Assembly (NCBI RefSeq): GCF_024628725.1
Contig: NZ_CP102410.1
Span: 1 to 64,000 of the forward strand
DNA length: 64,000 bases
DNA from: Ruegeria sp. YS9
GTDB lineage: Bacteria; Pseudomonadota; Alphaproteobacteria; Rhodobacterales; Rhodobacteraceae
Reading direction: 5' to 3'
In this document: positions 1 to 64,000 of the stretch, in pieces
Layout of the letters: each line of letters begins with the position of its first letter
Position numbering within the stretch: position 1 is the first letter of the stretch
Position numbers and translations under genes: made by a program
Notes under the pieces: model-generated
The model's input: the letters and a program-made list of their open reading frames with translations, nothing else
Database searches by the model: none
Told to the model about the DNA's origin: nothing

Positions 1-1308
1 ATGTACACGCACGAAGACCTGAATGCATTGCGCAATCAATCTCTCAAACTTCAGGGGTGGATTCGTCAGCAGACCTTTAGCCCCGAGATGGAGAAGACAC
101 TCCGCCGGTTTTCGAGCTGGGAGGTGTCCGAGCTGATCTTCCGGGTCAACCAGTCAACCTTTCGCGGAAAGCTGGCCGCTGATCCGTCGCTGCCCGGTGG
201 CGAGGTTGAGCCCGAGGGGCGGCAGCGCTGGTTCAGCCTGGAGGAAGTGAATGAGTTGCGTCGGAGGCTCAAGGTAAATCGCAAATCCCTCATGCCGCCG
301 CGTCCCGAGGGCAAGCGGGCCATTCGCGCAGCCGTGGCGAACTTCAAGGGCGGTGCGGGCAAGTCAACGGTAGCGTTGCATCTTGCGCATGCTGCGGCGC
401 TTGATGGGTACCGTGTTCTTGTCGTTGACTTCGACCCGCAGGCCACGCTGAGCCATTCCATGGGCCTGACCGATGTCGCAGAGGATTATACTGTCTGGGG
501 GATCATGGCCCGTGACCTGATCCGCGAGACCGAGCGCATGAACAACCGGCCCGCCGCGGCCGAGTCCGGCACCGCCCTGCCCCACCGGGAACTGCCCCCG
601 GCGATCACCGATATGGGGCTTGGAGATCTGCGGATCAGCGATTTCATCAGACGGACGTCATGGTCGACCATCGATGCGATCCCATCCTGTGCGAACGCGG
701 CCTTTGTCGAATTTGCCTCGGCACAGTATCGCCACCTGAACCCTGAGTGGTCTTTCTTTGCAGCGGTGTCCCGGTATCTGGATCAAATTCCTGACGACGC
801 CTATGACCTGATCCTGTTCGATTGCCCGCCGGCCATTGGGTATCAGTCCATGAACGCGGTGTTCGCGGCGGACATGTTGTACATCCCGTCTGGCCCGGGA
901 TACTGGGAATATGACTCGACCACGTCCTTTATCGGTCAGTTGGCAGAAGCTTTGGAGGATCTGGCCTACGGGTTCGACAAAACCTTACCCACGGGTAAGA
1001 TCGGTCTTCCCAAAACCTTCTGCGAACTGCGGTTCCTGCTTACACGGTACGAGCCCGGCAACGCCTTGCATCTGGCAATGTTCGATGCCTTTCAGAAGGT
1101 TTTCGGGGACCACGTCGCCCAGCACCCGGTTGAAATGACCCGCGCGGTCGAACAATCCGGCCGCTTTCTGAGTTCGGTTTATGAGATGGACTATCGCGAA
1201 ATGACCCGCGAAACTTGGCGTCGGGCCCGCTCGACCTTTGACAATGTTTACGAGGAATTCCGGGGTGTGATGCTTTCTGCCTGGGACAAGCTGGAGGATG
1301 ACGCATGA
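1..1308 (+). CDS. parA: ParA/RepA-type plasmid partition ATPase
   Basis: This is a partition ATPase of the RepA/ParA type used by low-copy plasmids and chromids; it moves replicon copies by binding DNA in its ATP form and interacting with ParB. A helical N-terminal region with a MerR/HTH-like stretch (about residues 35-100) precedes the ATPase domain. The deviant Walker A motif KGGAGKS lies at residues 116-122 and a second acidic motif (LILFDCPP) follows. The 435 aa length fits the long, autoregulating ParA class. The gene overlaps parB by 4 nt (ATGA) and carries a parS-like palindrome inside its coding sequence. It begins exactly at base 1, which suggests the replicon record was rotated to this gene. 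A replicase is not visible next to it. Confidence 0.9.
   Translation: MYTHEDLNALRNQSLKLQGWIRQQTFSPEMEKTLRRFSSWEVSELIFRVNQSTFRGKLAADPSLPGGEVEPEGRQRWFSLEEVNELRRRLKVNRKSLMPPRPEGKRAIRAAVANFKGGAGKSTVALHLAHAAALDGYRVLVVDFDPQATLSHSMGLTDVAEDYTVWGIMARDLIRETERMNNRPAAAESGTALPHRELPPAITDMGLGDLRISDFIRRTSWSTIDAIPSCANAAFVEFASAQYRHLNPEWSFFAAVSRYLDQIPDDAYDLILFDCPPAIGYQSMNAVFAADMLYIPSGPGYWEYDSTTSFIGQLAEALEDLAYGFDKTLPTGKIGLPKTFCELRFLLTRYEPGNALHLAMFDAFQKVFGDHVAQHPVEMTRAVEQSGRFLSSVYEMDYREMTRETWRRARSTFDNVYEEFRGVMLSAWDKLEDDA
984..999. promoter_or_regulatory. parS-like palindrome, copy 1 (inside parA)
   Basis: The 16-mer CTTACCCACGGGTAAG has perfect 7-bp arms around a 2-bp centre and occurs again, identically, at 2400-2415. 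Exact duplication of a palindrome within a parAB operon is the expected form of a ParB-binding centromere. It lies in codons of parA. The function is inferred from position and symmetry. Confidence 0.65.
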
Positions 1309-2414
1309 GCCGTAAGCGCAGAATGTTTGATATCGACCTGCCTGCAATGGATGACATTCCTGTCGGCAAGGTTCCGGACAAGGTTCTTGAAAAGCGGCGT
1401 GGACCGATGGCTGCGGCCATTTCGGAAAATGCCGATGCGCTGCGCGACCAGCAATCGACGGAAGAGTCCATCCGCGCAGAAAACGATCGTCTTGCGCATG
1501 AGCTTGTGCGGCTGCGTTCCGAAGGCCTGGTGACGGAGCGCGTGGCATTGGGTGACATTCTGTTTGAAAAGTTGACGCGGGATCGCAAACCAGGGCCGGA
1601 TCCCGAGCTGGACGAGTTGAAGGCGTCAATTCAGGAAATTGGATTGTCCAACCCCATCCGACTTGAGCGCCGCACAGATGGACGATTTGAACTGATCCAG
1701 GGGATGCGGCGCCTGTCTGCCTATCGGGCCTTGTACGAGGAAACGGGAGACGAGTCCTATGCCAGAATTCCAGCGGGTATTTCAGAGGCGGGCGATCTCG
1801 ACAGCAGCTACCGGCGCATGGTGGATGAGAACCTGATCCGCAAGGATATCTCGTTTGCTGAAATGGGTGCTTTGGCACGCGCGTATGCCGAAGACCCGGC
1901 AAATGATTGCCCGGATGTAGACAAGGCGGTTTCCACGCTGTTCAAATCCGCCAGTTACACAAAGCGGAGCTATATTAGATCGTTTGCCAGTTTGCTGATG
2001 ATGTTGGACAAGGTTCTGAAACATCCGAACGACATTCCACGCAACGTAGGCGTAGAGTTGAAGCGCAAGCTGGACGCAACACCGGGTCTGGTGCGCCAGG
2101 TGAGCGCCGCAGTCATGAGCGAGCCGGACCGTGACGGAGCGCGGGAAGTTGCTATCCTCAGGTCTTTTCTGGGCGCACAGGAAACAAGCGTGGCAAGGAA
2201 GGCTCCGGTTGAAAGCGCCGGTAAACCACGGCGTGCGAAGACCACGTTTCAGGTATCTGGGCGGGCAGGGATCGCCAAGTGCTCGGCATCCAGTGGTCGG
2301 ATTGAGTTGAGATATGATTTGGACTTTACACGTGTTGATCGCAGCAAACTTGAGGCGGCAATAGCTGCTTTCATCGATGCTCTTCCCGAGGAAGATGATC
2401 TTACCCACGGGTAA
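1305..2414 (+). CDS. parB: ParB/RepB-type centromere-binding protein
   Basis: This 369 aa protein is a RepB/ParB-family partition protein. A ParB/Srx-type nuclease-like domain is visible at about residues 78-180 (ELKASIQEIGLSNPIRLE, then QGMRRLSAYRAL) and is followed by a helix-turn-helix region (about residues 185-250). It binds centromere sites and recruits ParA. The start overlaps the parA stop (ATGA), so the pair is translationally coupled. Its stop codon lies inside the second parS-like palindrome. In classical repABC operons repC follows, but here a terminator and a gene-poor region follow instead, so the replicon may use another replicase located elsewhere. Confidence 0.88.
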   Translation: MSRKRRMFDIDLPAMDDIPVGKVPDKVLEKRRGPMAAAISENADALRDQQSTEESIRAENDRLAHELVRLRSEGLVTERVALGDILFEKLTRDRKPGPDPELDELKASIQEIGLSNPIRLERRTDGRFELIQGMRRLSAYRALYEETGDESYARIPAGISEAGDLDSSYRRMVDENLIRKDISFAEMGALARAYAEDPANDCPDVDKAVSTLFKSASYTKRSYIRSFASLLMMLDKVLKHPNDIPRNVGVELKRKLDATPGLVRQVSAAVMSEPDRDGAREVAILRSFLGAQETSVARKAPVESAGKPRRAKTTFQVSGRAGIAKCSASSGRIELRYDLDFTRVDRSKLEAAIAAFIDALPEEDDLTHG

Positions 2415-2415
2415 G
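2400..2415. promoter_or_regulatory. parS-like palindrome, copy 2 (over the parB stop codon)
   Basis: This is the same 16-mer as at 984-999, CTTACCCACGGGTAAG. The TAA stop of parB (2412-2414) is part of the right arm. The pairing with the first copy supports a centromere role, possibly with autoregulation of the operon; this is inference. Confidence 0.65.
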
Positions 2416-2439
2416 GTTTGGTTTGAAGCTCCGAGAAAG

Positions 2440-2469
2440 GGCGCCGGTCGAATCCGGCGCCTTTGTCTT
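2440..2469 (+). terminator. Rho-independent terminator after parAB
   Basis: Arms GGCGCCGG (2440-2447) and CCGGCGCC (2454-2461) are perfect complements with a 6-nt loop, followed by the T-rich tract TTTGTCTT. It sits 25 nt after the parB stop and would end the parAB transcript. Confidence 0.8.
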
Positions 2470-2797
2470 GTCGCAAAAGCCTGGGCGTTCTCAGCAAGGG
2501 ATACCTGCCCATGAGTCCCCCTGAGTCTTCTTGCCTGAAGCTAGTGTCCTGTCACCGGCGCGGCAGGGGCTTGAGAGCGGCACGTGTGGCCTCTGTCATT
2601 GACGTTGGTTCAGAAACGTCCCGTTACGAGGAATGTTGTCGGGGCCACGCATCACGGCGTTTTGTCCCGGTTCGTGCCTTCAGGTCAGGGTAGGGGACTC
2701 GAAGCCGGTTCGGGATTGCAGCTTGCAATATGTGATGTGGGAACACGGGTGACATTACAGTTGTTCAGCGCGCGGAGTCTCGTCACAAGGATAACAT

Positions 2798-2817
2798 GTG
2801 ATAAGGAAAATTATCAC
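2798..2817. repeat. Inverted repeat GTGATAA / TTATCAC
   Basis: Perfect 7-bp arms GTGATAA (2798-2804) and TTATCAC (2811-2817) are separated by GGAAAA. The arms resemble, but do not match, DnaA boxes (TTATCCACA). A protein-binding site near an origin or promoter is possible. Confidence 0.45.
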
Positions 2818-2849
2818 GGTTTATAAGACTCGAGTCGCATTCGAAAGTA

Positions 2850-2877
2850 GTGTGCAAAAATATCATTTTTTGCACAC
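2850..2877. repeat. Long AT-rich inverted repeat with 11-bp arms
   Basis: GTGTGCAAAAA (2850-2860) and TTTTTGCACAC (2867-2877) are exact reverse complements with a 6-nt loop. The structure could be a hairpin, an operator or part of a replication origin. It is not followed by a convincing T-tract on the plus strand. Confidence 0.5.
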
Positions 2878-3388
2878 AAAGCTTGCAAGGGGATTTGCAC
2901 CTTCGCGATTTCGGGGCACCCAATTCAACCGAACAACGCAAAACCGGGGTGTGATGTGAAATCCTGAACGCACCAAATCGGTCCGGCGCACGGGTTTGGC
3001 TTGGGCGCAGGGTCCACAACCAATAATGGACGATCGCAATGCGGGTGACGCAGGCGCATATTCCCTGGTCATGCAGTGCAGTCCGAAATCAGCATGCACC
3101 ATGGCCATGATCCCCGAGCAGCCATCTGCACGGCGGCCAACCAAATCAAGTTGTTCATCACGCCAACCTTGGTCCAGGTGCATCGATGCCAGGCTGTCTG
3201 CCCTGACGGGAATGGACCTGGTCGACATGGCGGGCAAAGTTCAATTCGCGCCGGCCGCGCTGCCCGGTTCCGCAGGTTTCTCGACCGGCGGGCTTGGCGG
3301 ATCGCCATTCCCATCCAGGCGGATTTCAAAGAATTTTGCGAGAGACCCGTATCCCGGATACAATGCGCGTCACTTTGAGAGGGGCAGA

Positions 3389-4315
3389 ATGCGCTATCTG
3401 TTATTGCAAGTATTGGCGATCGTCGCTTTTGCAGGCGCGCTTTGTGCAGAAAAGAACGATTACATCGAACTTGCACAAAGAGGATGGGGGTATGAGCTGC
3501 GGTCCACGATGCTGGGCCGTGATATGGCGATACCCGTTCACATCAATGGCCGCGATCAGGCCGGTGCAGCCTTGTGCCTGGTCGGTGAAAAACCGCATCC
3601 GCAAACGCTTGTCGTTCTTGATACCTTTCGGGCTTTGCTGAAACACAGCTTCGGCCACCCGACACCCATGCGGTACGCTGGCCCATCTGCGCGGGATTGT
3701 GGAACCGGTCGAACCGTGGTTTTGCGATTGTATTCCGGGTACCCTCCCAACCGGGACCTTTCCGCAGATATCGACTGGCTCAGTGAACTCCACCAGCTTG
3801 GACTGCCTGCGGGTCGGACCTATGTGGTGACATCACCGGCGATGGCACAGACCTTTTTTGGTCATCGGGGGCAGGGGACCCATATCGTGGTGAAACAACC
3901 GGCGCATGATCGACCCAGCAAGCTGGAAAGAGATTTTCACAAATCGATTCTGCTGGAAGAGCTGTTTCAGTCCTTCACCTTCGGCATGGACATCCTGCTG
4001 TATGACAAATCGTCAGGGTTTTTGTCCAAATTGCAGGAAACGCCGGTAAACTTGCAGCGCCTGCCTTGGAGTTCGCACGACTTCATGCGCGCATTGCTGG
4101 ATTCGAACCCAAGCGGTCTTTGTGCGTTTGACGTCTTCATGATGCATGCTGTCGCGCAATCCCCGGTGGATCAAACCATTGACCCCGGCTTTATCGATTA
4201 CATTGACGCCCAATATGACCGCCTATGGGCGCAGACGGATGAAACCCTGGCCAATCCCAGATTTGCAGCCCTTTTTGATGAAGGCTGCACCAATTCGGTT
4301 CGTGTGGCCAGGTAA
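3389..4315 (+). CDS. Secreted protein, DUF2927-like
   Basis: The open frame extends upstream to 2996, but the start at 3389 has a good ribosome site (GAGAGGGG at 3377-3384) and gives a clear signal peptide (MRYLLLQVLAIVAFAGALCA). The 308 aa product has an HKSILLEELFQSFTFGMDIL segment resembling the conserved acidic region of the DUF2927 family, which is common in rhodobacteria and has no assigned function. Two cysteine pairs are possible in the exported form. It stands alone, 84 nt before the MoxR operon. The family assignment is from memory of the motif and is tentative. Confidence 0.6.
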   Translation: MRYLLLQVLAIVAFAGALCAEKNDYIELAQRGWGYELRSTMLGRDMAIPVHINGRDQAGAALCLVGEKPHPQTLVVLDTFRALLKHSFGHPTPMRYAGPSARDCGTGRTVVLRLYSGYPPNRDLSADIDWLSELHQLGLPAGRTYVVTSPAMAQTFFGHRGQGTHIVVKQPAHDRPSKLERDFHKSILLEELFQSFTFGMDILLYDKSSGFLSKLQETPVNLQRLPWSSHDFMRALLDSNPSGLCAFDVFMMHAVAQSPVDQTIDPGFIDYIDAQYDRLWAQTDETLANPRFAALFDEGCTNSVRVAR

Positions 4316-4399
4316 TACCATCTGACGTGTTTTGTCGGGCGGGTGACTCCGGGTAGCCTGAGCGCAGGCAACGCGCCCTCAGAGGCTATGGGAGGACAT

Positions 4400-5356
4400 A
4401 TGGATACGAGGCCTGAAAACCCGCCACGCGCCATTGCGGGATTGTCCGCGTATCTGTCGCAGGGGCTTATCGGTCACGCGCATCTGGTGGACTCTCTTTT
4501 GATCGCGCTGCTGGAAGGTGGCCATCTTCTTGTAGAAGGTCCGCCCGGTCTGGCGAAGACTCGAGCGGTCAAATGGCTGTCTAACGCTGTCGAGGGCGGC
4601 TTTGCCCGCATTCAATGCACACCTGACCTGATGCCGTCCGATCTGACCGGAACACCGGTTTACCAGCCTCAGGAAGGCCGCTTTGAATTTGTTCCGGGGC
4701 CGGTGTTTCACACGCTGGTGCTGGTTGACGAGATCAACCGCGCGCCGCCAAAGGTGCAGTCCGCCTTGCTGGAGGCCATGGCAGAACATCAGGTTACGGT
4801 TGGAAATGAAACCTATGCCCTGCCGGATCCCTTTCTGGTCGTGGCGACCCAGAACCCCATTGAACACGACGGAACCTTTCCCTTGCCCGAGGCGCAGTTG
4901 GACAGGTTTCTGCTGCATGTCGTACTGACATTGCCGGATCTGGAAACGGAACGCGAAATCCTCGATCTGGTCATCGCCGAAACACGGAATGGGCCGCCGG
5001 TCGCGCAGCAGATGACGCTTGAAGAGCTGAAGATTGCCCGTGCCGAGGCGCAGTCGGTTCACGTCGCGCCAGAGCTGCGGGACTATATCGTCCGGCTTGT
5101 GCTTGCGACCCGTGAAGGCCCGTTTGCCGATTTCGTCGAGCACGCAGTCTCGCCGCGTGGGTCGTTGGCCCTGGCCTCGGCATCGCGCGCACGCGCCTAT
5201 CTGCGCGGTCGGGATTTCGCCCTGCCTGAAGATGTCGCCGCCGTCGCGCCCGATGCGCTGGCCCACCGCATGGTGCTGACCTGGAGAGCCGTTGCAGATG
5301 GCAAAAAGCCGCGCGAGTTGGTGGCGGACATTCTGAATGCGGTCGAGCCGCTGTGA
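4400..5356 (+). CDS. MoxR-family AAA+ ATPase
   Basis: This is a MoxR-type AAA+ ATPase (318 aa), a chaperone-like enzyme acting with von Willebrand proteins in maturation or metal insertion. Walker A is GPPGLAKT (about residues 47-54), Walker B is LVLVDEINR, and the sensor region is VATQNPIE. The frame is open from 4343, but GGAGG at 4391-4395 places the start at 4400. It heads a seven-gene operon whose members all overlap or abut. MxaR of methanol dehydrogenase clusters is a member of this family, and a methanol dehydrogenase gene lies 16 kb downstream, so a role in its maturation is plausible. Confidence 0.92.
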   Translation: MDTRPENPPRAIAGLSAYLSQGLIGHAHLVDSLLIALLEGGHLLVEGPPGLAKTRAVKWLSNAVEGGFARIQCTPDLMPSDLTGTPVYQPQEGRFEFVPGPVFHTLVLVDEINRAPPKVQSALLEAMAEHQVTVGNETYALPDPFLVVATQNPIEHDGTFPLPEAQLDRFLLHVVLTLPDLETEREILDLVIAETRNGPPVAQQMTLEELKIARAEAQSVHVAPELRDYIVRLVLATREGPFADFVEHAVSPRGSLALASASRARAYLRGRDFALPEDVAAVAPDALAHRMVLTWRAVADGKKPRELVADILNAVEPL

Positions 5357-6258
5357 CGGGGGTACTGGCACATGCGGGGGTTCGCCTGACGACCGAGGCT
5401 TTGATTGCATTGCGGCATATCGCGTTGACCGACCACGGCAACCCGACAATGACGGCCCTGCCCGGAGGATTTTTGACCCGAAAACGCGGGCAGGGCGTCG
5501 AGGTTGCAGATGTACGCGAATACGTGGACGGGGATGACATTCGTCATTTGGATCGCGGTACAACCGCCCGCACGGGGCGTTTGCATATCCGGCAGTTTCA
5601 GGAGGAACAGGATCGCGTCGCCCTGTTGGTTGCGGATTTTCGTGCGCCGATGTTCTGGGGCCTCCGACGGGCGTTTCTGTCAGTCGCTGCCGCCGAAGCC
5701 CTGACCCTGATCGGGTGGTTCATGGTTGAAAGCGGCGGCCGTGTTGGTCTGTTGGCGCTCACCACCGGCGCACCCGTCATCGTACCCTTGCGCGGAAAAA
5801 CGCGCGGGATGCTGGATGTGATCGGTGGCATGGTTCAGGCCCACGCGCACAGTCTGACCGGGCTGCAAAAGGGTGAGGATGAAAGCTGGACACTGGAACA
5901 GGCACTTGTCGGCGTTGAGCGCCTGACGCCGACTGGCGCCGAGATTATCATCGCGTCTGGCTTCGATCAGCAGGGAGGCGGCTTTTCGGACGTGCTGGAC
6001 CGGCTCGATCATCGCCGCAACCCCAGACTGTTGCTTGTGACCGAAAGCAAAGCGCATGAGATGCCCAAAGGCTGGTATCCGTTCCGCCTTTCTGATGGGC
6101 GGCAAAAGCGGGTCTATCTGGCCCAGGCAGAGCCTTCCGGTGAACTTGCGTTTCAGAAGGTCGCAACACATCCTGCGCTTGTCCTGAATGCCAGTGACCC
6201 GGTCGAACAAACCTCTCGTCGCATTTCGTCGGTTTTCGCGGCAAGATATGTGGCATGA
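5353..6258 (+). CDS. DUF58 protein of the MoxR/Bat operon
   Basis: This 301 aa protein has the DUF58 signature, including VREYVDGDDIRHLDRG and the downstream TARTGRLHIRQFQEEQDR segment. DUF58 proteins (MxaS in methylotrophs) carry a von Willebrand-like fold and partner MoxR ATPases. Translation probably starts at GTG 5353, which overlaps the moxR stop (GTGA). It is cytoplasmic or peripheral, with no clear membrane segment. The next gene overlaps it by 4 nt. Confidence 0.85.
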   Translation: MTGVLAHAGVRLTTEALIALRHIALTDHGNPTMTALPGGFLTRKRGQGVEVADVREYVDGDDIRHLDRGTTARTGRLHIRQFQEEQDRVALLVADFRAPMFWGLRRAFLSVAAAEALTLIGWFMVESGGRVGLLALTTGAPVIVPLRGKTRGMLDVIGGMVQAHAHSLTGLQKGEDESWTLEQALVGVERLTPTGAEIIIASGFDQQGGGFSDVLDRLDHRRNPRLLLVTESKAHEMPKGWYPFRLSDGRQKRVYLAQAEPSGELAFQKVATHPALVLNASDPVEQTSRRISSVFAARYVA

Positions 6259-6626
6259 GTGAGAAAGCACTCTCTGAAGCCACGATGTTGGCCAGCCTGC
6301 GGGATATCCATTTGCCCGCCGAGGCCGCAGGCGGGGCGGTCGCGGAATACGCGGCTGTTCTTGGTATCGCGGCGCTGGCCTCGGTCGGCTGTGTCGCCAT
6401 CCTGCGGTTGCTGAGCATCAGGACCGCAGCAAACATACAGCTGGGCCCATCTGATCAGTCTGCCGAACAACCGGGGTGGTCCGTGGATCGCCGCAGGGTG
6501 GCTCTTTTGCACAAACTGCGCGCTCAGAATCCGAAGCGTTATGCAGAGTTGACGGGTGATCTTTACCAACCCGGCGGTGAACCGGATCTGGAGACCTTGC
6601 AAGAGGAGGTCGCGGGTCGTGTTTGA
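6255..6626 (+). CDS. Small membrane protein, DUF4381-like
   Basis: A 123 aa protein with LRDIHLPAEA near its N-terminus, one hydrophobic segment (about residues 29-50) and a basic cytoplasmic tail. This layout matches the DUF4381 proteins that sit between DUF58 and von Willebrand genes in Bat operons. Its start overlaps the DUF58 stop (ATGA) and its end overlaps the next start by 8 nt. Its biochemical role is unknown, probably as a membrane scaffold of the complex. Confidence 0.75.
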   Translation: MSEKALSEATMLASLRDIHLPAEAAGGAVAEYAAVLGIAALASVGCVAILRLLSIRTAANIQLGPSDQSAEQPGWSVDRRRVALLHKLRAQNPKRYAELTGDLYQPGGEPDLETLQEEVAGRV

Positions 6627-7578
6627 ACTTGCTGATCCCTGGGTCTTGCTGGCGCTGCCATTGCCTCTTGTCATCATGCGTTTGGTCAAACCGCGGCCGG
6701 TTTTCGAGCGGGGGTTCCCAGTCCCGGACCGCATAGGCGGAATGCTTATGGCGGCCAGCCCACAGGTTAAGGCCAGGACCCGGGTTTTGGCGGACCTCCT
6801 GATTTTGTGGATCATTTGGGCGCTCACGATTTTTGCCCTGTCCGGTCCGCGCGAACTGCAACCCGTCAGCGCCTTGAAAGTGTCCGGACGGGACCTTGCG
6901 ATTGTTCTGGATCTTTCGGGATCGATGGTGCGGGATGATTTTCATCTCGACGGGCGCCAGATCACCCGTTTGGAGGCGGTGACCCGCGTTGGATCCGAGT
7001 TCGCCCGACGCCGCGCCGGCGACCGGGTGGCCTTGATTGTTTTCGGGTCCGAAGCCTATTTCGCCACGCCTTTCACTTTCGATACCGAGGCTGTCGCGCG
7101 ACGGATCCAAGAGGCCACGATCGGTATCTCGGGCCGTGCGACGAACATCTCCGATGGTCTGGGCCTTGCTTTGAAGCGCCTGGCCAACAGCCAGGCGGCG
7201 TCGCGGGTCGTCATTCTGTTGTCGGATGGGGTGAACAACGCGGGCGCCACGAACCCCGGTGGCGTGGCCGAACTGGCGGCCGAGATGGGGGTGCGGGTCC
7301 ATACGATTGCTCTGGGTCCAAAAGACCTGCAAAGCGCCGAACCTGGTGAGCGCGGCGTCGTCGATGCGACGACCCTGCGCGCCATTGCCGAAATTTCCGG
7401 CGGCGAAGCATTTCGCGTCAAGACCACCGATGATCTTATTGAAGTGACACAGGCACTGGATCGGTTGGAGGCGACGGACAGCGCGGGCCTTACGGCCGAG
7501 GTCTACCGATCATTTTGGACCTGGCCCGCAGCAATGGCGGCCGCACTTGCCCTGTTGGCGGCGTGGAGGCAAGCGTGA
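6619..7578 (+). CDS. BatA-like von Willebrand factor A membrane protein
   Basis: This 319 aa protein has N-terminal membrane segments (LADPWVLLALPLPLVIM, and another near residue 60), a VWA domain with the metal-dependent adhesion motif DLSGSM, and a C-terminal membrane helix. The frame is open upstream to 6556, but AAGAGGAGGT (6601-6610) points to GTG at 6619. BatA/MxaC-type proteins face the periplasm and work with MoxR. The gene overlaps both neighbours. Confidence 0.87.
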   Translation: MFELADPWVLLALPLPLVIMRLVKPRPVFERGFPVPDRIGGMLMAASPQVKARTRVLADLLILWIIWALTIFALSGPRELQPVSALKVSGRDLAIVLDLSGSMVRDDFHLDGRQITRLEAVTRVGSEFARRRAGDRVALIVFGSEAYFATPFTFDTEAVARRIQEATIGISGRATNISDGLGLALKRLANSQAASRVVILLSDGVNNAGATNPGGVAELAAEMGVRVHTIALGPKDLQSAEPGERGVVDATTLRAIAEISGGEAFRVKTTDDLIEVTQALDRLEATDSAGLTAEVYRSFWTWPAAMAAALALLAAWRQA

Positions 7579-8477
7579 TGATTGAGCTGGATGTCACCCT
7601 GCTCAGACCGGTCTGGGGGCTTTTGCTGCCCGTCGTCTGCGGGGCAGGGTGGTGGTTGCTTTCCCGCGCCGGAGGGTTCGGAGCCTGGGACAAGATTACC
7701 GAACCGCAGCTTGTCCAGGCGATGGCCGCGATTGGCCGGATCGAAGGCGGCTCCTTTCCGCTCAAACCGGCCGCGTTGCTGCTGACCACCGGCATCATCG
7801 CAATTGCTCTGACCGGCCCGGCAATCGAACGGCGCGACGCGCAAACCTATCGCAATCTGGATGGCGTTTTGTTACTTGTGGATGCATCTGACAGCGTGGC
7901 GGAAGGCGACCGCTGGCCGCAAGTGCTGAGCATGGGGCGTTTGGGTGTCAGTGCGCTTGGGTCCCGCCCCGGCGGCATCATCGTATACGCGGGCGACGCC
8001 TATGTCGCCACGGATATGACAACCGATCACCGCCAATTGGGTCAAACGCTCTCGCTCATCGATGGGCAGACCGTTCCGGACAAGGGATCGCGACCCGAAC
8101 GCGCACTGGCTTTGGCGTTGCAGCGGATGGAAGAGGCGGGCATCCTGGCCGGGGACGTCGTCTTGTTCACTGACGGGGACGGACTTGGAGCACCTTCTTT
8201 GCAGCAGGTCGCATCGCTTGCCTCACGAGGGGCACGTGTGTCTTTGGTTTCAGTTCACCCTCCGACTGCGCAAAGTCAAACCCATGCCGCGCTCGGCGGG
8301 GGTGCCGTCTTCACTTTGGACCAGTCAGATGATCTGGTCAATTGGCTGGCAGATGATGCCGCCACCCGCTTGAAACGGGCGGACTATCCGGTGCTGTTCT
8401 GGCACGATCTGGGACGGTACCTGTTGTTCTTCGCTCTGCTCCCCCTGCTGTTTTTGTTCTGGAGGGAAGAGGCATGA
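7578..8477 (+). CDS. BatB-like von Willebrand factor A membrane protein
   Basis: This is a second VWA protein (299 aa) with the motif LLVDASDSV (DxSxS), two N-terminal hydrophobic segments and a C-terminal membrane helix. It is a divergent relative of the preceding gene. ATG 7578 shares one base with the previous stop (TGATG); the in-frame GTG at 7575 is an alternative start. BatB/MxaL-type proteins form the membrane complex with BatA and the TPR protein that follows. Confidence 0.83.
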   Translation: MIELDVTLLRPVWGLLLPVVCGAGWWLLSRAGGFGAWDKITEPQLVQAMAAIGRIEGGSFPLKPAALLLTTGIIAIALTGPAIERRDAQTYRNLDGVLLLVDASDSVAEGDRWPQVLSMGRLGVSALGSRPGGIIVYAGDAYVATDMTTDHRQLGQTLSLIDGQTVPDKGSRPERALALALQRMEEAGILAGDVVLFTDGDGLGAPSLQQVASLASRGARVSLVSVHPPTAQSQTHAALGGGAVFTLDQSDDLVNWLADDAATRLKRADYPVLFWHDLGRYLLFFALLPLLFLFWREEA

Positions 8478-9148
8478 GGTGGTTCGCGATTGCAGGTGCC
8501 GCATGTATTGCTTTTGCCTTTGCGCTGGGTGGCGCTGCCCCCTTTGGCCGCGTCGCATTGGCAATCGGTCTGTATCCAATGGCTGCAAAGCTGTTTTCCG
8601 ACCCTGACTGGCAAGGTGTTGCCTTCTACCGTGCCGGGGTTTTTGACAAAGCAGCCAGTGCTTTCGAGCACGCCGGGAACCAGTACAACCTTGGCAATGC
8701 TTACGCCCGGACCGGCCAATTGGCCGCCGCGCTGGAAGCCTATGATCGGGCCATGGCCAAAGGAAACCTGGATGCTCAGGCGAATTTCGATCTGCTGGCC
8801 GCTTTTTACGCGGGGCAGCAGATCGCCCCCGAGGCTTTGGGCCTTTTCCCCGAACGCAATTCCGGGCCCAAGGCCGAGAGTTTTGTCGCGCGCGGGAATG
8901 CGCGGGCGGCGGGAACCGGCAGTGAGGTCACGAACGCGAACACGATGCTGGGACTGGCGGAATTGGACAGCCGCGGGCAACTGGGCGTGCGCCGTATCTT
9001 TGATGACAAGTTTATGGTTGCCGATCTGCGCTGGCTCAATCAGCTGTCCGACGTTCCGGGTGAATTCATGGCGGCCCGGATCGCACACGAACACAAGCGC
9101 CGGGCAAAGCTTGGTCTTTCGCCGCCAAAAGCGGAGAACCCGGAATGA
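8474..9148 (+). CDS. TPR protein of the Bat operon (BatC/MxaK-like)
   Basis: A 224 aa protein with an N-terminal signal or anchor segment (residues 1-28) and TPR-type helices (FYRAGVFDKAASAFEHAGNQ, then NLGNAYARTGQLAAALEAYD). Such small TPR proteins accompany BatA/BatB. It overlaps its neighbours by 4 nt at both ends, so it belongs to the coupled operon. The C-terminal part, after about residue 120, has no recognisable domain. Confidence 0.78.
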   Translation: MRWFAIAGAACIAFAFALGGAAPFGRVALAIGLYPMAAKLFSDPDWQGVAFYRAGVFDKAASAFEHAGNQYNLGNAYARTGQLAAALEAYDRAMAKGNLDAQANFDLLAAFYAGQQIAPEALGLFPERNSGPKAESFVARGNARAAGTGSEVTNANTMLGLAELDSRGQLGVRRIFDDKFMVADLRWLNQLSDVPGEFMAARIAHEHKRRAKLGLSPPKAENPE

Positions 9149-10326
9149 AGTGGCTGGTCTTGCTTCTTGTTGCACTTCCGATGCAGGTTTTGGCGCAGTC
9201 CAAAACAGTGCTGCCGTCCGAGGCGTCGATAGAGGTTACCATTGCAGACGACGCCCCCGTTCCGTTCACCCGCGAGATGGTGCTGTTGACGATCCGGGGT
9301 GTCTATCGTCGGCACATCACGCGCGAAGAACTGATCCAGCCCCACTTGGATGGGTTCAGCTGGGCGCAGCTGGGGCCGGACAGCTGGTCGGAAGAAAGGA
9401 TCAATGGTCGGAAATACAAGGTGTTTACCCGACGTATGGCGATCTATCCTGTCGAGGCAGGCCAGCTTTCAATTGGTCCGTTTGTGCACAGGTTGACCCT
9501 GACAGACGAAAACGACGACTGGTTCGAACATGAGATTCAGTCAGAGCCGCTGACCATTCAGGTGGCGCAAGCCCCGGCGACGCAGGATTGGTGGTTTCCG
9601 GTTCGCAAGTTGCAGATTTCGGATCAGTGGTCGAATGCGCCGGATCAACTTGCACCGGGTGAGGGGGTCTTGCGCGTCATTCGACTGGAAGCCCTGGGCG
9701 CGACGCCCGAGATGATGCCGCCCATGCCTGAGTTGACCTCACCTTCGGCCCTGATCTTCGCGCACCCTGAGAAAAGGCTTGTCGAACTGACCCCGGAAGG
9801 GCCGGTCACCTATGCGTTCTGGCGCTGGACCATACGCCCTTCGAACGACACGTCCGGCATCGTTGAACCCCTTCAATTCAGTTACTTTGACACTGTGACC
9901 CGCGAAACCCGAGAGGTCATCATCTCGCCGCAGCGCATTGCCTACGGCACGGTTGTCCAAGAGGCAGGCCCCGACAGATCGGAGGAAGATGCCCCACCAG
10001 CAAAGCTGTTGGGTTGGCAAGGTGCCGCAATCGCCAGCGTTGTTTTTCTGGCCGGTTTGGTATTGGGCATGTCCGGTCACAAACTGGCCGCTTCAAGAGC
10101 ACTGCAACGCTTTGATATTTTCGATCCGTTGGCCCGAGAATTGCGGCGCAGTGCCGGGGCTGGTCGCGCAGACAGGCTGCGGCAAGCGGCTTCTGCCATC
10201 CTGCTTCGCGACGGCCATTCATCCAGTCGACTCAAACACGTGCAAGATTTTGACAGGCAGTATTTCGATCCCAAGGCCGCAAAGCCTGATTTGAAGGAGT
10301 TTGCCAGAAGTTTCCTCAAGAATTAG
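9145..10326 (+). CDS. BatD-like membrane protein
   Basis: This 393 aa protein has a signal peptide (MKWLVLLLVALPMQVLAQ), a long extracytoplasmic beta-rich region and a single membrane helix near residues 290-312 (GAAIASVVFLAGLVLGM), followed by a cytoplasmic tail. This is the BatD/oxygen-tolerance layout, though shorter than many BatD proteins. It is the last gene of the seven-gene operon. In methylotrophs MxaA occupies a comparable place. I infer a periplasmic partner role for the MoxR-VWA complex. Confidence 0.75.
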   Translation: MKWLVLLLVALPMQVLAQSKTVLPSEASIEVTIADDAPVPFTREMVLLTIRGVYRRHITREELIQPHLDGFSWAQLGPDSWSEERINGRKYKVFTRRMAIYPVEAGQLSIGPFVHRLTLTDENDDWFEHEIQSEPLTIQVAQAPATQDWWFPVRKLQISDQWSNAPDQLAPGEGVLRVIRLEALGATPEMMPPMPELTSPSALIFAHPEKRLVELTPEGPVTYAFWRWTIRPSNDTSGIVEPLQFSYFDTVTRETREVIISPQRIAYGTVVQEAGPDRSEEDAPPAKLLGWQGAAIASVVFLAGLVLGMSGHKLAASRALQRFDIFDPLARELRRSAGAGRADRLRQAASAILLRDGHSSSRLKHVQDFDRQYFDPKAAKPDLKEFARSFLKN

Positions 10327-10436
10327 GTCATCTGAGTCATCAAGCTTTTGTTATCTATGGTATCTTTCGCTAGTATCAAAACGAAACAGTTGAACTGATC
10401 TGGAAATGCTGTACTTTTCCTTTTGGAGGAGAAGCA

Positions 10437-11156
10437 ATGCACATTGCGGGATGTCCTAAACCGGTGGACCAGGTGTCCAGCGTGCTTATCGTGGATGATC
10501 ATCCGCTGTTCAGCGATGCGTTGGCCGCGGCGTTGCAGTTGAGCTTCGAGAACTGCCGAATTGAAAAAGCCAACACGCTGAAGCAGACAATCGAGATTCT
10601 TGGCGCAGGCTTCAAGCCCGATCTGATCATGTTCGATCTGAAATTGCCGGACGTGACGGGTATATCGGGTTTTCAGCAGCTGCGACAGCGCTGTCCGAAT
10701 GCCCCGGTTCTGGTGATATCGTCCCTGGCATCCGGAGAGCTGGTAAGATCTTTGCTGGACCACGGTGCGATGGGATTTCTGCCGAAAGACACGCCGGCGC
10801 AAACCCTGAAACACGCCATTCAGGAGATCACCTCTGGGCGGAGATACGTACCCACCGAATACAGCCGGGTCGAAGAGCTGAAGCCCTCCGAAAGCACCGT
10901 CTACCAGTCCAGCCCCGAGCTTTCATCATTGACGCCGCAGCAGGTCAAGATTCTCAAGCTTATCTGCGTGGGCCAATCCAACAAGCAGATTGCCTATGAG
11001 CTGTCTTTGGCAGAAGCGACGGTCAAGGCGCATATCACCGCTTTGCTGCGCCGCCTTGGGGTGCGCAACCGGACCCAGGCCGCTGTTCTGGTCGACTCGG
11101 TTGTCGCCAGACAGTCGCGACACGAACCGGAGGTCAAATCCTTTCTTCAACACTAG
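10437..11156 (+). CDS. LuxR-family response regulator
   Basis: This 239 aa response regulator has a receiver domain with the acidic pair DDH (residues 20-22), the phosphorylation site D67 (IMFDLKLPD) and a conserved K (PKDT). A LuxR-type HTH follows (about residues 165-225: LTPQQVKILKLICVGQSNKQ). Ribosome site TTGGAGGAG precedes the start by 8 nt. It resembles the AgmR/ErbR class that controls PQQ-dependent alcohol oxidation in pseudomonads, and FlhR/RfdR of Paracoccus/Rhodobacter control formaldehyde oxidation genes. The adjacent FIST sensor and hybrid kinase probably signal to it, with xoxF and adhI as likely targets. Confidence 0.85.
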   Translation: MHIAGCPKPVDQVSSVLIVDDHPLFSDALAAALQLSFENCRIEKANTLKQTIEILGAGFKPDLIMFDLKLPDVTGISGFQQLRQRCPNAPVLVISSLASGELVRSLLDHGAMGFLPKDTPAQTLKHAIQEITSGRRYVPTEYSRVEELKPSESTVYQSSPELSSLTPQQVKILKLICVGQSNKQIAYELSLAEATVKAHITALLRRLGVRNRTQAAVLVDSVVARQSRHEPEVKSFLQH

Positions 11157-11165
11157 GGGGGGCAC

Positions 11166-12323
11166 ATGCGGGATCTGGAGCATGAACCGAATTTCATTGC
11201 GATTGGCCGTTCCGATGATTTGGACCCGACGACCGCCGTTGAAGAAGCCTGCGCGGAAATCGATAGTCTGTCGTCCTGCTTTGTCCTGGCCTTCGTTCCC
11301 AGCACTCTTGATCCAGTGGAAGTGTCGCGTTGCCTGAACGAAAGACTTGCGGGTGTTCCTGTCTTCGGCTGCACCACCGCAGGACAAATCACGCGTTCGG
11401 GTTATGAATCGCATGCGCTTTTGCTGCTGGCCTTTCCGAAGTCCAACTTTCGATGCTCGTCCGTTTTGTTCGAATCGCTCAGGCCGCTCAATTCAACGGA
11501 AATCGCTGCCGCAGCCCAGCGACTGGCCGAAAGATTCCGCCACACGGCGGGGTGGAACAGGCTGGCACTGGTGTTTACGGATGGATTGTCCAAGCAGGAA
11601 GACTTGCTGGTCTCAACGCTGGAAACCGTTCTGGATGGATTGCCGATATTCGGCGGCTCTGCCGGGGATGGCCTTCAATATGAAGAGACGTTCGTTTTTC
11701 ACGGTGGCAAGGCGCACAACAATGCTGCCGTCCTGTTGTTGATTGAAACCAACCTTGGTTTTCAGGGTATCGGCTTTGATCATTTCCTGCCCATCGGGTC
11801 CGAGATCATCATCACCGACGCCAACCCGGAAGAACGCGTGGTCTATGAGATCAACGGGGCGCCGGCGGCGCAGGAATATGCCCGACTGGTCGGGTGCGCG
11901 GCCGAAGATCTGTCGCCGCTGGTATTTGCGGAAAACCCGCTGCTTCTCAGGCAGAACCTCAATTACTACGTTCGTGCCATTCGTGAACCGATGGAGGGGG
12001 GATCCCTGTCTTTTCTCGCGGCGATCGATGACGGCCTGATCATGACACTGGGGCGCGGGAAGGAGATCATTGAAACGCTCGAAGCCGGGCTGAATGTGCG
12101 CGACAACACCGGAACCGCCCCGGATTTCATTCTTGGGTTCGACTGTATTCTGCGGAAACTCGAAATCGAACAGAAACAGTTGAGCAAACAGGTTTCGGAT
12201 GTTCTGCAATCTCACCGGGTGGTTGGCTTCAACACCTACGGAGAACAGCAATCCGGCGTACATATGAACCAGACCTTTGTGGGGGTCGCTTTCTTTGAGC
12301 CCGAGAAGCGGGACCTGAGCTGA
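11166..12323 (+). CDS. FIST-domain sensor protein (NosP-like)
   Basis: This 385 aa protein has FIST_N (about residues 30-225, with GVPVFGCTTAGQI and PIFGGSAGDG) and FIST_C (about residues 230-375, ending in GEQQSGVHMNQT). FIST proteins bind small ligands. NosP of Pseudomonas and other bacteria is a haem-based nitric oxide sensor that inhibits a partner histidine kinase. The gene lies 9 nt after the response regulator and 2 nt before the hybrid kinase, the same pairing as nosP with its kinase. There is no signal peptide. Whether this copy binds haem cannot be judged here. Confidence 0.85.
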   Translation: MRDLEHEPNFIAIGRSDDLDPTTAVEEACAEIDSLSSCFVLAFVPSTLDPVEVSRCLNERLAGVPVFGCTTAGQITRSGYESHALLLLAFPKSNFRCSSVLFESLRPLNSTEIAAAAQRLAERFRHTAGWNRLALVFTDGLSKQEDLLVSTLETVLDGLPIFGGSAGDGLQYEETFVFHGGKAHNNAAVLLLIETNLGFQGIGFDHFLPIGSEIIITDANPEERVVYEINGAPAAQEYARLVGCAAEDLSPLVFAENPLLLRQNLNYYVRAIREPMEGGSLSFLAAIDDGLIMTLGRGKEIIETLEAGLNVRDNTGTAPDFILGFDCILRKLEIEQKQLSKQVSDVLQSHRVVGFNTYGEQQSGVHMNQTFVGVAFFEPEKRDLS

Positions 12324-12325
12324 CC

Positions 12326-14581
12326 ATGCTGAATCCAGACGACCCGCCAGAGATCCAGATATCCAAACAGGCCAAGATCATCGACGCGCTGATGCGGCGC
12401 GCCAACCGCCAGAAAGATGTGGGTCCGTCCGCCTTCCTGGCGTTTCAGTCGGCGATAGAGTTGCAGCAGCAGGTGATGGAGCAGAGTCGCGATCTGGAAC
12501 GCGCGACCACCGAACTTGAAAGCGCCAGGTACGAACGCGAACAAACCCGCAAGAGCCTCGTCAGGGCCTTGTCTTCCATGGAAGAAGGGTTCGCGCTGTT
12601 CACGGATGGCGAATTGAACCTGTGCAACGAGCTGTTTCAGGCGATATTCCCGGATATGTCTGACGTTGTCGGGCCCGGCCTCAGCCTGGGTCGGTTTTTT
12701 CTGTTGGTACAGAACAGTCCCGAATTCGTATCGTCCGACCACGGAATATCGAAAATGTTGGATACGCTTGAGCGCAATTGTCATACCGGGATGGTGTCCA
12801 GCGACGTGATCGAACTGCGTGGGGATCGTTGGTATCAGCTCAGCGCACAATACACGTCGCCTCAGAATGTGGTCATACTGCTGACCGATATCACATCCGT
12901 TGTTCGCAGGAACCGCGATGAGAAAGAAACCCTGATTGACCGTCAGGAGGACTACCTTCAGGCGGTTTTCCAAAACATGAGCTCAGGCGTTTGCACGTTT
13001 TCATCAGATACCAAGATCATGATGCACAACGCGCGGTTCCGGGAAATACTGAACCTGCCGCTATCCGTCTTGCAGGCAAACATGCCAGTGCAAACGCTTT
13101 TGGATCTGATGCGGACGCGTGGGCTGATCAAGGCCGATGATGAACTCAGGATCGGCAAGTGGCAACACGAGCTGAAAAGCCGCGGCTGGTTGCGCAAACG
13201 TGTGCGCGACGGATCAGACCGCGTATTGGACATTCAGGTCAACCAACTGCCGGATGGTGGTTTTCTGGTCGAACTGAAAGACGTGACGTTTGAAGCACGC
13301 GCGACCGAAACCCTGGAAAACCGGGTTATGGAACGCACGGCAGAGTTGACCCATGCCAACGCCAAGCTGGTTCAGGAATACGAAGAAAAAGCGCGGGTGG
13401 AAGAGGCGCTGCGGATCGCAAAGGAACGCGCCGAAGCTGCGGTTTCTTCCAAGACACGATTTCTTGCGGCAGCCAGCCACGACCTGCTTCAGCCGATCAA
13501 TGCCGCAAAACTCATGATCTCGACCCTGCTGGAGATCACGCGTGAGACCGAGCTTCATGAGATGATGGAGCGGTTGGACGGTGCCTTTGGATCTGCTGAA
13601 CAACTGCTGCACTCATTGCTGGATATTTCGCGGCTCGAAACTACCGATCCGGACACGGTTTCACCCACGGAAGTTAGCCTCGCTACGATGATTGCAGGGA
13701 TACAGGGCGATCAAACGCTGGTGGCCGAGAACAAGAACGTGACGCTTGATGTGGTTCCGTGTTCGGAAATCGTGAAATCCGATCCGATCTATCTGTTGCG
13801 CTCGATCCAGAATCTGGTGGTGAATGCCATCCAGTATACCGAACCGGGCGGTCGGGTTCTGGTGGGGTGTCGCAGGCGCGGCAACAAGGTCATTTTGCAA
13901 GTCTGGGATACGGGTATCGGGATCGCACGCAAAGATCAGCAACGCGTGTTCGAGGAATTCACGCGGGCCGAAAACGTGCCACTGGGTTCCGGCATGGGCC
14001 TGGGTTTGTCCGTCGTGGACCGCGCCTGCCGGCTGTTGGGTCACAAGCTTTCGCTGCGGTCCAAACCTGGCGTTGGTTCAGTGTTCAGCATAGAAATGGA
14101 CAGGGTCGAAACCGGGCCAAGCACCATCGAACCCTTGGATCTTCTGGCCAACACGGGCGACGTGCCGCTGGATTTCATCATTCTGGTGATCGAAAACGAC
14201 CGTGATGTTCTGTTTGGGACAACGCAGTGGTTGGAACAGAACGGTGCCAGTGTTCTGCCGGCCCGGTCGCCGAAGGAAGCGATGCAATTCATAAAAGACA
14301 TTGGCATGCCGCCGGATATCATTCTGGCCGACTATCAATTGGATGATGGGGAAACCGGTGTTCATGCAATTCACCGGATCCGAGAGATGACGCAGACCCA
14401 AGTTCCGGCAATCCTGATCACCGCTGATCGCAGTGAAGCCCTGCGCAAAGACGGATTGCGGCATGAGATTTCGGTTATGGCGAAACCAGTCAAACTGCCG
14501 CGGCTCCGGTCTTTGATCATCTGGAAGATTCAGAACGCTTTGCACACGCAACCGCTCAATACCGACAAAAGTCGGCGGTGA
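12326..14581 (+). CDS. Hybrid sensor histidine kinase (NahK/ErcS'-like)
   Basis: This 751 aa cytoplasmic kinase has a coiled coil (about residues 40-80), two PAS-like segments (about 75-190 and 205-330), a second coiled coil (330-375) and HisKA with H385 in ASHDLLQPIN. The HATPase has N-box NAIQYT, DTGIG at 528-532 and GSGMGLGLS near 554-562. A C-terminal receiver carries phospho-acceptor D669 (ILADYQLDD). The LLQPIN form of the H-box is typical of the NahK/ErcS' group. No membrane helices are seen, so input probably comes from the FIST protein. Output may go to the LuxR regulator directly or by phosphorelay. Confidence 0.87.
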   Translation: MLNPDDPPEIQISKQAKIIDALMRRANRQKDVGPSAFLAFQSAIELQQQVMEQSRDLERATTELESARYEREQTRKSLVRALSSMEEGFALFTDGELNLCNELFQAIFPDMSDVVGPGLSLGRFFLLVQNSPEFVSSDHGISKMLDTLERNCHTGMVSSDVIELRGDRWYQLSAQYTSPQNVVILLTDITSVVRRNRDEKETLIDRQEDYLQAVFQNMSSGVCTFSSDTKIMMHNARFREILNLPLSVLQANMPVQTLLDLMRTRGLIKADDELRIGKWQHELKSRGWLRKRVRDGSDRVLDIQVNQLPDGGFLVELKDVTFEARATETLENRVMERTAELTHANAKLVQEYEEKARVEEALRIAKERAEAAVSSKTRFLAAASHDLLQPINAAKLMISTLLEITRETELHEMMERLDGAFGSAEQLLHSLLDISRLETTDPDTVSPTEVSLATMIAGIQGDQTLVAENKNVTLDVVPCSEIVKSDPIYLLRSIQNLVVNAIQYTEPGGRVLVGCRRRGNKVILQVWDTGIGIARKDQQRVFEEFTRAENVPLGSGMGLGLSVVDRACRLLGHKLSLRSKPGVGSVFSIEMDRVETGPSTIEPLDLLANTGDVPLDFIILVIENDRDVLFGTTQWLEQNGASVLPARSPKEAMQFIKDIGMPPDIILADYQLDDGETGVHAIHRIREMTQTQVPAILITADRSEALRKDGLRHEISVMAKPVKLPRLRSLIIWKIQNALHTQPLNTDKSRR

Positions 14582-14626
14582 CATGGGGCGATTAGCCCAT
14601 ACTCTCATCGCGGGGAGGACAAAACC

Positions 14627-15301
14627 ATGAGAAGGCTTTTTTGCGGTATCGCCGTTTTGTTTCTGAGTTTGAATTCTGTTTCCGCGGCATCGGTCGATGC
14701 CGAGCAAGCCTATGATTTGCTGTTCCAAAATGGCGTTCTGGACACAATCGAACGTGACAAGGAATTGATTTATCAGCGTACCGTCACAAACCGGATAAGG
14801 CCCGACACGGCGGAACGTGATACCGGTCTTATCTCTCTGAGTTTTTCGGATGACGGGAACGAGATGGCCCATCTGGAATTCCGCCAAGACGACAAACACC
14901 GCGCCATGGGTGTTTTTCCGGCCAGCGTCGGCAATCCGATGATCATGGTTTTCTATGAAAGCGCCATCCGGGATATGGCCGAGTCCGCGGGAGGTAGCCC
15001 GTTTTACATCCGAAACCGTATCAAAGATGCGCTGGTTCAACCTGCCGAGATCGTCGAGGGCGAGGCGGCGATCGATGGCAGAACCATTCCCGTTCAGACC
15101 ATTGTCCTGCGCCCATTCGCCGAGGATCCGAACCGCGACCGGATGCAAGGGTTCGCAGACCTGGTTCTTCGCGTCACGGTGTCGGACAAGGTTCCGGGCT
15201 GGTATCTGAGCCTCGTGGCGGAAGCTGTTTCCGAACGTGACGGCGCGGCTGTTTATCGATCGGAAATGCGGTTTGAAGGAATGCAGGAGGGGCGCGAATG
15301 A
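14627..15301 (+). CDS. Secreted protein of unknown function
   Basis: This is a 224 aa protein with a clear signal peptide (MRRLFCGIAVLFLSLNSVSA) and no domain I recognise. The mature part is mixed alpha/beta with no cysteines or obvious metal motif. It begins 45 nt after the kinase gene with a GGGGAGGA ribosome site, and it overlaps the next gene by 4 nt. Its position between the regulators and the quinoprotein-associated genes suggests a periplasmic accessory role in alcohol oxidation, which is inference. Confidence 0.65.
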   Translation: MRRLFCGIAVLFLSLNSVSAASVDAEQAYDLLFQNGVLDTIERDKELIYQRTVTNRIRPDTAERDTGLISLSFSDDGNEMAHLEFRQDDKHRAMGVFPASVGNPMIMVFYESAIRDMAESAGGSPFYIRNRIKDALVQPAEIVEGEAAIDGRTIPVQTIVLRPFAEDPNRDRMQGFADLVLRVTVSDKVPGWYLSLVAEAVSERDGAAVYRSEMRFEGMQEGRE

Positions 15302-15687
15302 AAACGCCATGCCAATTTCGGGAACGCGGCCGCATGACCTTTGCAGCCCTGATCGCAGGCAGTCTGGTTGCGCCCATTGCAGCGTCTGCACAAAGCGTCG
15401 CGGATCGGCTCAATGACTACCCGACCGCGGCACGCGCGGATTACGTGTTTGCATGCATGGTCACCAACGGTCAAACCCGCGAGATGCTGGACAGGTGTTC
15501 ATGCTCGATCGATTTGATCGCCTCGATCCTGCCGTATGAGCAATATGAACAGGCGGAAACTGTTCTGTCGATGCGTCGGGTCGGGGGAGAGCGCATGGCG
15601 TTTTTCAAAAGTGCGGTGCTGGCCGAAAACATGGTGGCCGACCTGCGCCGGGCGCAGGCTGAAGCCGAGGTTGTCTGTTTTCGATAA
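15298..15687 (+). CDS. Small secreted cysteine-containing protein
   Basis: This 129 aa protein has a signal or anchor segment (residues 13-33, AALIAGSLVAPIAASAQ) and then a domain with four cysteines, including the compact CSCSID motif at about residue 61. The cysteines suggest a disulfide-bonded periplasmic protein. Its start overlaps the previous stop (ATGA). It converges on the SoxYZ-like gene 15 nt downstream. I know similar small CSCSID proteins near PQQ dehydrogenase genes but no assigned function. Confidence 0.62.
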   Translation: MKTPCQFRERGRMTFAALIAGSLVAPIAASAQSVADRLNDYPTAARADYVFACMVTNGQTREMLDRCSCSIDLIASILPYEQYEQAETVLSMRRVGGERMAFFKSAVLAENMVADLRRAQAEAEVVCFR

Positions 15688-15702
15688 ACGCAGTCTGGTC
15701 CG

Positions 15703-16515
15703 TCAGCTGGCCGCGGCTTTGGGCAGGTCTTTCTCGAACGTGTTGCCCTCGGTATCCGTTGCCTTGACCGTCAACATGGTCGAGCCGTTGTCGTTATAGG
15801 CAAAACGGAAAGCCGGGTTTTCCGAGATCGATATGCCACCATCCATCGTGAACAGCAACTCTTCCCCTTGCCAGACTTCGATATGGTCGATGAAATGCGC
15901 GGGGATGAACAGTTGTGTTACCTGATCGCGTTGCAGGCCGGAATAGTTCGGGTGACGGATCATGATCTGAGCTTCTCGACGCGGCGTGGAAATCTGCGCC
16001 TCTTGCCCAAAGCTGCGCAGCTTCATCTTGCCCATGGACGCCAATGCGACCTCAGGGTCTTTGCTGGCCGGTGCCGAACAGCCGCCCGATGCTTTGACAA
16101 ACCGGCCGGTCATATGAAGCCCGTCAGGCGTTTCAGCGATCACGCGGACATTCGAATACTGGTTCACGCGGACTCGCATCTCGAAATCCAACTGACCCAT
16201 AGCTGGTGAAAAGCTGAAGACGCCTGCGACCGGGGCCGGGTTTTCGTCGATCACGACAGTGGCAGCGGAAATCCGGGCATCGGGATCAAGCTGTTTCAAA
16301 ACGATGGGCACCGTTGCGGCATCATGCGCCCGGTACGGGGCGTCGAGCGAAAGCAGCGTGTCCGCATTTCCGATCTGGGCCTCGCCCACGACATCGTATT
16401 GCAGGTCCTTCCAGGTTTCGCTGTCGACCAGCGGATTTTTGATTGGCTGCTCTGCCCATGCAGGCAGGGCTAGTGCAAGTGAAAGGATTGCTACGGGTGC
16501 TAGTGCTCTGGCCAT
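15703..16515 (-). CDS. Quinoprotein-associated SoxYZ-like carrier, copy 1
   Basis: This 270 aa exported protein fuses a SoxY-like and a SoxZ-like domain. After the signal peptide (MARALAPVAILSLALALPAWA), the SoxY-like part ends near SGGCSAP, whose cysteine would be the carrier residue. The SoxZ-like part follows (IMIRHPNYSGLQRDQVTQ). Fused carriers of this type are a known family linked to PQQ dehydrogenases. The start at 16515 is preceded by GGAGGAGACA, and the longer frame to 16563 lacks this signal. It is divergent from the zinc hydrolase gene. A second copy lies at 25523-26341. Confidence 0.85.
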   Translation of the reverse strand: MARALAPVAILSLALALPAWAEQPIKNPLVDSETWKDLQYDVVGEAQIGNADTLLSLDAPYRAHDAATVPIVLKQLDPDARISAATVVIDENPAPVAGVFSFSPAMGQLDFEMRVRVNQYSNVRVIAETPDGLHMTGRFVKASGGCSAPASKDPEVALASMGKMKLRSFGQEAQISTPRREAQIMIRHPNYSGLQRDQVTQLFIPAHFIDHIEVWQGEELLFTMDGGISISENPAFRFAYNDNGSTMLTVKATDTEGNTFEKDLPKAAAS

Positions 16516-16637
16516 GTTGTCTCCTCCGGCAACCGGTGGCCAAGAATGTGCCACAAAACGCAAGGAAAATATATGCCGACGAAAGGCGCGGTGGTTCTGG
16601 CAGAGATCTGTGCCAATGTTCCGGTCGGAGGGCTGCT

Positions 16638-17669
16638 ATGTTTGAAGCCGTGATTTTGCTATGCGCTCAGGTTGCGACAGAGCCTTGCAGAGAACAGCTT
16701 TTGCCGGGTTATGAGGCCCGATCACAGGCTGAATGCGAGCAGAAGCTGAAAACAACTCCTCCGCTGCTTTCCGATTGGCGCAGCGGCGAGCCCTATTGCC
16801 AACACATTGGTCAGGCACTGGAATTTGAAGAAGCTGCGCCGGGTCTGTTCGTGCATCGCGGTTTGATAGCGGAACCCGACGCGGACAATCTGGGCGATGT
16901 GTCCAATATCGGATTTGTCATCGGCCAGGACAGTGTCGCGGTGATTGATACGGGAACGGCACCCTGGATAGGAGAGGCCGTCTGGCGGGCCATTCGGGCC
17001 GAGACGGACAAGCCAGTCAGTCACGTAATTGTGACCCACATGCATCCCGATCACACATTGGGAACAGAGCCTTTGGCCCTTTCAGGTGCACAGGTTGTCG
17101 GCCATGCGGGGCTGGAGAGAGCACTGCTGGACCGGTTGGGCAACTATGTCGAAAGCCTGAGCGCCGCGATCGGCGACAGTGCCTATGTGGGTGTCGGGCC
17201 GATTTCCGTCGACATCGCTGTTGAAACCACGGACGAGATCGACCTGGGTGGGCGCAAACTGATCCTGCGGGCCTGGCCCCGGGCACATACCGGGAATGAC
17301 TTGACCGTCATGGATGCAAACACCGGCGTCATGTTCACCGGCGATCTGGTGTTTCACCGGCATACCCCGGCATTGGATGGTCAACTGATCGGCTGGCAAC
17401 GCGTACTGAAACAGATGACCGGGCTTGACGTCACTCAAATCGTACCGGGCCATGGTGGGCCGATCCTGGCGTGGCCTGAAGGTGCCGAGGATATGATGCG
17501 CTATTTGAACGTGTTGGAAACAGACACGCGCGAAGCAATCGGCAGTGGTCAGCGACTGGGCGATGCGGTTGAAACGATCGCTCAGGAAGAAGCGGTGCAC
17601 TGGGAATTGTTTGACGCCTACAACCCGCGCAATGCGACGGTCGCATTCACCGAACTTGAATGGGAATAG
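16638..17669 (+). CDS. Quinoprotein relay zinc metallohydrolase (metallo-beta-lactamase fold)
   Basis: This 343 aa protein has a short N-terminal extension with cysteines (probably exported) and a metallo-beta-lactamase domain. The motif HMHPDHTLG supplies the HxHxDH ligands, with further histidines in RAHTGND and PGHGGP. It matches the SoxH-related hydrolase family found with PQQ dehydrogenases and SoxYZ-like carriers. The start at 16638 follows GGAGGG. It is divergent from carrier copy 1, sharing a 122-bp promoter region. The substrate is unknown, possibly a thioester or persulfide on the carrier. Confidence 0.82.
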   Translation: MFEAVILLCAQVATEPCREQLLPGYEARSQAECEQKLKTTPPLLSDWRSGEPYCQHIGQALEFEEAAPGLFVHRGLIAEPDADNLGDVSNIGFVIGQDSVAVIDTGTAPWIGEAVWRAIRAETDKPVSHVIVTHMHPDHTLGTEPLALSGAQVVGHAGLERALLDRLGNYVESLSAAIGDSAYVGVGPISVDIAVETTDEIDLGGRKLILRAWPRAHTGNDLTVMDANTGVMFTGDLVFHRHTPALDGQLIGWQRVLKQMTGLDVTQIVPGHGGPILAWPEGAEDMMRYLNVLETDTREAIGSGQRLGDAVETIAQEEAVHWELFDAYNPRNATVAFTELEWE

Positions 17670-17674
17670 CCCTG

Positions 17675-18454
17675 TCAGCGAATAGCCCGATCCAGGTTTT
17701 TCGCGGCGCCCAGATTGGCCTGATCTGCGCCCCGAACGTCAATCAGCCGCGTTGCCGTCAAATCGGCATTCGTAAAATCGGCACCGGACAATGTAGCCCC
17801 TGTCAGGTCGGCCCCGCCCAATGTGGCCATCGACAAATCGGCATTTGTGAAATCTGCGTTGGGCAATTTGGCGAATTCCAGATCGGCGCGGGACATTTTC
17901 GCGTCAGTGAAATCCACGTCCGATCCACGAGCCGAGGACAGGACGCCGCGCATAAGCCCCATGGATTGGTTGCGCATGTCGGCCGAAAAATCCGCCCCTT
18001 TGAATACAGCCCGGTTCAGTTTGGCCTTGGTAAAATCGGCGGCTGTTCGGGCGTTTGTGAAATCCGTATCGCTCAGATCCGCTTGGCTGAGCTGGGTCTG
18101 GAACAGCTCGGCCCCGACAAGCGATGCACCTGAAAGGTTGGCGCCGATCATCCAGGACTGGCTGAGAATCGCGCCGTCCAGAGTGGATCCCGACAAATTG
18201 GCGCCGTTCAAAGACGTCGCTCGCAGGATCGCATTGCTGAAATCCAACCCGGACAAGTCGAGATTGTTCAGCCAGACCCGGGTGAAATCTGCGGGGGCGT
18301 CGGCCGTAGCAGCCGCAAGCCGGGCAACAACGTCGGCGCGGGTCATTTGCGCCTGGGTCATCTTGGGCAGAGTCATGTCAACGCCGCTGAGCGGGGACTG
18401 GCCAAGGGCCGAGAGGGGCGACAGCGTCAGAAAGACGATCAGTAGGTGTTTCAT
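17675..18454 (-). CDS. Secreted pentapeptide-repeat protein
   Basis: This 259 aa protein has a signal peptide (MKHLLIVFLTLSPLSALGQ) and many A(D/N)LxX pentapeptide repeats (such as ADFTNADLSMATLGGADL), which form a right-handed quadrilateral beta-helix. The start at 18454 is preceded by GGAGGG (revealed on the minus strand), while the frame extends further upstream without a better signal. It lies 29 nt after another secreted protein on the same strand, so the two form an operon. Pentapeptide proteins occur in many quinoprotein clusters; its role is unknown. Confidence 0.78.
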   Translation of the reverse strand: MKHLLIVFLTLSPLSALGQSPLSGVDMTLPKMTQAQMTRADVVARLAAATADAPADFTRVWLNNLDLSGLDFSNAILRATSLNGANLSGSTLDGAILSQSWMIGANLSGASLVGAELFQTQLSQADLSDTDFTNARTAADFTKAKLNRAVFKGADFSADMRNQSMGLMRGVLSSARGSDVDFTDAKMSRADLEFAKLPNADFTNADLSMATLGGADLTGATLSGADFTNADLTATRLIDVRGADQANLGAAKNLDRAIR

Positions 18455-18483
18455 GTTTCCCTCCTTGCCAAGAGGCCGCTGCA

Positions 18484-19098
18484 TTAACCTTGATCTGAGG
18501 TCAACTGTTGCAGCATTTGCGAAATCGCAAACAGGCGTCGCTCGATGATTTGCGGTGTTTCGCACAGATAGGTGATCGAGCGTTGACGGTCAGAGTAGAT
18601 CAGCTGGTCCCAATCCAGCTGCTCCTCAAGGGCGTCGATGCGGTCATAATCAGGCGGGTCGGATGACAGGGCCTGCTCCATTTCCACCCGGGCCAGATCA
18701 ATCTTTTCCGCCATATCGATCTGCTTCAGCGAAAACTCTCCGATCCCCGCGATGATGTGCTTGCGTCTTTTGGACAAGGTGTCAAAGACGCGCTGGAACA
18801 CCTGACCCAGAATATCCGGATCGCCGTTGTGACGCGCGGCAAACTCTGCAACCTGGGGCCGCAGGTCTTCCAGGTCGATCCGCCTCAGCGCCAACAGGCC
18901 AGCAATTTCATCGATGTCGGCACTGTCTTCGGTGGTTTCGCTGTCAGGGACCTGGTACGGCCACATGAGGCCCAGCGACAGGTCCTCGACCTTGCGTTGG
19001 ATGCACGGCCAGGTTGGGTCGGAAAAATCCGCTGCCAGGCTCGGGCCAACCGCGCCGAGCCAGGCCAGAGCCATAAGTGTTAGCTTGCCGTTAGACAT
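18484..19098 (-). CDS. Secreted helical protein of unknown function
   Basis: This 204 aa protein has a signal peptide ([23 protein letters not shown] cleaved near residue 23) and a mature helical domain with two cysteines, including [18 protein letters not shown]. The start at 19098 has a strong GGAGGAG site; the frame extends to 19395 without support. It is the first gene of a minus-strand operon with the pentapeptide protein and is divergent from adhI across 174 bp. I have no function to offer beyond its place among methanol genes. Confidence 0.68.
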
Positions 19099-19272
19099 CG
19101 CAGCTCTCCTCCACGCGGACATCACGGACATCATGCATGGAATCTGCGCACGAAGTCCATTCAACCCAATACACACCATTGTCTTAATTGTTTGAACATG
19201 GCGCTCGCCCTCATACTCGACCCGAGTTGCCGGACTATGGTTGATTCCGGTGCCATGGGAGGAAAGACAGAG
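19099..19272. promoter_or_regulatory. Divergent promoter region of adhI and the 18484-19098 gene
   Basis: These 174 bp separate divergent genes and must hold both promoters. A small palindrome, ACTCG-ACC-CGAGT (19215-19227), lies upstream of adhI and could be an operator. I do not see confident -35/-10 elements. Confidence 0.4.
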
Positions 19273-20385
19273 ATGAGAACACGCGCGGCGGTTGCTGTGG
19301 CGGCAGGCCAACCCTTGGAAATCATGGAGGTTGAACTGGATGGCCCGAAAGCAGGTGAAGTCCTGATCGAGGTCAAAGCGACCGGTCTTTGTCATACGGA
19401 TGAGTTCACTCGTTCAGGTGATGACCCTGAAGGGATTTTTCCGGCAATTCTGGGTCATGAAGGCGCCGGAGTGGTTCTGGAAGTAGGGGAAGGTGTTACC
19501 AGCCTTGAGGTTGGAGACCACGTGATCCCTCTTTACACCCCCGAATGCCGTGAATGCGAGTATTGTCTGAATCCCAAGACAAACCTGTGTCAGAAAGTAC
19601 GTGCCACGCAGGGTGCGGGCTTGCTGCCGGATGGGACGACCCGGTTCAGCATGCTGGACGGGACACCCATCCATCACTACATGGGCTGTTCGACGTTTGC
19701 CAATCACACCGTTGTGCCCGAGATTGCGTTGGCCAAGGTGCGCAAGGACGCGCCGTTTGACAAGATTTGCTACATCGGCTGTGGAGTCACCACCGGCATC
19801 GGGGCCGTTATCAACACGGCCAAGGTCGAAATTGGTTCACGCTGCGTGGTCTTTGGTCTGGGCGGAATTGGCCTGAATGTCATTCAAGGCTGTCGCATGG
19901 CGGGCTGTGACCAGATCGTTGGTGTCGACCTGAATGACGGCAAGGCCGAAATGGCGACTCATTTCGGAATGACCGATTTCGTGAATCCCTCGAAAGTCAG
20001 CGGCGATATCGTGGCACATCTGGTCGAACTGACCGGCGGTGGCGCGGATTATACCTTTGACGCGACCGGCAATGTCGGCGTGATGCGAACCGCTTTGGAA
20101 TGCGCGCACAAAGGTTGGGGAGAAAGCATCATCATCGGTGTGGCACCTGCTGGCGCCGAGATTTCAACGCGCCCGTTCCAGCTGGTCACCGGCCGGTCAT
20201 GGCGCGGAACCGCGTTCGGCGGTGCCAAGGGCCGGACGGATGTTCCGAAGATCGTTGATTGGTACATGGCCGGGAAGATCGAGATCGACCCCATGATCAC
20301 GCACAAGCTGACACTTGATGAAATCAACCACGGCTTTGACCTGATGCACCAGGGTAAATCGATCCGCGCGGTCGTGGAGTACTGA
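19273..20385 (+). CDS. adhI: S-(hydroxymethyl)glutathione dehydrogenase (class III alcohol dehydrogenase)
   Basis: This 370 aa enzyme oxidises S-hydroxymethylglutathione to S-formylglutathione with NAD, the first cytoplasmic step of formaldehyde detoxification. Catalytic zinc ligands are visible in GLCHTDE and LGHEGAG, the structural zinc cysteines in [17 protein letters not shown], and the Rossmann motif in GLGGIGLNV. The start at 19273 gives the usual class III N-terminus and follows GGGAGGA. It is followed after 1 nt by fghA and then by iso-cytochrome c2, an order close to adhI-cycI of Rhodobacter (flhA in Paracoccus). Confidence 0.95.
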
Positions 20386-20386
20386 C

Positions 20387-21220
20387 ATGGGTCTGAAAAC
20401 CATCTCGCAAAATCGCAGTTTCGGAGGGGAGCAGACCGTGTACTCCCACTCGTCCGAGACCTGTGATTGCGAGATGACCTTTGCCATCTACCTGCCGCCT
20501 CAGGCCAAATCCGGGCCGGTGCCGGTGTTGTGGTACTTGTCCGGCCTGACCTGCACCCATGAAAACGCGATGACCAAGGGCGGATTTCAGGAGGCGGCGG
20601 CGGATTACGGTGTCGCGGTTGTGTTTCCCGATACATCCCCGCGTGGCGAGAATGTTGCCGACGATGACGCTTATGATCTGGGGCAGGGGGCCGGATTCTA
20701 CGTGAACGCCACACGGGACCCATGGCGGGCCCATTTCAGAATGTATGACTACATCGTCGACGAGCTTCGCGGAATTGTTCTGAAGAACTTCCCGGTGCAG
20801 GATCGTCACGGGATCACAGGCCATTCCATGGGTGGACATGGTGCGATTACGATCGCGATACGCAACGCCGACAAATTCGGGTCTCTTTCAGCATTTGCGC
20901 CGATTGCGCACCCGACGCGGTCGGATTGGGGCCGTAAACAGCTTAGCAGCTATCTGGGTGACGACGAAAACACCTGGGTCGAACATGACGCCACCCTGCT
21001 GCTGGAAGAACACGGCTGGAAAGGTGACCTGCTGATCGATCAGGGCGCGGATGATCAGTTTCTTGATCTGCTCAAACCCGAAGCACTGGCCAATATGATG
21101 GCCAAGCGCCGCCAGCCCGGACAGATCAGAATCCAAGAAGGGTATGACCACTCGTACTTCTTCGTGAACAGTTTTGCCCGCGACCATGTCGAATGGCACG
21201 CGGAACGTCTCAGCCAATGA
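20387..21220 (+). CDS. fghA: S-formylglutathione hydrolase
   Basis: This 277 aa esterase-D family enzyme hydrolyses S-formylglutathione to formate and glutathione. The nucleophile elbow GHSMGGHGA, the acid in LLIDQGADDQF and the histidine in EGYDHSYFF form the triad. It starts 1 nt after the adhI stop, so the two steps are co-expressed. The length is normal for the family. Confidence 0.95.
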   Translation: MGLKTISQNRSFGGEQTVYSHSSETCDCEMTFAIYLPPQAKSGPVPVLWYLSGLTCTHENAMTKGGFQEAAADYGVAVVFPDTSPRGENVADDDAYDLGQGAGFYVNATRDPWRAHFRMYDYIVDELRGIVLKNFPVQDRHGITGHSMGGHGAITIAIRNADKFGSLSAFAPIAHPTRSDWGRKQLSSYLGDDENTWVEHDATLLLEEHGWKGDLLIDQGADDQFLDLLKPEALANMMAKRRQPGQIRIQEGYDHSYFFVNSFARDHVEWHAERLSQ

Positions 21221-21242
21221 AAACAGCAAGGAAAGATTGATA

Positions 21243-21632
21243 GTGATCAGAACGGTATTCGCAGCAACCTGCTTCATGCTTTTCCCCGCCTTTGCAAGCG
21301 CCGAAGGCGATCCCGAAGCGGGCGAAAAAGTCTTTCGCAAGTGCAAGGCCTGCCATGCGGTGGGCGAAGGGGCTGAAAACAAGGTGGGGCCGGTGCTGAA
21401 CGGTATTGTTGGACGTCAGGCCGCAAGCGTCGAAGGATTTGGCTATTCACCGGTGTTGATTTCGCTGTCCGAAGAAGGGCTGGTCTGGACACCCGAAGAA
21501 CTGGACGTGTTTCTGACGAAACCGCGCGACTATGCGAAGGGGATCAAGATGACCTTCGCCGGGCTGAGAAAAGAGGACGATCGAGCGAACATCATCGCAT
21601 ATCTTGCGACCTTTGAGGACAACGGGTCGTAG
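21243..21632 (+). CDS. cycI: Iso-cytochrome c2-like class I cytochrome c
   Basis: This 129 aa periplasmic cytochrome has a signal peptide (MIRTVFAATCFMLFPAFASA), one haem site CKACH and an axial methionine in GIKMTFAG. The start is most likely GTG 21243, with AGGAAAG about 8 nt upstream; TTG 21237 is too close to that site. In Rhodobacter sphaeroides an iso-cytochrome c2 gene (cycI) is linked to adhI in the same way. It probably carries electrons from XoxG to the terminal oxidase. Confidence 0.82.
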   Translation: MIRTVFAATCFMLFPAFASAEGDPEAGEKVFRKCKACHAVGEGAENKVGPVLNGIVGRQAASVEGFGYSPVLISLSEEGLVWTPEELDVFLTKPRDYAKGIKMTFAGLRKEDDRANIIAYLATFEDNGS

Positions 21633-21768
21633 GAGATCGCATTGCTCTCCCACCTAAGCGACCGGAAAACCGTCGGTCGGGGCGAGCATCAACAGACACC
21701 GTAATCCGACCTGGGTGAGGTGTTGCAATGCAGAGAGAGAGATCGCTGCACGAAAGGGAGGAGATTGA

Positions 21769-23571
21769 ATGAAAAATCTATCGCTTTGGACCTCCGGGAT
21801 TGCCATTGCACTGGCCACCGCGGCCTATGCAAATGACGACCTGGTTGCCCAGATGGAGAACGCGAAACAATGGGCGATCCAGACGGGTGACTACAAAAAT
21901 CAGCGCTATTCCGAACTGGATCAGATCAACGCAGACAATGTAGGTGATCTGCAAGTGGCGTGGACCTTCTCGACCGGTGTTCTGCGTGGGCACGAGGGTT
22001 CGCCGCTGGTTATTGGCGACATGATGTATGTCCACACGCCGTTCCCGAACATTGTCTATGCTCTGGATCTGGCAAACGAAGGCAAAATTGTCTGGAAATA
22101 TGAGCCCAAGCAGGACCCGGACGTGATTCCGGTCATGTGCTGTGACACGGTGAACCGCGGTGTGGCTTATGCGGATGGCAAGATCTTCCTGCATCAGGCC
22201 GACACCAAGGTTGTGGCGCTTGATGCCAAGTCCGGGGATGTCGTCTGGGAAGTTCAGAATGGTGACCCGGCGATTGGCGAAACCAACACAGCCACGGTGT
22301 TGCCTATCAAGGACAAGGTCATTGTCGGTATCTCGGGTGGCGAATTCGGTGTGCGCGGGTCGGTTACGGCCTATGACATGAACTCGGGCGAGCTGGTCTG
22401 GCGGGCCTATTCCATGGGGCCGGATTCGGACATTCTTGTTGATCCGGAAAAGACCACCCATCTGGGTAAGCCGGTTGGCGCGGACTCGGGTACAAACACC
22501 TGGGAAGGCGATCAGTGGAAGATCGGCGGCGGCACCACATGGGGCTGGTATTCCGCGGATCTGGACGAGAACCTGATGTACTATGGCACCGGGAACCCAT
22601 CGACCTGGAACCCGGCGCAGCGCCCGGGCGACAACCGCTGGTCCATGACCATCATGGCGCGTGACATCGACACCGGCGTGGCAAGATGGTTCTACCAGAT
22701 GACGCCGCATGATGAATGGGACTATGACGGCATCAATGAAATGATCCTTACGGAACAGGAAATTGATGGCGAGCAGCGCAAACTGCTGACCCATTTCGAC
22801 CGCAACGGTCTTGGTTACACCATGGACCGCGTGACGGGCGAGCTGCTGGTGGCCGAAAAATTCGACCCGGTTGTGAACTGGACAACTGGCGTCGACATGG
22901 ATCCCAACAGCGAAACCTATGGCCGCCCGGCCGTGGTCGCGCAGTATTCGACGGAACAGAACGGCGAGGACGTGAACTCGACCGGTATCTGCCCGGCGGC
23001 TTTGGGCACCAAGGACCAACAGCCTGCGGCCTATTCGCCGAAGACTCAGTTGATGTATGTGCCAACCAACCATGTCTGCATGGATTATGAGCCGTTCCGC
23101 GTGTCCTATACCGCTGGTCAGCCCTATGTGGGTGCAACTCTGGCGATGTATCCGGCACCCGACAGCCATGGTGGCATGGGCAACTTCATTGCCTGGGACA
23201 ACACTGATGGAAGCATCAAGTGGTCACTGCCCGAGCAGTTCTCGGTCTGGTCCGGTGCGCTGGCGACAGCGGGTGACGTTGTCTTCTATGGAACGCTCGA
23301 AGGGTATCTGAAGGCGGTTCATGCTGAAACAGGGGAAGAACTGTACAAGTTCAAAACGCCCTCTGGCATCATCGGCAACGTGATGACGTACGAGCAAGGT
23401 GGCAAGCAGTATATCGGCATTCTGTCCGGTGTCGGTGGTTGGGCCGGTATCGGTCTGGCGGCTGGTTTGACCAACCCGAATGACGGTCTGGGCGCCGTGG
23501 GTGGCTATGCCGCACTCAGCGACTATACCGCGCTGGGCGGTCAGCTGACCGTGTTCGCATTGCCGAACTAA
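21769..23571 (+). CDS. xoxF: XoxF-type lanthanide-dependent methanol dehydrogenase
   Basis: This 600 aa PQQ enzyme of the periplasm has a signal peptide ([21 protein letters not shown]) and an eight-bladed propeller. Key features are the vicinal cysteines (VMCCDTV), the PQQ-stacking tryptophan region (GGTTWGWYS) and the active-site segment [11 protein letters not shown]318 is the catalytic base, and D320 two residues later is the extra aspartate that distinguishes lanthanide XoxF from calcium MxaF, which has alanine there. GGGAGGAG precedes the start. It is followed by xoxG and xoxJ. There is no mxaI small subunit in the window. Confidence 0.96.
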
Positions 23572-23584
23572 GCCAAAGATCCGG

Positions 23585-23616
23585 CCGGCGCGGTTCAATC
23601 GGACTGCGCCGGTTTT
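23585..23616 (+). terminator. Stem-loop after xoxF (terminator or attenuator)
   Basis: CCGGCGC (23585-23591) and GCGCCGG (23606-23612) are perfect complements, followed by TTTT. It lies between xoxF and xoxG, so partial termination would give much more xoxF than xoxG mRNA. Confidence 0.65.
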
Positions 23617-23640
23617 CACTTGAAAAGAAACGAGCGTTCC

Positions 23641-24144
23641 ATGAACCATTCTGTACGTCTTCTGGCATCAATTATTGCATCTTGCCTTCCTGTTGCCGCG
23701 ATTGCCGACAATCTGGCAGTCGCGTATTCCGAAGATGGACGGTATTACACCGAAGACGATATCCCGACATTCAACGTGGCCGAGGATGGAACCGTAGACT
23801 GGATGACATTTTCGGGCTTCCGGCGCTATCACGCGGAATGCCATGTCTGTCACGGCCCGGATGGCGAGGGCTCGACCTATGCGCCGGCTCTGAAAGAGTC
23901 TGCGCTGGAAATGGATTATTACGACTTCGTTGATGTCGTCACCAATGGCCGCCAGGTGGTGAACGCCGCTGAAAACTCGGTAATGCCGGGATTTGGCGAC
24001 AACCCGAATGTGATGTGCTTTCTGGATGACATCTATGTATACTTGAAGGCTCATGGGTCGGGTGCGATCCCGCGTGGCCGCCCGCCCAAGAAAGAGGCGA
24101 AATCTGACGTGATCCGCGAGGATGAAGATGCGTGTATGGGCTAA
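23641..24144 (+). CDS. xoxG: Methanol-metabolism cytochrome c (XoxG)
   Basis: This 167 aa exported cytochrome is the likely electron acceptor of XoxF. It has a signal peptide (MNHSVRLLASIIASCLPVAAIA), one haem site (ECHVCHGPDGEG), an axial methionine candidate in NSVMPGFGDN, and extra cysteines (MCFLDD, ACMG) typical of the four-cysteine methanol cytochrome family. ATG 23641 is chosen; TTG 23620 is in frame but gives a poorer leader. It overlaps xoxJ by 17 nt. Confidence 0.9.
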   Translation: MNHSVRLLASIIASCLPVAAIADNLAVAYSEDGRYYTEDDIPTFNVAEDGTVDWMTFSGFRRYHAECHVCHGPDGEGSTYAPALKESALEMDYYDFVDVVTNGRQVVNAAENSVMPGFGDNPNVMCFLDDIYVYLKAHGSGAIPRGRPPKKEAKSDVIREDEDACMG

Positions 24145-24970
24145 GGCCTGCCTGCCGGTTTTCGGACTTTGCGTCTGGCTTTGTCAGGCAGTGCCCGTGT
24201 CGGCGCAGACTTCTGACCTGGTTTCAAGAACGGCTTTTCGCGTCTGTGCGGATCCGGCCAACAAACCCATGTCATCCGAGGACGGATCGGGATTTGAAAA
24301 CAAACTGGCCGAATTGATTGCCGCAAAGCTGGAACTGCCCGTGCAATATGTCTGGTTTCCGCAGGCGACGGGCTTCATACGGAACACGCTGGCCGCCAAA
24401 CGATGCGATGTGGTGATCGGCTATGCGCAAGGTCATGAGCTGGTGCAGAACACCAACCACTACTATACGTCCGCCTATGCGCTGATCGTGCCGATGGACA
24501 GTGATCTGGCCCGGGTGGACATGTTGAACGATCCGATGCTCAAGGGGAAACGGATCGGGATCGTGGCGGGTACACCGCCTGCGGCTCATATGGCGCGGAA
24601 CGGGCTGATCGGGCAAGCCAAGCCTTATAACCTGTTCGTTGACCGACGTGTGGAAAGCCCGGCCATCGACATGCTGGATGATCTGCAATCGGGTGAGATC
24701 GATGCGGCCATTCTTTGGGGCCCGCTGGGCGGGCCGTTGGTCACGGCAGACTATCCTGATTTCAAGGTGATCCCGCTGGTCAAGGAAGAGCTGCCGCCGC
24801 GTCTGTTTTACCGCATCACCATGGGCGTGCGTAAGGGTGAGAAGGTTTGGCAGCGGCAGTTGAACTCGCTGATCCGCCGCAATCAGGATGAGATCAATGC
24901 TGTGTTGGCCGAGGCCGGTGTTCCACTTGTGAATGATCTGGGGACCGAGGTTCTGGACCTATCGCAATGA
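24128..24970 (+). CDS. xoxJ: Quinoprotein-associated periplasmic binding protein (XoxJ)
   Basis: This 280 aa exported protein has the type II periplasmic binding fold, with FRVCADPANKPMSSEDG at its start and LKGKRIGIVAGTPPA at the second lobe. XoxJ/MxaJ proteins bind to and probably help activate the dehydrogenase rather than act in transport. The start at 24128 has GAGG 6 nt upstream; ATG 24122 is an alternative. The gene overlaps xoxG at its start and the CXXCW gene at its end, so it is coupled. Confidence 0.9.
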   Translation: MRVWAKACLPVFGLCVWLCQAVPVSAQTSDLVSRTAFRVCADPANKPMSSEDGSGFENKLAELIAAKLELPVQYVWFPQATGFIRNTLAAKRCDVVIGYAQGHELVQNTNHYYTSAYALIVPMDSDLARVDMLNDPMLKGKRIGIVAGTPPAAHMARNGLIGQAKPYNLFVDRRVESPAIDMLDDLQSGEIDAAILWGPLGGPLVTADYPDFKVIPLVKEELPPRLFYRITMGVRKGEKVWQRQLNSLIRRNQDEINAVLAEAGVPLVNDLGTEVLDLSQ

Positions 24971-25521
24971 TGCGGGCAGCGGTGGCAATTGCGTTGATTT
25001 CGACCGCCGCAACAGCGCAGACAGTACCCGAACCAAGTGATTATCGCATGGATTACTACCGCGCGCCGGTGCCGGATCAGATAACCGGCGGGACGGTCAT
25101 CGGCCCGGAAGAGGCATACGGCCTGTGGCAGGAACAAAGCGTCGCGTTCATCGACGTTTTGCCGCAGCCGCCCAAACCCGCCAATCTGCCTGAAGGCACG
25201 ATCTGGCGCGACAAGCCGCGTGACAGCATTCCGGGATCACTCTGGTTGCCAAATGTCGGCTATGGCGCAATTGCCGATGTTACGGCAGACTATTTTCGAA
25301 CCGGTCTAGAGGCCAGCACCAATGGCGATATCAACCACGGTGTCGTGTTCTTTTGCCTGGAAGATTGCTGGATGAGCTGGAATGCCGCCCGACGCGCAAT
25401 CGAATGGGGATACACAAAAGTCTACTGGTTTCCGGAAGGTACCGACGGCTGGGCCTTGTGGGGCTATCCACTGGAACGGATAAAGCCAGCCCCGGGCCAA
25501 CCCGTTGCCGGAGGCGGGTGA
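24967..25521 (+). CDS. PQQ-catabolism-associated CXXCW rhodanese-like protein
   Basis: This 184 aa exported protein has a rhodanese-like fold, with AYGLWQEQSVAFIDVLP and the signature CLEDCWMSWNAA, where the usual rhodanese active-site loop carries a CxxCW motif. This family is known only beside PQQ-dependent dehydrogenases. The signal peptide is short (residues 1-17). ATGA overlap with xoxJ places it at the end of the xoxFGJ operon. It may handle sulfane sulfur or a disulfide in cofactor maturation; substrate unknown. It converges on the next gene with 1 nt between stops. Confidence 0.88.
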   Translation: MMRAAVAIALISTAATAQTVPEPSDYRMDYYRAPVPDQITGGTVIGPEEAYGLWQEQSVAFIDVLPQPPKPANLPEGTIWRDKPRDSIPGSLWLPNVGYGAIADVTADYFRTGLEASTNGDINHGVVFFCLEDCWMSWNAARRAIEWGYTKVYWFPEGTDGWALWGYPLERIKPAPGQPVAGGG

Positions 25522-25522
25522 T

Positions 25523-26341
25523 CTAAAAACCCGCCAGTTTTTTGTGTAAATGACTGACCGTACCGTCCGTATCCGTCATGGTCACATCGACCGCTTGCGC
25601 CCTGCTTGGAACGGAAATGCCAACCCTTGGATTTTCGGACAGAGAAATCGAGCCCGTCATCTGGACATACCCGGCGCCATCAAGATCGATATCCACGGTC
25701 TCTACATATCGCATCGGGATGAACAGCAGGGAAATCTGATCCATCTGCATTCCGGAATGCGACGGATGATCAATGTTCAGATCCATCTTGTTGGCCCGGC
25801 CCGCACCCAGGTTTGACAATCGTGTCCGCGTGTTCAGCGCAGGGACTCGGCCGACCAGTTCGGCCTCCATCGTGCCAAGGTTTGCCAGGGCCAGTTCCGG
25901 ATCGGTCCCGGGAGGCGCCGCGCAGGCGCCAAGGCCCGAGGTTTTGACGAAAGTTTCTGACACCCAAAGGCGGCCATCGGTGGTTTCGGCGATGACATGC
26001 ATCGGGGTCGGGCCGTTCACGCGCATGGTCACGTCGAAGTAGAAACTCGGCAGTGGCTCGTCCAGCTCGAACACGGCAGAAACCGGCATCGGGTTTTCAT
26101 CCAGCACCAATGTCACCTTGGCCACTTTTGCCCCCCGAGGGGCTAGGACCTGAGCCGCCAGTTGAGCCCGCGCGTCATCGGGTGTGCGGTAAGGTGCATC
26201 AATCGCGATCAACGCATCTCCGTTCTGCATCGGTCTGTCGCCATAAAGCAGCGCTCGGACATTTTCCCATGCCTCGTTGGATGCCCAAACCGGGGCTGCC
26301 AACATGCTGAACAGGGCCGCAATCAGGTGAGATGCTTTCAT
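25523..26341 (-). CDS. Quinoprotein-associated SoxYZ-like carrier, copy 2
   Basis: This 272 aa paralogue of 15703-16515 shares IDAPYR, VLDENPMPVSAVF, VIAETTDG, DPELALANLG and SISLSENP with it. After a signal peptide (MKASHLIAALFSMLAAPVWA), the SoxY-like half ends near SGLGACAAP with the probable carrier cysteine, and the SoxZ-like half follows. It ends an operon with a beta-propeller gene (4-nt overlap) and an SRPBCC gene. Two copies in one cluster suggest separate partners or sequential steps. Confidence 0.84.
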   Translation of the reverse strand: MKASHLIAALFSMLAAPVWASNEAWENVRALLYGDRPMQNGDALIAIDAPYRTPDDARAQLAAQVLAPRGAKVAKVTLVLDENPMPVSAVFELDEPLPSFYFDVTMRVNGPTPMHVIAETTDGRLWVSETFVKTSGLGACAAPPGTDPELALANLGTMEAELVGRVPALNTRTRLSNLGAGRANKMDLNIDHPSHSGMQMDQISLLFIPMRYVETVDIDLDGAGYVQMTGSISLSENPRVGISVPSRAQAVDVTMTDTDGTVSHLHKKLAGF

Positions 26342-27282
26342 TGTTGTCCTCCTTGCAGGAACCTGCCAAAGGCACGTGGTCCATCACAGGTTTCTAGTGT
26401 TTCTACCACCGACAGGGCCTGTGGGTCCACGATGCTGACGGTGTTGTCGAACCAGTTTGCGATGACCACCAGATCTTCGCCCGCCGTCGCATCAATGCCT
26501 TCGGGGTATTCTCCAACATCAATCACGCCCTCATGTTCGAGCGTCTCCAGAGATATGACGCTGAGCGTATTGGCATATTGGTTCGTGACGAACGCCCGAC
26601 CTTGGGCGAAGGTGATGCCATAAGGGCGTTCCCCGACCGGGACCGTTGCGGTGATGGCGCCGGTTTCCGCATCGACCACGCTGACATCATTGCTGCCGAC
26701 ATTGCCGATGAACAGACGCCCATCGGGGGCAAAACGCAGCCCGAAGGGGCGTGATCCAACCGGGCTGCGGTGCAGAGGCTGAAGAGTGTCGGCATCGAAA
26801 ACCGACACCTGGTCCGCGTCCTTGTCGGCCGACGCCAGAAAGCGCCCGTCTTTCGACATCGCAATACCCGCCGGGGCGGCTCCGGTGGGCAACTCGGATT
26901 GAACTTTCAGAGTTTCACTGTCCAGCACCCAAAGTCGGGCGTTGTACCAATCCGAGACAAAAACCCGCCCGCGATCCTGATCCAGAGCGATACCAATCGG
27001 CCCCCCTTCTAGCGTGACTTGCGCGATCGTTTCACCGGTCTCGGCGGACAAACGCCTTACCATTTTGCTGTCCGGGGACACGGTGAACAGCGTTTCATCC
27101 AGACCAACCGCCACACCCGCCGGCTTGCCAGGTAGGGGCCAGCGGGCCGTTTCCTGCATCCGTGCAAGATCTATCCGGCTCAGTTCTTCACCGTTCTGAC
27201 AGGTGATGAATGCTGTCTGTGCCAGTGCCGGGCTGCCAGAGAGCGCCAAAAACAACATCAGCAGGTGGCTAACTTGCCGCAC
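26338..27282 (-). CDS. Secreted YVTN-type beta-propeller protein, copy 1
   Basis: This 314 aa exported protein (signal peptide MRQVSHLLMLFLALSGSPALAQ) has about seven repeated blades with motifs such as RPFGLRFAPDGRLFIGN and RPYGITFAQGRAFVTNQ, the YVTN type. It is related to the propeller family found in PQQ-dependent alcohol oxidation loci. It overlaps the SRPBCC gene by 14 nt and the SoxYZ-like gene by 4 nt, so all three are one transcript. It likely serves as a periplasmic scaffold or binding protein; no catalytic residues are evident. Confidence 0.8.
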   Translation of the reverse strand: MRQVSHLLMLFLALSGSPALAQTAFITCQNGEELSRIDLARMQETARWPLPGKPAGVAVGLDETLFTVSPDSKMVRRLSAETGETIAQVTLEGGPIGIALDQDRGRVFVSDWYNARLWVLDSETLKVQSELPTGAAPAGIAMSKDGRFLASADKDADQVSVFDADTLQPLHRSPVGSRPFGLRFAPDGRLFIGNVGSNDVSVVDAETGAITATVPVGERPYGITFAQGRAFVTNQYANTLSVISLETLEHEGVIDVGEYPEGIDATAGEDLVVIANWFDNTVSIVDPQALSVVETLETCDGPRAFGRFLQGGQQ

Positions 27283-27808
27283 CGAACCGCTCGATCAACG
27301 CGTCGAGACCCGCCTGATAGACGCCGGTCACGGCGGCAATGGCGGCTTCGTCATTCAACTCGGCCGGAGGATCGTTGTTTGGATACCCGCGATAGAAGGC
27401 ACCGCGCCATTCGATGATCGAACCACCTCCGTCGCGCGGTTTTACCGTCAGATGCGACGAATAGTTGGTGACAGGCAGCACCTCTACCGCGACCTCGGTG
27501 ATCCGGTAGGAGTAGCTCATTTTCTCTGCGCTGTACTTGTACAGAATTTCATTGATCGTCGGCCCGCCTTCCTGACCAAGTGTCAGCAATCGGGTCGCAT
27601 CAATCGCGTTGCCGCCGTTTCCTTCGGTCGCAAACACAGCAGGATGCCACGACATGTCATCGAAGTTTCCGACAACGGCCCAGACTTCCTCTGGCGAGGC
27701 TGCGACCTCGGCAGTCAGCGTGACTTTCTGCCGGGTGGGTCCGTGGGCCCAAACCGGACCCGGCACCAGCAGAGCGGTGGTTGCGGCAAGAAGAAATCGT
27801 CGATTCAT
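27269..27808 (-). CDS. Exported SRPBCC protein (MxaD-like)
   Basis: This 179 aa protein has an export signal beginning MNRRFLLAATTALLVPGPVWA and an SRPBCC/START-type ligand-binding domain (VAASPEEVWAVVGNFDDMSWHPAV). MxaD, which improves electron transfer from methanol dehydrogenase to its cytochrome, belongs to this family and has a similar size. It heads the minus-strand operon with the propeller and SoxYZ-like genes and is divergent from the 28121 operon. MxaD-like function is inferred from family and context. Confidence 0.8.
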   Translation of the reverse strand: MNRRFLLAATTALLVPGPVWAHGPTRQKVTLTAEVAASPEEVWAVVGNFDDMSWHPAVFATEGNGGNAIDATRLLTLGQEGGPTINEILYKYSAEKMSYSYRITEVAVEVLPVTNYSSHLTVKPRDGGGSIIEWRGAFYRGYPNNDPPAELNDEAAIAAVTGVYQAGLDALIERFGAAS

Positions 27809-28120
27809 TCCATGTCCTCCCTGAATGCGCAGAGCTTTGGCACACGCCGCGCGCTTGCGGCGTTTCTTTTGTCAGACCTGACGTGCGAGCGCACGTTGAC
27901 GGTCACCCGTCACACCCCCTGAAAAATCGGCGGGTGTCGCGGGAAACCGCAGCAAGATCAACCATATACGCGCATTCTTATAAAATAAGAATCGAGCTTA
28001 ATGATGAAGCTGATAGGCTTTGTTTTACAACACGGCCAAAAGTATTGGTTCCGTTTTTCGGGGCGTTATGCCCCGAATATTTCAACCTGAACTCTGACTT
28101 TCAGGCAACGGGAGGACATC
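27809..28120. promoter_or_regulatory. Divergent control region with stacked inverted repeats
   Basis: This 312-bp region lies between two divergent quinoprotein-accessory operons and holds no supported gene. It contains a terminator-like hairpin (27844-27870), a GTCAG-AC-CTGAC repeat (27871-27882), the palindrome ACGTGCG-AG-CGCACGT (27881-27896), and GACGG-TCAC-CCGTC (27898-27911). An AT-rich stretch near 27977-28010 may be the promoter of the plus-strand operon. Confidence 0.5.
27844..27870 (+). terminator. Terminator-like hairpin in the divergent region
   Basis: ACGCCGC (27844-27850) and GCGGCGT (27857-27863) pair perfectly and are followed by TTCTTTT. It reads on the plus strand, where no gene ends nearby, so it may terminate a short leader or antisense transcript. 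Confidence 0.55.
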
Positions 28121-29308
28121 TTGAGCATTCGCCTGCTGCCGCTGCTTGCGGCGCTTCTTTGGTGTGCATCCGCGATGACCGCGGCGGCGCTCGATGTGAA
28201 GGCTGCGGTGCTGCGGATCGACTATCCGTCGCTTCTGCCGATCTCGCGTTATGATTTGAAACCGGACGATCTGGGGTTTGCCGGTGCGGCGCTTGGGGAT
28301 GAGGATAACGGAACCACGGGCGGATTTCTGGGACATACCTACGAGACCATAACGATGGCCGTTCCGCCGGAAGAGGCTGACGCCGCAATGGACCAGATCC
28401 TTGCCGGAGGCGTGCGCCTGATCGTCCTTTTGGCCAAGGCACCGGACATGTTGCGCCTGACGGACAAGGCGGCAGATTCCGGGGCGCTTGTTTTCAACGT
28501 GTCCGCGCCTGATGTCGATCTTCGCGACGCAAACTGCCGGGGCAACCTGCTTCATATCGCCCCGTCCCGCGCCATGAACGCCGATGCGGTTGCTCAGTTT
28601 GCCGTCTGGAAGAAATGGGGCGACTGGTTCCTGTTGGCCGGATCCAACCCCGAGGATGTCAAGCTCGCCGACGCGTATCGCCGTGCAGCGAACAAGTTCG
28701 GCGCGAAGATTGCCGAAGATCGGACCTTTGCGGATACCGGGGGATCTCGTAGAACGGATTCCGGTCATGTTCTTGTTCAGCGCCAATTGCCATTGGACAC
28801 GCAAGATGCGCGAGACCATGACGTCGTGATTGCCGCGGACGAAACCGACTATTTTGCGCGCTATCTGTCCTATCACCTTTGGACCCCACGCCCCGTGATG
28901 GGTTCAGGCGGCTTGCGTCCGACGACGTTTCACGGCGCACATGAGGCATGGGGCGCGACCCAGTTCCAGACCCGTTTCGAGGATCTGACAGGCCGCTATG
29001 TCCGCCCCGAGGACTACAACGCCTGGCTTGCACTGCGCGTAATCGGCGAGGCCGTGACCCGCGCCAGCACCGCCGAACCGGAAGGTGTGCGCGATTATGC
29101 CCTTTCTGACCAGTTCGAACTTGCCGCATTCAAAGGACAGAAAGTGACATTCCGCGATTGGAACGGGCAGTTGCGTCAGCCGATCCTTCTGTATGACGGG
29201 TCGATCACTGTCAGCGTCAGCCCGCAAGAGGGGTTTCTGCACCAGGTCTCGCCGCTCGATACGATGGGGTTGGATCGGGCGGAATCCAGCTGTCGCGCAT
29301 TTGAGTAA
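28121..29308 (+). CDS. PQQ-dehydrogenase-system ABC-type substrate-binding protein
   Basis: This 395 aa exported protein has a signal peptide (LLPLLAALLWCASAMTAAALD) and a leucine/branched-amino-acid-binding-like fold (VKAAVLRIDYPSLLPISRYD, FLLAGSNPEDVKLADAYRRA). It matches the substrate-binding family associated with PQQ-dependent alcohol dehydrogenase systems, which usually works with the PedBC-type transporter; that pair is at 38890-40424 here. The start is TTG 28121, with GGAGG at 28111-28115. It heads a seven-gene plus-strand operon ending at 33348. Confidence 0.8.
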   Translation: MSIRLLPLLAALLWCASAMTAAALDVKAAVLRIDYPSLLPISRYDLKPDDLGFAGAALGDEDNGTTGGFLGHTYETITMAVPPEEADAAMDQILAGGVRLIVLLAKAPDMLRLTDKAADSGALVFNVSAPDVDLRDANCRGNLLHIAPSRAMNADAVAQFAVWKKWGDWFLLAGSNPEDVKLADAYRRAANKFGAKIAEDRTFADTGGSRRTDSGHVLVQRQLPLDTQDARDHDVVIAADETDYFARYLSYHLWTPRPVMGSGGLRPTTFHGAHEAWGATQFQTRFEDLTGRYVRPEDYNAWLALRVIGEAVTRASTAEPEGVRDYALSDQFELAAFKGQKVTFRDWNGQLRQPILLYDGSITVSVSPQEGFLHQVSPLDTMGLDRAESSCRAFE

Positions 29309-29320
29309 CCGGAGGTATTG

Positions 29321-30292
29321 ATGAAACGACTATTGCTGACCGTTGCCTGTGCTGCGCTGACCGCCGGTCCCGTGTTCGCGGGCAAGGCTTTTGTCTCGAA
29401 CGAGCGGGGCAACACCATTACCGTGGTTGATACCGAAACCTGGGAGGTGATCACCGAATTTCCAGGCGGCAACCGACCGCGTGGGATCACCGTCAGCCCG
29501 GATGGCGGCACGCTGTATGTCTGTGCCTCGGATGACAATATCATCCGGGTGTTTGATACACAGACCTATGAGGAACTTCCCAGTTTGCCCTCTGGTCCGG
29601 ACCCCGAGCTTTTCATTCTCGAACCCTCGGGCAAGCGGCTCTATATCGCCAATGAAGACGACAATCTGGTGACGGTCACAGACACCGAAACCCGCACCGT
29701 TCTGGCCGAAATTCCGGTAGGTGTCGAACCCGAAGGCATGGGAATGAGTCCCGACGCCAAATTCGTGGTCAACACGTCCGAGACCACCAACATGGCGCAT
29801 TTCATTTCCACCGAGGACTATTCCATCAAGCATAATGTCCTGGTCGACCAGCGCCCGCGCTATGCCCAGTATACAGCGGATGGAACGCGCCTGTTCGTGA
29901 CATCGGAAATCGGTGGAACCGTCACGGTCATGGACATTGCAGAAGACGGAACGCCGACGGTTGTCGGCAAAATTAGCTTTGAAGTAGCGGGCGTGCAGCC
30001 GGAATGGTTGCAGCCCGTTGGTGCCAAGGTGACTTCGGACGGCAAACGCCTGTTCGTTGCTTTGGGGCCTGCAAACCGGGTCGCCGTTGTTGACGCGCAA
30101 AGCCTTGAAGTTCTGGACTATATACTGGTGGGGCAGCGGGTCTGGCAGTTGGATTTTACGCCGGACGAAAAATACCTGCTGACCACAAATGGTAATTCAA
30201 ACGACATCACAATCATTGATGTGGCCGCAGAGAAAGCCATCAAGTCAGTACAGGTCGGTCAACAGCCCTGGGGCGTGGTGACCATTGACTGA
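29321..30292 (+). CDS. PQQ-catabolism-associated beta-propeller protein, copy 2
   Basis: This 323 aa exported protein (signal peptide MKRLLLTVACAALTAGPVFA) consists of YVTN-type blades such as RPRGITVSPDGGTLYVCASD and NDITIIDVAAEKAIKSVQ. It belongs to the beta-propeller family recorded next to PQQ-dependent dehydrogenases. GGAGG at 29311-29315 fixes the start at ATG 29321. It sits 12 nt after the binding-protein gene. It is a second, divergent propeller beside that at 26338-27282. Confidence 0.85.
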   Translation: MKRLLLTVACAALTAGPVFAGKAFVSNERGNTITVVDTETWEVITEFPGGNRPRGITVSPDGGTLYVCASDDNIIRVFDTQTYEELPSLPSGPDPELFILEPSGKRLYIANEDDNLVTVTDTETRTVLAEIPVGVEPEGMGMSPDAKFVVNTSETTNMAHFISTEDYSIKHNVLVDQRPRYAQYTADGTRLFVTSEIGGTVTVMDIAEDGTPTVVGKISFEVAGVQPEWLQPVGAKVTSDGKRLFVALGPANRVAVVDAQSLEVLDYILVGQRVWQLDFTPDEKYLLTTNGNSNDITIIDVAAEKAIKSVQVGQQPWGVVTID

Positions 30293-30311
30293 AGTTCTGG
30301 GAGGGACGGGA

Positions 30312-30749
30312 ATGAAGAAACTAGTGATTGCAGCGATGGTTGCGGCGTTGGGTGGGCCAGTATCGGCGGCGCCGCTGTGTGACGATCTGGGATTTGCCGG
30401 GCTTCTGGCGAAATGCAACCGTGGGGAAACCATCAAGCTGACGCTTGCTTCGGGGCAACCCCTGGGTGAAGACGTGGTTCTGCAATCCGGCGCGTATTAC
30501 AAGCTTGAGATCACCGCTGATGGGTCAGCGGAACTGGCCATCGAGGGGCCATCGTTCTTTCGCGCGATCTGGATGAACGAGATCGTGATCAACAAGATCG
30601 AGATCCGTCCGATGGCGGTGGACAGCATCGAGTTTGACAAGGCCGGCGTGGCTGAATTGTCGTTCATCGCAATCAAACCCGGCAGTCATGAAATTCGCAT
30701 CCCCGGGTCCACCGGCGAAACGCAACGCATCACGGTTAGTATTCAATAG
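30312..30749 (+). CDS. Small secreted beta-rich protein
   Basis: This 145 aa protein has a signal peptide (MKKLVIAAMVAALGGPVSAA) and a beta-rich mature part with two cysteines near its N-terminus (PLCDDLGFAGLLAKCNRG) and a C-terminal strand pattern (AELSFIAIKPGSHEIRIPG) reminiscent of cupredoxin or Ig-like folds. No copper ligand set is obvious. GGAGGGAC precedes ATG 30312. It lies 19 nt after the propeller gene and 15 nt before the PepSY-like gene. Function is unknown. Confidence 0.68.
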   Translation: MKKLVIAAMVAALGGPVSAAPLCDDLGFAGLLAKCNRGETIKLTLASGQPLGEDVVLQSGAYYKLEITADGSAELAIEGPSFFRAIWMNEIVINKIEIRPMAVDSIEFDKAGVAELSFIAIKPGSHEIRIPGSTGETQRITVSIQ

Positions 30750-30764
30750 AGAAGGGATAGGTAC

Positions 30765-31013
30765 ATGAAAAATATGGGAATTTTGATAACCGTCGGGCTT
30801 CTCGCGGCCCCGGCTTTCGCCGACGACATTGACGCGGAAACGGTGGAAAAGATCGAAGCCTATCTTGCCTCTGTCGAGTGCCAGATGGATCCGGATGATA
30901 TCGAGGTTGAAGACGATGGCTATGATCTGGATGACGTCATCTGCAAGGGCGGCAACCAGTTCGATATCAAGCTGGACAAGGATTTGAATGAAGTCAGCCG
31001 AAAGGCGGAATAG
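30765..31013 (+). CDS. Small acidic PepSY-like periplasmic protein
   Basis: This 82 aa protein has a signal peptide (MKNMGILITVGLLAAPAFA) and a mature part in which 22 of about 63 residues are Asp or Glu. Two cysteines flank the acidic DPDDIEVEDDGYDLDD stretch. The pattern YDLDDV...GNQFDIKLDKDLNEV fits the PepSY fold. PepSY proteins include a lanthanide-binding example (LanPepSY) from a methylotroph. The gene is in the same operon as an ABC importer and close to xoxF, so metal binding is a reasonable hypothesis but is not shown by sequence alone. Confidence 0.72.
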   Translation: MKNMGILITVGLLAAPAFADDIDAETVEKIEAYLASVECQMDPDDIEVEDDGYDLDDVICKGGNQFDIKLDKDLNEVSRKAE

Positions 31014-31033
31014 CGAATAAAAGGGATCGGGTC

Positions 31034-31999
31034 ATGACCAAACTTCTTGCCGCCTGCCTTGCACTTGCACTCAGTTCGGGGGCTTTGGCAGCCGAGACCC
31101 TGCCGACCATTCGCGCGGCCGTACTCAAGATCGGAACGGTGAATTGGGAACTGGAGACCATTCGCCGGAACGGCTTGGATCGGAAACATGGCTTTGTCCT
31201 TGATGTTCAACCATTTGCCGACAATGGCGCAACGCGTATCGCGGTCGAGGGGGATGAGGCTGATTTGGCGGTTGCTGACTGGATTTGGGTTGCTCGTCAA
31301 AGGGCTGCCGGCAAGGACTATGTGTTCATCCCTTATTCCAAAGCCGTGGGCGGCGTGGTTGTGCCCGCTGACAGCCCGGCAACCAGTTTGAAGGATTTGG
31401 CGGGCGGCAAGATCGGCATCGCGGGTGGTCCGCTGGATAAATCCTGGCTGATTTTGCGCGCCTATGCAGCAAAAGAATACGGGATGGACTTGAAAGCCGA
31501 CACCGAACAGGTGTTTGGTGCGCCCCCGCTGATCTTCAAATCTGCTTTGAACGGTGACTATGCCGGCGCGATCAATTTCTGGCATTTTCTGGCCAAGATG
31601 AAAGCGTCCGGCATGAAAGAGCTGATCTCGGTTGAGGATGCTGGGCAGGCTTTGGGGCTCGACACGAATACACCCCTGTTGGGTTATTACCTGAAACAGA
31701 GTTTTCTGAACGAACACCCCGACCTTGCGCAAAGCCTGTTTGCCGCCAGCCGCGACGCCAAGGACCTGCTGGCCAATTCGCCCGAGGCATGGGAGGCGAT
31801 CAGACCGCGGATGAACGTCAAGTCTGATGCACAGTTTGAACAACTCAGGCTCGATTGGATCGCCGGTATTCCCGATCGTCGCCCGGTCGATGCGGTCGCG
31901 GCCAACAAGATGCTGGAACTTATGGCCGAATTGGGCGGGGCTGAGCTGGTGGGCGCTGCGACGACAGTGCCACAGGGTCTTTTTGCTGACGTGGAATAG
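31034..31999 (+). CDS. ABC transporter substrate-binding protein, NMT1/TauA type
   Basis: This 321 aa exported protein (signal peptide MTKLLAACLALALSSGALAA) has the two-lobed SsuA/TauA/NMT1-like fold (LPTIRAAVLKIGTVNWELET, LKDLAGGKIGIAGGPLDKSW). Family members bind nitrate, taurine, sulfonates or pyrimidines; the ligand cannot be read here. With the next two genes it forms a complete importer. Linkage to PQQ-associated genes suggests a ligand tied to alcohol oxidation, for example a cofactor precursor or metal chelate, which is inference. Confidence 0.82.
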   Translation: MTKLLAACLALALSSGALAAETLPTIRAAVLKIGTVNWELETIRRNGLDRKHGFVLDVQPFADNGATRIAVEGDEADLAVADWIWVARQRAAGKDYVFIPYSKAVGGVVVPADSPATSLKDLAGGKIGIAGGPLDKSWLILRAYAAKEYGMDLKADTEQVFGAPPLIFKSALNGDYAGAINFWHFLAKMKASGMKELISVEDAGQALGLDTNTPLLGYYLKQSFLNEHPDLAQSLFAASRDAKDLLANSPEAWEAIRPRMNVKSDAQFEQLRLDWIAGIPDRRPVDAVAANKMLELMAELGGAELVGAATTVPQGLFADVE

Positions 32000-32005
32000 G
32001 ATCAG

Positions 32006-32755
32006 ATGCAAAACGCGCGCCTCACGCCGCTTTTGTCCATCGCAGGCCTTGTGGCGTTGTGGATTGTTGCGGCGTCGCTGACCGCAGACCCTCAGATTCT
32101 GCCGCAACCCTGGGACCTGATCCCCCGGTTTCAGCAAGAACTTGCGTCAGGCGAATTGCTGCGCAGCCTTGGTGCGACACTGTTACGTGTGATCTGGGCC
32201 TTCGTGTTGGCGATGACATTGGGAACGATCATTGGACTGGCCATGGGGCGATCGGATGCGCTGAACCGCTGGCTTGATCCATGGCTGGTTGTCTTCCTGA
32301 ATCTGCCCGCGTTGGTTCTGATCGTGCTGTGCTATCTCTGGATCGGGCTGACCGAGGCTGCGGCGATCACCGCGGTGACGCTGAACAAAATTCCCAATGT
32401 CGCGACGATCCTCCGAGAGGGCGGCAGGGCGCTGAGCCCGGATCTGGATGCGTTGGCACGGGTCTACCGGATGCCGTGGCAAAGGCGACAGCGCCATGTG
32501 ATCCTGCCGCAGCTTGCGCCGTTTATCGCTGCTGCTGCACGGTCCGGGCTTTCTTTGATCTGGAAGATCGTGCTCGTGGTCGAGTTTCTTGGGCGCTCAT
32601 CCGGTGTCGGGTTTCAAATCCACTTGTATTTTCAGCTGTTTGATGTGGCAATGGTGCTGGTCTATGCGTTTTCGTTCATTGCCGTCATGCTGGTTGTCGA
32701 ATGGCTGGTTCTTCAACCCTTGGAGCGGAACGCTCGACGGTGGAGAACTGCATGA
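32006..32755 (+). CDS. ABC transporter permease, SsuC/TauC type
   Basis: This 249 aa inner-membrane protein has six or so hydrophobic segments and the ATPase-coupling loop (GGRALSPDLDALARVYRM...HVILPQLAPFI) typical of binding-protein-dependent importers. It lies 6 nt after the substrate-binding gene and overlaps the ATPase gene by 4 nt (ATGA). Confidence 0.88.
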   Translation: MQNARLTPLLSIAGLVALWIVAASLTADPQILPQPWDLIPRFQQELASGELLRSLGATLLRVIWAFVLAMTLGTIIGLAMGRSDALNRWLDPWLVVFLNLPALVLIVLCYLWIGLTEAAAITAVTLNKIPNVATILREGGRALSPDLDALARVYRMPWQRRQRHVILPQLAPFIAAAARSGLSLIWKIVLVVEFLGRSSGVGFQIHLYFQLFDVAMVLVYAFSFIAVMLVVEWLVLQPLERNARRWRTA

Positions 32756-33348
32756 TCCGAATTGACATCCGGAAGAAGCGCTTTGAACACCACGCCGTCC
32801 TGGGCCCCATTGCATTTGACATTGCCGCCGGGGAAACGGTCGCGCTGACCGGTCCATCGGGCATTGGAAAGACGACGCTGCTGCGATTGGTGGCAGGCAT
32901 TGACCCGGATTTCGAAGGCCAGATCGTGCGGCCGGATCGACTGGCCATTGTGTTTCAGGAACCCACTTTGCTGCCATGGCGTTCGGCTATCGACAATCTG
33001 ACCCTGATTCATGGCGACCTGTCGCAGGCTGAGGCCGACGCCGCGCTAACTGACGTGGGTTTGGACGGAAAGGGAGATTTGTTTCCCGGCCAGTTGTCAC
33101 TGGGTCAGCAGCGCCGGCTTTCTCTGGCGCGCGCCTTTGCCGGGAAGCCCGAGTTTCTGATTATGGACGAGCCCTTTGTATCACTGGATTCCGAAACGGC
33201 CGAGACGATGCTGACCCTGACCGAGGACCTCATCGCGCGGCATCGCCCGGCGACCCTGTTCGTGACGCATTCCCAACCCGAAGCACAGCGTCTTTCCGAC
33301 CGGATCCTGAACCTGGTAGCCGGGCCAGACGGGGCCGTTCTGGGTTAG
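32752..33348 (+). CDS. ABC transporter ATP-binding protein, SsuB/TauB type
   Basis: This compact 198 aa ATPase has Walker A GPSGIGKTT, the signature LSLGQQRR (a variant of LSGGQ), Walker B FLIMDEP and a switch histidine in LFVTHSQ. It is the last gene of the 28121-33348 operon. ATG 32752 overlaps the permease stop; the longer frame from 32701 is within the permease gene. It converges with pqqE, with 2 nt between the stops. Confidence 0.88.
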   Translation: MIRIDIRKKRFEHHAVLGPIAFDIAAGETVALTGPSGIGKTTLLRLVAGIDPDFEGQIVRPDRLAIVFQEPTLLPWRSAIDNLTLIHGDLSQAEADAALTDVGLDGKGDLFPGQLSLGQQRRLSLARAFAGKPEFLIMDEPFVSLDSETAETMLTLTEDLIARHRPATLFVTHSQPEAQRLSDRILNLVAGPDGAVLG

Positions 33349-33350
33349 GG

Positions 33351-34463
33351 TCATTCCGCAGGCTCTCTCGCGGCACCGGGTGCGGTTCGATATATGAAGG
33401 GCGCATCCGCTTTGGCGGCATGTTCGTTTGCCTGGTTTTGCAGGGTCTGATGATGGGGTGATTTGATGCAAACCGGATCGGTGGCAGCTGCGTCTCCGAT
33501 AACGGCCATGGCCTGACAGCGGCAGCCGCCAAAATCAATGGTTTTGCGTTCGCAGGTTTTGCACGGGTCCGACATCCAATCCGTGCCGCGATAGGCATTG
33601 AACGCGCTGCCATGGAACCAGATATCCGCAAGCGGTGTGTCCTGTACCCGGTCAAATGTCAGATGCGGGATGGACTGTGCCGCATGGCAAGGCAGAACCT
33701 GACCGTCTGGCGCCACGTTCAGCCCGGTTGTGCCCCAGCCGCCCATACATCGCTTGGGATAGTCATCATGATAGTCCGCCGGAACATAATCAATGACCAG
33801 TTGTCCCCTGAGGTTCTTCCTGGCCTCGGCCACCTGTCGCGTCACCAGTTGCGCCTGTTCCCGCGTCGGCATCAAGGCATCCCTGTTCCGCAAGGCCCAG
33901 CCGTGGAACTGTACCGTTGCAACCTCGATCCGTCGTGCTCCCATTTCGCGCGCCAGTTCCAGCGCCTGCGGCAGCTGGTGGGCATTGTGACGGTGCAGCA
34001 CGAAGTTCAGGGTCAGCGGAAACCCGATCTTCTTGATCCATTCGACCGTTTTCATCTTGCGGTCAAACCCACCCCGATAGCCGCCTACCTTATCCGCCAT
34101 CGCGGCGTCAGTGCCCTGAAGAGAAAGCTGGATATGGTCCAGGCCGACGTCGTCCAGTTCATGCAGGCGTCGCTCGGACAGGCCGATCGCCGACGTGATC
34201 AGGTTGGTATACAACCCGGCCTCACGCGCGGCATTGACCAGCGCAACCAGATCGCGGCGGGATGCGGGCTCTCCACCTGACAGATGCAATTGCAAGACAC
34301 CAAGCGCCGCCGCCTCCTTGAAAATACGTGCCCATGTTTCAGTATCCATTTCACTGTCGAGTTTGGCCATTTCGACTGGGTTGGAGCAATAAGGGCAGGA
34401 CAATGGGCATCGATGCGTCAGCTCGGCCAGCATGGCAATTGGGGGAGGGGGTTTTACCTGCAT
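33351..34463 (-). CDS. pqqE: PqqE, radical SAM enzyme of PQQ synthesis
   Basis: This 370 aa enzyme links the glutamate and tyrosine side chains of PqqA. The radical SAM cluster motif CPLSCPYC is near residue 19, and the C-terminal SPASM region carries further cysteines (CMGGWG, CHAAQ, CKTCERK, GGCRCQA). It is the last gene of pqqABCDE, overlapping pqqD by ATGA. Confidence 0.96.
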   Translation of the reverse strand: MQVKPPPPIAMLAELTHRCPLSCPYCSNPVEMAKLDSEMDTETWARIFKEAAALGVLQLHLSGGEPASRRDLVALVNAAREAGLYTNLITSAIGLSERRLHELDDVGLDHIQLSLQGTDAAMADKVGGYRGGFDRKMKTVEWIKKIGFPLTLNFVLHRHNAHQLPQALELAREMGARRIEVATVQFHGWALRNRDALMPTREQAQLVTRQVAEARKNLRGQLVIDYVPADYHDDYPKRCMGGWGTTGLNVAPDGQVLPCHAAQSIPHLTFDRVQDTPLADIWFHGSAFNAYRGTDWMSDPCKTCERKTIDFGGCRCQAMAVIGDAAATDPVCIKSPHHQTLQNQANEHAAKADAPFIYRTAPGAAREPAE

Positions 34464-34735
34464 CAGACGACATCCAGAAAACGACGCACCCGAAGGGCAT
34501 CCAGAAACCCCGAGCTGTCTTCGACAATCTGTTCTTCCGGGGCGTTGTATTTCCTGGACAGGCTTGCGGTGATCTGACCAAAGCTGCGTTGGCCGTCTAC
34601 TTCGCTCAGAATTGCATGTCCGATCTGATCCAACGTCACGGCCCGTTCAGGTGCCAGCAGTACCCATTGTTCCCGCACGGAATCGTACTGGATGCGGACA
34701 CCACGTGGAAGCAAGGGGACCTGCTGCGCCAACAT
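34463..34735 (-). CDS. pqqD: PqqD, peptide chaperone of PQQ synthesis
   Basis: This 90 aa protein has the PqqD fold, including LLPRGVRIQYDSVREQWVLL and LTASLSRKYN-like C-terminal helices. It binds PqqA and presents it to PqqE. The start at 34735 overlaps the pqqC stop (ATGA); the longer frame to 34918 is inside pqqC. It overlaps pqqE by 1 nt. Confidence 0.94.
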   Translation of the reverse strand: MLAQQVPLLPRGVRIQYDSVREQWVLLAPERAVTLDQIGHAILSEVDGQRSFGQITASLSRKYNAPEEQIVEDSSGFLDALRVRRFLDVV

Positions 34736-35484
34736 CACGATGCCTGCCGCATCCGTAAACCGGTGTCCGGCTTCCACGCCCCCGGCGGAATTCGGGCAGG
34801 TTCGACATAGGCGCCCCACAGGGCATCCAGCTGCGACCAGAGGACATCGGTCTTGAATATCAGTGCCTTGGCTGCCGCGTCCTGTTTTTCTGCGGTGTCG
34901 GCATGATCCAATACCCATGCCAGACCAAAGGCCACATCCTTGGGGGCTTCTTTCAGGCGGTTGCGGAAATAGGCAAGTGAGCTGTCATCCGCAAAATCGT
35001 AATGCCGAAGCAGGCCTTCGATCCTGTTGGCGTGAATCTTGGGAGCAAACAGTTCAGTGAGTGAGGCCGCAACCGCTTCCAGCAACGACTTTTCGCGGAC
35101 GTATCGCACGTAAGCATCCACCGCAAATCTGGTGGCAGGCAACACGCCGTCACAGGAGGCGACATAGTCCGGATCCAGGCCGACCGCTTCGGCCAGCCGC
35201 AACCAGCGCCGGATACCACCTTCGTTGTCTTCCGTGCCGTCATGATCTTCGATCCGGGACCGCCAGGCTCGGCGCAGCGCCGGATCTTCTACACGCGACA
35301 TGAAGGCGGCGTCCTTCATCGGGATGGAATGCTGATAGTAGTAGCGGTTGATCACCCAGGCCCGCACTTCGTCAGGCGTGCATTGACCACCGTGCAGGCG
35401 ATGATGAAACGGATGCAGGTCGTGGTAACGCTCGGCTCCGATCTGACGAAGCCGGGCCTCGAACTCTTTGCGGCTTTGGGTCAT
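34735..35484 (-). CDS. pqqC: PqqC, pyrroloquinoline-quinone synthase
   Basis: This 249 aa oxidase performs the last ring closure and oxidation steps of PQQ synthesis. The family helices with HPFHHRLHGG and YYYQHSIPMKDA contain the active-site histidines and tyrosines. The start at 35484 overlaps the pqqB stop (ATGA); upstream in-frame codons lie inside pqqB. Length is normal. Confidence 0.96.
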   Translation of the reverse strand: MTQSRKEFEARLRQIGAERYHDLHPFHHRLHGGQCTPDEVRAWVINRYYYQHSIPMKDAAFMSRVEDPALRRAWRSRIEDHDGTEDNEGGIRRWLRLAEAVGLDPDYVASCDGVLPATRFAVDAYVRYVREKSLLEAVAASLTELFAPKIHANRIEGLLRHYDFADDSSLAYFRNRLKEAPKDVAFGLAWVLDHADTAEKQDAAAKALIFKTDVLWSQLDALWGAYVEPARIPPGAWKPDTGLRMRQAS

Positions 35485-36377
35485 AGCGTTATCTCCATGC
35501 CATCCTGGCCTATCGTCCAGCCTTTGGCCCGTGCCCGAGCGTTCTCGGCGCTGTCGGGGCGCAGAACCGGATTGGTGTTGTTCATGTGGATGAACACTTT
35601 CCGGCCGATTTTCATATCGGCGAAACCTGCGATCGATCCATCGGGGCCGTCCATCGACATATGGCCCATGCGCTTGCCCGTTTTCTGACCCAGCCCGGCC
35701 TGCACCATTTCCGTGTCGTGCCAAAGCGTGCCGTCGAAAAACAAAAGATCGGCCTCGTCAAGGCGGGCGCGCAACTCGGGCGTCAATGCGGCACAGCCCG
35801 GTATGTAATACGCCGTCTTCCCCTGCGCGCTCAGTGCCACCCCGACGGTTTGTTCGCCAACCAATTCGGTTTCGACATGTTCCCCTTCAAGATACAGAGG
35901 CACTTTGCCGGGCACCGGGAACAAAGTTGCCTGCAAGCCGGGAACCAGATCGAACGTCTGATTCAACGAGATCGGCGCACGTGTCACGACCGAGGCGTTC
36001 AAGGCGTCGAATATCGGGTTCTGCGCAAGAACATCCTGAATGCTTTGGGTTGCAAACAGCGTAAATGGCTGCATCTCGCGCAGCGTCAGCAAGCCAGCCA
36101 CATGGTCTATGTCGCCATTCGTCACCAGCACCGATTGAATCGGTACCTCTCGTAACCCGGTCGGATACAGGACGGGCGTTTTGCCAAGCTGCGTTCGAAT
36201 ATCCGGAGATGCGTTCAGGATGGCCCAGTTGTGGCCATCGGGTGACACCGCGAGTGATGATTGCGTCTGCGCCGGAATATGTCCGCTTCGGGCCAGATTG
36301 CAGTTTTCACATCCGCAATTCCATTGCGGAAGGCCGCCGCCAGCAGCGGCCCCAAGTATTATTGCGCGCAACGTCAT
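35481..36377 (-). CDS. pqqB: PqqB, metallo-beta-lactamase-fold hydroxylase
   Basis: This 298 aa protein begins with the family motif LGAAAGGGLPQWNCGC and has metal-site residues in TNGDIDHVAGLL. PqqB hydroxylates the crosslinked peptide during PQQ formation. It starts 23 nt after the pqqA stop and overlaps pqqC by 4 nt. Confidence 0.96.
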   Translation of the reverse strand: MTLRAIILGAAAGGGLPQWNCGCENCNLARSGHIPAQTQSSLAVSPDGHNWAILNASPDIRTQLGKTPVLYPTGLREVPIQSVLVTNGDIDHVAGLLTLREMQPFTLFATQSIQDVLAQNPIFDALNASVVTRAPISLNQTFDLVPGLQATLFPVPGKVPLYLEGEHVETELVGEQTVGVALSAQGKTAYYIPGCAALTPELRARLDEADLLFFDGTLWHDTEMVQAGLGQKTGKRMGHMSMDGPDGSIAGFADMKIGRKVFIHMNNTNPVLRPDSAENARARAKGWTIGQDGMEITL

Positions 36378-36400
36378 CTATTGTTGGCGCCTGCGGCTGA

Positions 36401-36502
36401 TCAGATCAGGCCGCCGCCGCGCTCATCGTCATGATCGGGGCCGTACATGTTGATTTCCATGCCGCATTCGATTTCGCGAATAACAGGTCTGTTCCAAGCC
36501 AT
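36401..36502 (-). CDS. pqqA: PqqA, PQQ precursor peptide
   Basis: This 33-residue peptide is the substrate of the pathway. It begins MAWNRPVIREIECGMEINMY; E16 and Y20 (E-x3-Y) are the residues fused to make PQQ. A very strong ribosome site (GGAGGAGGA) lies before the start, fitting high expression of the precursor. The C-terminal tail is acidic then glycine-rich (HDDERGGG) and longer than in many PqqA peptides. It was found by reading upstream of pqqB. Confidence 0.94.
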   Translation of the reverse strand: MAWNRPVIREIECGMEINMYGPDHDDERGGGLI

Positions 36503-36604
36503 ATCAGGGTCCTCCTCCTGGGGTGTGCTGATATTCAATGTGGCAGGACTTGCCGGTTGGCGCGACTCTTAATTAATAAGTATGAATTAGACTTTGGTCG
36601 GTAC

Positions 36605-37288
36605 TCAGGTGTCATCCGACAACGGGGCGACCCCCTGTATGCAAAACCCCTGGTTGCGTATGGTTTTGATTTCAAACCCAAAATCATCCAATCCCAATTT
36701 CTTTCTCAGATATCCGATGTAGACGTCCACCACGTTTTCGTTACTGGACCCGTCCTGTGACCAGAGCGTGTCAAACAGCTCTCCTCGGGATATTGGCGAT
36801 CCGGCCTTGCTGTTGAGCAGCGTGAGCAGTTCGAATTCACGTTCGGTGAGAGCAATGCTTGTCTCGCGGATTGAAAGTGTTCTGTCCCGCGACGACAGGC
36901 GCGCGGGGTCCGGGCGCTGAGAGAGCACGCGTTGTTCCTGTACTTGCAACCGGGCGACAAGCTCATCAAAGCTGAACGGCTTCACGACATAATCATCGGC
37001 CCCGGCTTCCAGCCCGGCGGCGCGGTGATCGACATCAGAGAGGGCCGACAACATCAGGATCGGGATTCCGACCCCGGCACGGCGCGCGGCCCGGACCAGT
37101 TCGACACCGCTATCCGTTCCCAGCATCACATCTACAATCGCACCTGAGAATGCACCACTTTTCAACCGCTCCAACCCTTGGTCGGCGCGGTTTTCAGCCT
37201 CGGCTGAGTAGCCGTGCAGCGAAAGGCCCCGGACAAGGGCCGACGTGATTCTGGGGTCGTCATCTATGATCAGCAGTCTGGAGACCAT
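36605..37288 (-). CDS. OmpR-family response regulator
   Basis: This 227 aa regulator has a receiver domain (IIDDD acidic triad at the start, phospho-Asp in AIVDVMLG, K in VVKPF) and a winged-helix DNA-binding domain (LTEREFELLTLLNSKAGSPI). It lies 3 nt after its kinase gene and 102 nt upstream of pqqA on the same strand, so it may control pqqA and the transporter genes. Probable ligands are unknown. Confidence 0.88.
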   Translation of the reverse strand: MVSRLLIIDDDPRITSALVRGLSLHGYSAEAENRADQGLERLKSGAFSGAIVDVMLGTDSGVELVRAARRAGVGIPILMLSALSDVDHRAAGLEAGADDYVVKPFSFDELVARLQVQEQRVLSQRPDPARLSSRDRTLSIRETSIALTEREFELLTLLNSKAGSPISRGELFDTLWSQDGSSNENVVDVYIGYLRKKLGLDDFGFEIKTIRNQGFCIQGVAPLSDDT

Positions 37289-37291
37289 TTT

Positions 37292-38893
37292 CTATGCCTC
37301 TGCCAGCGGTAATCGAATGCAGACATTTGTACCGGCATTTGACCCCAGGGCGTTTTCACGTGGAACCGGGCTTGCAACCGAAATGGTTCCTTCATGGGCC
37401 TCGACGACCCACCTTGCCAGCGCCAGCCCGACACCGAAACCCTGACTGTTTGCCGCCCCTCCCTGAACAAACCGCTCGAAGATCCGGGTTTGGGCGCCGT
37501 GGGGAATTCCGGGGCCGTTATCCGTCAGCTGTATTTGAACGTCACCGTCAACCGATTGACCCGACAGCAGCAACGCCTTCCCGTCCCGCGCATGTCGGAT
37601 CGCGTTGCGTATCAGACTGAGCAGGACCTGACGTATCCAGTTCAGGTCACAGTGTAACGCACAATCCGGGAAGTCGCCCGTTTCAAGCTGCATGTCGGCG
37701 CCGTCGATTTCAGGTTGAATGTCGCTCACAACTGTTTGCATCAGATCGCATAGTGCAACTTTGGTTGGTTCCAGAGCCAGCTCACCGGTTTCGGATCGGG
37801 CGACGCGCAGCAAATCATCGATTCTCTGGTTCAGTTTTGCGGCGCTGCTTTCGATCGTTGCCAACGTCTCTGGTGCGGTCTGAATATCCCTCTGGCCTAT
37901 CTGAGCTTCCATCATGATGACGGTCAGCGGTGTGCGCAGTTCGTGGCTGACATCAGCAAAAAAGCGGCGCCGGTTTTCGTCGATCTTGGACAGGGATTCA
38001 TTTGCAGCGCTCAGTTCCCGGGTTCGCTGGGCAATGGTCTCGTTCAACCGGGTCCATTCTGCGTCAACCTCGGCCTGGCGTTTTCTCAATGCAGCCGCCA
38101 TTCGGTTGGTCTCGCCATATAACTGGCCGATCTCGTCATTGCGGGTTTGCGGCAGAGAAACTGCGAATTCGGATTGGCCGACCTGAACCGCCGCATTGCG
38201 CAGCCGATCCAGACGAGAGAACTGCGGCCGCACCAGACCAAAGTAGAACCACGCCGTGCTGAGCAAGGCGAACAGTGCCAGTGTCAGTGCCACCCAGGTC
38301 AGAACCCAGCGGGTCCTTTCGATCCCGGCCAATACGGAATTTCGAAACAGAACCTCGGTATTCACCGCCTGGCTGAGCAGAGGATCAAACGCCGACGCAA
38401 ACGAGTCGACATAGGCGCGCAGCTGGGCCTGATCGGCTTCTGCGTCGGCTAGCCCTTCCAGCGTGCTGGCCAGCAGCGCCTCCATTCTGGCCAGACCCAG
38501 GGATTGGGTTCCGTAACGCGATTGTTCGTCTAGCCCCAGAGATCGAACCGCGGCCACGGCATCTTCCACATCAGAGCGAAGCTGTAGAAACGTTGTCGCA
38601 ATCTGGTCTCGGATCGGGGACAGGCGATCAAGTCGAGACTCGACTGTTTGGCCGGTCTGTATCGACTCGGTTGCGATCACAAGGAATGTGGCGGCCTGGG
38701 TCGACAGAGCGGCATAGCGTGCCATACGGGTTTCTGACGCCAGCGCGGTTTCCAGACGGCTGGCGACGTTCTGCATCCCGAAATAAAGGGTCGCGGCCGC
38801 CAGCAGCGTGCCGGATCCAAGCACCACGGCGCCAAGGCCCAACCGGGTTTTCAGAAGCAGACTGCGCTTTGCGCTTTGGGGCGCGGCCGTCAT
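37292..38893 (-). CDS. Membrane sensor histidine kinase
   Basis: This 533 aa kinase has an N-terminal membrane helix (about residues 15-38), a helical periplasmic sensing region of about 150 residues, a second membrane helix (about 198-220), HAMP, a coiled coil, HisKA (FFADVSHELRTPL), and HATPase (NAIRHA, DNGPGIPH, GFGVGLALA). It overlaps the PedC-like permease gene by 4 nt and precedes the regulator, so transporter and two-component system are one operon. Confidence 0.87.
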   Translation of the reverse strand: MTAAPQSAKRSLLLKTRLGLGAVVLGSGTLLAAATLYFGMQNVASRLETALASETRMARYAALSTQAATFLVIATESIQTGQTVESRLDRLSPIRDQIATTFLQLRSDVEDAVAAVRSLGLDEQSRYGTQSLGLARMEALLASTLEGLADAEADQAQLRAYVDSFASAFDPLLSQAVNTEVLFRNSVLAGIERTRWVLTWVALTLALFALLSTAWFYFGLVRPQFSRLDRLRNAAVQVGQSEFAVSLPQTRNDEIGQLYGETNRMAAALRKRQAEVDAEWTRLNETIAQRTRELSAANESLSKIDENRRRFFADVSHELRTPLTVIMMEAQIGQRDIQTAPETLATIESSAAKLNQRIDDLLRVARSETGELALEPTKVALCDLMQTVVSDIQPEIDGADMQLETGDFPDCALHCDLNWIRQVLLSLIRNAIRHARDGKALLLSGQSVDGDVQIQLTDNGPGIPHGAQTRIFERFVQGGAANSQGFGVGLALARWVVEAHEGTISVASPVPRENALGSNAGTNVCIRLPLAEA

Positions 38894-39681
38894 GATTTCC
38901 GCCTCATCAGGCCTCGAGCCGGATCATACCCCCAAACGGCGATCGCACTCAGTATCGCGGTTGACGCCAGAACCCACAGCAGGGCCCCCCAGTTGATCTG
39001 CAAGTAAAGCAGAAACCGGATCAACTCGACCACATGCGTGAAAGGATTGAGCGCACAGATATCACGCAGCAACGGCGAGCTTTCAGCCATTTTCCACAGC
39101 GGATAGAGGGCGGAGGACAGGAAGAACATCGGGAAGATGACAAAGTTCATCACCCCGGCGAAATTCTCCAGCTGCCTGATGAAACTGGACAGCACCAACC
39201 CCAGCGCGCCCAGCATCAGACCGCCCAGAACCAATCCCGGAAGAACAGCGACATATCCGGGCAACGGCAGGACTATGCCGAACAATGCGGCCAGTGCGAG
39301 AAACGTATAGACTTGCAGGATGGATATCGCGGTTGATCCCAGCAGACGGCAGAACAACAGCCACCAGCGTGGGAACGAGCTGGTCAGCAGCAGGCGCATC
39401 GAGCCCATCTCGCGGTCATAGACAAGGCTGAGCGAGCTTTGCATCCCATTGAACAACAGAACCATCGCGCACAGGCCGGGGACGATATAGGTCTCGTAAG
39501 TGATATAGGTCTGATAGGGTGGAATGATCGACAGGCCGAGGGCCGCACGAAACCCTGCTGCGAAGATCAAAAGCCAGACCATTGGCCGGACCAGAGCTGC
39601 GAGAAATCGTTCGCGTTGATGGATGAAACGCAGAAACTCGCGTCCGATGATGGCGCGGGCGACTCCCAGGAAACCGTTCAT
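38890..39681 (-). CDS. ABC-2 type permease, PedC-like
   Basis: This 263 aa inner-membrane protein has six hydrophobic segments and the ABC-2 pattern (YETYIVPGLCAMVLLFNGMQ, PLWKMAESSPLLRDICALNP). It matches the permease of the PQQ-dependent alcohol dehydrogenase system transporter (PedC of Pseudomonas putida phenylethanol oxidation). The start at 39681 overlaps the ATPase stop (ATGA). Confidence 0.85.
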   Translation of the reverse strand: MNGFLGVARAIIGREFLRFIHQRERFLAALVRPMVWLLIFAAGFRAALGLSIIPPYQTYITYETYIVPGLCAMVLLFNGMQSSLSLVYDREMGSMRLLLTSSFPRWWLLFCRLLGSTAISILQVYTFLALAALFGIVLPLPGYVAVLPGLVLGGLMLGALGLVLSSFIRQLENFAGVMNFVIFPMFFLSSALYPLWKMAESSPLLRDICALNPFTHVVELIRFLLYLQINWGALLWVLASTAILSAIAVWGYDPARGLMRRKS

Positions 39682-40424
39682 GTCGGGACCTCGGTTCGGG
39701 ACAGGAACCAATCGGACAATTTTTGATCCCCCCGCAGGCGGCCCACCTGCCCACTGGCAAGAATCTGACCGCGATGAAGAACCAGCAGCTGGTCGTCGTC
39801 GCGCATTTCATCTGTCAGATGCGTGGCCCACAAGATGCACAGCCCCTGTTCCGCCAGGTCGTGCACATGGTCGGTTATCGCGTGCCGTGCCGCGGCATCA
39901 AGCCCAACGGTCGGCTCGTCCAACAGCAACACCGAAGGGTCGTGCAGCAGGGCACGCGCCAGCTCCATCCGGCGGCGATGACCGCCATTGAGATCGCGTA
40001 CACGTTCCCCGGCACGTTCCCGCATGTTCAGCTGATCCAGCGCCGCGTCGATACGGCCAGGGACCTCGGATCGTGGTAGCCCATGCAGAGCTGCGAAATA
40101 GGACATGTTCTGGCGCACCGTCAAACCCAGATCCAGTGTCGGTTGCTGAAAGACCACGCCAAGCTTTGCCAGCGCCTTGCGCGGGGATTGGCGCAGATCA
40201 TGGCCTGCGACCGTGATTTCACCGTCCGGCGCCACAAGCAATCGCGTGAGCAACGACACCAGTGTCGATTTCCCGGCCCCATTCGGACCGAGCAGACCGC
40301 AGAACGTCCCCGCCGACACGTCAAAAGAGACAGCATCCAAAGCCGTCTTGGCGCCATAATGAAAGCTCAGGTCGCGTACGGCGAGACCAGGATCGGTTTC
40401 CGCCGAGGGGCGCGCGTCTGACAT
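39678..40424 (-). CDS. ABC transporter ATPase, PedB-like
   Basis: This 248 aa ATPase has Walker A GPNGAGKST, a divergent signature (LNGGHRRRMELA), Walker B VLLLDEPTVGLD and switch H (ATHLTDE). It matches the ATP-binding subunit of the PQQ-dependent alcohol dehydrogenase system. GGAGGAAGA before ATG 40424 fixes the start. It heads the operon that runs through the permease, kinase and response regulator. Substrate and direction of transport are unknown; ABC-2 permeases are usually exporters. Confidence 0.85.
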   Translation of the reverse strand: MSDARPSAETDPGLAVRDLSFHYGAKTALDAVSFDVSAGTFCGLLGPNGAGKSTLVSLLTRLLVAPDGEITVAGHDLRQSPRKALAKLGVVFQQPTLDLGLTVRQNMSYFAALHGLPRSEVPGRIDAALDQLNMRERAGERVRDLNGGHRRRMELARALLHDPSVLLLDEPTVGLDAAARHAITDHVHDLAEQGLCILWATHLTDEMRDDDQLLVLHRGQILASGQVGRLRGDQKLSDWFLSRTEVPT

Positions 40425-40644
40425 TCTTCCTCCGTCCCGAACCATGGTTCTTGACAGCAGCTTGCATCGTCGGGCCGCGTTTCTCAACCTTCCAGTCCGA
40501 GGCTGGACCACGACTTAAGTATGTGAAGGTTCACGGATTTGATGGGATTGTCCGAAGGATCCGTCGCCAAGTTCGGCCAGCCAGGATTGTCCGGGGACGG
40601 CGGGCCTGATTGGCGGGAACAACCCGTTTTGCGGTCACCGCTCT

Positions 40645-41529
40645 TCAGTTTGCATTCAGCAAAAACGATCTGAACTCTTTGAAGGCGGGGGATCTGCTGA
40701 ATGAGGGTGTGAATTTGGCCACCATTGCGCGGGGCAGCTTCAACGAGGCCGAAAACGGGCGAACCAGGTCGCCATTGTCCAGCAAGTTCTGAACCAGAAC
40801 TTCGTGCGCCATCAACACGCCGCCGCCATGACGCGCCTCCTCCAGCGCGACGGAATACAACGAGTGCACGGTTCCCGTCTTCGGTACACGTGGGCCATCT
40901 GGTTGGCTGTTCAGCCAATTGTCCCAATCATCTGCCCATGCCCCGTCATGGAGAAGTGTTTCCTTCGAAAGATCCGAAACAGAATTCAATCTGTTCGCGA
41001 CCGAAGGGGCGCAAACCGGGAAAATCACATCTTCGGCTATTTTGATTTCGTTGATGCCGATCGGTTCACCGGAAAAAAACAAAGTCATGTCAAATGGTTC
41101 GCGCGCAAGGTTTGGCGGCGTTTCAAGGGCCACGACAGACACGGACAAATCCGGGGCAATTCGCCTAAGCGTTCCAAGCCGCGGGGCCAGCCACAACTGC
41201 GCGATCGATGGCAACGCAGCAACTTTGACCTTCCGAGGCAAGGCCTTGCTTCGAAGTTCCTGCACGGCCATTCCCAATTGATCAAACGCCTGGGTGAACC
41301 CGGGCAAAAGCTCTTCGGCAAGCGCCGTCATCTCGACCCCTCGGGCATTTCGAACAAAAAGTTGGGTGCCGGCCCAGGCTTCCAGGGTCTTGACGTGCTG
41401 AGTTATCGCGCCCGGAGTAACGGATAGCTCGTCTGCCGCCGCGGCAAAACTGCCCAGCCGAGCCGCTGCTTCAAATGCTCGGAGGGCATTGAGATGTGGA
41501 CCTTTCGGGCGACGAGGAGAAAGTGACAT
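40645..41529 (-). CDS. LysR-family regulator (GcvA-like)
   Basis: This 294 aa regulator has an N-terminal winged HTH (LNALRAFEAAARLGSFAAAADELSV) followed by a ligand-binding domain, with the HVKTLEAWAG and LFVRNARGVEMT segments of the GcvA-like subgroup. The start at 41529 excludes a poor upstream extension to 41649. It is divergent from the SHMT-like gene (108-bp gap), which it probably controls. Confidence 0.87.
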   Translation of the reverse strand: MSLSPRRPKGPHLNALRAFEAAARLGSFAAAADELSVTPGAITQHVKTLEAWAGTQLFVRNARGVEMTALAEELLPGFTQAFDQLGMAVQELRSKALPRKVKVAALPSIAQLWLAPRLGTLRRIAPDLSVSVVALETPPNLAREPFDMTLFFSGEPIGINEIKIAEDVIFPVCAPSVANRLNSVSDLSKETLLHDGAWADDWDNWLNSQPDGPRVPKTGTVHSLYSVALEEARHGGGVLMAHEVLVQNLLDNGDLVRPFSASLKLPRAMVAKFTPSFSRSPAFKEFRSFLLNAN

Positions 41530-41637
41530 CACTTGAGCCTTAGTTTTTCTGCGGCAAATAAATAGCAATACTGATTTGCTTCGGCCAGTGGAACTCTGAA
41601 ATTCTGGAGAAAACGTAATCGCATCGGAGGAGCCCGG

Positions 41638-42903
41638 ATGTCGCGGCACTTTGAAAACTCAGTCGGGATGACCGACCCCGTGGTCGCAGAAGCTCTTGCA
41701 AACGAGAAAAAGCGTCAGCAGCATCAAATTGAGCTGATCGCGTCCGAAAACATCGTCAGCCGCGCGGTTTTGGATGCCCTCGGACATGAAATGACCAACA
41801 AGACGCTTGAGGGATACCCGGGAAACCGGTTCCACGGGGGTGGTCAGTTCGTCGACGTCGTCGAGCAGGCGGCAATCGACCGCGCCAAGGAACTGTTCGG
41901 GTGCGACTATGCCAACGTTCAGCCTCATTCCGGCAGCCAGGCGAACCTTGCTGTTTTCTTTCTGCTGCTCAAGCCGGGCGACAGGGTCTTGTCGCTGGAT
42001 CTGGCCGCCGGCGGTCACCTGAGTCACGGTCTGAAGGCCAACCTGTCGGGGCGCTGGTTCGAACCGCATCATTATGGTGTCGATGCCGAATCCGAGGTCA
42101 TTGACTGCGATGCGCTGGAAAAACTGGCCGAGGAAATCCAGCCAAAGCTGCTGATTGCGGGTGGGTCTGCCTATCCGCGCGAAATCGAGTTCGAGCGCAT
42201 GGGACAAATTGCCAGGAAGGTCGGCGCGCATTTTCACGTGGATATGGCTCATATTGCCGGGCTGGTCGCCGCGGGCGTGCACCCTTCGCCTTTTCCGCAC
42301 GCGGACATTGTGACGTGCACCACGACAAAAACACTGCGTGGTCCTCGTGGCGGGCTGATCCTCACCAACAACAAGGACTGGTTCAAGACGCTGCAATCTG
42401 CGGTTTTCCCCGGCGTTCAGGGCTCGATCCACAGCCAGGTTCTGGCGGCCAAAGCGGTTTGCCTTGCCGAAGCGCTTACGGATGAATTCAAGGACTACGG
42501 CGCGCAGGTCAAAGCCAACGCCGCCAAACTTGCAGAAACCTTGCAGTCCCGGGGGTTGCGTATCGTGTCCGGAGGTACTGACACGCATCTGGTGCTCGTG
42601 GACCTCAGCCCCAAGGGTATCACAGGCAAACGTGCCGAGGTCGTTCTGGAAAAGGCCAATATTACGACCAACAAAAACGCGATTCCCAATGACAGCACGC
42701 GACCGCCGGAATGGGTTGGATTGCGCTTGGGCGTGAGCGCGGCAACGACCCGCGGAATGAAAGAAGCCGAGTTCGACCAGTTGGCAAACGTCATTGCGGA
42801 TTTGATCGAAGCTGAGGCCGGGGATGATACCGGCGCGACCATTCTGCGCTGCAAAGCTTCGGTCGCCGCGTTGTGCAAATCGTTCCCCATCTACCCGGCG
42901 TAG
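41638..42903 (+). CDS. Serine hydroxymethyltransferase family enzyme, probably alpha-methylserine type
   Basis: This 421 aa PLP enzyme has the full SHMT fold: HSGSQAN, DLAAGGHLSHG, VDMAHIAGLVAAG and the PLP lysine K231 (TTTKTLRGPRGG). Several positions differ from ordinary GlyA as I recall it: T56 replaces the active-site tyrosine (NKTLEGYPG rather than NKYAEGYPG), FH (65-66) replaces YY, and T230 replaces the histidine before the lysine. Tyr-to-Thr at this site is known to open the pocket for D-alanine and alpha-methylserine. It stands with its own LysR regulator and no glycine-cleavage genes. An ordinary SHMT role is the alternative. Confidence 0.8.
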   Translation: MSRHFENSVGMTDPVVAEALANEKKRQQHQIELIASENIVSRAVLDALGHEMTNKTLEGYPGNRFHGGGQFVDVVEQAAIDRAKELFGCDYANVQPHSGSQANLAVFFLLLKPGDRVLSLDLAAGGHLSHGLKANLSGRWFEPHHYGVDAESEVIDCDALEKLAEEIQPKLLIAGGSAYPREIEFERMGQIARKVGAHFHVDMAHIAGLVAAGVHPSPFPHADIVTCTTTKTLRGPRGGLILTNNKDWFKTLQSAVFPGVQGSIHSQVLAAKAVCLAEALTDEFKDYGAQVKANAAKLAETLQSRGLRIVSGGTDTHLVLVDLSPKGITGKRAEVVLEKANITTNKNAIPNDSTRPPEWVGLRLGVSAATTRGMKEAEFDQLANVIADLIEAEAGDDTGATILRCKASVAALCKSFPIYPA

Positions 42904-43016
42904 TCACTGCGTGCCCGGTGGCAGGGTCCATTGACCGCTCTGGACCACTGGTGTGAGGGTGTCACCGCGGCGGCCATGGCTACGCGTGCCTGATCGGGTG
43001 TTTGGGCTGTACCCTG

Positions 43017-43032
43017 TTTGCAAATTTTGGCA
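43017..43032. promoter_or_regulatory. DeoR-regulator operator candidate, copy 1 (before deoR gene)
   Basis: TTTGCAAATTTTGGCA lies 34 nt upstream of the DeoR-family gene. Its exact reverse complement occurs once more, at 43842-43857, just after the gene. Paired copies flanking a regulator gene suggest an autoregulatory operator; this is inference. Confidence 0.6.
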
Positions 43033-43065
43033 TATTCGTGCAGTCCGAAGCCAAAGGGCCGGCCA

Positions 43066-43821
43066 ATGCTCGCACCCGAACGCCACGCCATTATACTGGA
43101 AGAAGTCTCGCGCCAGCCTGCGGTCTCGATCCGCTCGCTGACTGAACGGCTTGGTGTATCCCGGGAAACCGTGCGCAAGGATATTGAACAGTTGGCGCTG
43201 GAGAACAAGCTTCATCAGGTGCGGGGCGGCGCGACCAGTATTCGCAGGCGGGAACCTCCGATGGCCGACCGGGCTCAAACCAACCCGCAAGGCAAAGAGC
43301 GGATCGGAGCCTATGTGGCAAGCGTGATCCCGGACGGGGCCAGCGTGATAATCGACAGTGGGTCAACGACAGTGGCGGCGGCGCAGGCTCTGGCGGCTGT
43401 GCGGCAAAACCTTACCATATATACCAATGATTTGACGATTGCATCAGTGTTGGCGTCGGCGGCCGCCGAAGTCACGATGCTGGGCGGGCGGCTGGATTTT
43501 TCAGTGAATGCCACATTGGGTTTGGACACGCTCGACCACCTGTCGCGATACAATGCGGAATATGCGTTGATCGGGGTCGGCGGTGTGAGCTCTCGGGCAT
43601 TGTTTACGGACTTCTCGCTGGAAGGCGCCAACCTGCGTCATATGATGATGCAGCGGGCGCAGCGGCCGCTGATCCTGGCTGATGGCAGCAAGTTCGACGT
43701 GGTTGGTCCGATCGTGATGAAACCGCTGCCGGTGAAAGCGACATTGGTGGTGGATGAGGAGTTGCCAGACAGCATAGCTGGCGCGCTGCAAAGCCAACCC
43801 GTGGATATTGTGAAGGCATAA
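43066..43821 (+). CDS. DeoR-family transcriptional regulator
   Basis: This 251 aa regulator has the DeoR HTH (ERHAIILEEVSRQPAVSIRSLTERLGVSRETVRKDI region, residues 6-41) and a sugar-isomerase-like sensor domain (IDSGSTTVAAAQAL, IGVGGVSS, ILADGSKFD). Ligands are usually phosphorylated metabolites. The start at 43066 gives the family N-terminus. The gene is bracketed by two copies of a 16-bp motif. The next downstream gene is a decayed FAD oxidoreductase, so its main target may have been lost. Confidence 0.86.
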   Translation: MLAPERHAIILEEVSRQPAVSIRSLTERLGVSRETVRKDIEQLALENKLHQVRGGATSIRRREPPMADRAQTNPQGKERIGAYVASVIPDGASVIIDSGSTTVAAAQALAAVRQNLTIYTNDLTIASVLASAAAEVTMLGGRLDFSVNATLGLDTLDHLSRYNAEYALIGVGGVSSRALFTDFSLEGANLRHMMMQRAQRPLILADGSKFDVVGPIVMKPLPVKATLVVDEELPDSIAGALQSQPVDIVKA

Positions 43822-43841
43822 CGCAAAAACAGGAAAACAAT

Positions 43842-43857
43842 TGCCAAAATTTGCAAA
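43842..43857. promoter_or_regulatory. DeoR-regulator operator candidate, copy 2 (before the pseudogene)
   Basis: TGCCAAAATTTGCAAA is the exact reverse complement of 43017-43032. It sits 50 nt upstream of the pseudogene start at 43908, as an operator for that gene would. Confidence 0.6.
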
Positions 43858-43907
43858 GTGCAAATAGGGTGAAGGGAAATCCGAATCCCTGAGTACGGAG
43901 CGAGCCG

Positions 43908-44241
43908 ATGGCTGATACCAGACTTCCACGCTGCGCGACATGTCATTGTCGGAGGCGGCATCATTGGCTGCGCGGTTGCGTATCATCAGACCGGAAAGGG
44001 GCATCGCGACGTGCTGCTTTTTGAGCATGGGCAACTGAGCCGTGGCATCACATGGTGTGCGGCTGGTCTGGTTGGCCAATTGTGCAGCCAGCCCGCGATG
44101 ACCAACCTGATCCGCCGCTCGCCGGGGTTGCATTGCCCAGCGGGTTTGAGCCCCCTAAACCGTTGCCGCCGCAATACAGGTCAAGCTTTGGTCGAGCCGC
44201 TGCATGCGCGCGCAAAAAGCGCTCTGAAAGCCGAATTGTGA
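43908..44241 (+). pseudogene. Remnant of an FAD-dependent oxidoreductase (dimethylglycine/sarcosine dehydrogenase-like)
   Basis: Reading from 43933, the frame encodes RHVIVGGGIIGCAVAYH, the FAD-binding dinucleotide motif, followed by LSRGITWCAAGLVGQL, a signature of dimethylglycine/sarcosine dehydrogenase-type enzymes (normally about 800 aa). An ATG at 43908 (MADTRLPR) is one base out of frame with this, so a frameshift lies near 43932. Similarity stops at about 44125 (LIRRSP); the frame then runs to TGA 44241 in unrelated sequence. The gene has therefore lost more than 90% of its length. Its intact upstream operator suggests recent decay. Confidence 0.8.
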
Positions 44242-44278
44242 CGCAAGACAAGTTTTCAGCTCAATTCGTCGGGCCACA

Positions 44279-45118
44279 ATGACAATACAGGCAGTTCTCA
44301 TCGTATTGACCGCAGCCGTGTTGCACGCGCTCTGGAATGCGGTTGTCAAAGGCGCGCCCGACAAAGCGGTTGTTTTGGGGTTGGTGGCGCTTGGCCACGC
44401 CGTGCCTGCGCTGATTGCGTTGCCTTTTATCGGCTTGCCGGTTTGGGCGGCGCTTCCCTTCATCATCGGCTCGACCCTGATCCACTGGGGGTACTATTGG
44501 TTTCTCAACACCGCGTACAAGCATGGGGATCTGTCGGTGGTGTACCCGATCTCACGCGGGATGACGCCAATCCTGGTCACGGTGGGTGCCATTCTTTTCG
44601 CGGGTGAGTTTCTGCCGCCGATCGCGTGGGTCGGTATCGTCTGCATTTCGGCTGGGATTGGGTGCCTGTCCCTGGCCGGGCTGGGCCGAAACACAAGCTG
44701 GGTCGCCGTGGCGGCGGCGTTTGGCACGGGTCTGATGATAGCGTCCTATTCGATTGTGGATGGTATTGGTATCCGGCTGTCCGGGAACGTACTGGGATAC
44801 ATTGCGGCATTGTTCGTTGCCGAAATACTTGTTGCCGGGTTTATCTTTGCGACCAGATGGCAGCGTTTCGTCGCACTGCCCAGGCGTTATGTCTGGGCGG
44901 GTCTGACAGGCGGCGTCATCTCTGGCCTGGCGTATGGGCTGGTGCTGTATGCCAAGACCATTGCGCCCTTGGGCGTGGTATCCGCGCTTAGGGAAAGTTC
45001 GGTTATCTTTGCGTCGCTTATTGGTGTGATGTGGTTCGGCGAGGGGCCAAAGTCCAACAGGCTTCTTGCAGCGATCATTGTCGCGATCGGGATAGGACTG
45101 CTTGCGATGACACGTTGA
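44279..45118 (+). CDS. EamA/DMT-family transporter
   Basis: This 279 aa membrane protein has about ten hydrophobic helices in two similar halves, with VVYPISRGMTPILV and GVVSALRESSVIFASLIGV at the ends of each half, the EamA (drug/metabolite) pattern. Substrates of this family are usually amino acids, purines or other small metabolites and direction is often outward. It stands between the decayed oxidoreductase and the phosphonate genes; partners are not clear. Confidence 0.85.
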   Translation: MTIQAVLIVLTAAVLHALWNAVVKGAPDKAVVLGLVALGHAVPALIALPFIGLPVWAALPFIIGSTLIHWGYYWFLNTAYKHGDLSVVYPISRGMTPILVTVGAILFAGEFLPPIAWVGIVCISAGIGCLSLAGLGRNTSWVAVAAAFGTGLMIASYSIVDGIGIRLSGNVLGYIAALFVAEILVAGFIFATRWQRFVALPRRYVWAGLTGGVISGLAYGLVLYAKTIAPLGVVSALRESSVIFASLIGVMWFGEGPKSNRLLAAIIVAIGIGLLAMTR

Positions 45119-45291
45119 GCGTTTTGCGCCACCGCAAGAAAGTCTGAAGAATTCAGCGCCTTTTACATGCCCTGATGTTCTGTTGATCGTTCTGATCCAG
45201 TTCCGCAATGATCTACCGGGACGGGCGGTTTCCATCTATAAGTAATGCTTATGACATCGAAGATATAATCGATTTTTATTGGCGTTTTTAT

Positions 45292-45328
45292 CTGTCAAAC
45301 TGCTGTCAAACAATCGGTGCACAATAAT
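45292..45328 (+). promoter_or_regulatory. Pho box and -10 element before the phosphonate transporter
   Basis: CTGTCAA (45292-45298) and CTGTCAA (45303-45309) are direct repeats with an 11-bp period and a 4-nt spacer, the PhoB site layout. A -10-like CAATAAT follows about 12 nt later (45322-45328), the spacing seen when the Pho box replaces the -35 element. The start codon is 59 nt further on. Phosphate-starvation control is therefore likely. Confidence 0.8.
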
Positions 45329-45387
45329 CGAGTTCGAACGCCGCGCAAGAATGGCGAAAACAACATAATTACCAACAGAGGATCACA

Positions 45388-46407
45388 ATGAAACACAAAT
45401 CATCATTTCTCGCAGCTCTGACTATAGGTGCGCTAACGGCAACGGTTGCGGCATCGGAAACGGAATTGACAGTTTATACCGCAGTCGAGGCGGAAGACTT
45501 GGCGCGGTACGCCGAGACGTTCAATCAAAGCCACCCTGATATCAAGATCAATTGGGTTCGCGACTCGACCGGGATCATTACGGCGAAATTGTTGGCAGAG
45601 CGTGATAATCCTCAGGCAGACGTTGTTTGGGGCCTGGCCGCCACGTCGCTGCTGCTGCTGAAGTCAGAAGGTATGTTGGAACCTTATGCGCCGGCCGGTG
45701 TGGAAAAGCTGGACAAAAAATTTGTTGATGGCGACAACCCCCCTGCCTGGGTCGGCATGGACGCCTGGGTTGCTGCCGTCTGCTACAATACAGTCGAGGC
45801 AGAGAAAGCCGGGCTGACCCCGCCGACATCCTGGAAGGATCTCACCGACCCGATGTACAAAGATCAGGTGATCATGCCCAATCCGAATTCATCGGGCACC
45901 GGGTTCCTTGACGTGTCCAGCTGGTTGCAGATGTTCGGTGAAGAAGGTGGTTGGGAATACATGGATGCGCTGCACGAGAACATCGCGCGGTACACCCATT
46001 CAGGTTCAAAACCCTGCAAACTGGCCGCGGCAGGCGAAATCCCGATTGGCATCTCCTTCGCGTTCCGCGGAGCAAAATCCAAAGCCGACGGCGCGCCGCT
46101 TGAGATCATCGTGCCTTCTGAGGGCGTGGGCTGGGACATGGAAGCCACCGCAATTGTCGCCGGTACCGCAAATCTGGAGGCTGCGCAGAAGCTGGTGGAC
46201 TTCACCGTCACCAAAGAGGCCAACGAGATGTACAACACCGGCTATGCCGTCGTGGCCTATCCGGGCGTTGCGAAACCGGTTGAGCACTTCCCAGACGGTC
46301 TTCTGGATGCAATGATCGAAAATGATTTTGAGTTTGCCGCCAACAATCGCGCGGCAATCCTGAAGGAATGGCAGGCTCGCTATGACGGAAAGTCGGAAGC
46401 GAAGTAA
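45388..46407 (+). CDS. 2-Aminoethylphosphonate ABC transporter, substrate-binding protein
   Basis: This 339 aa exported protein (signal peptide MKHKSSFLAALTIGALTATVAA) has the family 1 iron/phosphonate-like binding fold (LTVYTAVEAEDLARYAETFN, NPNSSGTGFLDVSSWLQMFG). It matches the putative 2-aminoethylphosphonate binding proteins (PhnS2/AepX type) of marine bacteria. It is preceded by a Pho box and followed by a stem-loop, then by the ATPase and permease genes. Confidence 0.88.
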   Translation: MKHKSSFLAALTIGALTATVAASETELTVYTAVEAEDLARYAETFNQSHPDIKINWVRDSTGIITAKLLAERDNPQADVVWGLAATSLLLLKSEGMLEPYAPAGVEKLDKKFVDGDNPPAWVGMDAWVAAVCYNTVEAEKAGLTPPTSWKDLTDPMYKDQVIMPNPNSSGTGFLDVSSWLQMFGEEGGWEYMDALHENIARYTHSGSKPCKLAAAGEIPIGISFAFRGAKSKADGAPLEIIVPSEGVGWDMEATAIVAGTANLEAAQKLVDFTVTKEANEMYNTGYAVVAYPGVAKPVEHFPDGLLDAMIENDFEFAANNRAAILKEWQARYDGKSEAK

Positions 46408-46415
46408 CCCCTTTG

Positions 46416-46443
46416 GCAGGAGAGGCTTTCGTGCCTCTCCTGC
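46416..46443 (+). other. Perfect 11-bp stem-loop after the binding-protein gene
   Basis: GCAGGAGAGGC (46416-46426) and GCCTCTCCTGC (46433-46443) pair fully with a 6-nt loop TTTCGT. No T-tract follows. Such hairpins after binding-protein genes stabilise the upstream mRNA and help give more binding protein than permease. Confidence 0.65.
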
Positions 46444-46524
46444 GCACCAGTCTCTTGTTCCCCTACAAACAACTTACTCACCCGGATTCAACCGGCCAGG
46501 ATCGGCCGTGCCCGAGGTGCAGAT

Positions 46525-47655
46525 GTGAGGACCTCTCCCGTGCTTCAGAAAACACCACCCGGTGAACTGTATCTCAGCATCCAGAATTTGTGGAAAGCGT
46601 TCGGAAGCTTTCTGGCGCTCAAGGACATCTCTTTGGAAATCAATGAAGGGGAATTTGTCTGTTTTCTCGGCCCGTCCGGGTGCGGCAAGACCACTCTTTT
46701 GCGGGCGATTGCCGGATTGGATTTGCAGACAAAGGGTACGGTCATGCAGGATGGCAAGGACGTATCCAATCTGCCCCCGTCCGAGAGGGATTTCGGGATC
46801 GTGTTTCAGTCCTACGCTCTGTTCCCGAACCTGACGATTGAAAAGAACATCGCCTTTGGCCTTGAAAACACCGGCCGCAGCAAATCGGATATCGCTGTTC
46901 GGGTAAACGAACTCTTGAACCTGGTTGGTCTGCCGGATCAGGGCAAGAAATATCCGGCGCAATTGTCAGGTGGGCAGCAGCAACGGATTGCACTGGCGCG
47001 TGCCATAGCAACCAACCCCGGACTTTTGCTGCTGGACGAACCCCTGTCGGCGCTGGACGCCAAAGTGCGCGTTCATCTGCGGCATGAGATCAAGGAGTTG
47101 CAGCGCAAGCTGGGTGTGACCACCGTAATGGTGACCCACGATCAGGAAGAAGCGCTGGCCATGGCAGACCGGATCGTGGTCATGAATCACGGGGTAATCG
47201 AACAGGTGGGGCCTCCTACCGAAATCTACCGGGAACCGGCCAACCTGTTCGTTGCCGATTTTATCGGTGAAATGAACCAGATCCGGTCGCAGGTCACGAA
47301 AGGCGGACGATTGAGCGTCGGGGAAAAGACCTTTGCCTGCCTCAGTCACAAGTTCAACGATGGAACCCCGATCATCGCGGCCATTCGACCCGAAGACATC
47401 ATCCCTCATGAAGCTGGTTACCTCGACACGGGCGGCAATCGGAACTGCATAGAGGTGACGCTTGATGAGATGGAGTTCCTGGGTTCGTTCTGGCGCTGCC
47501 GATTGCACAACGAGAGGTTCGGATCATCGGAACTGATCGCGGATTTCTCGATCAACGCCGTGCGTCGTCTGGAACTGGAAGAAGGGCGCAGCATGGTGAT
47601 TGAGCTCCCCGAGAACCGCCTTATGGCGTTTGACGTGCCGGAGGCTGAGGCATGA
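46525..47655 (+). CDS. 2-Aminoethylphosphonate ABC transporter, ATP-binding protein
   Basis: This 376 aa ATPase has Walker A GPSGCGKTT, signature LSGGQQQRIALARA, Walker B LLLLDEPLSALD and a C-terminal TOBE-like regulatory domain. The start appears to be GTG 46525 after a weak ribosome site, in a 117-nt gap containing the stem-loop. It overlaps the permease gene by 4 nt (ATGA). It is of the PhnT2/AepV type by context. Confidence 0.9.
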   Translation: MRTSPVLQKTPPGELYLSIQNLWKAFGSFLALKDISLEINEGEFVCFLGPSGCGKTTLLRAIAGLDLQTKGTVMQDGKDVSNLPPSERDFGIVFQSYALFPNLTIEKNIAFGLENTGRSKSDIAVRVNELLNLVGLPDQGKKYPAQLSGGQQQRIALARAIATNPGLLLLDEPLSALDAKVRVHLRHEIKELQRKLGVTTVMVTHDQEEALAMADRIVVMNHGVIEQVGPPTEIYREPANLFVADFIGEMNQIRSQVTKGGRLSVGEKTFACLSHKFNDGTPIIAAIRPEDIIPHEAGYLDTGGNRNCIEVTLDEMEFLGSFWRCRLHNERFGSSELIADFSINAVRRLELEEGRSMVIELPENRLMAFDVPEAEA

Positions 47656-49673
47656 GCTCGGTTTCTACCAATCAGGACAGCCTGCCTGTCGGGCCGGACA
47701 TCAAGCCCAAGCTCAGCCGTGATGATATCCTGATGCGCGGCAGCATGATGGTAATCGCGCTGTATCTGGTCGTGACACTGGCGTTGCCGCTTTACACGAT
47801 GCTGTCCAAGTCGTTTTCGACCTATCGGATAGAGCTGTCCCAGTACGAGTTTCAGGTAAGTGACGACGCGGGCGTCTTTGATGGAACGATCCTGTCGGCT
47901 GACGAGTTGAACAGGCAATTGGGGGTCTTTTCCGACACTGATCTGGTGACCGGTTCCGACGGGCGTTTGCCTGTGACCGGACTCTTCCCCGATTTCAGCT
48001 TTCGCAGCCCGGTCATGTACAAGATCCGCAACACGACGGATACCGGGCGCTTTCTTGTCGGGTCGACTTTGAATGAAGGCACCGATTGGGTCGAGCTTGA
48101 TTCCAACACGTTCCGCCGGGTGCAATTGCGGCCGGTCCAGTCGCGAGGGCTGGACAATTTCATCAACTACTTCTCGACACCGGCACTGTTCAATTCGATC
48201 AAGAACTCGCTTTGGATCTCGGTTGTCAGCACCATCGTGACGGTGACACTGGCGTTTTGGTTCGCCTATGCGCTGAACCGAAGCTGCATGCGGTTCAAAG
48301 GTGTTTTTCGCCTCATTGCGATGGCACCGATCCTGGTTCCGTCGCTCTTGCCGGGCATCGCGTTGGTCTACCTGTTCGGCAATCAGGGCATGATCAAGGA
48401 GTTGCTGTTTGGTGCCAGTATATACGGCCCCATCGGCATCGTGATCGGATCGGTTTTCTTTACCTTTCCGCACGCATTCCTGATCATATCGACCGCCCTC
48501 GCGATATCTGACGCGCGCCTGTATGAAGCTGCGGCCAGCTTGCGGTCGACGCCATGGCGGACCTTCTGGACCGTAACGATACCCGGGGCCCGCTATGGCC
48601 TGATCTCGGCGGCCTTTGTCGTGTTCAATCTGGTGATCACCGACTTCGGACTGCCAAAGGTCATTGGCGGTCAATTCAACGTGCTTGCCGTGGATATCTA
48701 CAAACAGGTGATCGGCCAGCAGAACTTTGAAATGGGCGCCGTGGTATCCGTGGTTCTGGTCATCCCGGCCATTCTGGCTTTTGCCATCGATCGAATGGTT
48801 CAGTCCAAGCAGGTTGCGCTGCTTTCGGCGCGTTCCGTGCCATATCAGGCGACGCCAAACCCGAAAGCTGACCGCATATTCCTGATCTATTGCAGCCTGA
48901 TCGGCCTGTTCATCGTTGGTCTTCTGGCAGTGTGTCAGTTTGCGGCGCTGATCAAGTTCTGGCCCTACGACCTGAGTCTGAGCCTCAAGAACTATCAGTT
49001 CAACAGAATGGACGGCGGCGGCTGGGGGTCGTATTTCAACTCGATCAGACTGGCGTTGCTGACGGCAGTCATCGGCACGACCGTCGTGTTCTTCGGGGCC
49101 TATCTGGTGGAAAAATCGAACGGGTTCAGAACCGGCCGGTCGATTTTCCAGATGTTCGCGATGCTGCCCATGGCGATCCCGGGCATGGTATTGGGGCTGT
49201 CCTACATCTTCTTCTTCAACAACCCGTCCAATCCGCTGAACGGGATTTACGGCACGATGGCGATTTTGGTGATTTGCACTGTGACGCATTTCTACACCGT
49301 ATCGCACCTGACGGCCGTCACCGCGCTCAAGCAAATGGACAGGGAATTTGAGTCGGTGTCTGCCTCGCTCAAACAACCGACGATGAAGCTGTTTGCACGG
49401 GTAACGGTTCCGGTTTGCCTGCCAGCGGTGTTGGACATCTCGATCTATCTGTTCGTCAACGCGATGACGACCGTGTCGGCAGTGGTGTTTCTTTATTCTC
49501 CCAAAACGACGCTGGCCTCTATCGCGGTGCTGAACATGGATGATGCCGGGGATATAGCACCGGCGGCAGCAATGGGTATGATGATCTTTTACACCAACGC
49601 TGCTGCCCGGATCGTTCACCTGATTGCTTCAAAAGGCATTCTCAAGCGCACTCAGGCTTGGCGAAGCAGGTAG
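47652..49673 (+). CDS. 2-Aminoethylphosphonate ABC transporter, fused double permease
   Basis: This 673 aa protein joins two binding-protein-dependent permease domains, each of about six helices. A large extracytoplasmic insertion of roughly 130 residues follows the first helix. Coupling loops are visible in both halves (LYEAAASLRSTPWRTFWTVT and EFESVSASLKQPTMKLFARV). Fusions of this kind are known for the PhnU2/AepW-type transporter. It ends the transporter operon at a strong terminator. Confidence 0.9.
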   Translation: MSSVSTNQDSLPVGPDIKPKLSRDDILMRGSMMVIALYLVVTLALPLYTMLSKSFSTYRIELSQYEFQVSDDAGVFDGTILSADELNRQLGVFSDTDLVTGSDGRLPVTGLFPDFSFRSPVMYKIRNTTDTGRFLVGSTLNEGTDWVELDSNTFRRVQLRPVQSRGLDNFINYFSTPALFNSIKNSLWISVVSTIVTVTLAFWFAYALNRSCMRFKGVFRLIAMAPILVPSLLPGIALVYLFGNQGMIKELLFGASIYGPIGIVIGSVFFTFPHAFLIISTALAISDARLYEAAASLRSTPWRTFWTVTIPGARYGLISAAFVVFNLVITDFGLPKVIGGQFNVLAVDIYKQVIGQQNFEMGAVVSVVLVIPAILAFAIDRMVQSKQVALLSARSVPYQATPNPKADRIFLIYCSLIGLFIVGLLAVCQFAALIKFWPYDLSLSLKNYQFNRMDGGGWGSYFNSIRLALLTAVIGTTVVFFGAYLVEKSNGFRTGRSIFQMFAMLPMAIPGMVLGLSYIFFFNNPSNPLNGIYGTMAILVICTVTHFYTVSHLTAVTALKQMDREFESVSASLKQPTMKLFARVTVPVCLPAVLDISIYLFVNAMTTVSAVVFLYSPKTTLASIAVLNMDDAGDIAPAAAMGMMIFYTNAAARIVHLIASKGILKRTQAWRSR

Positions 49674-49686
49674 CCAAAGGAACCCT

Positions 49687-49723
49687 GCCCCCGCCGGTCA
49701 GGTATCGGCGGGGGGGCTTTTTT
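49687..49723 (+). terminator. Strong terminator between convergent permease and LysR genes
   Basis: GCCCCCGCCG (49687-49696) pairs with CGGCGGGGGGGC (49706-49717) and is followed by TTTTTT (49718-49723). It overlaps the 3' end of the LysR gene, whose stop is at 49698, and would end the transporter transcript. Confidence 0.88.
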
Positions 49724-50588
49724 CTTCCAGCGCGCGCTGGGCGAAGTCCATGAAGGCTCGGATGATCTTTACGTTGCGCCGTTGCGAAAGCGAAATCATG
49801 CTTTCACCCATTTGCAACTTCACGCCTTTCAGCTTGATTTGCCGCAACCGATCATCATGCCCATACTCTGCTTCAGAGACAAATCCGATGCCTGCGCCCG
49901 AGGCCACAAGCTCGCGAACGGCCTCGCGCCCTTCCGCAACGATTGCAGGATTCAACGCGATACCGCGCCTTTCGGCTTCTTCTTCCAGTTTCTGACGTGT
50001 TTTTGACCCGTGCTCTCTGAAAACCAGCGGCAGATCGGCCAGTTCTCCCAAAGAAAGCGAAGGTTTGGATGCCAAAAGCATGCCTTGCGCAGCGAAGGCC
50101 ACGATTTCAGTGGACCCCAGATTCAACACATCCATATCCTTGCCAGGGGACAGGCTGCCGACAACGCCGATCTCTGCATTGTACGACCGAAGTTCTTCCA
50201 GAATTTCTTCGGTGTTTCCGGATCGAACGGTGATCGTGATTTTTGGGTATTTCTTTTGAAACGACCCCAGGAAAGACGTCATGTGATGCGCTGAATCGGC
50301 GATGATCCGCAATTCTCCGTCGATCACGGCCTTGGTTTCCGAGAGGTAGTCCTCGATCTGATCTTCGATCTCGAAATACTGTTTTGTGAACCGGTAAAGC
50401 TGTTCCCCTTCAGGGGTGAGGTTCACGCGTTTTCGTTCGCGCTGAAACAACAGCAGGTCGTGTTCCTGTTCCAGCTTTCGAACCTGTTCGGAAATCGCCG
50501 GCTGCGTCAGAAAAAGTGCCTCGGCCGCGCGGGAAAACCCGCCATGTCTGGCCACGTAATGAAAGGCTTTGAGCTGGCTGTGCCGCAT
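49698..50588 (-). CDS. LysR-family regulator of the phosphonate genes
   Basis: This 296 aa regulator has the LysR HTH (HSQLKAFHYVARHGGFSRAA, VRKLEQEHDLLLFQRERKRV) and a periplasmic-binding-like sensor domain. ATG 50588 is chosen; the adjacent GTG 50591 is possible. It is divergent from phnW with 120 bp between, so it most likely activates phnWAY in response to a phosphonate intermediate. LysR regulators beside phnWAY are common in marine Alphaproteobacteria. Confidence 0.88.
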   Translation of the reverse strand: MRHSQLKAFHYVARHGGFSRAAEALFLTQPAISEQVRKLEQEHDLLLFQRERKRVNLTPEGEQLYRFTKQYFEIEDQIEDYLSETKAVIDGELRIIADSAHHMTSFLGSFQKKYPKITITVRSGNTEEILEELRSYNAEIGVVGSLSPGKDMDVLNLGSTEIVAFAAQGMLLASKPSLSLGELADLPLVFREHGSKTRQKLEEEAERRGIALNPAIVAEGREAVRELVASGAGIGFVSEAEYGHDDRLRQIKLKGVKLQMGESMISLSQRRNVKIIRAFMDFAQRALEEKSPPADT

Positions 50589-50708
50589 CACCGGTCCCCA
50601 ATGATTTGTGCATAGGCTGCACTTATAATTAGATTGATATTTGCAATTTCACATATAGCAACCGTTGCTGCAATGGTGTTTGTGAAAACGCTGTTCTGGA
50701 GCCCGGTA
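50589..50708. promoter_or_regulatory. Divergent promoter region of LysR and phnW
   Basis: This AT-rich 120 bp contains an interrupted dyad TTGC...GCAA (50640-50665 area) and a TATAATTAGATTGATA stretch consistent with a LysR site (T-N11-A). No CTGTCA-type Pho repeat is visible, unlike the transporter promoter. Confidence 0.4.
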
Positions 50709-51896
50709 ATGACGCCTTCCCATCCAAAAATCGAGCAACCGCGCCTCGGCGAACCATACCTTTTGACACCCGGCCCTTTGACAACGTCCTACGCCGTGAA
50801 AGAGGCCATGCTGAAGGACTGGGGAAGCTGGGACGACGACTTTCGCGCCATGACAAGAGAGCTGCGGTCAAGCCTGCTGGACCTGCTTGGTGACGGCGCC
50901 GACGCGTTCGATTGCGTGCCAATGCAAGGCAGCGGATCGTTCTCGGTCGAAGCAATGCTGGCATCCTTCATCCCACCGGTAGGAAAGGCGCTGGTACTGG
51001 CCAACGGCGCCTATGGGCAGCGTTCTGCGCAGACGCTACAGTATCTGGGGCGGGACCATATCGTGCTGGACAAGGGCGATTACCTGCCGCCACGGGGCGA
51101 CGAGGTTGCGCGCATTCTCGCGGATGACCCGGCCATCACGCATGTTGTTGCCATTCACTGCGAAACCAGCTCGGGTATCTTGAACCCTGTCGAGGAAATA
51201 TCCCAAGCCACATATGCAGCCGGACGCAAGCTGTTGATCGACTCGATGTCTGCCTTTGGCGCGATCGAACTCAGGCCCTCGGATATTCGATATGAAGCCA
51301 TGGTGTCTTCGGCCAACAAGTGCATCGAGGGCGTTCCCGGCTTTGGCTTCATTGTGGCGCGCAAGAGCGAGCTGGAAGCCGCAAAGGGCAACAGTCATTC
51401 CCTGTCTCTGGATGTGCACGCCCAGTGGGCGCACATGAACAAGACCGGTCAGTGGCGCTTTACCCCGCCGACGCACGTGGTCGCGGCCTTCATCGAAGCG
51501 CTTCGGGCGCATGCCGCTGAAGGCGGTGTTGCCGGCCGCGGCGCACGGTACACCCGCAACCGGGACGTCATGGTTTCGGGCATGCGCGAACTGGGTTTCG
51601 AAACGCTGCTGGACAATCGTTGGCTCAGCCCGATCATCGTCACGTTCTTCTGCCCCGCCGATGAGAGGTTCGTATTCGATCAGTTCTACAATCTGATGAA
51701 GGACAAAGGGTTCATCATCTACCCGGGCAAGCTGACCGTCGTCGACAGTTTCCGCGTCGGATGTATCGGTCAGATGGATGAAGACGTCATGCGTAAGGTT
51801 GTGAACGCAGCAAAGGAGTCCCTGGAAGAAATGGGCGTGACAAGCGCCGCTCCTCCTCTTCGGGCACTGGAAGAACGCGCCAAGCTGGCCGCTTAA
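50709..51896 (+). CDS. phnW: 2-Aminoethylphosphonate:pyruvate transaminase
   Basis: This 395 aa PLP enzyme converts 2-aminoethylphosphonate and pyruvate to phosphonoacetaldehyde and alanine. The family start (LLTPGPLTTSYAVKEAML), GSGSFSVEA and the PLP lysine in SSANKCIEGVPGFGF are visible. ATG 50709 follows GGAG; the longer frame to 50634 is intergenic. It heads the phnW-phnA-phnY operon. Confidence 0.95.
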   Translation: MTPSHPKIEQPRLGEPYLLTPGPLTTSYAVKEAMLKDWGSWDDDFRAMTRELRSSLLDLLGDGADAFDCVPMQGSGSFSVEAMLASFIPPVGKALVLANGAYGQRSAQTLQYLGRDHIVLDKGDYLPPRGDEVARILADDPAITHVVAIHCETSSGILNPVEEISQATYAAGRKLLIDSMSAFGAIELRPSDIRYEAMVSSANKCIEGVPGFGFIVARKSELEAAKGNSHSLSLDVHAQWAHMNKTGQWRFTPPTHVVAAFIEALRAHAAEGGVAGRGARYTRNRDVMVSGMRELGFETLLDNRWLSPIIVTFFCPADERFVFDQFYNLMKDKGFIIYPGKLTVVDSFRVGCIGQMDEDVMRKVVNAAKESLEEMGVTSAAPPLRALEERAKLAA

Positions 51897-51914
51897 ACAT
51901 CAAGGAAAATACAG

Positions 51915-53159
51915 ATGACCATTCAAACCCCTGTCGAAGCAAATGAGCGCGTCTATCCGACGCCGAAGGTGCCCGCCATAGCCATCTGCCTTGATGGATG
52001 CGAGCCGGAATACCTCGATGTCGCGATTGCGAAAGGGCTGATGCCCAACCTCAAGCGGATCCGGGAAGAGGGCACGGACCGGCTGGCACATTCCGTTATC
52101 CCCTCGTTCACCAACCCCAACAATCTTTCGATTGCCACCGGGCGTCCGCCAATCGTGCATGGAATCTGCGGCAACTACCTCATCGACCCGGACAGTGGTG
52201 AAGAGGTGATGATGAATGATGTCCGTTTCCTGCGTGCGCCGACCATTTTTTCCCAGTTCTACGACGCGGGTTTCCGTGTGGCGATGGTGACCGCCAAGGA
52301 CAAGCTGCGCGCGCTGCTGGGTGCCGGGCTGAAATTTGACGAAGGCAGGGCGGTTGCCTTTTCTTCCGAACGGTCGGGCGAAACGACGCTGGCGGAACAC
52401 GGCATCGACAACGCCAGCAAATGGCTGGGCATGGACGTCCCCGAGGTTTACTCGGCAGAGCTTTCCGAATTTGTCTTTGCCGCTGGCGTCAAGCTGCTGA
52501 AAGAGTTCAAGCCCGACGTGATGTATTTGTCGACCACCGACTATATTCAGCACAAGTTTGCACCCGATCAAAAAGGCGCGCTGGATTTCTATGCCATGTT
52601 TGACCGGTATCTGGGCGAACTGGATGAACTGGGTGCGGCCATCGTGGTGACGGCGGATCACGGCATGAAGCCCAAGCATCTGGCGGATGGATCCCCCTCG
52701 GTGGTGTACGTGCAGGACCTGATGGACGAATGGCTGGGCAAGGATGCGGCGCGGGTCATCCTTCCGATTACCGATCCATACGTCGTGCATCATGGCGCGT
52801 TGGGTTCCTTCGCAACCGCCTATTTGCCTGATGGAGCAGACCGGGACGACATCATCGGCAAGCTCAAGGCGACCAACGGCATTACGCATGTGCTGACCAA
52901 GGCCGAAGCGATCGAGCAATTCGAATTGCCGGGCGACCGCATTGGCGACATCGTGATGGTTTCCGGCGAAAACATCTGCATCGGCACGTCCGAGCATCGC
53001 CATGATCTGGCAGCGCTCAAAGAACCGTTGCGCAGCCATGGCGGTTTGACCGAACAGGAAGTTCCCTTCATCGTGAACCGCGTCATCGACCTGCCGAACC
53101 AACCGGTGCTGCGCAATTTCGATGCCTTCTTTTACGCAACAACAGCGGCGGCACAGTAA
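51915..53159 (+). CDS. phnA: Phosphonoacetate hydrolase
   Basis: This 414 aa alkaline-phosphatase superfamily enzyme cleaves phosphonoacetate to acetate and phosphate using zinc. The nucleophile threonine is in SFTNPNN, with metal ligands in AICLDGCEP, TTDYIQHKF and VVTADHGMKPKH. It begins 18 nt after phnW and ends 3 nt before phnY. Confidence 0.94.
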   Translation: MTIQTPVEANERVYPTPKVPAIAICLDGCEPEYLDVAIAKGLMPNLKRIREEGTDRLAHSVIPSFTNPNNLSIATGRPPIVHGICGNYLIDPDSGEEVMMNDVRFLRAPTIFSQFYDAGFRVAMVTAKDKLRALLGAGLKFDEGRAVAFSSERSGETTLAEHGIDNASKWLGMDVPEVYSAELSEFVFAAGVKLLKEFKPDVMYLSTTDYIQHKFAPDQKGALDFYAMFDRYLGELDELGAAIVVTADHGMKPKHLADGSPSVVYVQDLMDEWLGKDAARVILPITDPYVVHHGALGSFATAYLPDGADRDDIIGKLKATNGITHVLTKAEAIEQFELPGDRIGDIVMVSGENICIGTSEHRHDLAALKEPLRSHGGLTEQEVPFIVNRVIDLPNQPVLRNFDAFFYATTAAAQ

Positions 53160-53162
53160 GCT

Positions 53163-54626
53163 ATGAAAGATCAGACCATGTCGAAAATCGAAGTACGCAA
53201 CGAGGGAATGCGGATCGGTGGCGAGATTGTCTTTACCGACGAGACCGTTCCCGTTCTCTACCCGTACACCAATGAAGTTGTGGGCCACGTACCAGCCGGT
53301 ACAGCCGAACATGCGCGCCGGGCTTTTGAGATTGCGGCGAATTACAAACCCAAGCTGACCCGATACGAGCGCAGCCAAATCCTGCAACGGGCAGGCGAGT
53401 TGATCGGCGAAAAGCGCGACTATCTTGCGAAATGGCTGACGCTGGAGTTGGGGATCTGTCACCAGCATGCGATCTACGAAACCAAGCGCGCGCAGGACGT
53501 GTATCAATTCGCGGCGGCCGAGGCACTGAAGGATGATGGTGAGATCTTTTCCTGCGACCTGACCCACAACGGCAAGGCCCGCAAGATTTTCACCACCCGA
53601 GAGCCGGTGAAAGCTATCAGTGCGATCACGCCGTTCAATCACCCGCTGAACATGGTCAGCCACAAGATCGCGCCGTCGATTGCCACCAACAATTGCATGG
53701 TTTGCAAGCCGACTGAGCTGACGCCGCTGACCGCATTGACACTGGCTGACATTCTTTATGAGGCCGGCTTGCCGCCCGAGATGTTTCAGGTCGTGACCGG
53801 CTGGCCCGGTGACATTGGCGACGAGATGATCACCAATGAACACATCGATATCATCACCTTTACCGGTGGTGTGCCAGTGGGCAAGATGATTGCCGAAAAG
53901 GGCGTCTACAAGCGTCAGGCGCTGGAACTTGGCGGCAACGACCCTCTGATCGTTCTGAATGACCTCAGTGAGGCCGATCTGGACAAGGCGGCGACCATTG
54001 CCGTGGCGGGGGCTACCGGAAACTCCGGTCAGCGTTGCACGGCGGTCAAGCGCATACTCGTGCAGGAAAGTGTGGCCGACAAGTTTGTGCCGCTGGTTCT
54101 TGAGAAGGCGAAGAAGATCAAGTTCGGCGATCCGCAGGACCCGGAAACCGAACTGGGATGCGTGATCCATGACAAGGCCGCCGAGATTTTTGAAAACCGC
54201 GTTCTTCAGGCTGAAAAAGAGGGTGCTGAAATTCTGTACCACCCCGGTCGTCAGGGGGCGCTGCTGCCGCCTATCGTGGTCGACAAGGTGCCCCATGACA
54301 GCGAACTGGTGATGGAGGAAACCTTTGGCCCCATCGTGCCGATCGTTCGCGTACCGGACAACGACGAAGAGGTGATGGCAATTTCAAACGGTACCGAGTT
54401 CGGCCTGTCTTCGGGTGTCTGCACAAACGATCTGAACCGGGCGATTGCCTTTATCAACGGGTTGAACGTCGGCACCTGCAACATCTGGGAACAGCCGGGT
54501 TACCGCATTGAAATGTCGCCCTTTGGCGGCATCAAGGACAGTGGAAACGGGGTGAAGGAAGGCGTCATCGAAGCGATGAAGTTTTTCACCAACGTCAAAA
54601 CCTATTCGCTGCCGTGGCCTAACTGA
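53163..54626 (+). CDS. phnY: Phosphonoacetaldehyde dehydrogenase
   Basis: This 487 aa aldehyde dehydrogenase oxidises phosphonoacetaldehyde to phosphonoacetate. The general base E is in LELGGND, the catalytic cysteine is in [12 protein letters not shown], and the N-terminal asparagine motif is [12 protein letters not shown] 53163 or 53178 could be the start. Together with PhnW and PhnA it makes the hydrolytic aminoethylphosphonate pathway. Confidence 0.93.
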
Positions 54627-54732
54627 GTCTGGTGCCCTTATCCCTTTTGCGGAAAGGGCAACACAGTTCCTCCCTGGTACTGGCGGGCCTTGCGGGGTCC
54701 GCATCTTTTGATGACGGCAATGAGGAGCGGAC

Positions 54733-56085
54733 ATGCCACAGATTGTCCATACTGAAGGGGAATCAAACACGTCCGAGGCGCGCAAGGCGTGGCTGCGAAA
54801 GTCCATGGGACCGAAGTCAACGCCATTGCTCAAACGCGATGCGAACGTGTTCCTGCATCAATCTTTGTCTTCACCCTGCGTCAGCACCATTGCAAAGGCC
54901 GAAGGGATCTGGATCGAGGACATCGAGGGTCGCCGGTACATGGATTTCCATGGCAATTCGGTGCACCATATCGGGTATGGCCATCCCCGTTTGGTTGCCG
55001 CCATTAAGGCACAGCTTGACGATCTGCCCTTTGCGCCCCGCCGCTTCACCAATGATCCGGCGGTGGAACTGGCCGAGAAACTGGCACAGATCGTGCCTGG
55101 TGATCTGGGCAAAATGCTTTTTACCACCGGCGGATCCGACGCCAACGAGGTCGCCCTCAAGATTGCGCGCGCCGCTACCGGCCGGTTCAAAACGATCAGC
55201 TTCTGGGATGCTTTCCATGGCGCGGGGTTCGGTGCTGCAAGCGTCGGCGGAGAGGCGACCTTTCGCAGTCATATCGCGGGGCCCCTTTTGTCCGGTACCG
55301 AACATGTCGCCCCCTTTGCCTGCTATCGATGCCCATACAATCATGCGGGCCCAGAAACCTGCGGGCTGGCCTGTGCAAAAATGGTCGAATTTGTTCTGGA
55401 GCGTGAAGGAGACGTGGCGGCAGTCATAGCGGAACCGATGCGCGCCGTGCCCTATGTCCCGCCGCCGGGGTTCTGGAAGACGGTGCGCGAGGCATGCAAC
55501 CGTCACGGGGCGCTGTTGATCATGGATGAAATTCCGACGGGCCTTGGCAAGACGGGAAGGATGTTCGCCTTTGAGCATGACGAGATCATCCCGGACATCG
55601 TGACACTTGGGAAAGCGCTTGGCGGCGGCATCCTGCCCATCGCGGCCTGTGTCGCCCGCAAACAGCTGGATGTCTGCGGAGATTTTGCCATCGGGCATTA
55701 CACGCACGAAAAGAACCCGGTCACCGCCCGGGCTGCTTTGACGACGATCCAGATCATCGAAGACGAAGGCCTGGTTCGCCGGTCAGCGGAACTGGGGGAA
55801 CATGCCATTGCTCGCTTGATGGATGAACTTCAGAACGTTCCGATTGTCGGTGACATCCGGGGACGGGGCCTGATGTTCGGGATTGAAATCGTGGATGATC
55901 GCGCCGACAAAACGCCGGGGAACGCGAGCGCCGAACGGATCTACTATGCCTGCCTCGAGGCCGGTCTGAGCTATAAGATCAGCCAGGGGTGCGTTCTGAC
56001 ATTGTCACCGCCGCTGACCATCTCGCGTTTGGAGTTGGACCGCGCAATCGACATCGTAATTGCCGCAATCAAGGCCGAGAGTTGA
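54733..56085 (+). CDS. Class III aminotransferase-fold enzyme, probable PbfA
   Basis: This 450 aa PLP enzyme has the class III fold, with GGSDANEVALKIARAATG, LLIMDEIPTGLGKTG and the PLP lysine in TLGKALGGG. A cysteine-rich loop (CYRCPYNHAGPETCGLAC) is typical of this subgroup. Genes of this kind beside phnWAY encode PbfA, (R)-1-hydroxy-2-aminoethylphosphonate ammonia-lyase, which feeds hydroxylated aminoethylphosphonate into the same pathway. Its 106-nt gap after phnY includes a stem-loop (CCCTTT...AAAGGG, 54642-54658). A different omega-transaminase is the alternative. Confidence 0.78.
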   Translation: MPQIVHTEGESNTSEARKAWLRKSMGPKSTPLLKRDANVFLHQSLSSPCVSTIAKAEGIWIEDIEGRRYMDFHGNSVHHIGYGHPRLVAAIKAQLDDLPFAPRRFTNDPAVELAEKLAQIVPGDLGKMLFTTGGSDANEVALKIARAATGRFKTISFWDAFHGAGFGAASVGGEATFRSHIAGPLLSGTEHVAPFACYRCPYNHAGPETCGLACAKMVEFVLEREGDVAAVIAEPMRAVPYVPPPGFWKTVREACNRHGALLIMDEIPTGLGKTGRMFAFEHDEIIPDIVTLGKALGGGILPIAACVARKQLDVCGDFAIGHYTHEKNPVTARAALTTIQIIEDEGLVRRSAELGEHAIARLMDELQNVPIVGDIRGRGLMFGIEIVDDRADKTPGNASAERIYYACLEAGLSYKISQGCVLTLSPPLTISRLELDRAIDIVIAAIKAES

Positions 56086-56325
56086 CGCCCCTTACCGATC
56101 TCGTGTCACAATGGGATCAGGGGCCGCGCCTTTCCGGGGCCCTTTGGCCAGGTTCATGGGTGACGGATGTTCCGTCAAAGCGCGGACAAGTGGTTGCGGT
56201 GAAGCACACAGGAGTTTACGCCTTGTAGGCCAAAATGGGATATATCCCTTCCCAATCGCGGTCGGTAACATGAACAATACAACGCGCTGCGACAAGCTGG
56301 GCCAAAAAGAATAACGGGGTAGAGT
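56086..56325. promoter_or_regulatory. Intergenic region before the Na/Pi transporter
   Basis: These 240 bp lie upstream of the transporter gene. A perfect 12-bp palindrome GGGATATATCCC (56237-56248) is the only striking element. No Pho box is visible. Confidence 0.35.
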
Positions 56326-57990
56326 ATGGCAATTGTCAGCTTCCTTATCAGCCTTGCCGGGGCCACGATGCTGCTGCTTTACGCGGTTCGTATGGTGCGA
56401 ACCGGGATCGAGCGCAGCTATGGCGCGTCGTTCCAGCGGGTAATGACCCAACAGCGCAGTTACCTTCAGGCCTCGGTGGTCGGGTTGACGATGGCGGTCG
56501 TGCTGCAAAGCTCGGCGGCTGTTGCTCTGTTGACCTCGGGATTTGCGGCCAGTGGAATGCTCAGTTTTCCTGCCGGCCTTGCGATTGTACTTGGTGGCGA
56601 TCTGGGTTCGGCACTTATCATCCAGATCCTTTCGTTCCGGCTGGACTGGCTTGTTCCTATGCTGTTGGCGGTTGGGGGGTATCTGTTCGTAAAGACCGAA
56701 GCCAAGAAGACGCGGCAGCTGGGGCGCATCCTGATGGGTGTGGCCTTTATCCTGATCTCGCTTCGGTTCCTTCGCGAGGCGATGGATCCCATTCGGGACA
56801 GCGCGTTTCTGCCCGCGGTGGCGGATTATCTGGCGCGCGATTACATCACCGCGTTTTTGGTCGGGGGCGCCTTGGCTTTCATCATGCATTCCTCGGTGGC
56901 GGCCATCCTCATGTGTGTGACCCTTGTTCAGATCGGAGCGATCCCGTTTGCCGCCGGGATGTCTTTGGTATTTGGCGCGAATTTCGGCTCTGCCTTCATT
57001 CCGGTCTGGCTCACCCGTGCCATGCCAGTCCAGGCCCGGCGCATTCCCTATGCCAACCTGGCATTGCGTGGCAGTTGGGCCTTGCTGAGTTTGTTTGCGG
57101 CCAACATGGCTCTGCGGACCGGGTTGTTAGGAGACCCGCAAGGCGGGCAGATGCTGGTCAATGTGCATGTTTTGTTCAACCTGTCACTGCTGCTTCTGGC
57201 CTTGCCATTTTGCGGGAAGTTGAAAGATCTGTTCGAAAGGTTCTTGCCGGATCAGAAGCAAGAACTGGTTCCGCAACCGGCACGACCGGCCAGCGCATTG
57301 GACATAGGCAATGTGGCCAATCCCAGCCAGGCCCTGCCAAGCCTCAAGCGAGAGCTGCTGCGGATGAGCGACCTTGTCGAAACCATGTTCCGGCCTTGTC
57401 TGGAATTGTATCGCAGTGGCGACAAACAACAGATTCGAGCGGTGCAAGCCATCGACGAGGACGTGAACAATTGCCTGTCCGGGATCAGGGCATTCGTTTC
57501 GGCGATTCCACCGGATGTATACGAAAAAAAGGATGAAAAATCCGCGCGCGACCTTATGGAATTCGCTATCCGGCTGGAGACGGCCGGTGATGTCGTGGCC
57601 AAACGCTTGACCGTGTTGGCGGGTGAAATGCGGGCCAAAGGCTCGAGCTTTTCGCAGGAAGGCTGGTCGGAACTTGTTCAGATGCACGAGGGCATTCTGG
57701 CCAACATGAAGCTGGCATCAAACGTGCTTATCTCGGACGATCTGGAAAGCGCGCGCCTGCTGAGCCTTGAGAAGACCGAAATCAAACGGGTGGAACGTGA
57801 AAGCCGTAAACGACATCTGCGCCGATTGCAGCACGGGTCACGCGAGAGTTTCGAAACCAGTGATATTCATCTTGAGACCTTGCGGGCGTTCCGGGAGTTC
57901 AACAGCCATATCGCATCTATTGCGTACCCGGTGCTGTACCAGAATGGCCAGCTTCTCGAGACGCGGCTGATCGACGAAATTGCGAAATAG
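56326..57990 (+). CDS. Na/Pi cotransporter family protein (NptA/PNaS)
   Basis: This 554 aa membrane protein has two inverted PNaS repeats, with the paired motifs LQSSAAVALLT and MHSSVAAILM, and a C-terminal PhoU-like helical domain of about 200 residues (LKRELLRMSDLVETMF). Proteins of this layout move phosphate with sodium, and bacterial members have been implicated in phosphate export. Placed after the phosphonate mineralisation genes, it could release excess phosphate; direction is inference. Confidence 0.88.
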   Translation: MAIVSFLISLAGATMLLLYAVRMVRTGIERSYGASFQRVMTQQRSYLQASVVGLTMAVVLQSSAAVALLTSGFAASGMLSFPAGLAIVLGGDLGSALIIQILSFRLDWLVPMLLAVGGYLFVKTEAKKTRQLGRILMGVAFILISLRFLREAMDPIRDSAFLPAVADYLARDYITAFLVGGALAFIMHSSVAAILMCVTLVQIGAIPFAAGMSLVFGANFGSAFIPVWLTRAMPVQARRIPYANLALRGSWALLSLFAANMALRTGLLGDPQGGQMLVNVHVLFNLSLLLLALPFCGKLKDLFERFLPDQKQELVPQPARPASALDIGNVANPSQALPSLKRELLRMSDLVETMFRPCLELYRSGDKQQIRAVQAIDEDVNNCLSGIRAFVSAIPPDVYEKKDEKSARDLMEFAIRLETAGDVVAKRLTVLAGEMRAKGSSFSQEGWSELVQMHEGILANMKLASNVLISDDLESARLLSLEKTEIKRVERESRKRHLRRLQHGSRESFETSDIHLETLRAFREFNSHIASIAYPVLYQNGQLLETRLIDEIAK

Positions 57991-58539
57991 CCGGAAGGTT
58001 CTCTGACAAAAATCTGAAAAAGAAAAGGAACGATGCTACACTCGGGATGACGGCAGCGAACAGGAGCCGGACCCGATGCAAGCCCGGGAAAAGAAAACAG
58101 GAAAAACGAAATTCGAAGCAAAAAAGTGGCCTCAGTTTCGAAACTCGGTTTTGAGGCTGTTCGGCGTCGAGGAAAGCGTCCGTCCAAGGCGCGGGGCAGG
58201 AGATCACCTCGATTCCGGTGAACCGGTTCGTTCCACAGTCGAGGCCAGTTCTTCGGGGGCCCGATCGAACAGACCAGAGCGCGGCGCAGAAGGCGGAATC
58301 CAAAACGTTGCGGTCGAAAAGGCAACCACGTTTTACCTGCCTTGATGATGAAGCCGGCGACGGTTTTTTGGGGGCGTTCCCAAACCTGATCCGGGAAAAA
58401 ACCAATGAACGGCGACGCCGTGGGGTTTCGCGGGCCTCATCGTCGCTTCGGAACCTGTTCGAATGGATCTTTCGCTTGGTGCGTTCAAAGTTTTGCAACA
58501 AAGCCGATACCAGACGGCAAGTACCCCCGGGAACCGATA
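57991..58539. other. Gap with no supported gene
   Basis: About 550 bp hold only short frames with low-complexity, charged products (for example 58076-58345) and no convincing ribosome sites or domains. I see no clear repeat, RNA gene or mobile element remnant. Confidence 0.5.
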
Positions 58540-59007
58540 TCAAAAGGAAGGTATGGGCAGGGCGTTGCTGCGTTTGATTTCGCGCAGAACGACATTTGTT
58601 TGCGCGCTTTCTACCGCCGGCAGGCGAAACAGGAATTCTTCCAGGAAAACGTTGTAAGCCCCGATATCTTTGCAGATCACCCGCATGTGGTAGTCCGCCT
58701 GCCCGGTCGTTGCGTAGCATTCCATGACTTCCGGGCGCTTCTCGATCGCTGCGATGAACTGCTCCAGATGTTCCGGATTGTGCCGGGTCAGATGAACATG
58801 CACCTGGGCCTGAAACGAAAGCCCGGCGTGTTCAGGCGACAATTCGGCCCGGTACTGCGAAATCAGGCCGGCCTCTTCAAACGCGCGGACTCGACGCCAG
58901 CAGGCAGAAGATGACATGCCCACCCGTTCAGCAAGGTCAGCGTTTGAGATGCGGCAATCATTCTGAAGCAGCGCGAGAAGTTGGCAGTCACGTGAGTCGA
59001 GAAGCAT
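58540..59007 (-). CDS. Lrp/AsnC-family regulator
   Basis: This 155 aa regulator has the Lrp HTH (DCQLLALLQNDCRISNADLA, SSSACWRRVRAFEEAGLI) and the RAM ligand-binding domain (YATTGQADYHMRVIC). The start at 59007 gives the family length; the frame runs to 59136 without support. It is divergent from the ferredoxin oxidoreductase gene (127-bp gap), which it probably regulates in response to an amino acid. Confidence 0.9.
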   Translation of the reverse strand: MLLDSRDCQLLALLQNDCRISNADLAERVGMSSSACWRRVRAFEEAGLISQYRAELSPEHAGLSFQAQVHVHLTRHNPEHLEQFIAAIEKRPEVMECYATTGQADYHMRVICKDIGAYNVFLEEFLFRLPAVESAQTNVVLREIKRSNALPIPSF

Positions 59008-59134
59008 CCGAGAAAAATACCCCATATCGCGACAAAAGAAGAGAGGATTTTTCAAAAATATCCGGAAATGGCGGGAAGGTAGAACAGATTCCTCAGAAAA
59101 TTCCGGTAAAATACCCAGAAAAGGCGAGGCATCC

Positions 59135-62100
59135 ATGACTGACCAGTCCCTGAAATTCGATACTTACGCCCTGTCGGACCGATACAAGGCCTCGGAGGGT
59201 CGTGTTTTCCTGACGGGAACGCAAGCTCTGGTGCGCATCATGTTGGACCAGGCCCGCAGGGACGCAGCAGCAGGAAACAACACGGCCGGGTTCATTTCCG
59301 GATATCGGGGGTCCCCCCTTGGTGGTCTGGATCTGGAGCTGTGGCGAGCGAAAGAGGAAACCGAGGCGGCCAGGATCACATTCATGCCTGCTGTAAACGA
59401 AGACCTCGGCGCCACAGCGGTTCTTGGTGCCCAGCAGGCCTCGCTTGATCCCGATTGTGAGGTCGAGGGCGTGTTTTCGATGTGGTACGGGAAGGGCCCC
59501 GGAGTTGACCGTTCAGGGGACGCGCTGCGCCATGGCAATGCCTATGGCTCGTCGCCGAAAGGCGGGGTTCTGGTTGTCGCGGGTGACGATCATGGCTGTG
59601 TGTCTTCTTCAATGCCGCATCAGTCCGACGTCGCCTTCATGACCTGGTTCATGCCAACGCTGAATCCGGCCAACGTGGCTGAATACCTGGAATTCGGTGA
59701 ATACGGGATCGCGCTGAGCCGGTATTCAGGCACCTGGGTCGGGTTCAAGGCGATTTCGGAAACCGTGGAAAGCGGGCAATCCGTGCAGTTGAGACCGGAC
59801 CGTGCATTTACCATGCCGGAAATAGATCTGCCGTCGGGCGGCTTGCACGTGCGCAGCGCCGATTTGCCAAGCCCGGCCATCGAGACGCGGATCGAACACA
59901 AGTTGCGGGCGGTCGAGGCTTTTGTCGAAGCCAACCCGATCGACCGGCGCATCTATGATATCAAGGATGCCCCATTCGGGATTGTCACAACGGGCAAAAG
60001 CCATCTGGACCTGATGGAAGTGCTGCGTCTTCTGGGGCTGGACGAAAGCGGATGCCGCCGTTTGGGCATCGACATCTACAAGGTCGGGATGGTTTGGCCT
60101 TTGGCACGGCGCGATGCGCTGTCTTTTGTCCGTGGCAAAAAAGAGGTTCTGGTCGTCGAGGAAAAACGCGGGATCATCGAGAGCCAGTTCAAGGAATATT
60201 TCTATGACTGGCCGGGGGACAAACCCGAAAAGATGGTCGGAAAACACCGCGCAGCAGGCGATCCGTTGATTCCCTGGACCGGAGAGTTGAGCCCGTTGAA
60301 CCTGATTCCGGTCGTTGCAGAGCGACTCAACCGTTTTTTTCCGGAAGAGGGATTCCTGGAAAAGGCGAAGGCGCTGACGGACGAACCGCCATCCGTGCTT
60401 AATGTTCCAGGTGCGGTCAGGGCTCCGTACTTTTGCTCGGGTTGCCCCCACAACACATCCACCAAAGTCCCGGATGGAAGCACGGCTGCGTCAGGCATCG
60501 GCTGTCACGTGATGGCAAGTTGGATGAATCGCAACACGGTCGGTTATGCGCAGATGGGCGGCGAGGGTGTGCCGCATGTTGTTGCCTCGAAATTCAATGG
60601 CAACAAACATATCTTTCAAAACCTTGGCGAGGGTACCTGGTATCATTCCGGGTCGCTTGCCATTCGCCAGGCCGTGGCGGCGGGCACGAACATCACCTAC
60701 AAGATCCTTTACAATGACGCAGTGGCAATGACGGGGGGGCAGCCTGTTGATGGCCCTATCAGCGTTTCCGGGATCGCCCAGACCTGTCGCGCAGAAGGTG
60801 TGGACCGGATCGCCTTGGTTTCAGACGATATAACAAAGTTCGATTCCGGCGATTTTCCGGCACGAACCAGCTTTCACCCCCGGGAAGAGATGGATGCCGT
60901 GCAGCGCGAGCTGCGTGACATCCAAGGTGTTACGGTTTTGATCTACGAGCAGACCTGCGCCACCGAGAAACGTCGTCGCCGCAAGCGTGGCAAAACAGAA
61001 GACCCCAAGCGGTTTGCGTTCATCAACCCCGCGGTGTGCGAAGGCTGCGGCGATTGCTCTGTCGAAAGCAACTGTCTGAGTATTGAACCATTGGAAACCC
61101 CATTGGGCCGCAAGCGAAAGGTCAACCTGAACTCGTGCAACAAGGACTATTCCTGCCTGAACGGGTTTTGCCCCAGTTTCATTACGGTGGAAGGGGCGAT
61201 GCGGCGAAAAGAACCCAAGCAGAAACTGGATATCCCGTCGCTTCTTGCCAAGGTTCCCGACCCGCAGCTTCCTGACCTGCACGCGCCGTACGATCTTTTG
61301 GTCGGTGGGGTCGGTGGTACCGGTGTCGTAACGGTGGGCGCCGTTCTGACGATGGCGGCGCATTTGGAAGGCAAAGGCGCCAGCGTGCTGGATTTCACCG
61401 GGTTCGCCCAGAAATTCGGTACGGTTGTCGGCTATGTTCGCATTGCCCGTACGCCCGACGAAATCAATCAGGTCCGAATTGAGGCCAAAAGCGCCAATGC
61501 CGTCATTGGGTGTGACGTGGTCGTGTCTTCGGCGCCCAAAGCCTCGGTTCACTATCGCAAGGGCACAAAAGTCGTGCTGAACCGTGCGGAAATGCCAACA
61601 GGCGATCTTGTTCTGCGCCGCGATGCCCAGCTCAAGGTCGATGAACGAGAAGCGTTGATACGCCGGACCGTCGGCGAAGAAAACGTTTTCGGTTTGGATG
61701 CAAACCAATTGGCCGTGGATTTGCTGGGGGATTCGGTCTTTGCCAATACCTTGCTGTTTGGTGTCGCATGGCAGTTGGGGAACATTCCGATCAGTGAAGT
61801 TGCGATCAAACAGGCGATCAAGCTCAATGGAACCGCGGTCGAGGCCAACATAAGGGCCTTTGATCTCGGGCGGGTGATCGCAGCAAACCCACAGATGCTG
61901 AATGCGAAGGAAAAGAGCTTCTCGCAAGAATCGGCGCAGCAGATAATCGATTACCGGTCCGACGAATTGGCGACCTATCACGATGACGCTTATGCGCAAC
62001 AGTACCGGGATCGCCTGGCCCGTCTGTCCGCAGCACTGCCTGACCAGATTCGCGAGGAAGCGCTTTCGCTTGCGGCAAAATCCCTGTTTCGCCTCATGGC

Positions 62101-62590
62101 AATCAAGGACGAATACGAGGTTGCCCGGTTGCTGACATCGCGACAATTCGAGAAACAACTGCGGTCCGAGTTCGAAGGGGATTTTCGGATCAAATACCAC
62201 CTCGCCCCTCCGGTTTTAGGTGGTCAGAAGGATGCACGCGGGCGACCGCGCAAGCGAAGCTATGGTGGTTGGGTGACCCCCGTTCTGAGGCTCCTTTCGC
62301 GTGCACGCAGGCTTCGCGGCGGCTGGCTTGATCCGTTCCGGTTTTCAAGGGACCGCAAGCTTGAAAACGAAACCCTGGCCTGGTTTCTGGGTGTCCTGGA
62401 TCGCGTCGAAGACACGGACCTCGAGGCGGAAACCTGCCTGAAAATCCTGTCAGCCCCGCTGGATATCCGCGGCTTTGGCCCGGTGCGCGAAGCTGCAACA
62501 CAAACCGTACGCGCGGATGTAGATGCCATGCTGAACGTGATCGGAGAACAGCGAAGGGATGCGCAGGGCGCCGCGTCTCAAAAGGCCTGA
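59135..62590 (+). CDS. Fused indolepyruvate ferredoxin oxidoreductase
   Basis: This 1151 aa protein fuses the alpha/thiamine-diphosphate and gamma subunits of 2-oxoacid:ferredoxin oxidoreductase. It has pyrimidine-binding (SGYRGSPLGGLDLELW), thiamine-diphosphate (GIGCHVMASWMNRN, NDAVAMTGGQP), a ferredoxin-like region with cysteines CEGCGDCSVESNC, and a gamma domain (GVGGTGVVTVGAVL). It oxidatively decarboxylates aryl pyruvates from aromatic amino acid breakdown. It is divergent from an Lrp regulator, as is typical. Confidence 0.94.
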   Translation: MTDQSLKFDTYALSDRYKASEGRVFLTGTQALVRIMLDQARRDAAAGNNTAGFISGYRGSPLGGLDLELWRAKEETEAARITFMPAVNEDLGATAVLGAQQASLDPDCEVEGVFSMWYGKGPGVDRSGDALRHGNAYGSSPKGGVLVVAGDDHGCVSSSMPHQSDVAFMTWFMPTLNPANVAEYLEFGEYGIALSRYSGTWVGFKAISETVESGQSVQLRPDRAFTMPEIDLPSGGLHVRSADLPSPAIETRIEHKLRAVEAFVEANPIDRRIYDIKDAPFGIVTTGKSHLDLMEVLRLLGLDESGCRRLGIDIYKVGMVWPLARRDALSFVRGKKEVLVVEEKRGIIESQFKEYFYDWPGDKPEKMVGKHRAAGDPLIPWTGELSPLNLIPVVAERLNRFFPEEGFLEKAKALTDEPPSVLNVPGAVRAPYFCSGCPHNTSTKVPDGSTAASGIGCHVMASWMNRNTVGYAQMGGEGVPHVVASKFNGNKHIFQNLGEGTWYHSGSLAIRQAVAAGTNITYKILYNDAVAMTGGQPVDGPISVSGIAQTCRAEGVDRIALVSDDITKFDSGDFPARTSFHPREEMDAVQRELRDIQGVTVLIYEQTCATEKRRRRKRGKTEDPKRFAFINPAVCEGCGDCSVESNCLSIEPLETPLGRKRKVNLNSCNKDYSCLNGFCPSFITVEGAMRRKEPKQKLDIPSLLAKVPDPQLPDLHAPYDLLVGGVGGTGVVTVGAVLTMAAHLEGKGASVLDFTGFAQKFGTVVGYVRIARTPDEINQVRIEAKSANAVIGCDVVVSSAPKASVHYRKGTKVVLNRAEMPTGDLVLRRDAQLKVDEREALIRRTVGEENVFGLDANQLAVDLLGDSVFANTLLFGVAWQLGNIPISEVAIKQAIKLNGTAVEANIRAFDLGRVIAANPQMLNAKEKSFSQESAQQIIDYRSDELATYHDDAYAQQYRDRLARLSAALPDQIREEALSLAAKSLFRLMAIKDEYEVARLLTSRQFEKQLRSEFEGDFRIKYHLAPPVLGGQKDARGRPRKRSYGGWVTPVLRLLSRARRLRGGWLDPFRFSRDRKLENETLAWFLGVLDRVEDTDLEAETCLKILSAPLDIRGFGPVREAATQTVRADVDAMLNVIGEQRRDAQGAASQKA

Positions 62591-62882
62591 GTGCTTTTTC
62601 CGGAACCTGTCCGGAAACGCGGATTTCAGGCGGGGCTGAACGGATCTGAACCCCCGCACATCCCAATGAAATGGGCTGCTGTCTGCGTAATGGCGCGACA
62701 TAATTCTGATCACGTTCGGACGCCACCGGCAGCGGCGCGACGCCGCCACCGGATAGACGGATGTGGGTAACCCTTCGTCACGGGCATTGCGTTGGCAGAG
62801 GCTGTCTTGCTCTGGGTTGACGAGCAAGGGACCTGTGGGTGCTTTTCACCCAGCCGGCTTTCGGTGTCTCCGACCCCTGCGA

Positions 62883-63578
62883 TCAGACCCTTGCTTTTTC
62901 AAAGGCGGCCCAGGCGGTTTCGAATGCTTCGAAATCAAACGTGGGCTCGCGGGCTGCGTCCAGAACAATACGTTCTGTCGCCAAAAGCTTTTGGATTGCA
63001 CCTTCCAATTGATCGACGACATCATTCGGTATGACCAATGCGCCATGACGATCGGCGTGAACCAGATCACCGGGCTCAACTGTCAGACCAAAAACCGAAA
63101 CCTGAGTGTCAATCTCGCGGATGTGGACGAAACCGTGGCTCGGTCCGATGGAACCAGCGACAACCGGGAACCCTTGGGGCAAATCCCCCAGATCCCGCAT
63201 GACACCATTGGTCAGAGCACCCGACATGCCGAAACCCTTGTGAACCGTCGTATTGATCTCACCCCAATAAGCGCCGATGCATTCGGGATAATCCAGATCC
63301 TCGACAACGGCGATTGAAGGGCCCGGTGCCTCGGCCATGTACTTGTAATAGGCCATACGTCGGGCTTTGATGACTTCGGGCGGCTCGGTCGGGGGATTGA
63401 CTGCAGCGATCTTGGCAGTGCGCGCATAGCCGACGATGGCAGGCCCTTCGGGGGCCGAGCTTAGCATGGTGCCACGCGTGAACCTGTCGAACCCACGCCT
63501 GCCCTGTGCCACCTCGATGGCATTGCAGACAGTTGGCGTATCGACCTTGCGAAGCAAAGACAAAAGGGACGGTGTCAT
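62883..63578 (-). CDS. RraA-like / HMG-aldolase family protein
   Basis: This 231 aa protein has the RraA-like fold, with SGALTNGVMRDLGDLP and GDLVHADRHGALVIP containing the metal- and substrate-binding residues (R and D in MRD, DRHG). Family members include 4-hydroxy-4-methyl-2-oxoglutarate aldolases and oxaloacetate decarboxylases. It overlaps the alpha/beta hydrolase gene by 4 nt, suggesting a catabolic pair. Substrate unknown. Confidence 0.85.
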   Translation of the reverse strand: MTPSLLSLLRKVDTPTVCNAIEVAQGRRGFDRFTRGTMLSSAPEGPAIVGYARTAKIAAVNPPTEPPEVIKARRMAYYKYMAEAPGPSIAVVEDLDYPECIGAYWGEINTTVHKGFGMSGALTNGVMRDLGDLPQGFPVVAGSIGPSHGFVHIREIDTQVSVFGLTVEPGDLVHADRHGALVIPNDVVDQLEGAIQKLLATERIVLDAAREPTFDFEAFETAWAAFEKARV

Positions 63579-64000
63579 GTGTCCTCCAGCCAGCGGGACA
63601 GCGCCGCTGTTGTTTTTTCAGGTTGTTCCAATGTCGGGAGATGGCCCGCGTCGCCGATGATCTCAAGCGCGCTTCGTGGCAGCAGGTCATGCATAAGTCG
63701 GTGGCGTTCAACAGGGCAAAGCCGATCTTCGCGCCCACACAAAACCAGAACCCTTCCGGTATAAGCCGTCAGAGTCTTGCTTTGGTCCGGTCGGTTCATA
63801 AGTGCCTTGGACTGACGTATGAAAACGTCAGGGCCCAGGTCGGTGGCCATTGCCATGCACAGATCCAGGACCGCCCCCCGGTTCGGTCCGTCAGCCAGAT
63901 AACCGGGCTTCATCTCGTCACGCATCACGGTCCTCAGCTGGCCGTTGCGCACGGCGGACATCTGCGGCGTTCGACGCGCTTTTACCTCTGGCGTTTCAGC
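63575..64000 (-). CDS. Alpha/beta hydrolase, C-terminal part (cut by window end)
   Basis: The frame is open to the window edge, so only the C-terminal 141 residues are seen. They include the acid and histidine of the triad (LVLCGREDRLCP and IGDAGHLPTLEQP), but the nucleophile serine lies beyond the window. It overlaps the RraA-like gene by 4 nt, so the two are co-transcribed and the hydrolase is upstream. Confidence 0.85.
   Translation of the reverse strand, partial: AETPEVKARRTPQMSAVRNGQLRTVMRDEMKPGYLADGPNRGAVLDLCMAMATDLGPDVFIRQSKALMNRPDQSKTLTAYTGRVLVLCGREDRLCPVERHRLMHDLLPRSALEIIGDAGHLPTLEQPEKTTAALSRWLEDT

Follow-up and report, generated by a model that had tools for sequence, protein, structure and literature searches.

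A XoxF-associated gene row in Ruegeria sp. YS9 that probably joins parts of a Ped/Lut-type lanthanide set to a PqqT-type PQQ importer

Gene content of the XoxF-associated row

The window analysed here is a 64,000-nucleotide stretch of the genome of the marine bacterium Ruegeria sp. YS9 (contig NZ_CP102410.1, positions 1 to 64,000). A check of the open reading frames between 30312 and 33348 found the genes noted in an earlier, sequence-only reading to be real and in order. They belong to a seven-gene row on the + strand (28121 to 33348; Table 1) with intergenic gaps of -4 to 20 bp. That reading had described the acidic PepSY protein as co-transcribed with a secreted protein and an importer; the tight same-strand arrangement is confirmed, and the spacing suggests that all seven genes are co-transcribed. 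Scans of 27800-33500 returned 1 promoter-like site as compared to 2.0 expected and 9 terminator-like sites as compared to 6.0 expected, and a tRNA search found none.

Table 1. Coordinates of the genes discussed, numbered from the first nucleotide of the window
Feature	Position	Strand	Evidence
xoxF, lanthanide-dependent PQQ methanol dehydrogenase	21769..23571	+	TIGR03075, 769 bits; lanthanide Asp in translation
PedA1/LutA-like periplasmic substrate-binding protein, Ped/Lut lanthanide ABC set	28121..29308	+	TIGR03863, 473 bits (cut-off 413.6)
PedA2-like YVTN beta-propeller, Ped/Lut set	29321..30292	+	TIGR03866, 508 bits (cut-off 287)
cup145, exported 145-aa protein, no named family	30312..30749	+	Recurs beside Ped/Lut genes in Alphaproteobacteria
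Acidic single-domain PepSY_2 protein, 82 aa, candidate metal (lanthanide) binder	30765..31013	+	PF13670, 37.3 bits
PqqT-type periplasmic binding protein, predicted to bind PQQ (Pfam NMT1, PF09084)	31034..31999	+	phmmer 217 bits; profile 301 bits
Permease of PqqT-type importer	32006..32755	+	PF00528 (BPD_transp_1), 80 bits
ATPase of PqqT-type importer	32752..33348	+	PF00005 (ABC_tran), 91 bits
pqqE, pqqD, pqqC, pqqB, pqqA, PQQ biosynthesis	33351..36502	-	TIGR02109, TIGR02111, TIGR02108
PedC/LutF-like permease, lanthanide ABC set	38890..39687	-	TIGR03861, 424 bits (cut-off 241)
PedB/LutE-like ATPase, lanthanide ABC set	39678..40433	-	TIGR03864, 343 bits (cut-off 302)

The row begins with PedA1-like (TIGR03863) and PedA2-like (TIGR03866) genes, and PedB- and PedC-like genes are located 5.5 kb from it on the opposite strand. 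This set had been overlooked, and the view of the window as lacking a known lanthanide transporter does not stand, since all four Ped/Lut NCBIfam families score above cut-off near a xoxF carrying the lanthanide aspartate. We take the Lut counterparts to be LutA for the PedA1-like, LutE for the PedB-like and LutF for the PedC-like protein. The start of the PedA1-like gene is uncertain: Ruegeria sp. AD91A has its start at ~28175, and the TIGR03863 match runs from residues at 28142. In the published work PedA1 is described as the binding protein, PedA2 as the propeller, PedB as the ATPase and PedC as the permease, our use of PedB and PedC following PMC6839425, which reports that efficient growth of Pseudomonas putida at nanomolar lanthanide requires PedA1A2BC. 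Lanthanide transport by Ped/Lut systems is reported for both P. putida and Methylorubrum extorquens. Like PedA1A2BC of P. putida and LutAEF of M. extorquens, the window set combines the four families with a nearby lanthanide-dependent dehydrogenase; unlike them, it is split, with A1A2 at 28-30 kb and BC at 39-40 kb, and is joined by cup145 and the PepSY protein. All nine genes are together in a single row in Sinorhizobium fredii. A literature search found no paper on a LutA crystal structure. For cup145, no NCBIfam family, no credible Pfam family and, in a PDB profile search, no credible match were found.

The xoxF gene, correctly placed nearby by the sequence-only reading, encodes the lanthanide aspartate within the motif DEWDYDG, and its orthologue in AD91A is named XoxF5. 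The pqq cluster is convergent with the genes of the PqqT-type importer; pqqA was read from the sequence at 36502-36401 on the - strand, and AD91A names pqqA and pqqD at the same places. Searches with PF00593 and PF07715 gave 0 matches in the whole, 100%-complete genome, and were positive in 3 of 14 control genomes. The window therefore contains no TonB receptor, as had been said of a LutH-like one, and in this it differs from the Lut cluster with its TonB receptor LutH. The possibility that the PepSY protein substitutes for the missing LutH was rejected, as PepSY was found in 11 of 16 TonB-bearing but 2 of 9 TonB-negative genomes among 25 with a XoxF-type enzyme (p 0.04).

An acidic, single-domain PepSY protein

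The PepSY protein scores above the PF13670 (PepSY_2) gathering cut-off of 24.3 bits. Its mature part, taken as the 63 residues after 'AFA' with the signal cleavage point read by eye, contains 14 Asp and 8 Glu (22/63, 35%), has a net charge of -16 and a pI of 4.05, and carries its acidic stretch between Cys39 and Cys60, as the sequence-only reading had described. Over ~55 C-terminal residues, the window protein has an Asp/Glu fraction of 0.31 and a PepSY set of 72 sequences, some of them identical, a median of 0.31 (range 0.18-0.36), as compared to a median of 0.22 and a maximum of 0.28 in 30 control PF13670 domains of the organism's own bacterial family, 0/30 of which reach 0.31. The controls are 30 of 48 rows (29 at loci other than the XoxF-linked L217, plus L002), and one sequence of the PepSY set without both cysteines (L089) was omitted from the acidity and position counts. 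The least acidic members of the PepSY set (down to 0.18) fall within the range of the controls. The cysteine pair is present in 66 of 67 distinct sequences, L089 included. Seven acidic positions (D42, D44, D45, D51, D57, D73 and E76) are far more common in the PepSY set than in the controls, with D57 found in 66/66 and 0/30, respectively (L089 omitted).

A PDB profile search with the PepSY protein yielded no credible match. LanPepSY (LanP) of Methylobacillus flagellatus is reported as a 19 kDa protein with two PepSY domains; Ln3+ binding by Asp/Glu is characteristic of it, and the window protein, with its acidic positions, is a candidate for the same. Both are acidic exported PepSY proteins of lanthanide-using bacteria, but the window protein is one PF13670 stretch of 82 residues, 7.1 kDa when mature, with two cysteines. 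Among methanotrophs, LanP is reported from Gammaproteobacteria, and 0 of the 14 records matching the window PepSY were gammaproteobacterial in a plasmid collection that may hold no LanP plasmid.

The distribution of the protein was followed in 198 genomes of the same bacterial family, a phylogenetically non-independent sample, with 14 of 16 matches counted as PepSY-positive (G054, at 25% identity, and G083, at 36% identity, were omitted). A XoxF-type enzyme was found in 13 of these 14 genomes and in 12 of the 184 others (p 9e-13), the XoxF-type group of 25 taking in two genomes with fragmentary genes (G008 and G083); the suggested association with lanthanide-dependent enzymes is supported. In Paracoccus alcaliphilus, PepSY is situated between PedA2 and PedB genes, its direct neighbours being cup145 and PedB, and in Haematobacter massiliensis it is flanked by an ABC ATPase and, where cup145 would be expected, a hypothetical gene; no PqqT importer is annotated in the stretches shown around PepSY in either species. 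At another locus (L099), a PepSY relative belongs to a Ped/Lut row whose Exa/PedH-like enzyme itself bears the lanthanide aspartate.

The most plausible role of the protein is that of a small accessory to the Ped/Lut set; it is perhaps, judging from its sequence, a lanthanide binder; that it binds metal at all we put at a little under even odds. It might instead buffer calcium or copper, act like a protease inhibitor, or help XoxF or the beta-propeller to fold, with an acidity owed to a periplasmic or marine setting. A Sinorhizobium meliloti plasmid carries a relative with the same motif in a copper-resistance locus, beside CopC/CopD and YcnI genes, and four further acidic residues (E49, D50, D54 and D67) are common to ordinary PepSY_2 domains, both of which favour such a role. 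The strong XoxF association, the lower acidity of same-family control domains and the enrichment of the seven acidic positions argue against it, and we regard it as a tentative but serious possibility.

Ligand and distribution of the importer

In a phmmer search of the PDB, the importer's binding protein matched the PqqT entries 9b1u, 9b1v and 9ooz at 217 and 215 bits, with no other match at E<=0.1; 9ooz is probably a PqqT variant, given its near-identical sequence. A literature search by PDB code gave chance matches. A profile built without PqqT scored 301 bits to PqqT and 27 bits to the next solved structure. The window protein is homologous over 296 residues to PqqT of Methylorubrum extorquens AM1, and alignment of the two shows DK-x-W, GAPPL and W183 in common. 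Lys136 (in GGPLDKSW) is invariant in 15/15 aligned binding-protein sequences, as part of the shared GG-x-x-DK-x-W motif, and a 27-residue numbering offset suggests that it is K142 of PqqT, which we take to be the lysine contacting PQQ. Both proteins occur in a PQQ-enzyme context. They differ in that the window protein is only 38% identical, has a predicted ligand, and is encoded within a XoxF/Ped row that also supplies a dedicated permease and ATPase. PqqT is reported to bind PQQ with a Kd of 50 nM (PMC12124388 and PMC12828617). PQQ is very probably the ligand of the window importer as well, which agrees with the mention of 'PQQ-related ligands' in the sequence-only reading and goes against its proposal of a lanthanide or metal-chelate importer.

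The importer was surveyed in the same 198 genomes, 48 being counted as positive with a match of at least 189 bits, a threshold picked after the list of 54 at E<=0.001 was seen. It was present in 44 of 63 genomes with a PQQ dehydrogenase (E<=1e-40) as compared to 4 of 135 without (p 3e-24). Within the 63, it was found in 20 of 22 genomes without pqqC and in 24 of 41 with pqqC (p 0.009). A match at E<=0.001 was taken as pqqC, which gave 44 positive genomes, including two whose match is under the family cut-off. The 22 also lack pqqE. When three genomes with a best enzyme of only ~33% identity to XoxF are excluded (G014 and G074, without the importer, and G165, with it), the figure for pqqC-negative genomes becomes 19/19. 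Six of the 25 XoxF-type genomes are without the importer, and the only other genome of the genus in the sample (G043) gave no importer, PepSY, dehydrogenase or pqqC match.

The metal-chelate proposal would have the PepSY protein, its secreted neighbour and the NMT1-type importer work as a single undescribed system for taking up lanthanide or metal chelates; in a modern form of it, the importer would carry PQQ-lanthanide complexes, with PQQ as chelator. The three are encoded by adjacent genes, and the neighbouring dehydrogenases are of the lanthanide type, with the aspartate present in 45 of 46 aligned dehydrogenase rows from 60 fetched stretches (the exception's stretch is without the importer). 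In a review, unmodified PqqT is described as binding La at about 6 uM, and PDB entry 9B1V as PqqT with bound PQQ and Gd. The tight La binder described in the same source is the K142D variant, whereas the corresponding lysine is invariant here; a separate Ped/Lut lanthanide set is present in the same window, and a metal importer would not predict the importer being more common where PQQ biosynthesis is missing. Within the dehydrogenase genomes, moreover, PepSY and the importer do not co-vary (importer in 11 of 14 PepSY-positive genomes and 33 of 49 others, p 0.52), a result on which the idea of PepSY as part of the importer was also rejected and which lends no support to the two as one functional unit. 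The proposal is improbable in either form. That the importer is here by chance and serves the uptake of nitrate, a thiamine precursor, or taurine or some other sulfonate, like further systems of the NMT1 family, is extremely improbable: the earlier NMT1 assignment is retained and the permease and ATPase show sub-cut-off NCBIfam similarity to SsuC/TauC and sulfonate ATPases, but the taurine-binding protein scored 18.8 bits in the profile search in which PqqT scored 301, and the importer is linked to quinoprotein clusters in the 198-genome survey, in named loci and in Rhizobiales.

Supply of lanthanide and PQQ to XoxF

The reading we favour, with a probability of roughly 0.7, is that of one XoxF-associated row uniting parts of the Ped/Lut lanthanide set with a PqqT-type PQQ importer. 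The Ped/Lut-type ABC set, extended by exported cup145 and the acidic PepSY protein, would handle lanthanide, and PepSY may act in the periplasm as a lanthanide buffer or pass the metal on to the PedA1A2 proteins. The importer would capture PQQ that has escaped into the periplasm or is arriving there, and carry it inward, a direction we infer. XoxF needs both lanthanide and PQQ, so that one row would supply both. While the kinds of component are already known, their combination, a PQQ importer and a lanthanide ABC transporter in the same gene row, is new. XoxF is periplasmic, which sits awkwardly with carriage of PQQ into the cytoplasm and counts against this reading, and since the window genome makes PQQ, import there is not obligatory.

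PMC6839425 asks why lanthanide is taken into the cytoplasm when the enzymes that use it work in the periplasm, and pairing with a PQQ importer sharpens this question. Retention of the importer is seen in family members that have PQQ enzymes but not the genes to make PQQ. A more specific scheme, which we consider unlikely, would have both halves of the XoxF cofactor transported inward in parallel, lanthanide through PedA1A2BC with cup145 and PepSY and PQQ through the PqqT-type importer. In this scheme PQQ, like lanthanide, would have to transit the cytoplasm to be sensed, loaded or re-exported, as retention of the importer in nearly all pqqC-negative dehydrogenase genomes would suggest, and PepSY would be a small one-domain protein that carries lanthanide to the ABC set. 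The pqq-negative Rhodobacteraceae are natural strains for this question. In 9 of the 20 importer-bearing, pqqC-negative dehydrogenase genomes no TonB receptor was found. The TonB-dependent PqqU of E. coli likewise serves PQQ uptake, as proposed for the window importer, and is reported to do so also in bacteria that do not make PQQ; unlike the importer, PqqU is an outer-membrane receptor, a class for which the window genome yields no member. Two small, conserved, exported proteins, cup145 and the acidic PepSY protein, are candidates for the periplasmic steps still missing from this picture, and at one further locus (L101) a PepSY relative occurs with cup145 alone.

A gene row downstream of xoxF

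The window is the opening 64 kb of a 748-kb contig (C2) from a Ruegeria-like genome (G000; 4.30 Mb, 100% complete), and its gene order is the same as that on a 743-kb plasmid of Ruegeria sp. AD91A, where the proteins are 88-99% identical. Downstream of xoxF and its usual partners lie seven consecutive genes, spaced by -4 to 20 bp, that bring members of the lanthanide ABC set Ped/Lut (a PedA1-like protein and a PedA2-like propeller) together with an NMT1-type importer; the homology and linkage of the row genes are observed directly. The pqqE-pqqA genes are convergent with the row, and the pqqA precursor gene, upstream of pqqB, has the same position in AD91A. Located between pqqA and the PedBC-like genes, a response regulator and histidine kinase, found in many of 80 named relatives, are a possible alcohol or lanthanide sensor.

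Features of the row and its surroundings in the window
Feature	Coordinates	Strand	Description
Seven-gene row	28121-33348	+	consecutive genes
Row gene 1		+	TIGR03863 binding protein (PedA1-like)
Row gene 2		+	TIGR03866 beta-propeller (PedA2-like)
Row gene 3	30312-30749	+	cup145, exported, 145 aa, no family
Row gene 4	30765-31013	+	acidic PepSY_2 protein, 82 aa
Row gene 5	31034-31999	+	NMT1-type binding protein
Row genes 6 and 7		+	permease, then ATPase, of the NMT1-type binding protein
pqqA	36502-36401	-	precursor gene, 33 codons
Regulatory pair	36605-38893	-	response regulator and histidine kinase
TIGR03861 and TIGR03864 genes	38890-40433	-	PedC-like permease and PedB-like ATPase

Across 60 family stretches, 45 of the 46 dehydrogenase rows covering the site carry the lanthanide Asp, four of them (L067, L070, L071, and L117) with divergent residues around it. 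The exception is an MxaF-like gene (stretch L115, genome G083); the importer was not seen in that stretch but is present elsewhere in the genome. Two main dehydrogenase types were observed: XoxF, at 76-88% identity, and one resembling Exa/PedH, at ∼36%; the latter, judged by its Asp, would be lanthanide-dependent. All 55 XoxF genes readable across the site contained the motif EWD[YF]DG among 80 named loci collected via the binding protein, a set skewed to close relatives; 53 of the 80 loci hold the PepSY gene. G000 also contains the remnant of a second quinoprotein cluster: stretch L274 (G000:C2:376500-396000) holds, at ∼8.7-12.3 kb, a full-length TIGR03863 gene, a truncated propeller, and a 400-aa ORF with two separated PQQ dehydrogenase segments.

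A PqqT-like importer and its distribution

When all PDB chains were searched with the single binding protein sequence (E<=0.1), only 9b1u/9b1v and 9ooz were matched, at 217 and 215 bits. With a profile of 14 relatives, from which PqqT was left out, PqqT scored 301 bits; the second-best structure reached 27 bits and the taurine-binding protein 18.8. Lys136 is invariant in 15 aligned sequences and probably corresponds to K142 of PqqT. By these sequence comparisons the binding protein, which the sequence-only reading had joined with the PepSY protein in a candidate lanthanide or metal-chelate uptake system, is PqqT-like. Of two published sources (PMC12124388 and PMC12828617), one describes PqqT as a periplasmic protein that limits loss of PQQ and aids its capture; the other, a review, identifies 9B1V as PqqT in complex with both PQQ and Gd, and gives a Kd of 50 nM for PQQ.

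Among 198 genomes of the family, with the importer called by a binding protein of at least 189 bits and PQQ dehydrogenases at E<=1e-40, the binding protein was found in 48, a dehydrogenase in 63, pqqC in 44, and pqqE in 43, the last two in the same genomes except G119. The importer was present in 44 of 63 dehydrogenase genomes versus 4 of 135 others. As predicted for a PQQ importer, it was more common in dehydrogenase genomes lacking pqqC (20/22, all 22 also lacking pqqE) than in those with pqqC (24/41; Fisher p 0.009), a test limited by common ancestry, some incomplete genomes, and a 189-bit threshold fixed once the list had been seen. The two importer-free genomes of the 22, and the importer-containing G165, have at best a dehydrogenase ∼33% identical to XoxF. 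No PF00593 receptor was found in 9 of the 20 pqqC-negative importer genomes, so PqqU-like entry would be closed to those nine. In S. meliloti ABS7 pSymB (L272), the importer permease appears as two overlapping match pieces at 13505-14184 with no listed CDS, and may be broken in the strain or assembly, or simply unlisted.

Entry into the periplasm and a working scheme

No TonB-dependent receptor (PF00593, PF07715) was found in the whole G000 genome despite its XoxF, nor any PF00593 match in 9 of 25 XoxF-type family genomes, and these would need another outer-membrane route for lanthanide. PQQ, at 330 Da, is under the outer-membrane diffusion limit, according to the paper that describes the part of PqqT in PQQ capture. 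In what we consider the most likely working scheme, for which we infer the ligands, direction, and metal binding, lanthanide and PQQ would get into the periplasm without TonB receptors, presumably via porins. Lanthanide would then be handled by PedA1A2, cup145, and PepSY and handed to PedBC, while PQQ would be bound by the PqqT-like protein and handed to its own permease and ATPase. According to PMC6839425, the P. putida Ped counterpart is required for growth at low La; the same authors' single tatC mutants gave no evidence of enzyme export by Tat. Searches of openly available literature yielded no description of a PepSY protein within a Ped/Lut operon or of a PqqT importer within a XoxF operon, and the term "ABC transporter" is absent from the main texts of a Roseobacter XoxF paper (PMC5934484) and an ocean lanthanide paper (PMC11996626).

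PepSY and cup145 among Ped/Lut genes

PepSY, present in 68 of 98 loci examined, has cup145 as its closest recognized upstream gene in 58 and the propeller in nine. On the downstream side, 58 loci have the PqqT-like gene closest to PepSY and five have PedB, figures biased because most loci were collected via the PqqT-like protein and some genomes were counted twice. PepSY follows XoxF (13/14 genomes with PepSY versus 12/184 others) and shows no such tie to the importer. In six loci collected via PepSY (L098, L100, L102, L103, L104, and L106), it adjoins Ped/Lut genes with the importer absent; in Paracoccus alcaliphilus it is flanked by cup145 and PedB, with a corresponding position in Haematobacter massiliensis, and a single row in Sinorhizobium fredii holds all nine genes. 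Cup145 was detected in 21 of 289 class-level genomes, and 14 of 15 cup145 stretches from other families contain Ped/Lut genes, none being seen in L265.

The Cys pair is present in 66 of 67 distinct PepSY-set sequences, and acidic positions 42, 44, 45, 51, 57, 73, and 76 are mostly missing from controls. Counting against a lanthanide role are two relatives, one accompanied by cup145 alone (L101) and the other in a copper-resistance stretch of S. meliloti pEm1132b (L276, 8995-9252). The latter has the Cys pair and an LDDVFC motif, lies near CopC/CopD, YcnI, and iron ABC genes, and has no XoxF-cluster genes annotated in its stretch. An extra hypothetical gene lies immediately 3' of the PedC-like permease in P. 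alcaliphilus (L273, 10807-11418) and Haematobacter (L275, 9903-10499), the Paracoccus product reading as an exported protein.
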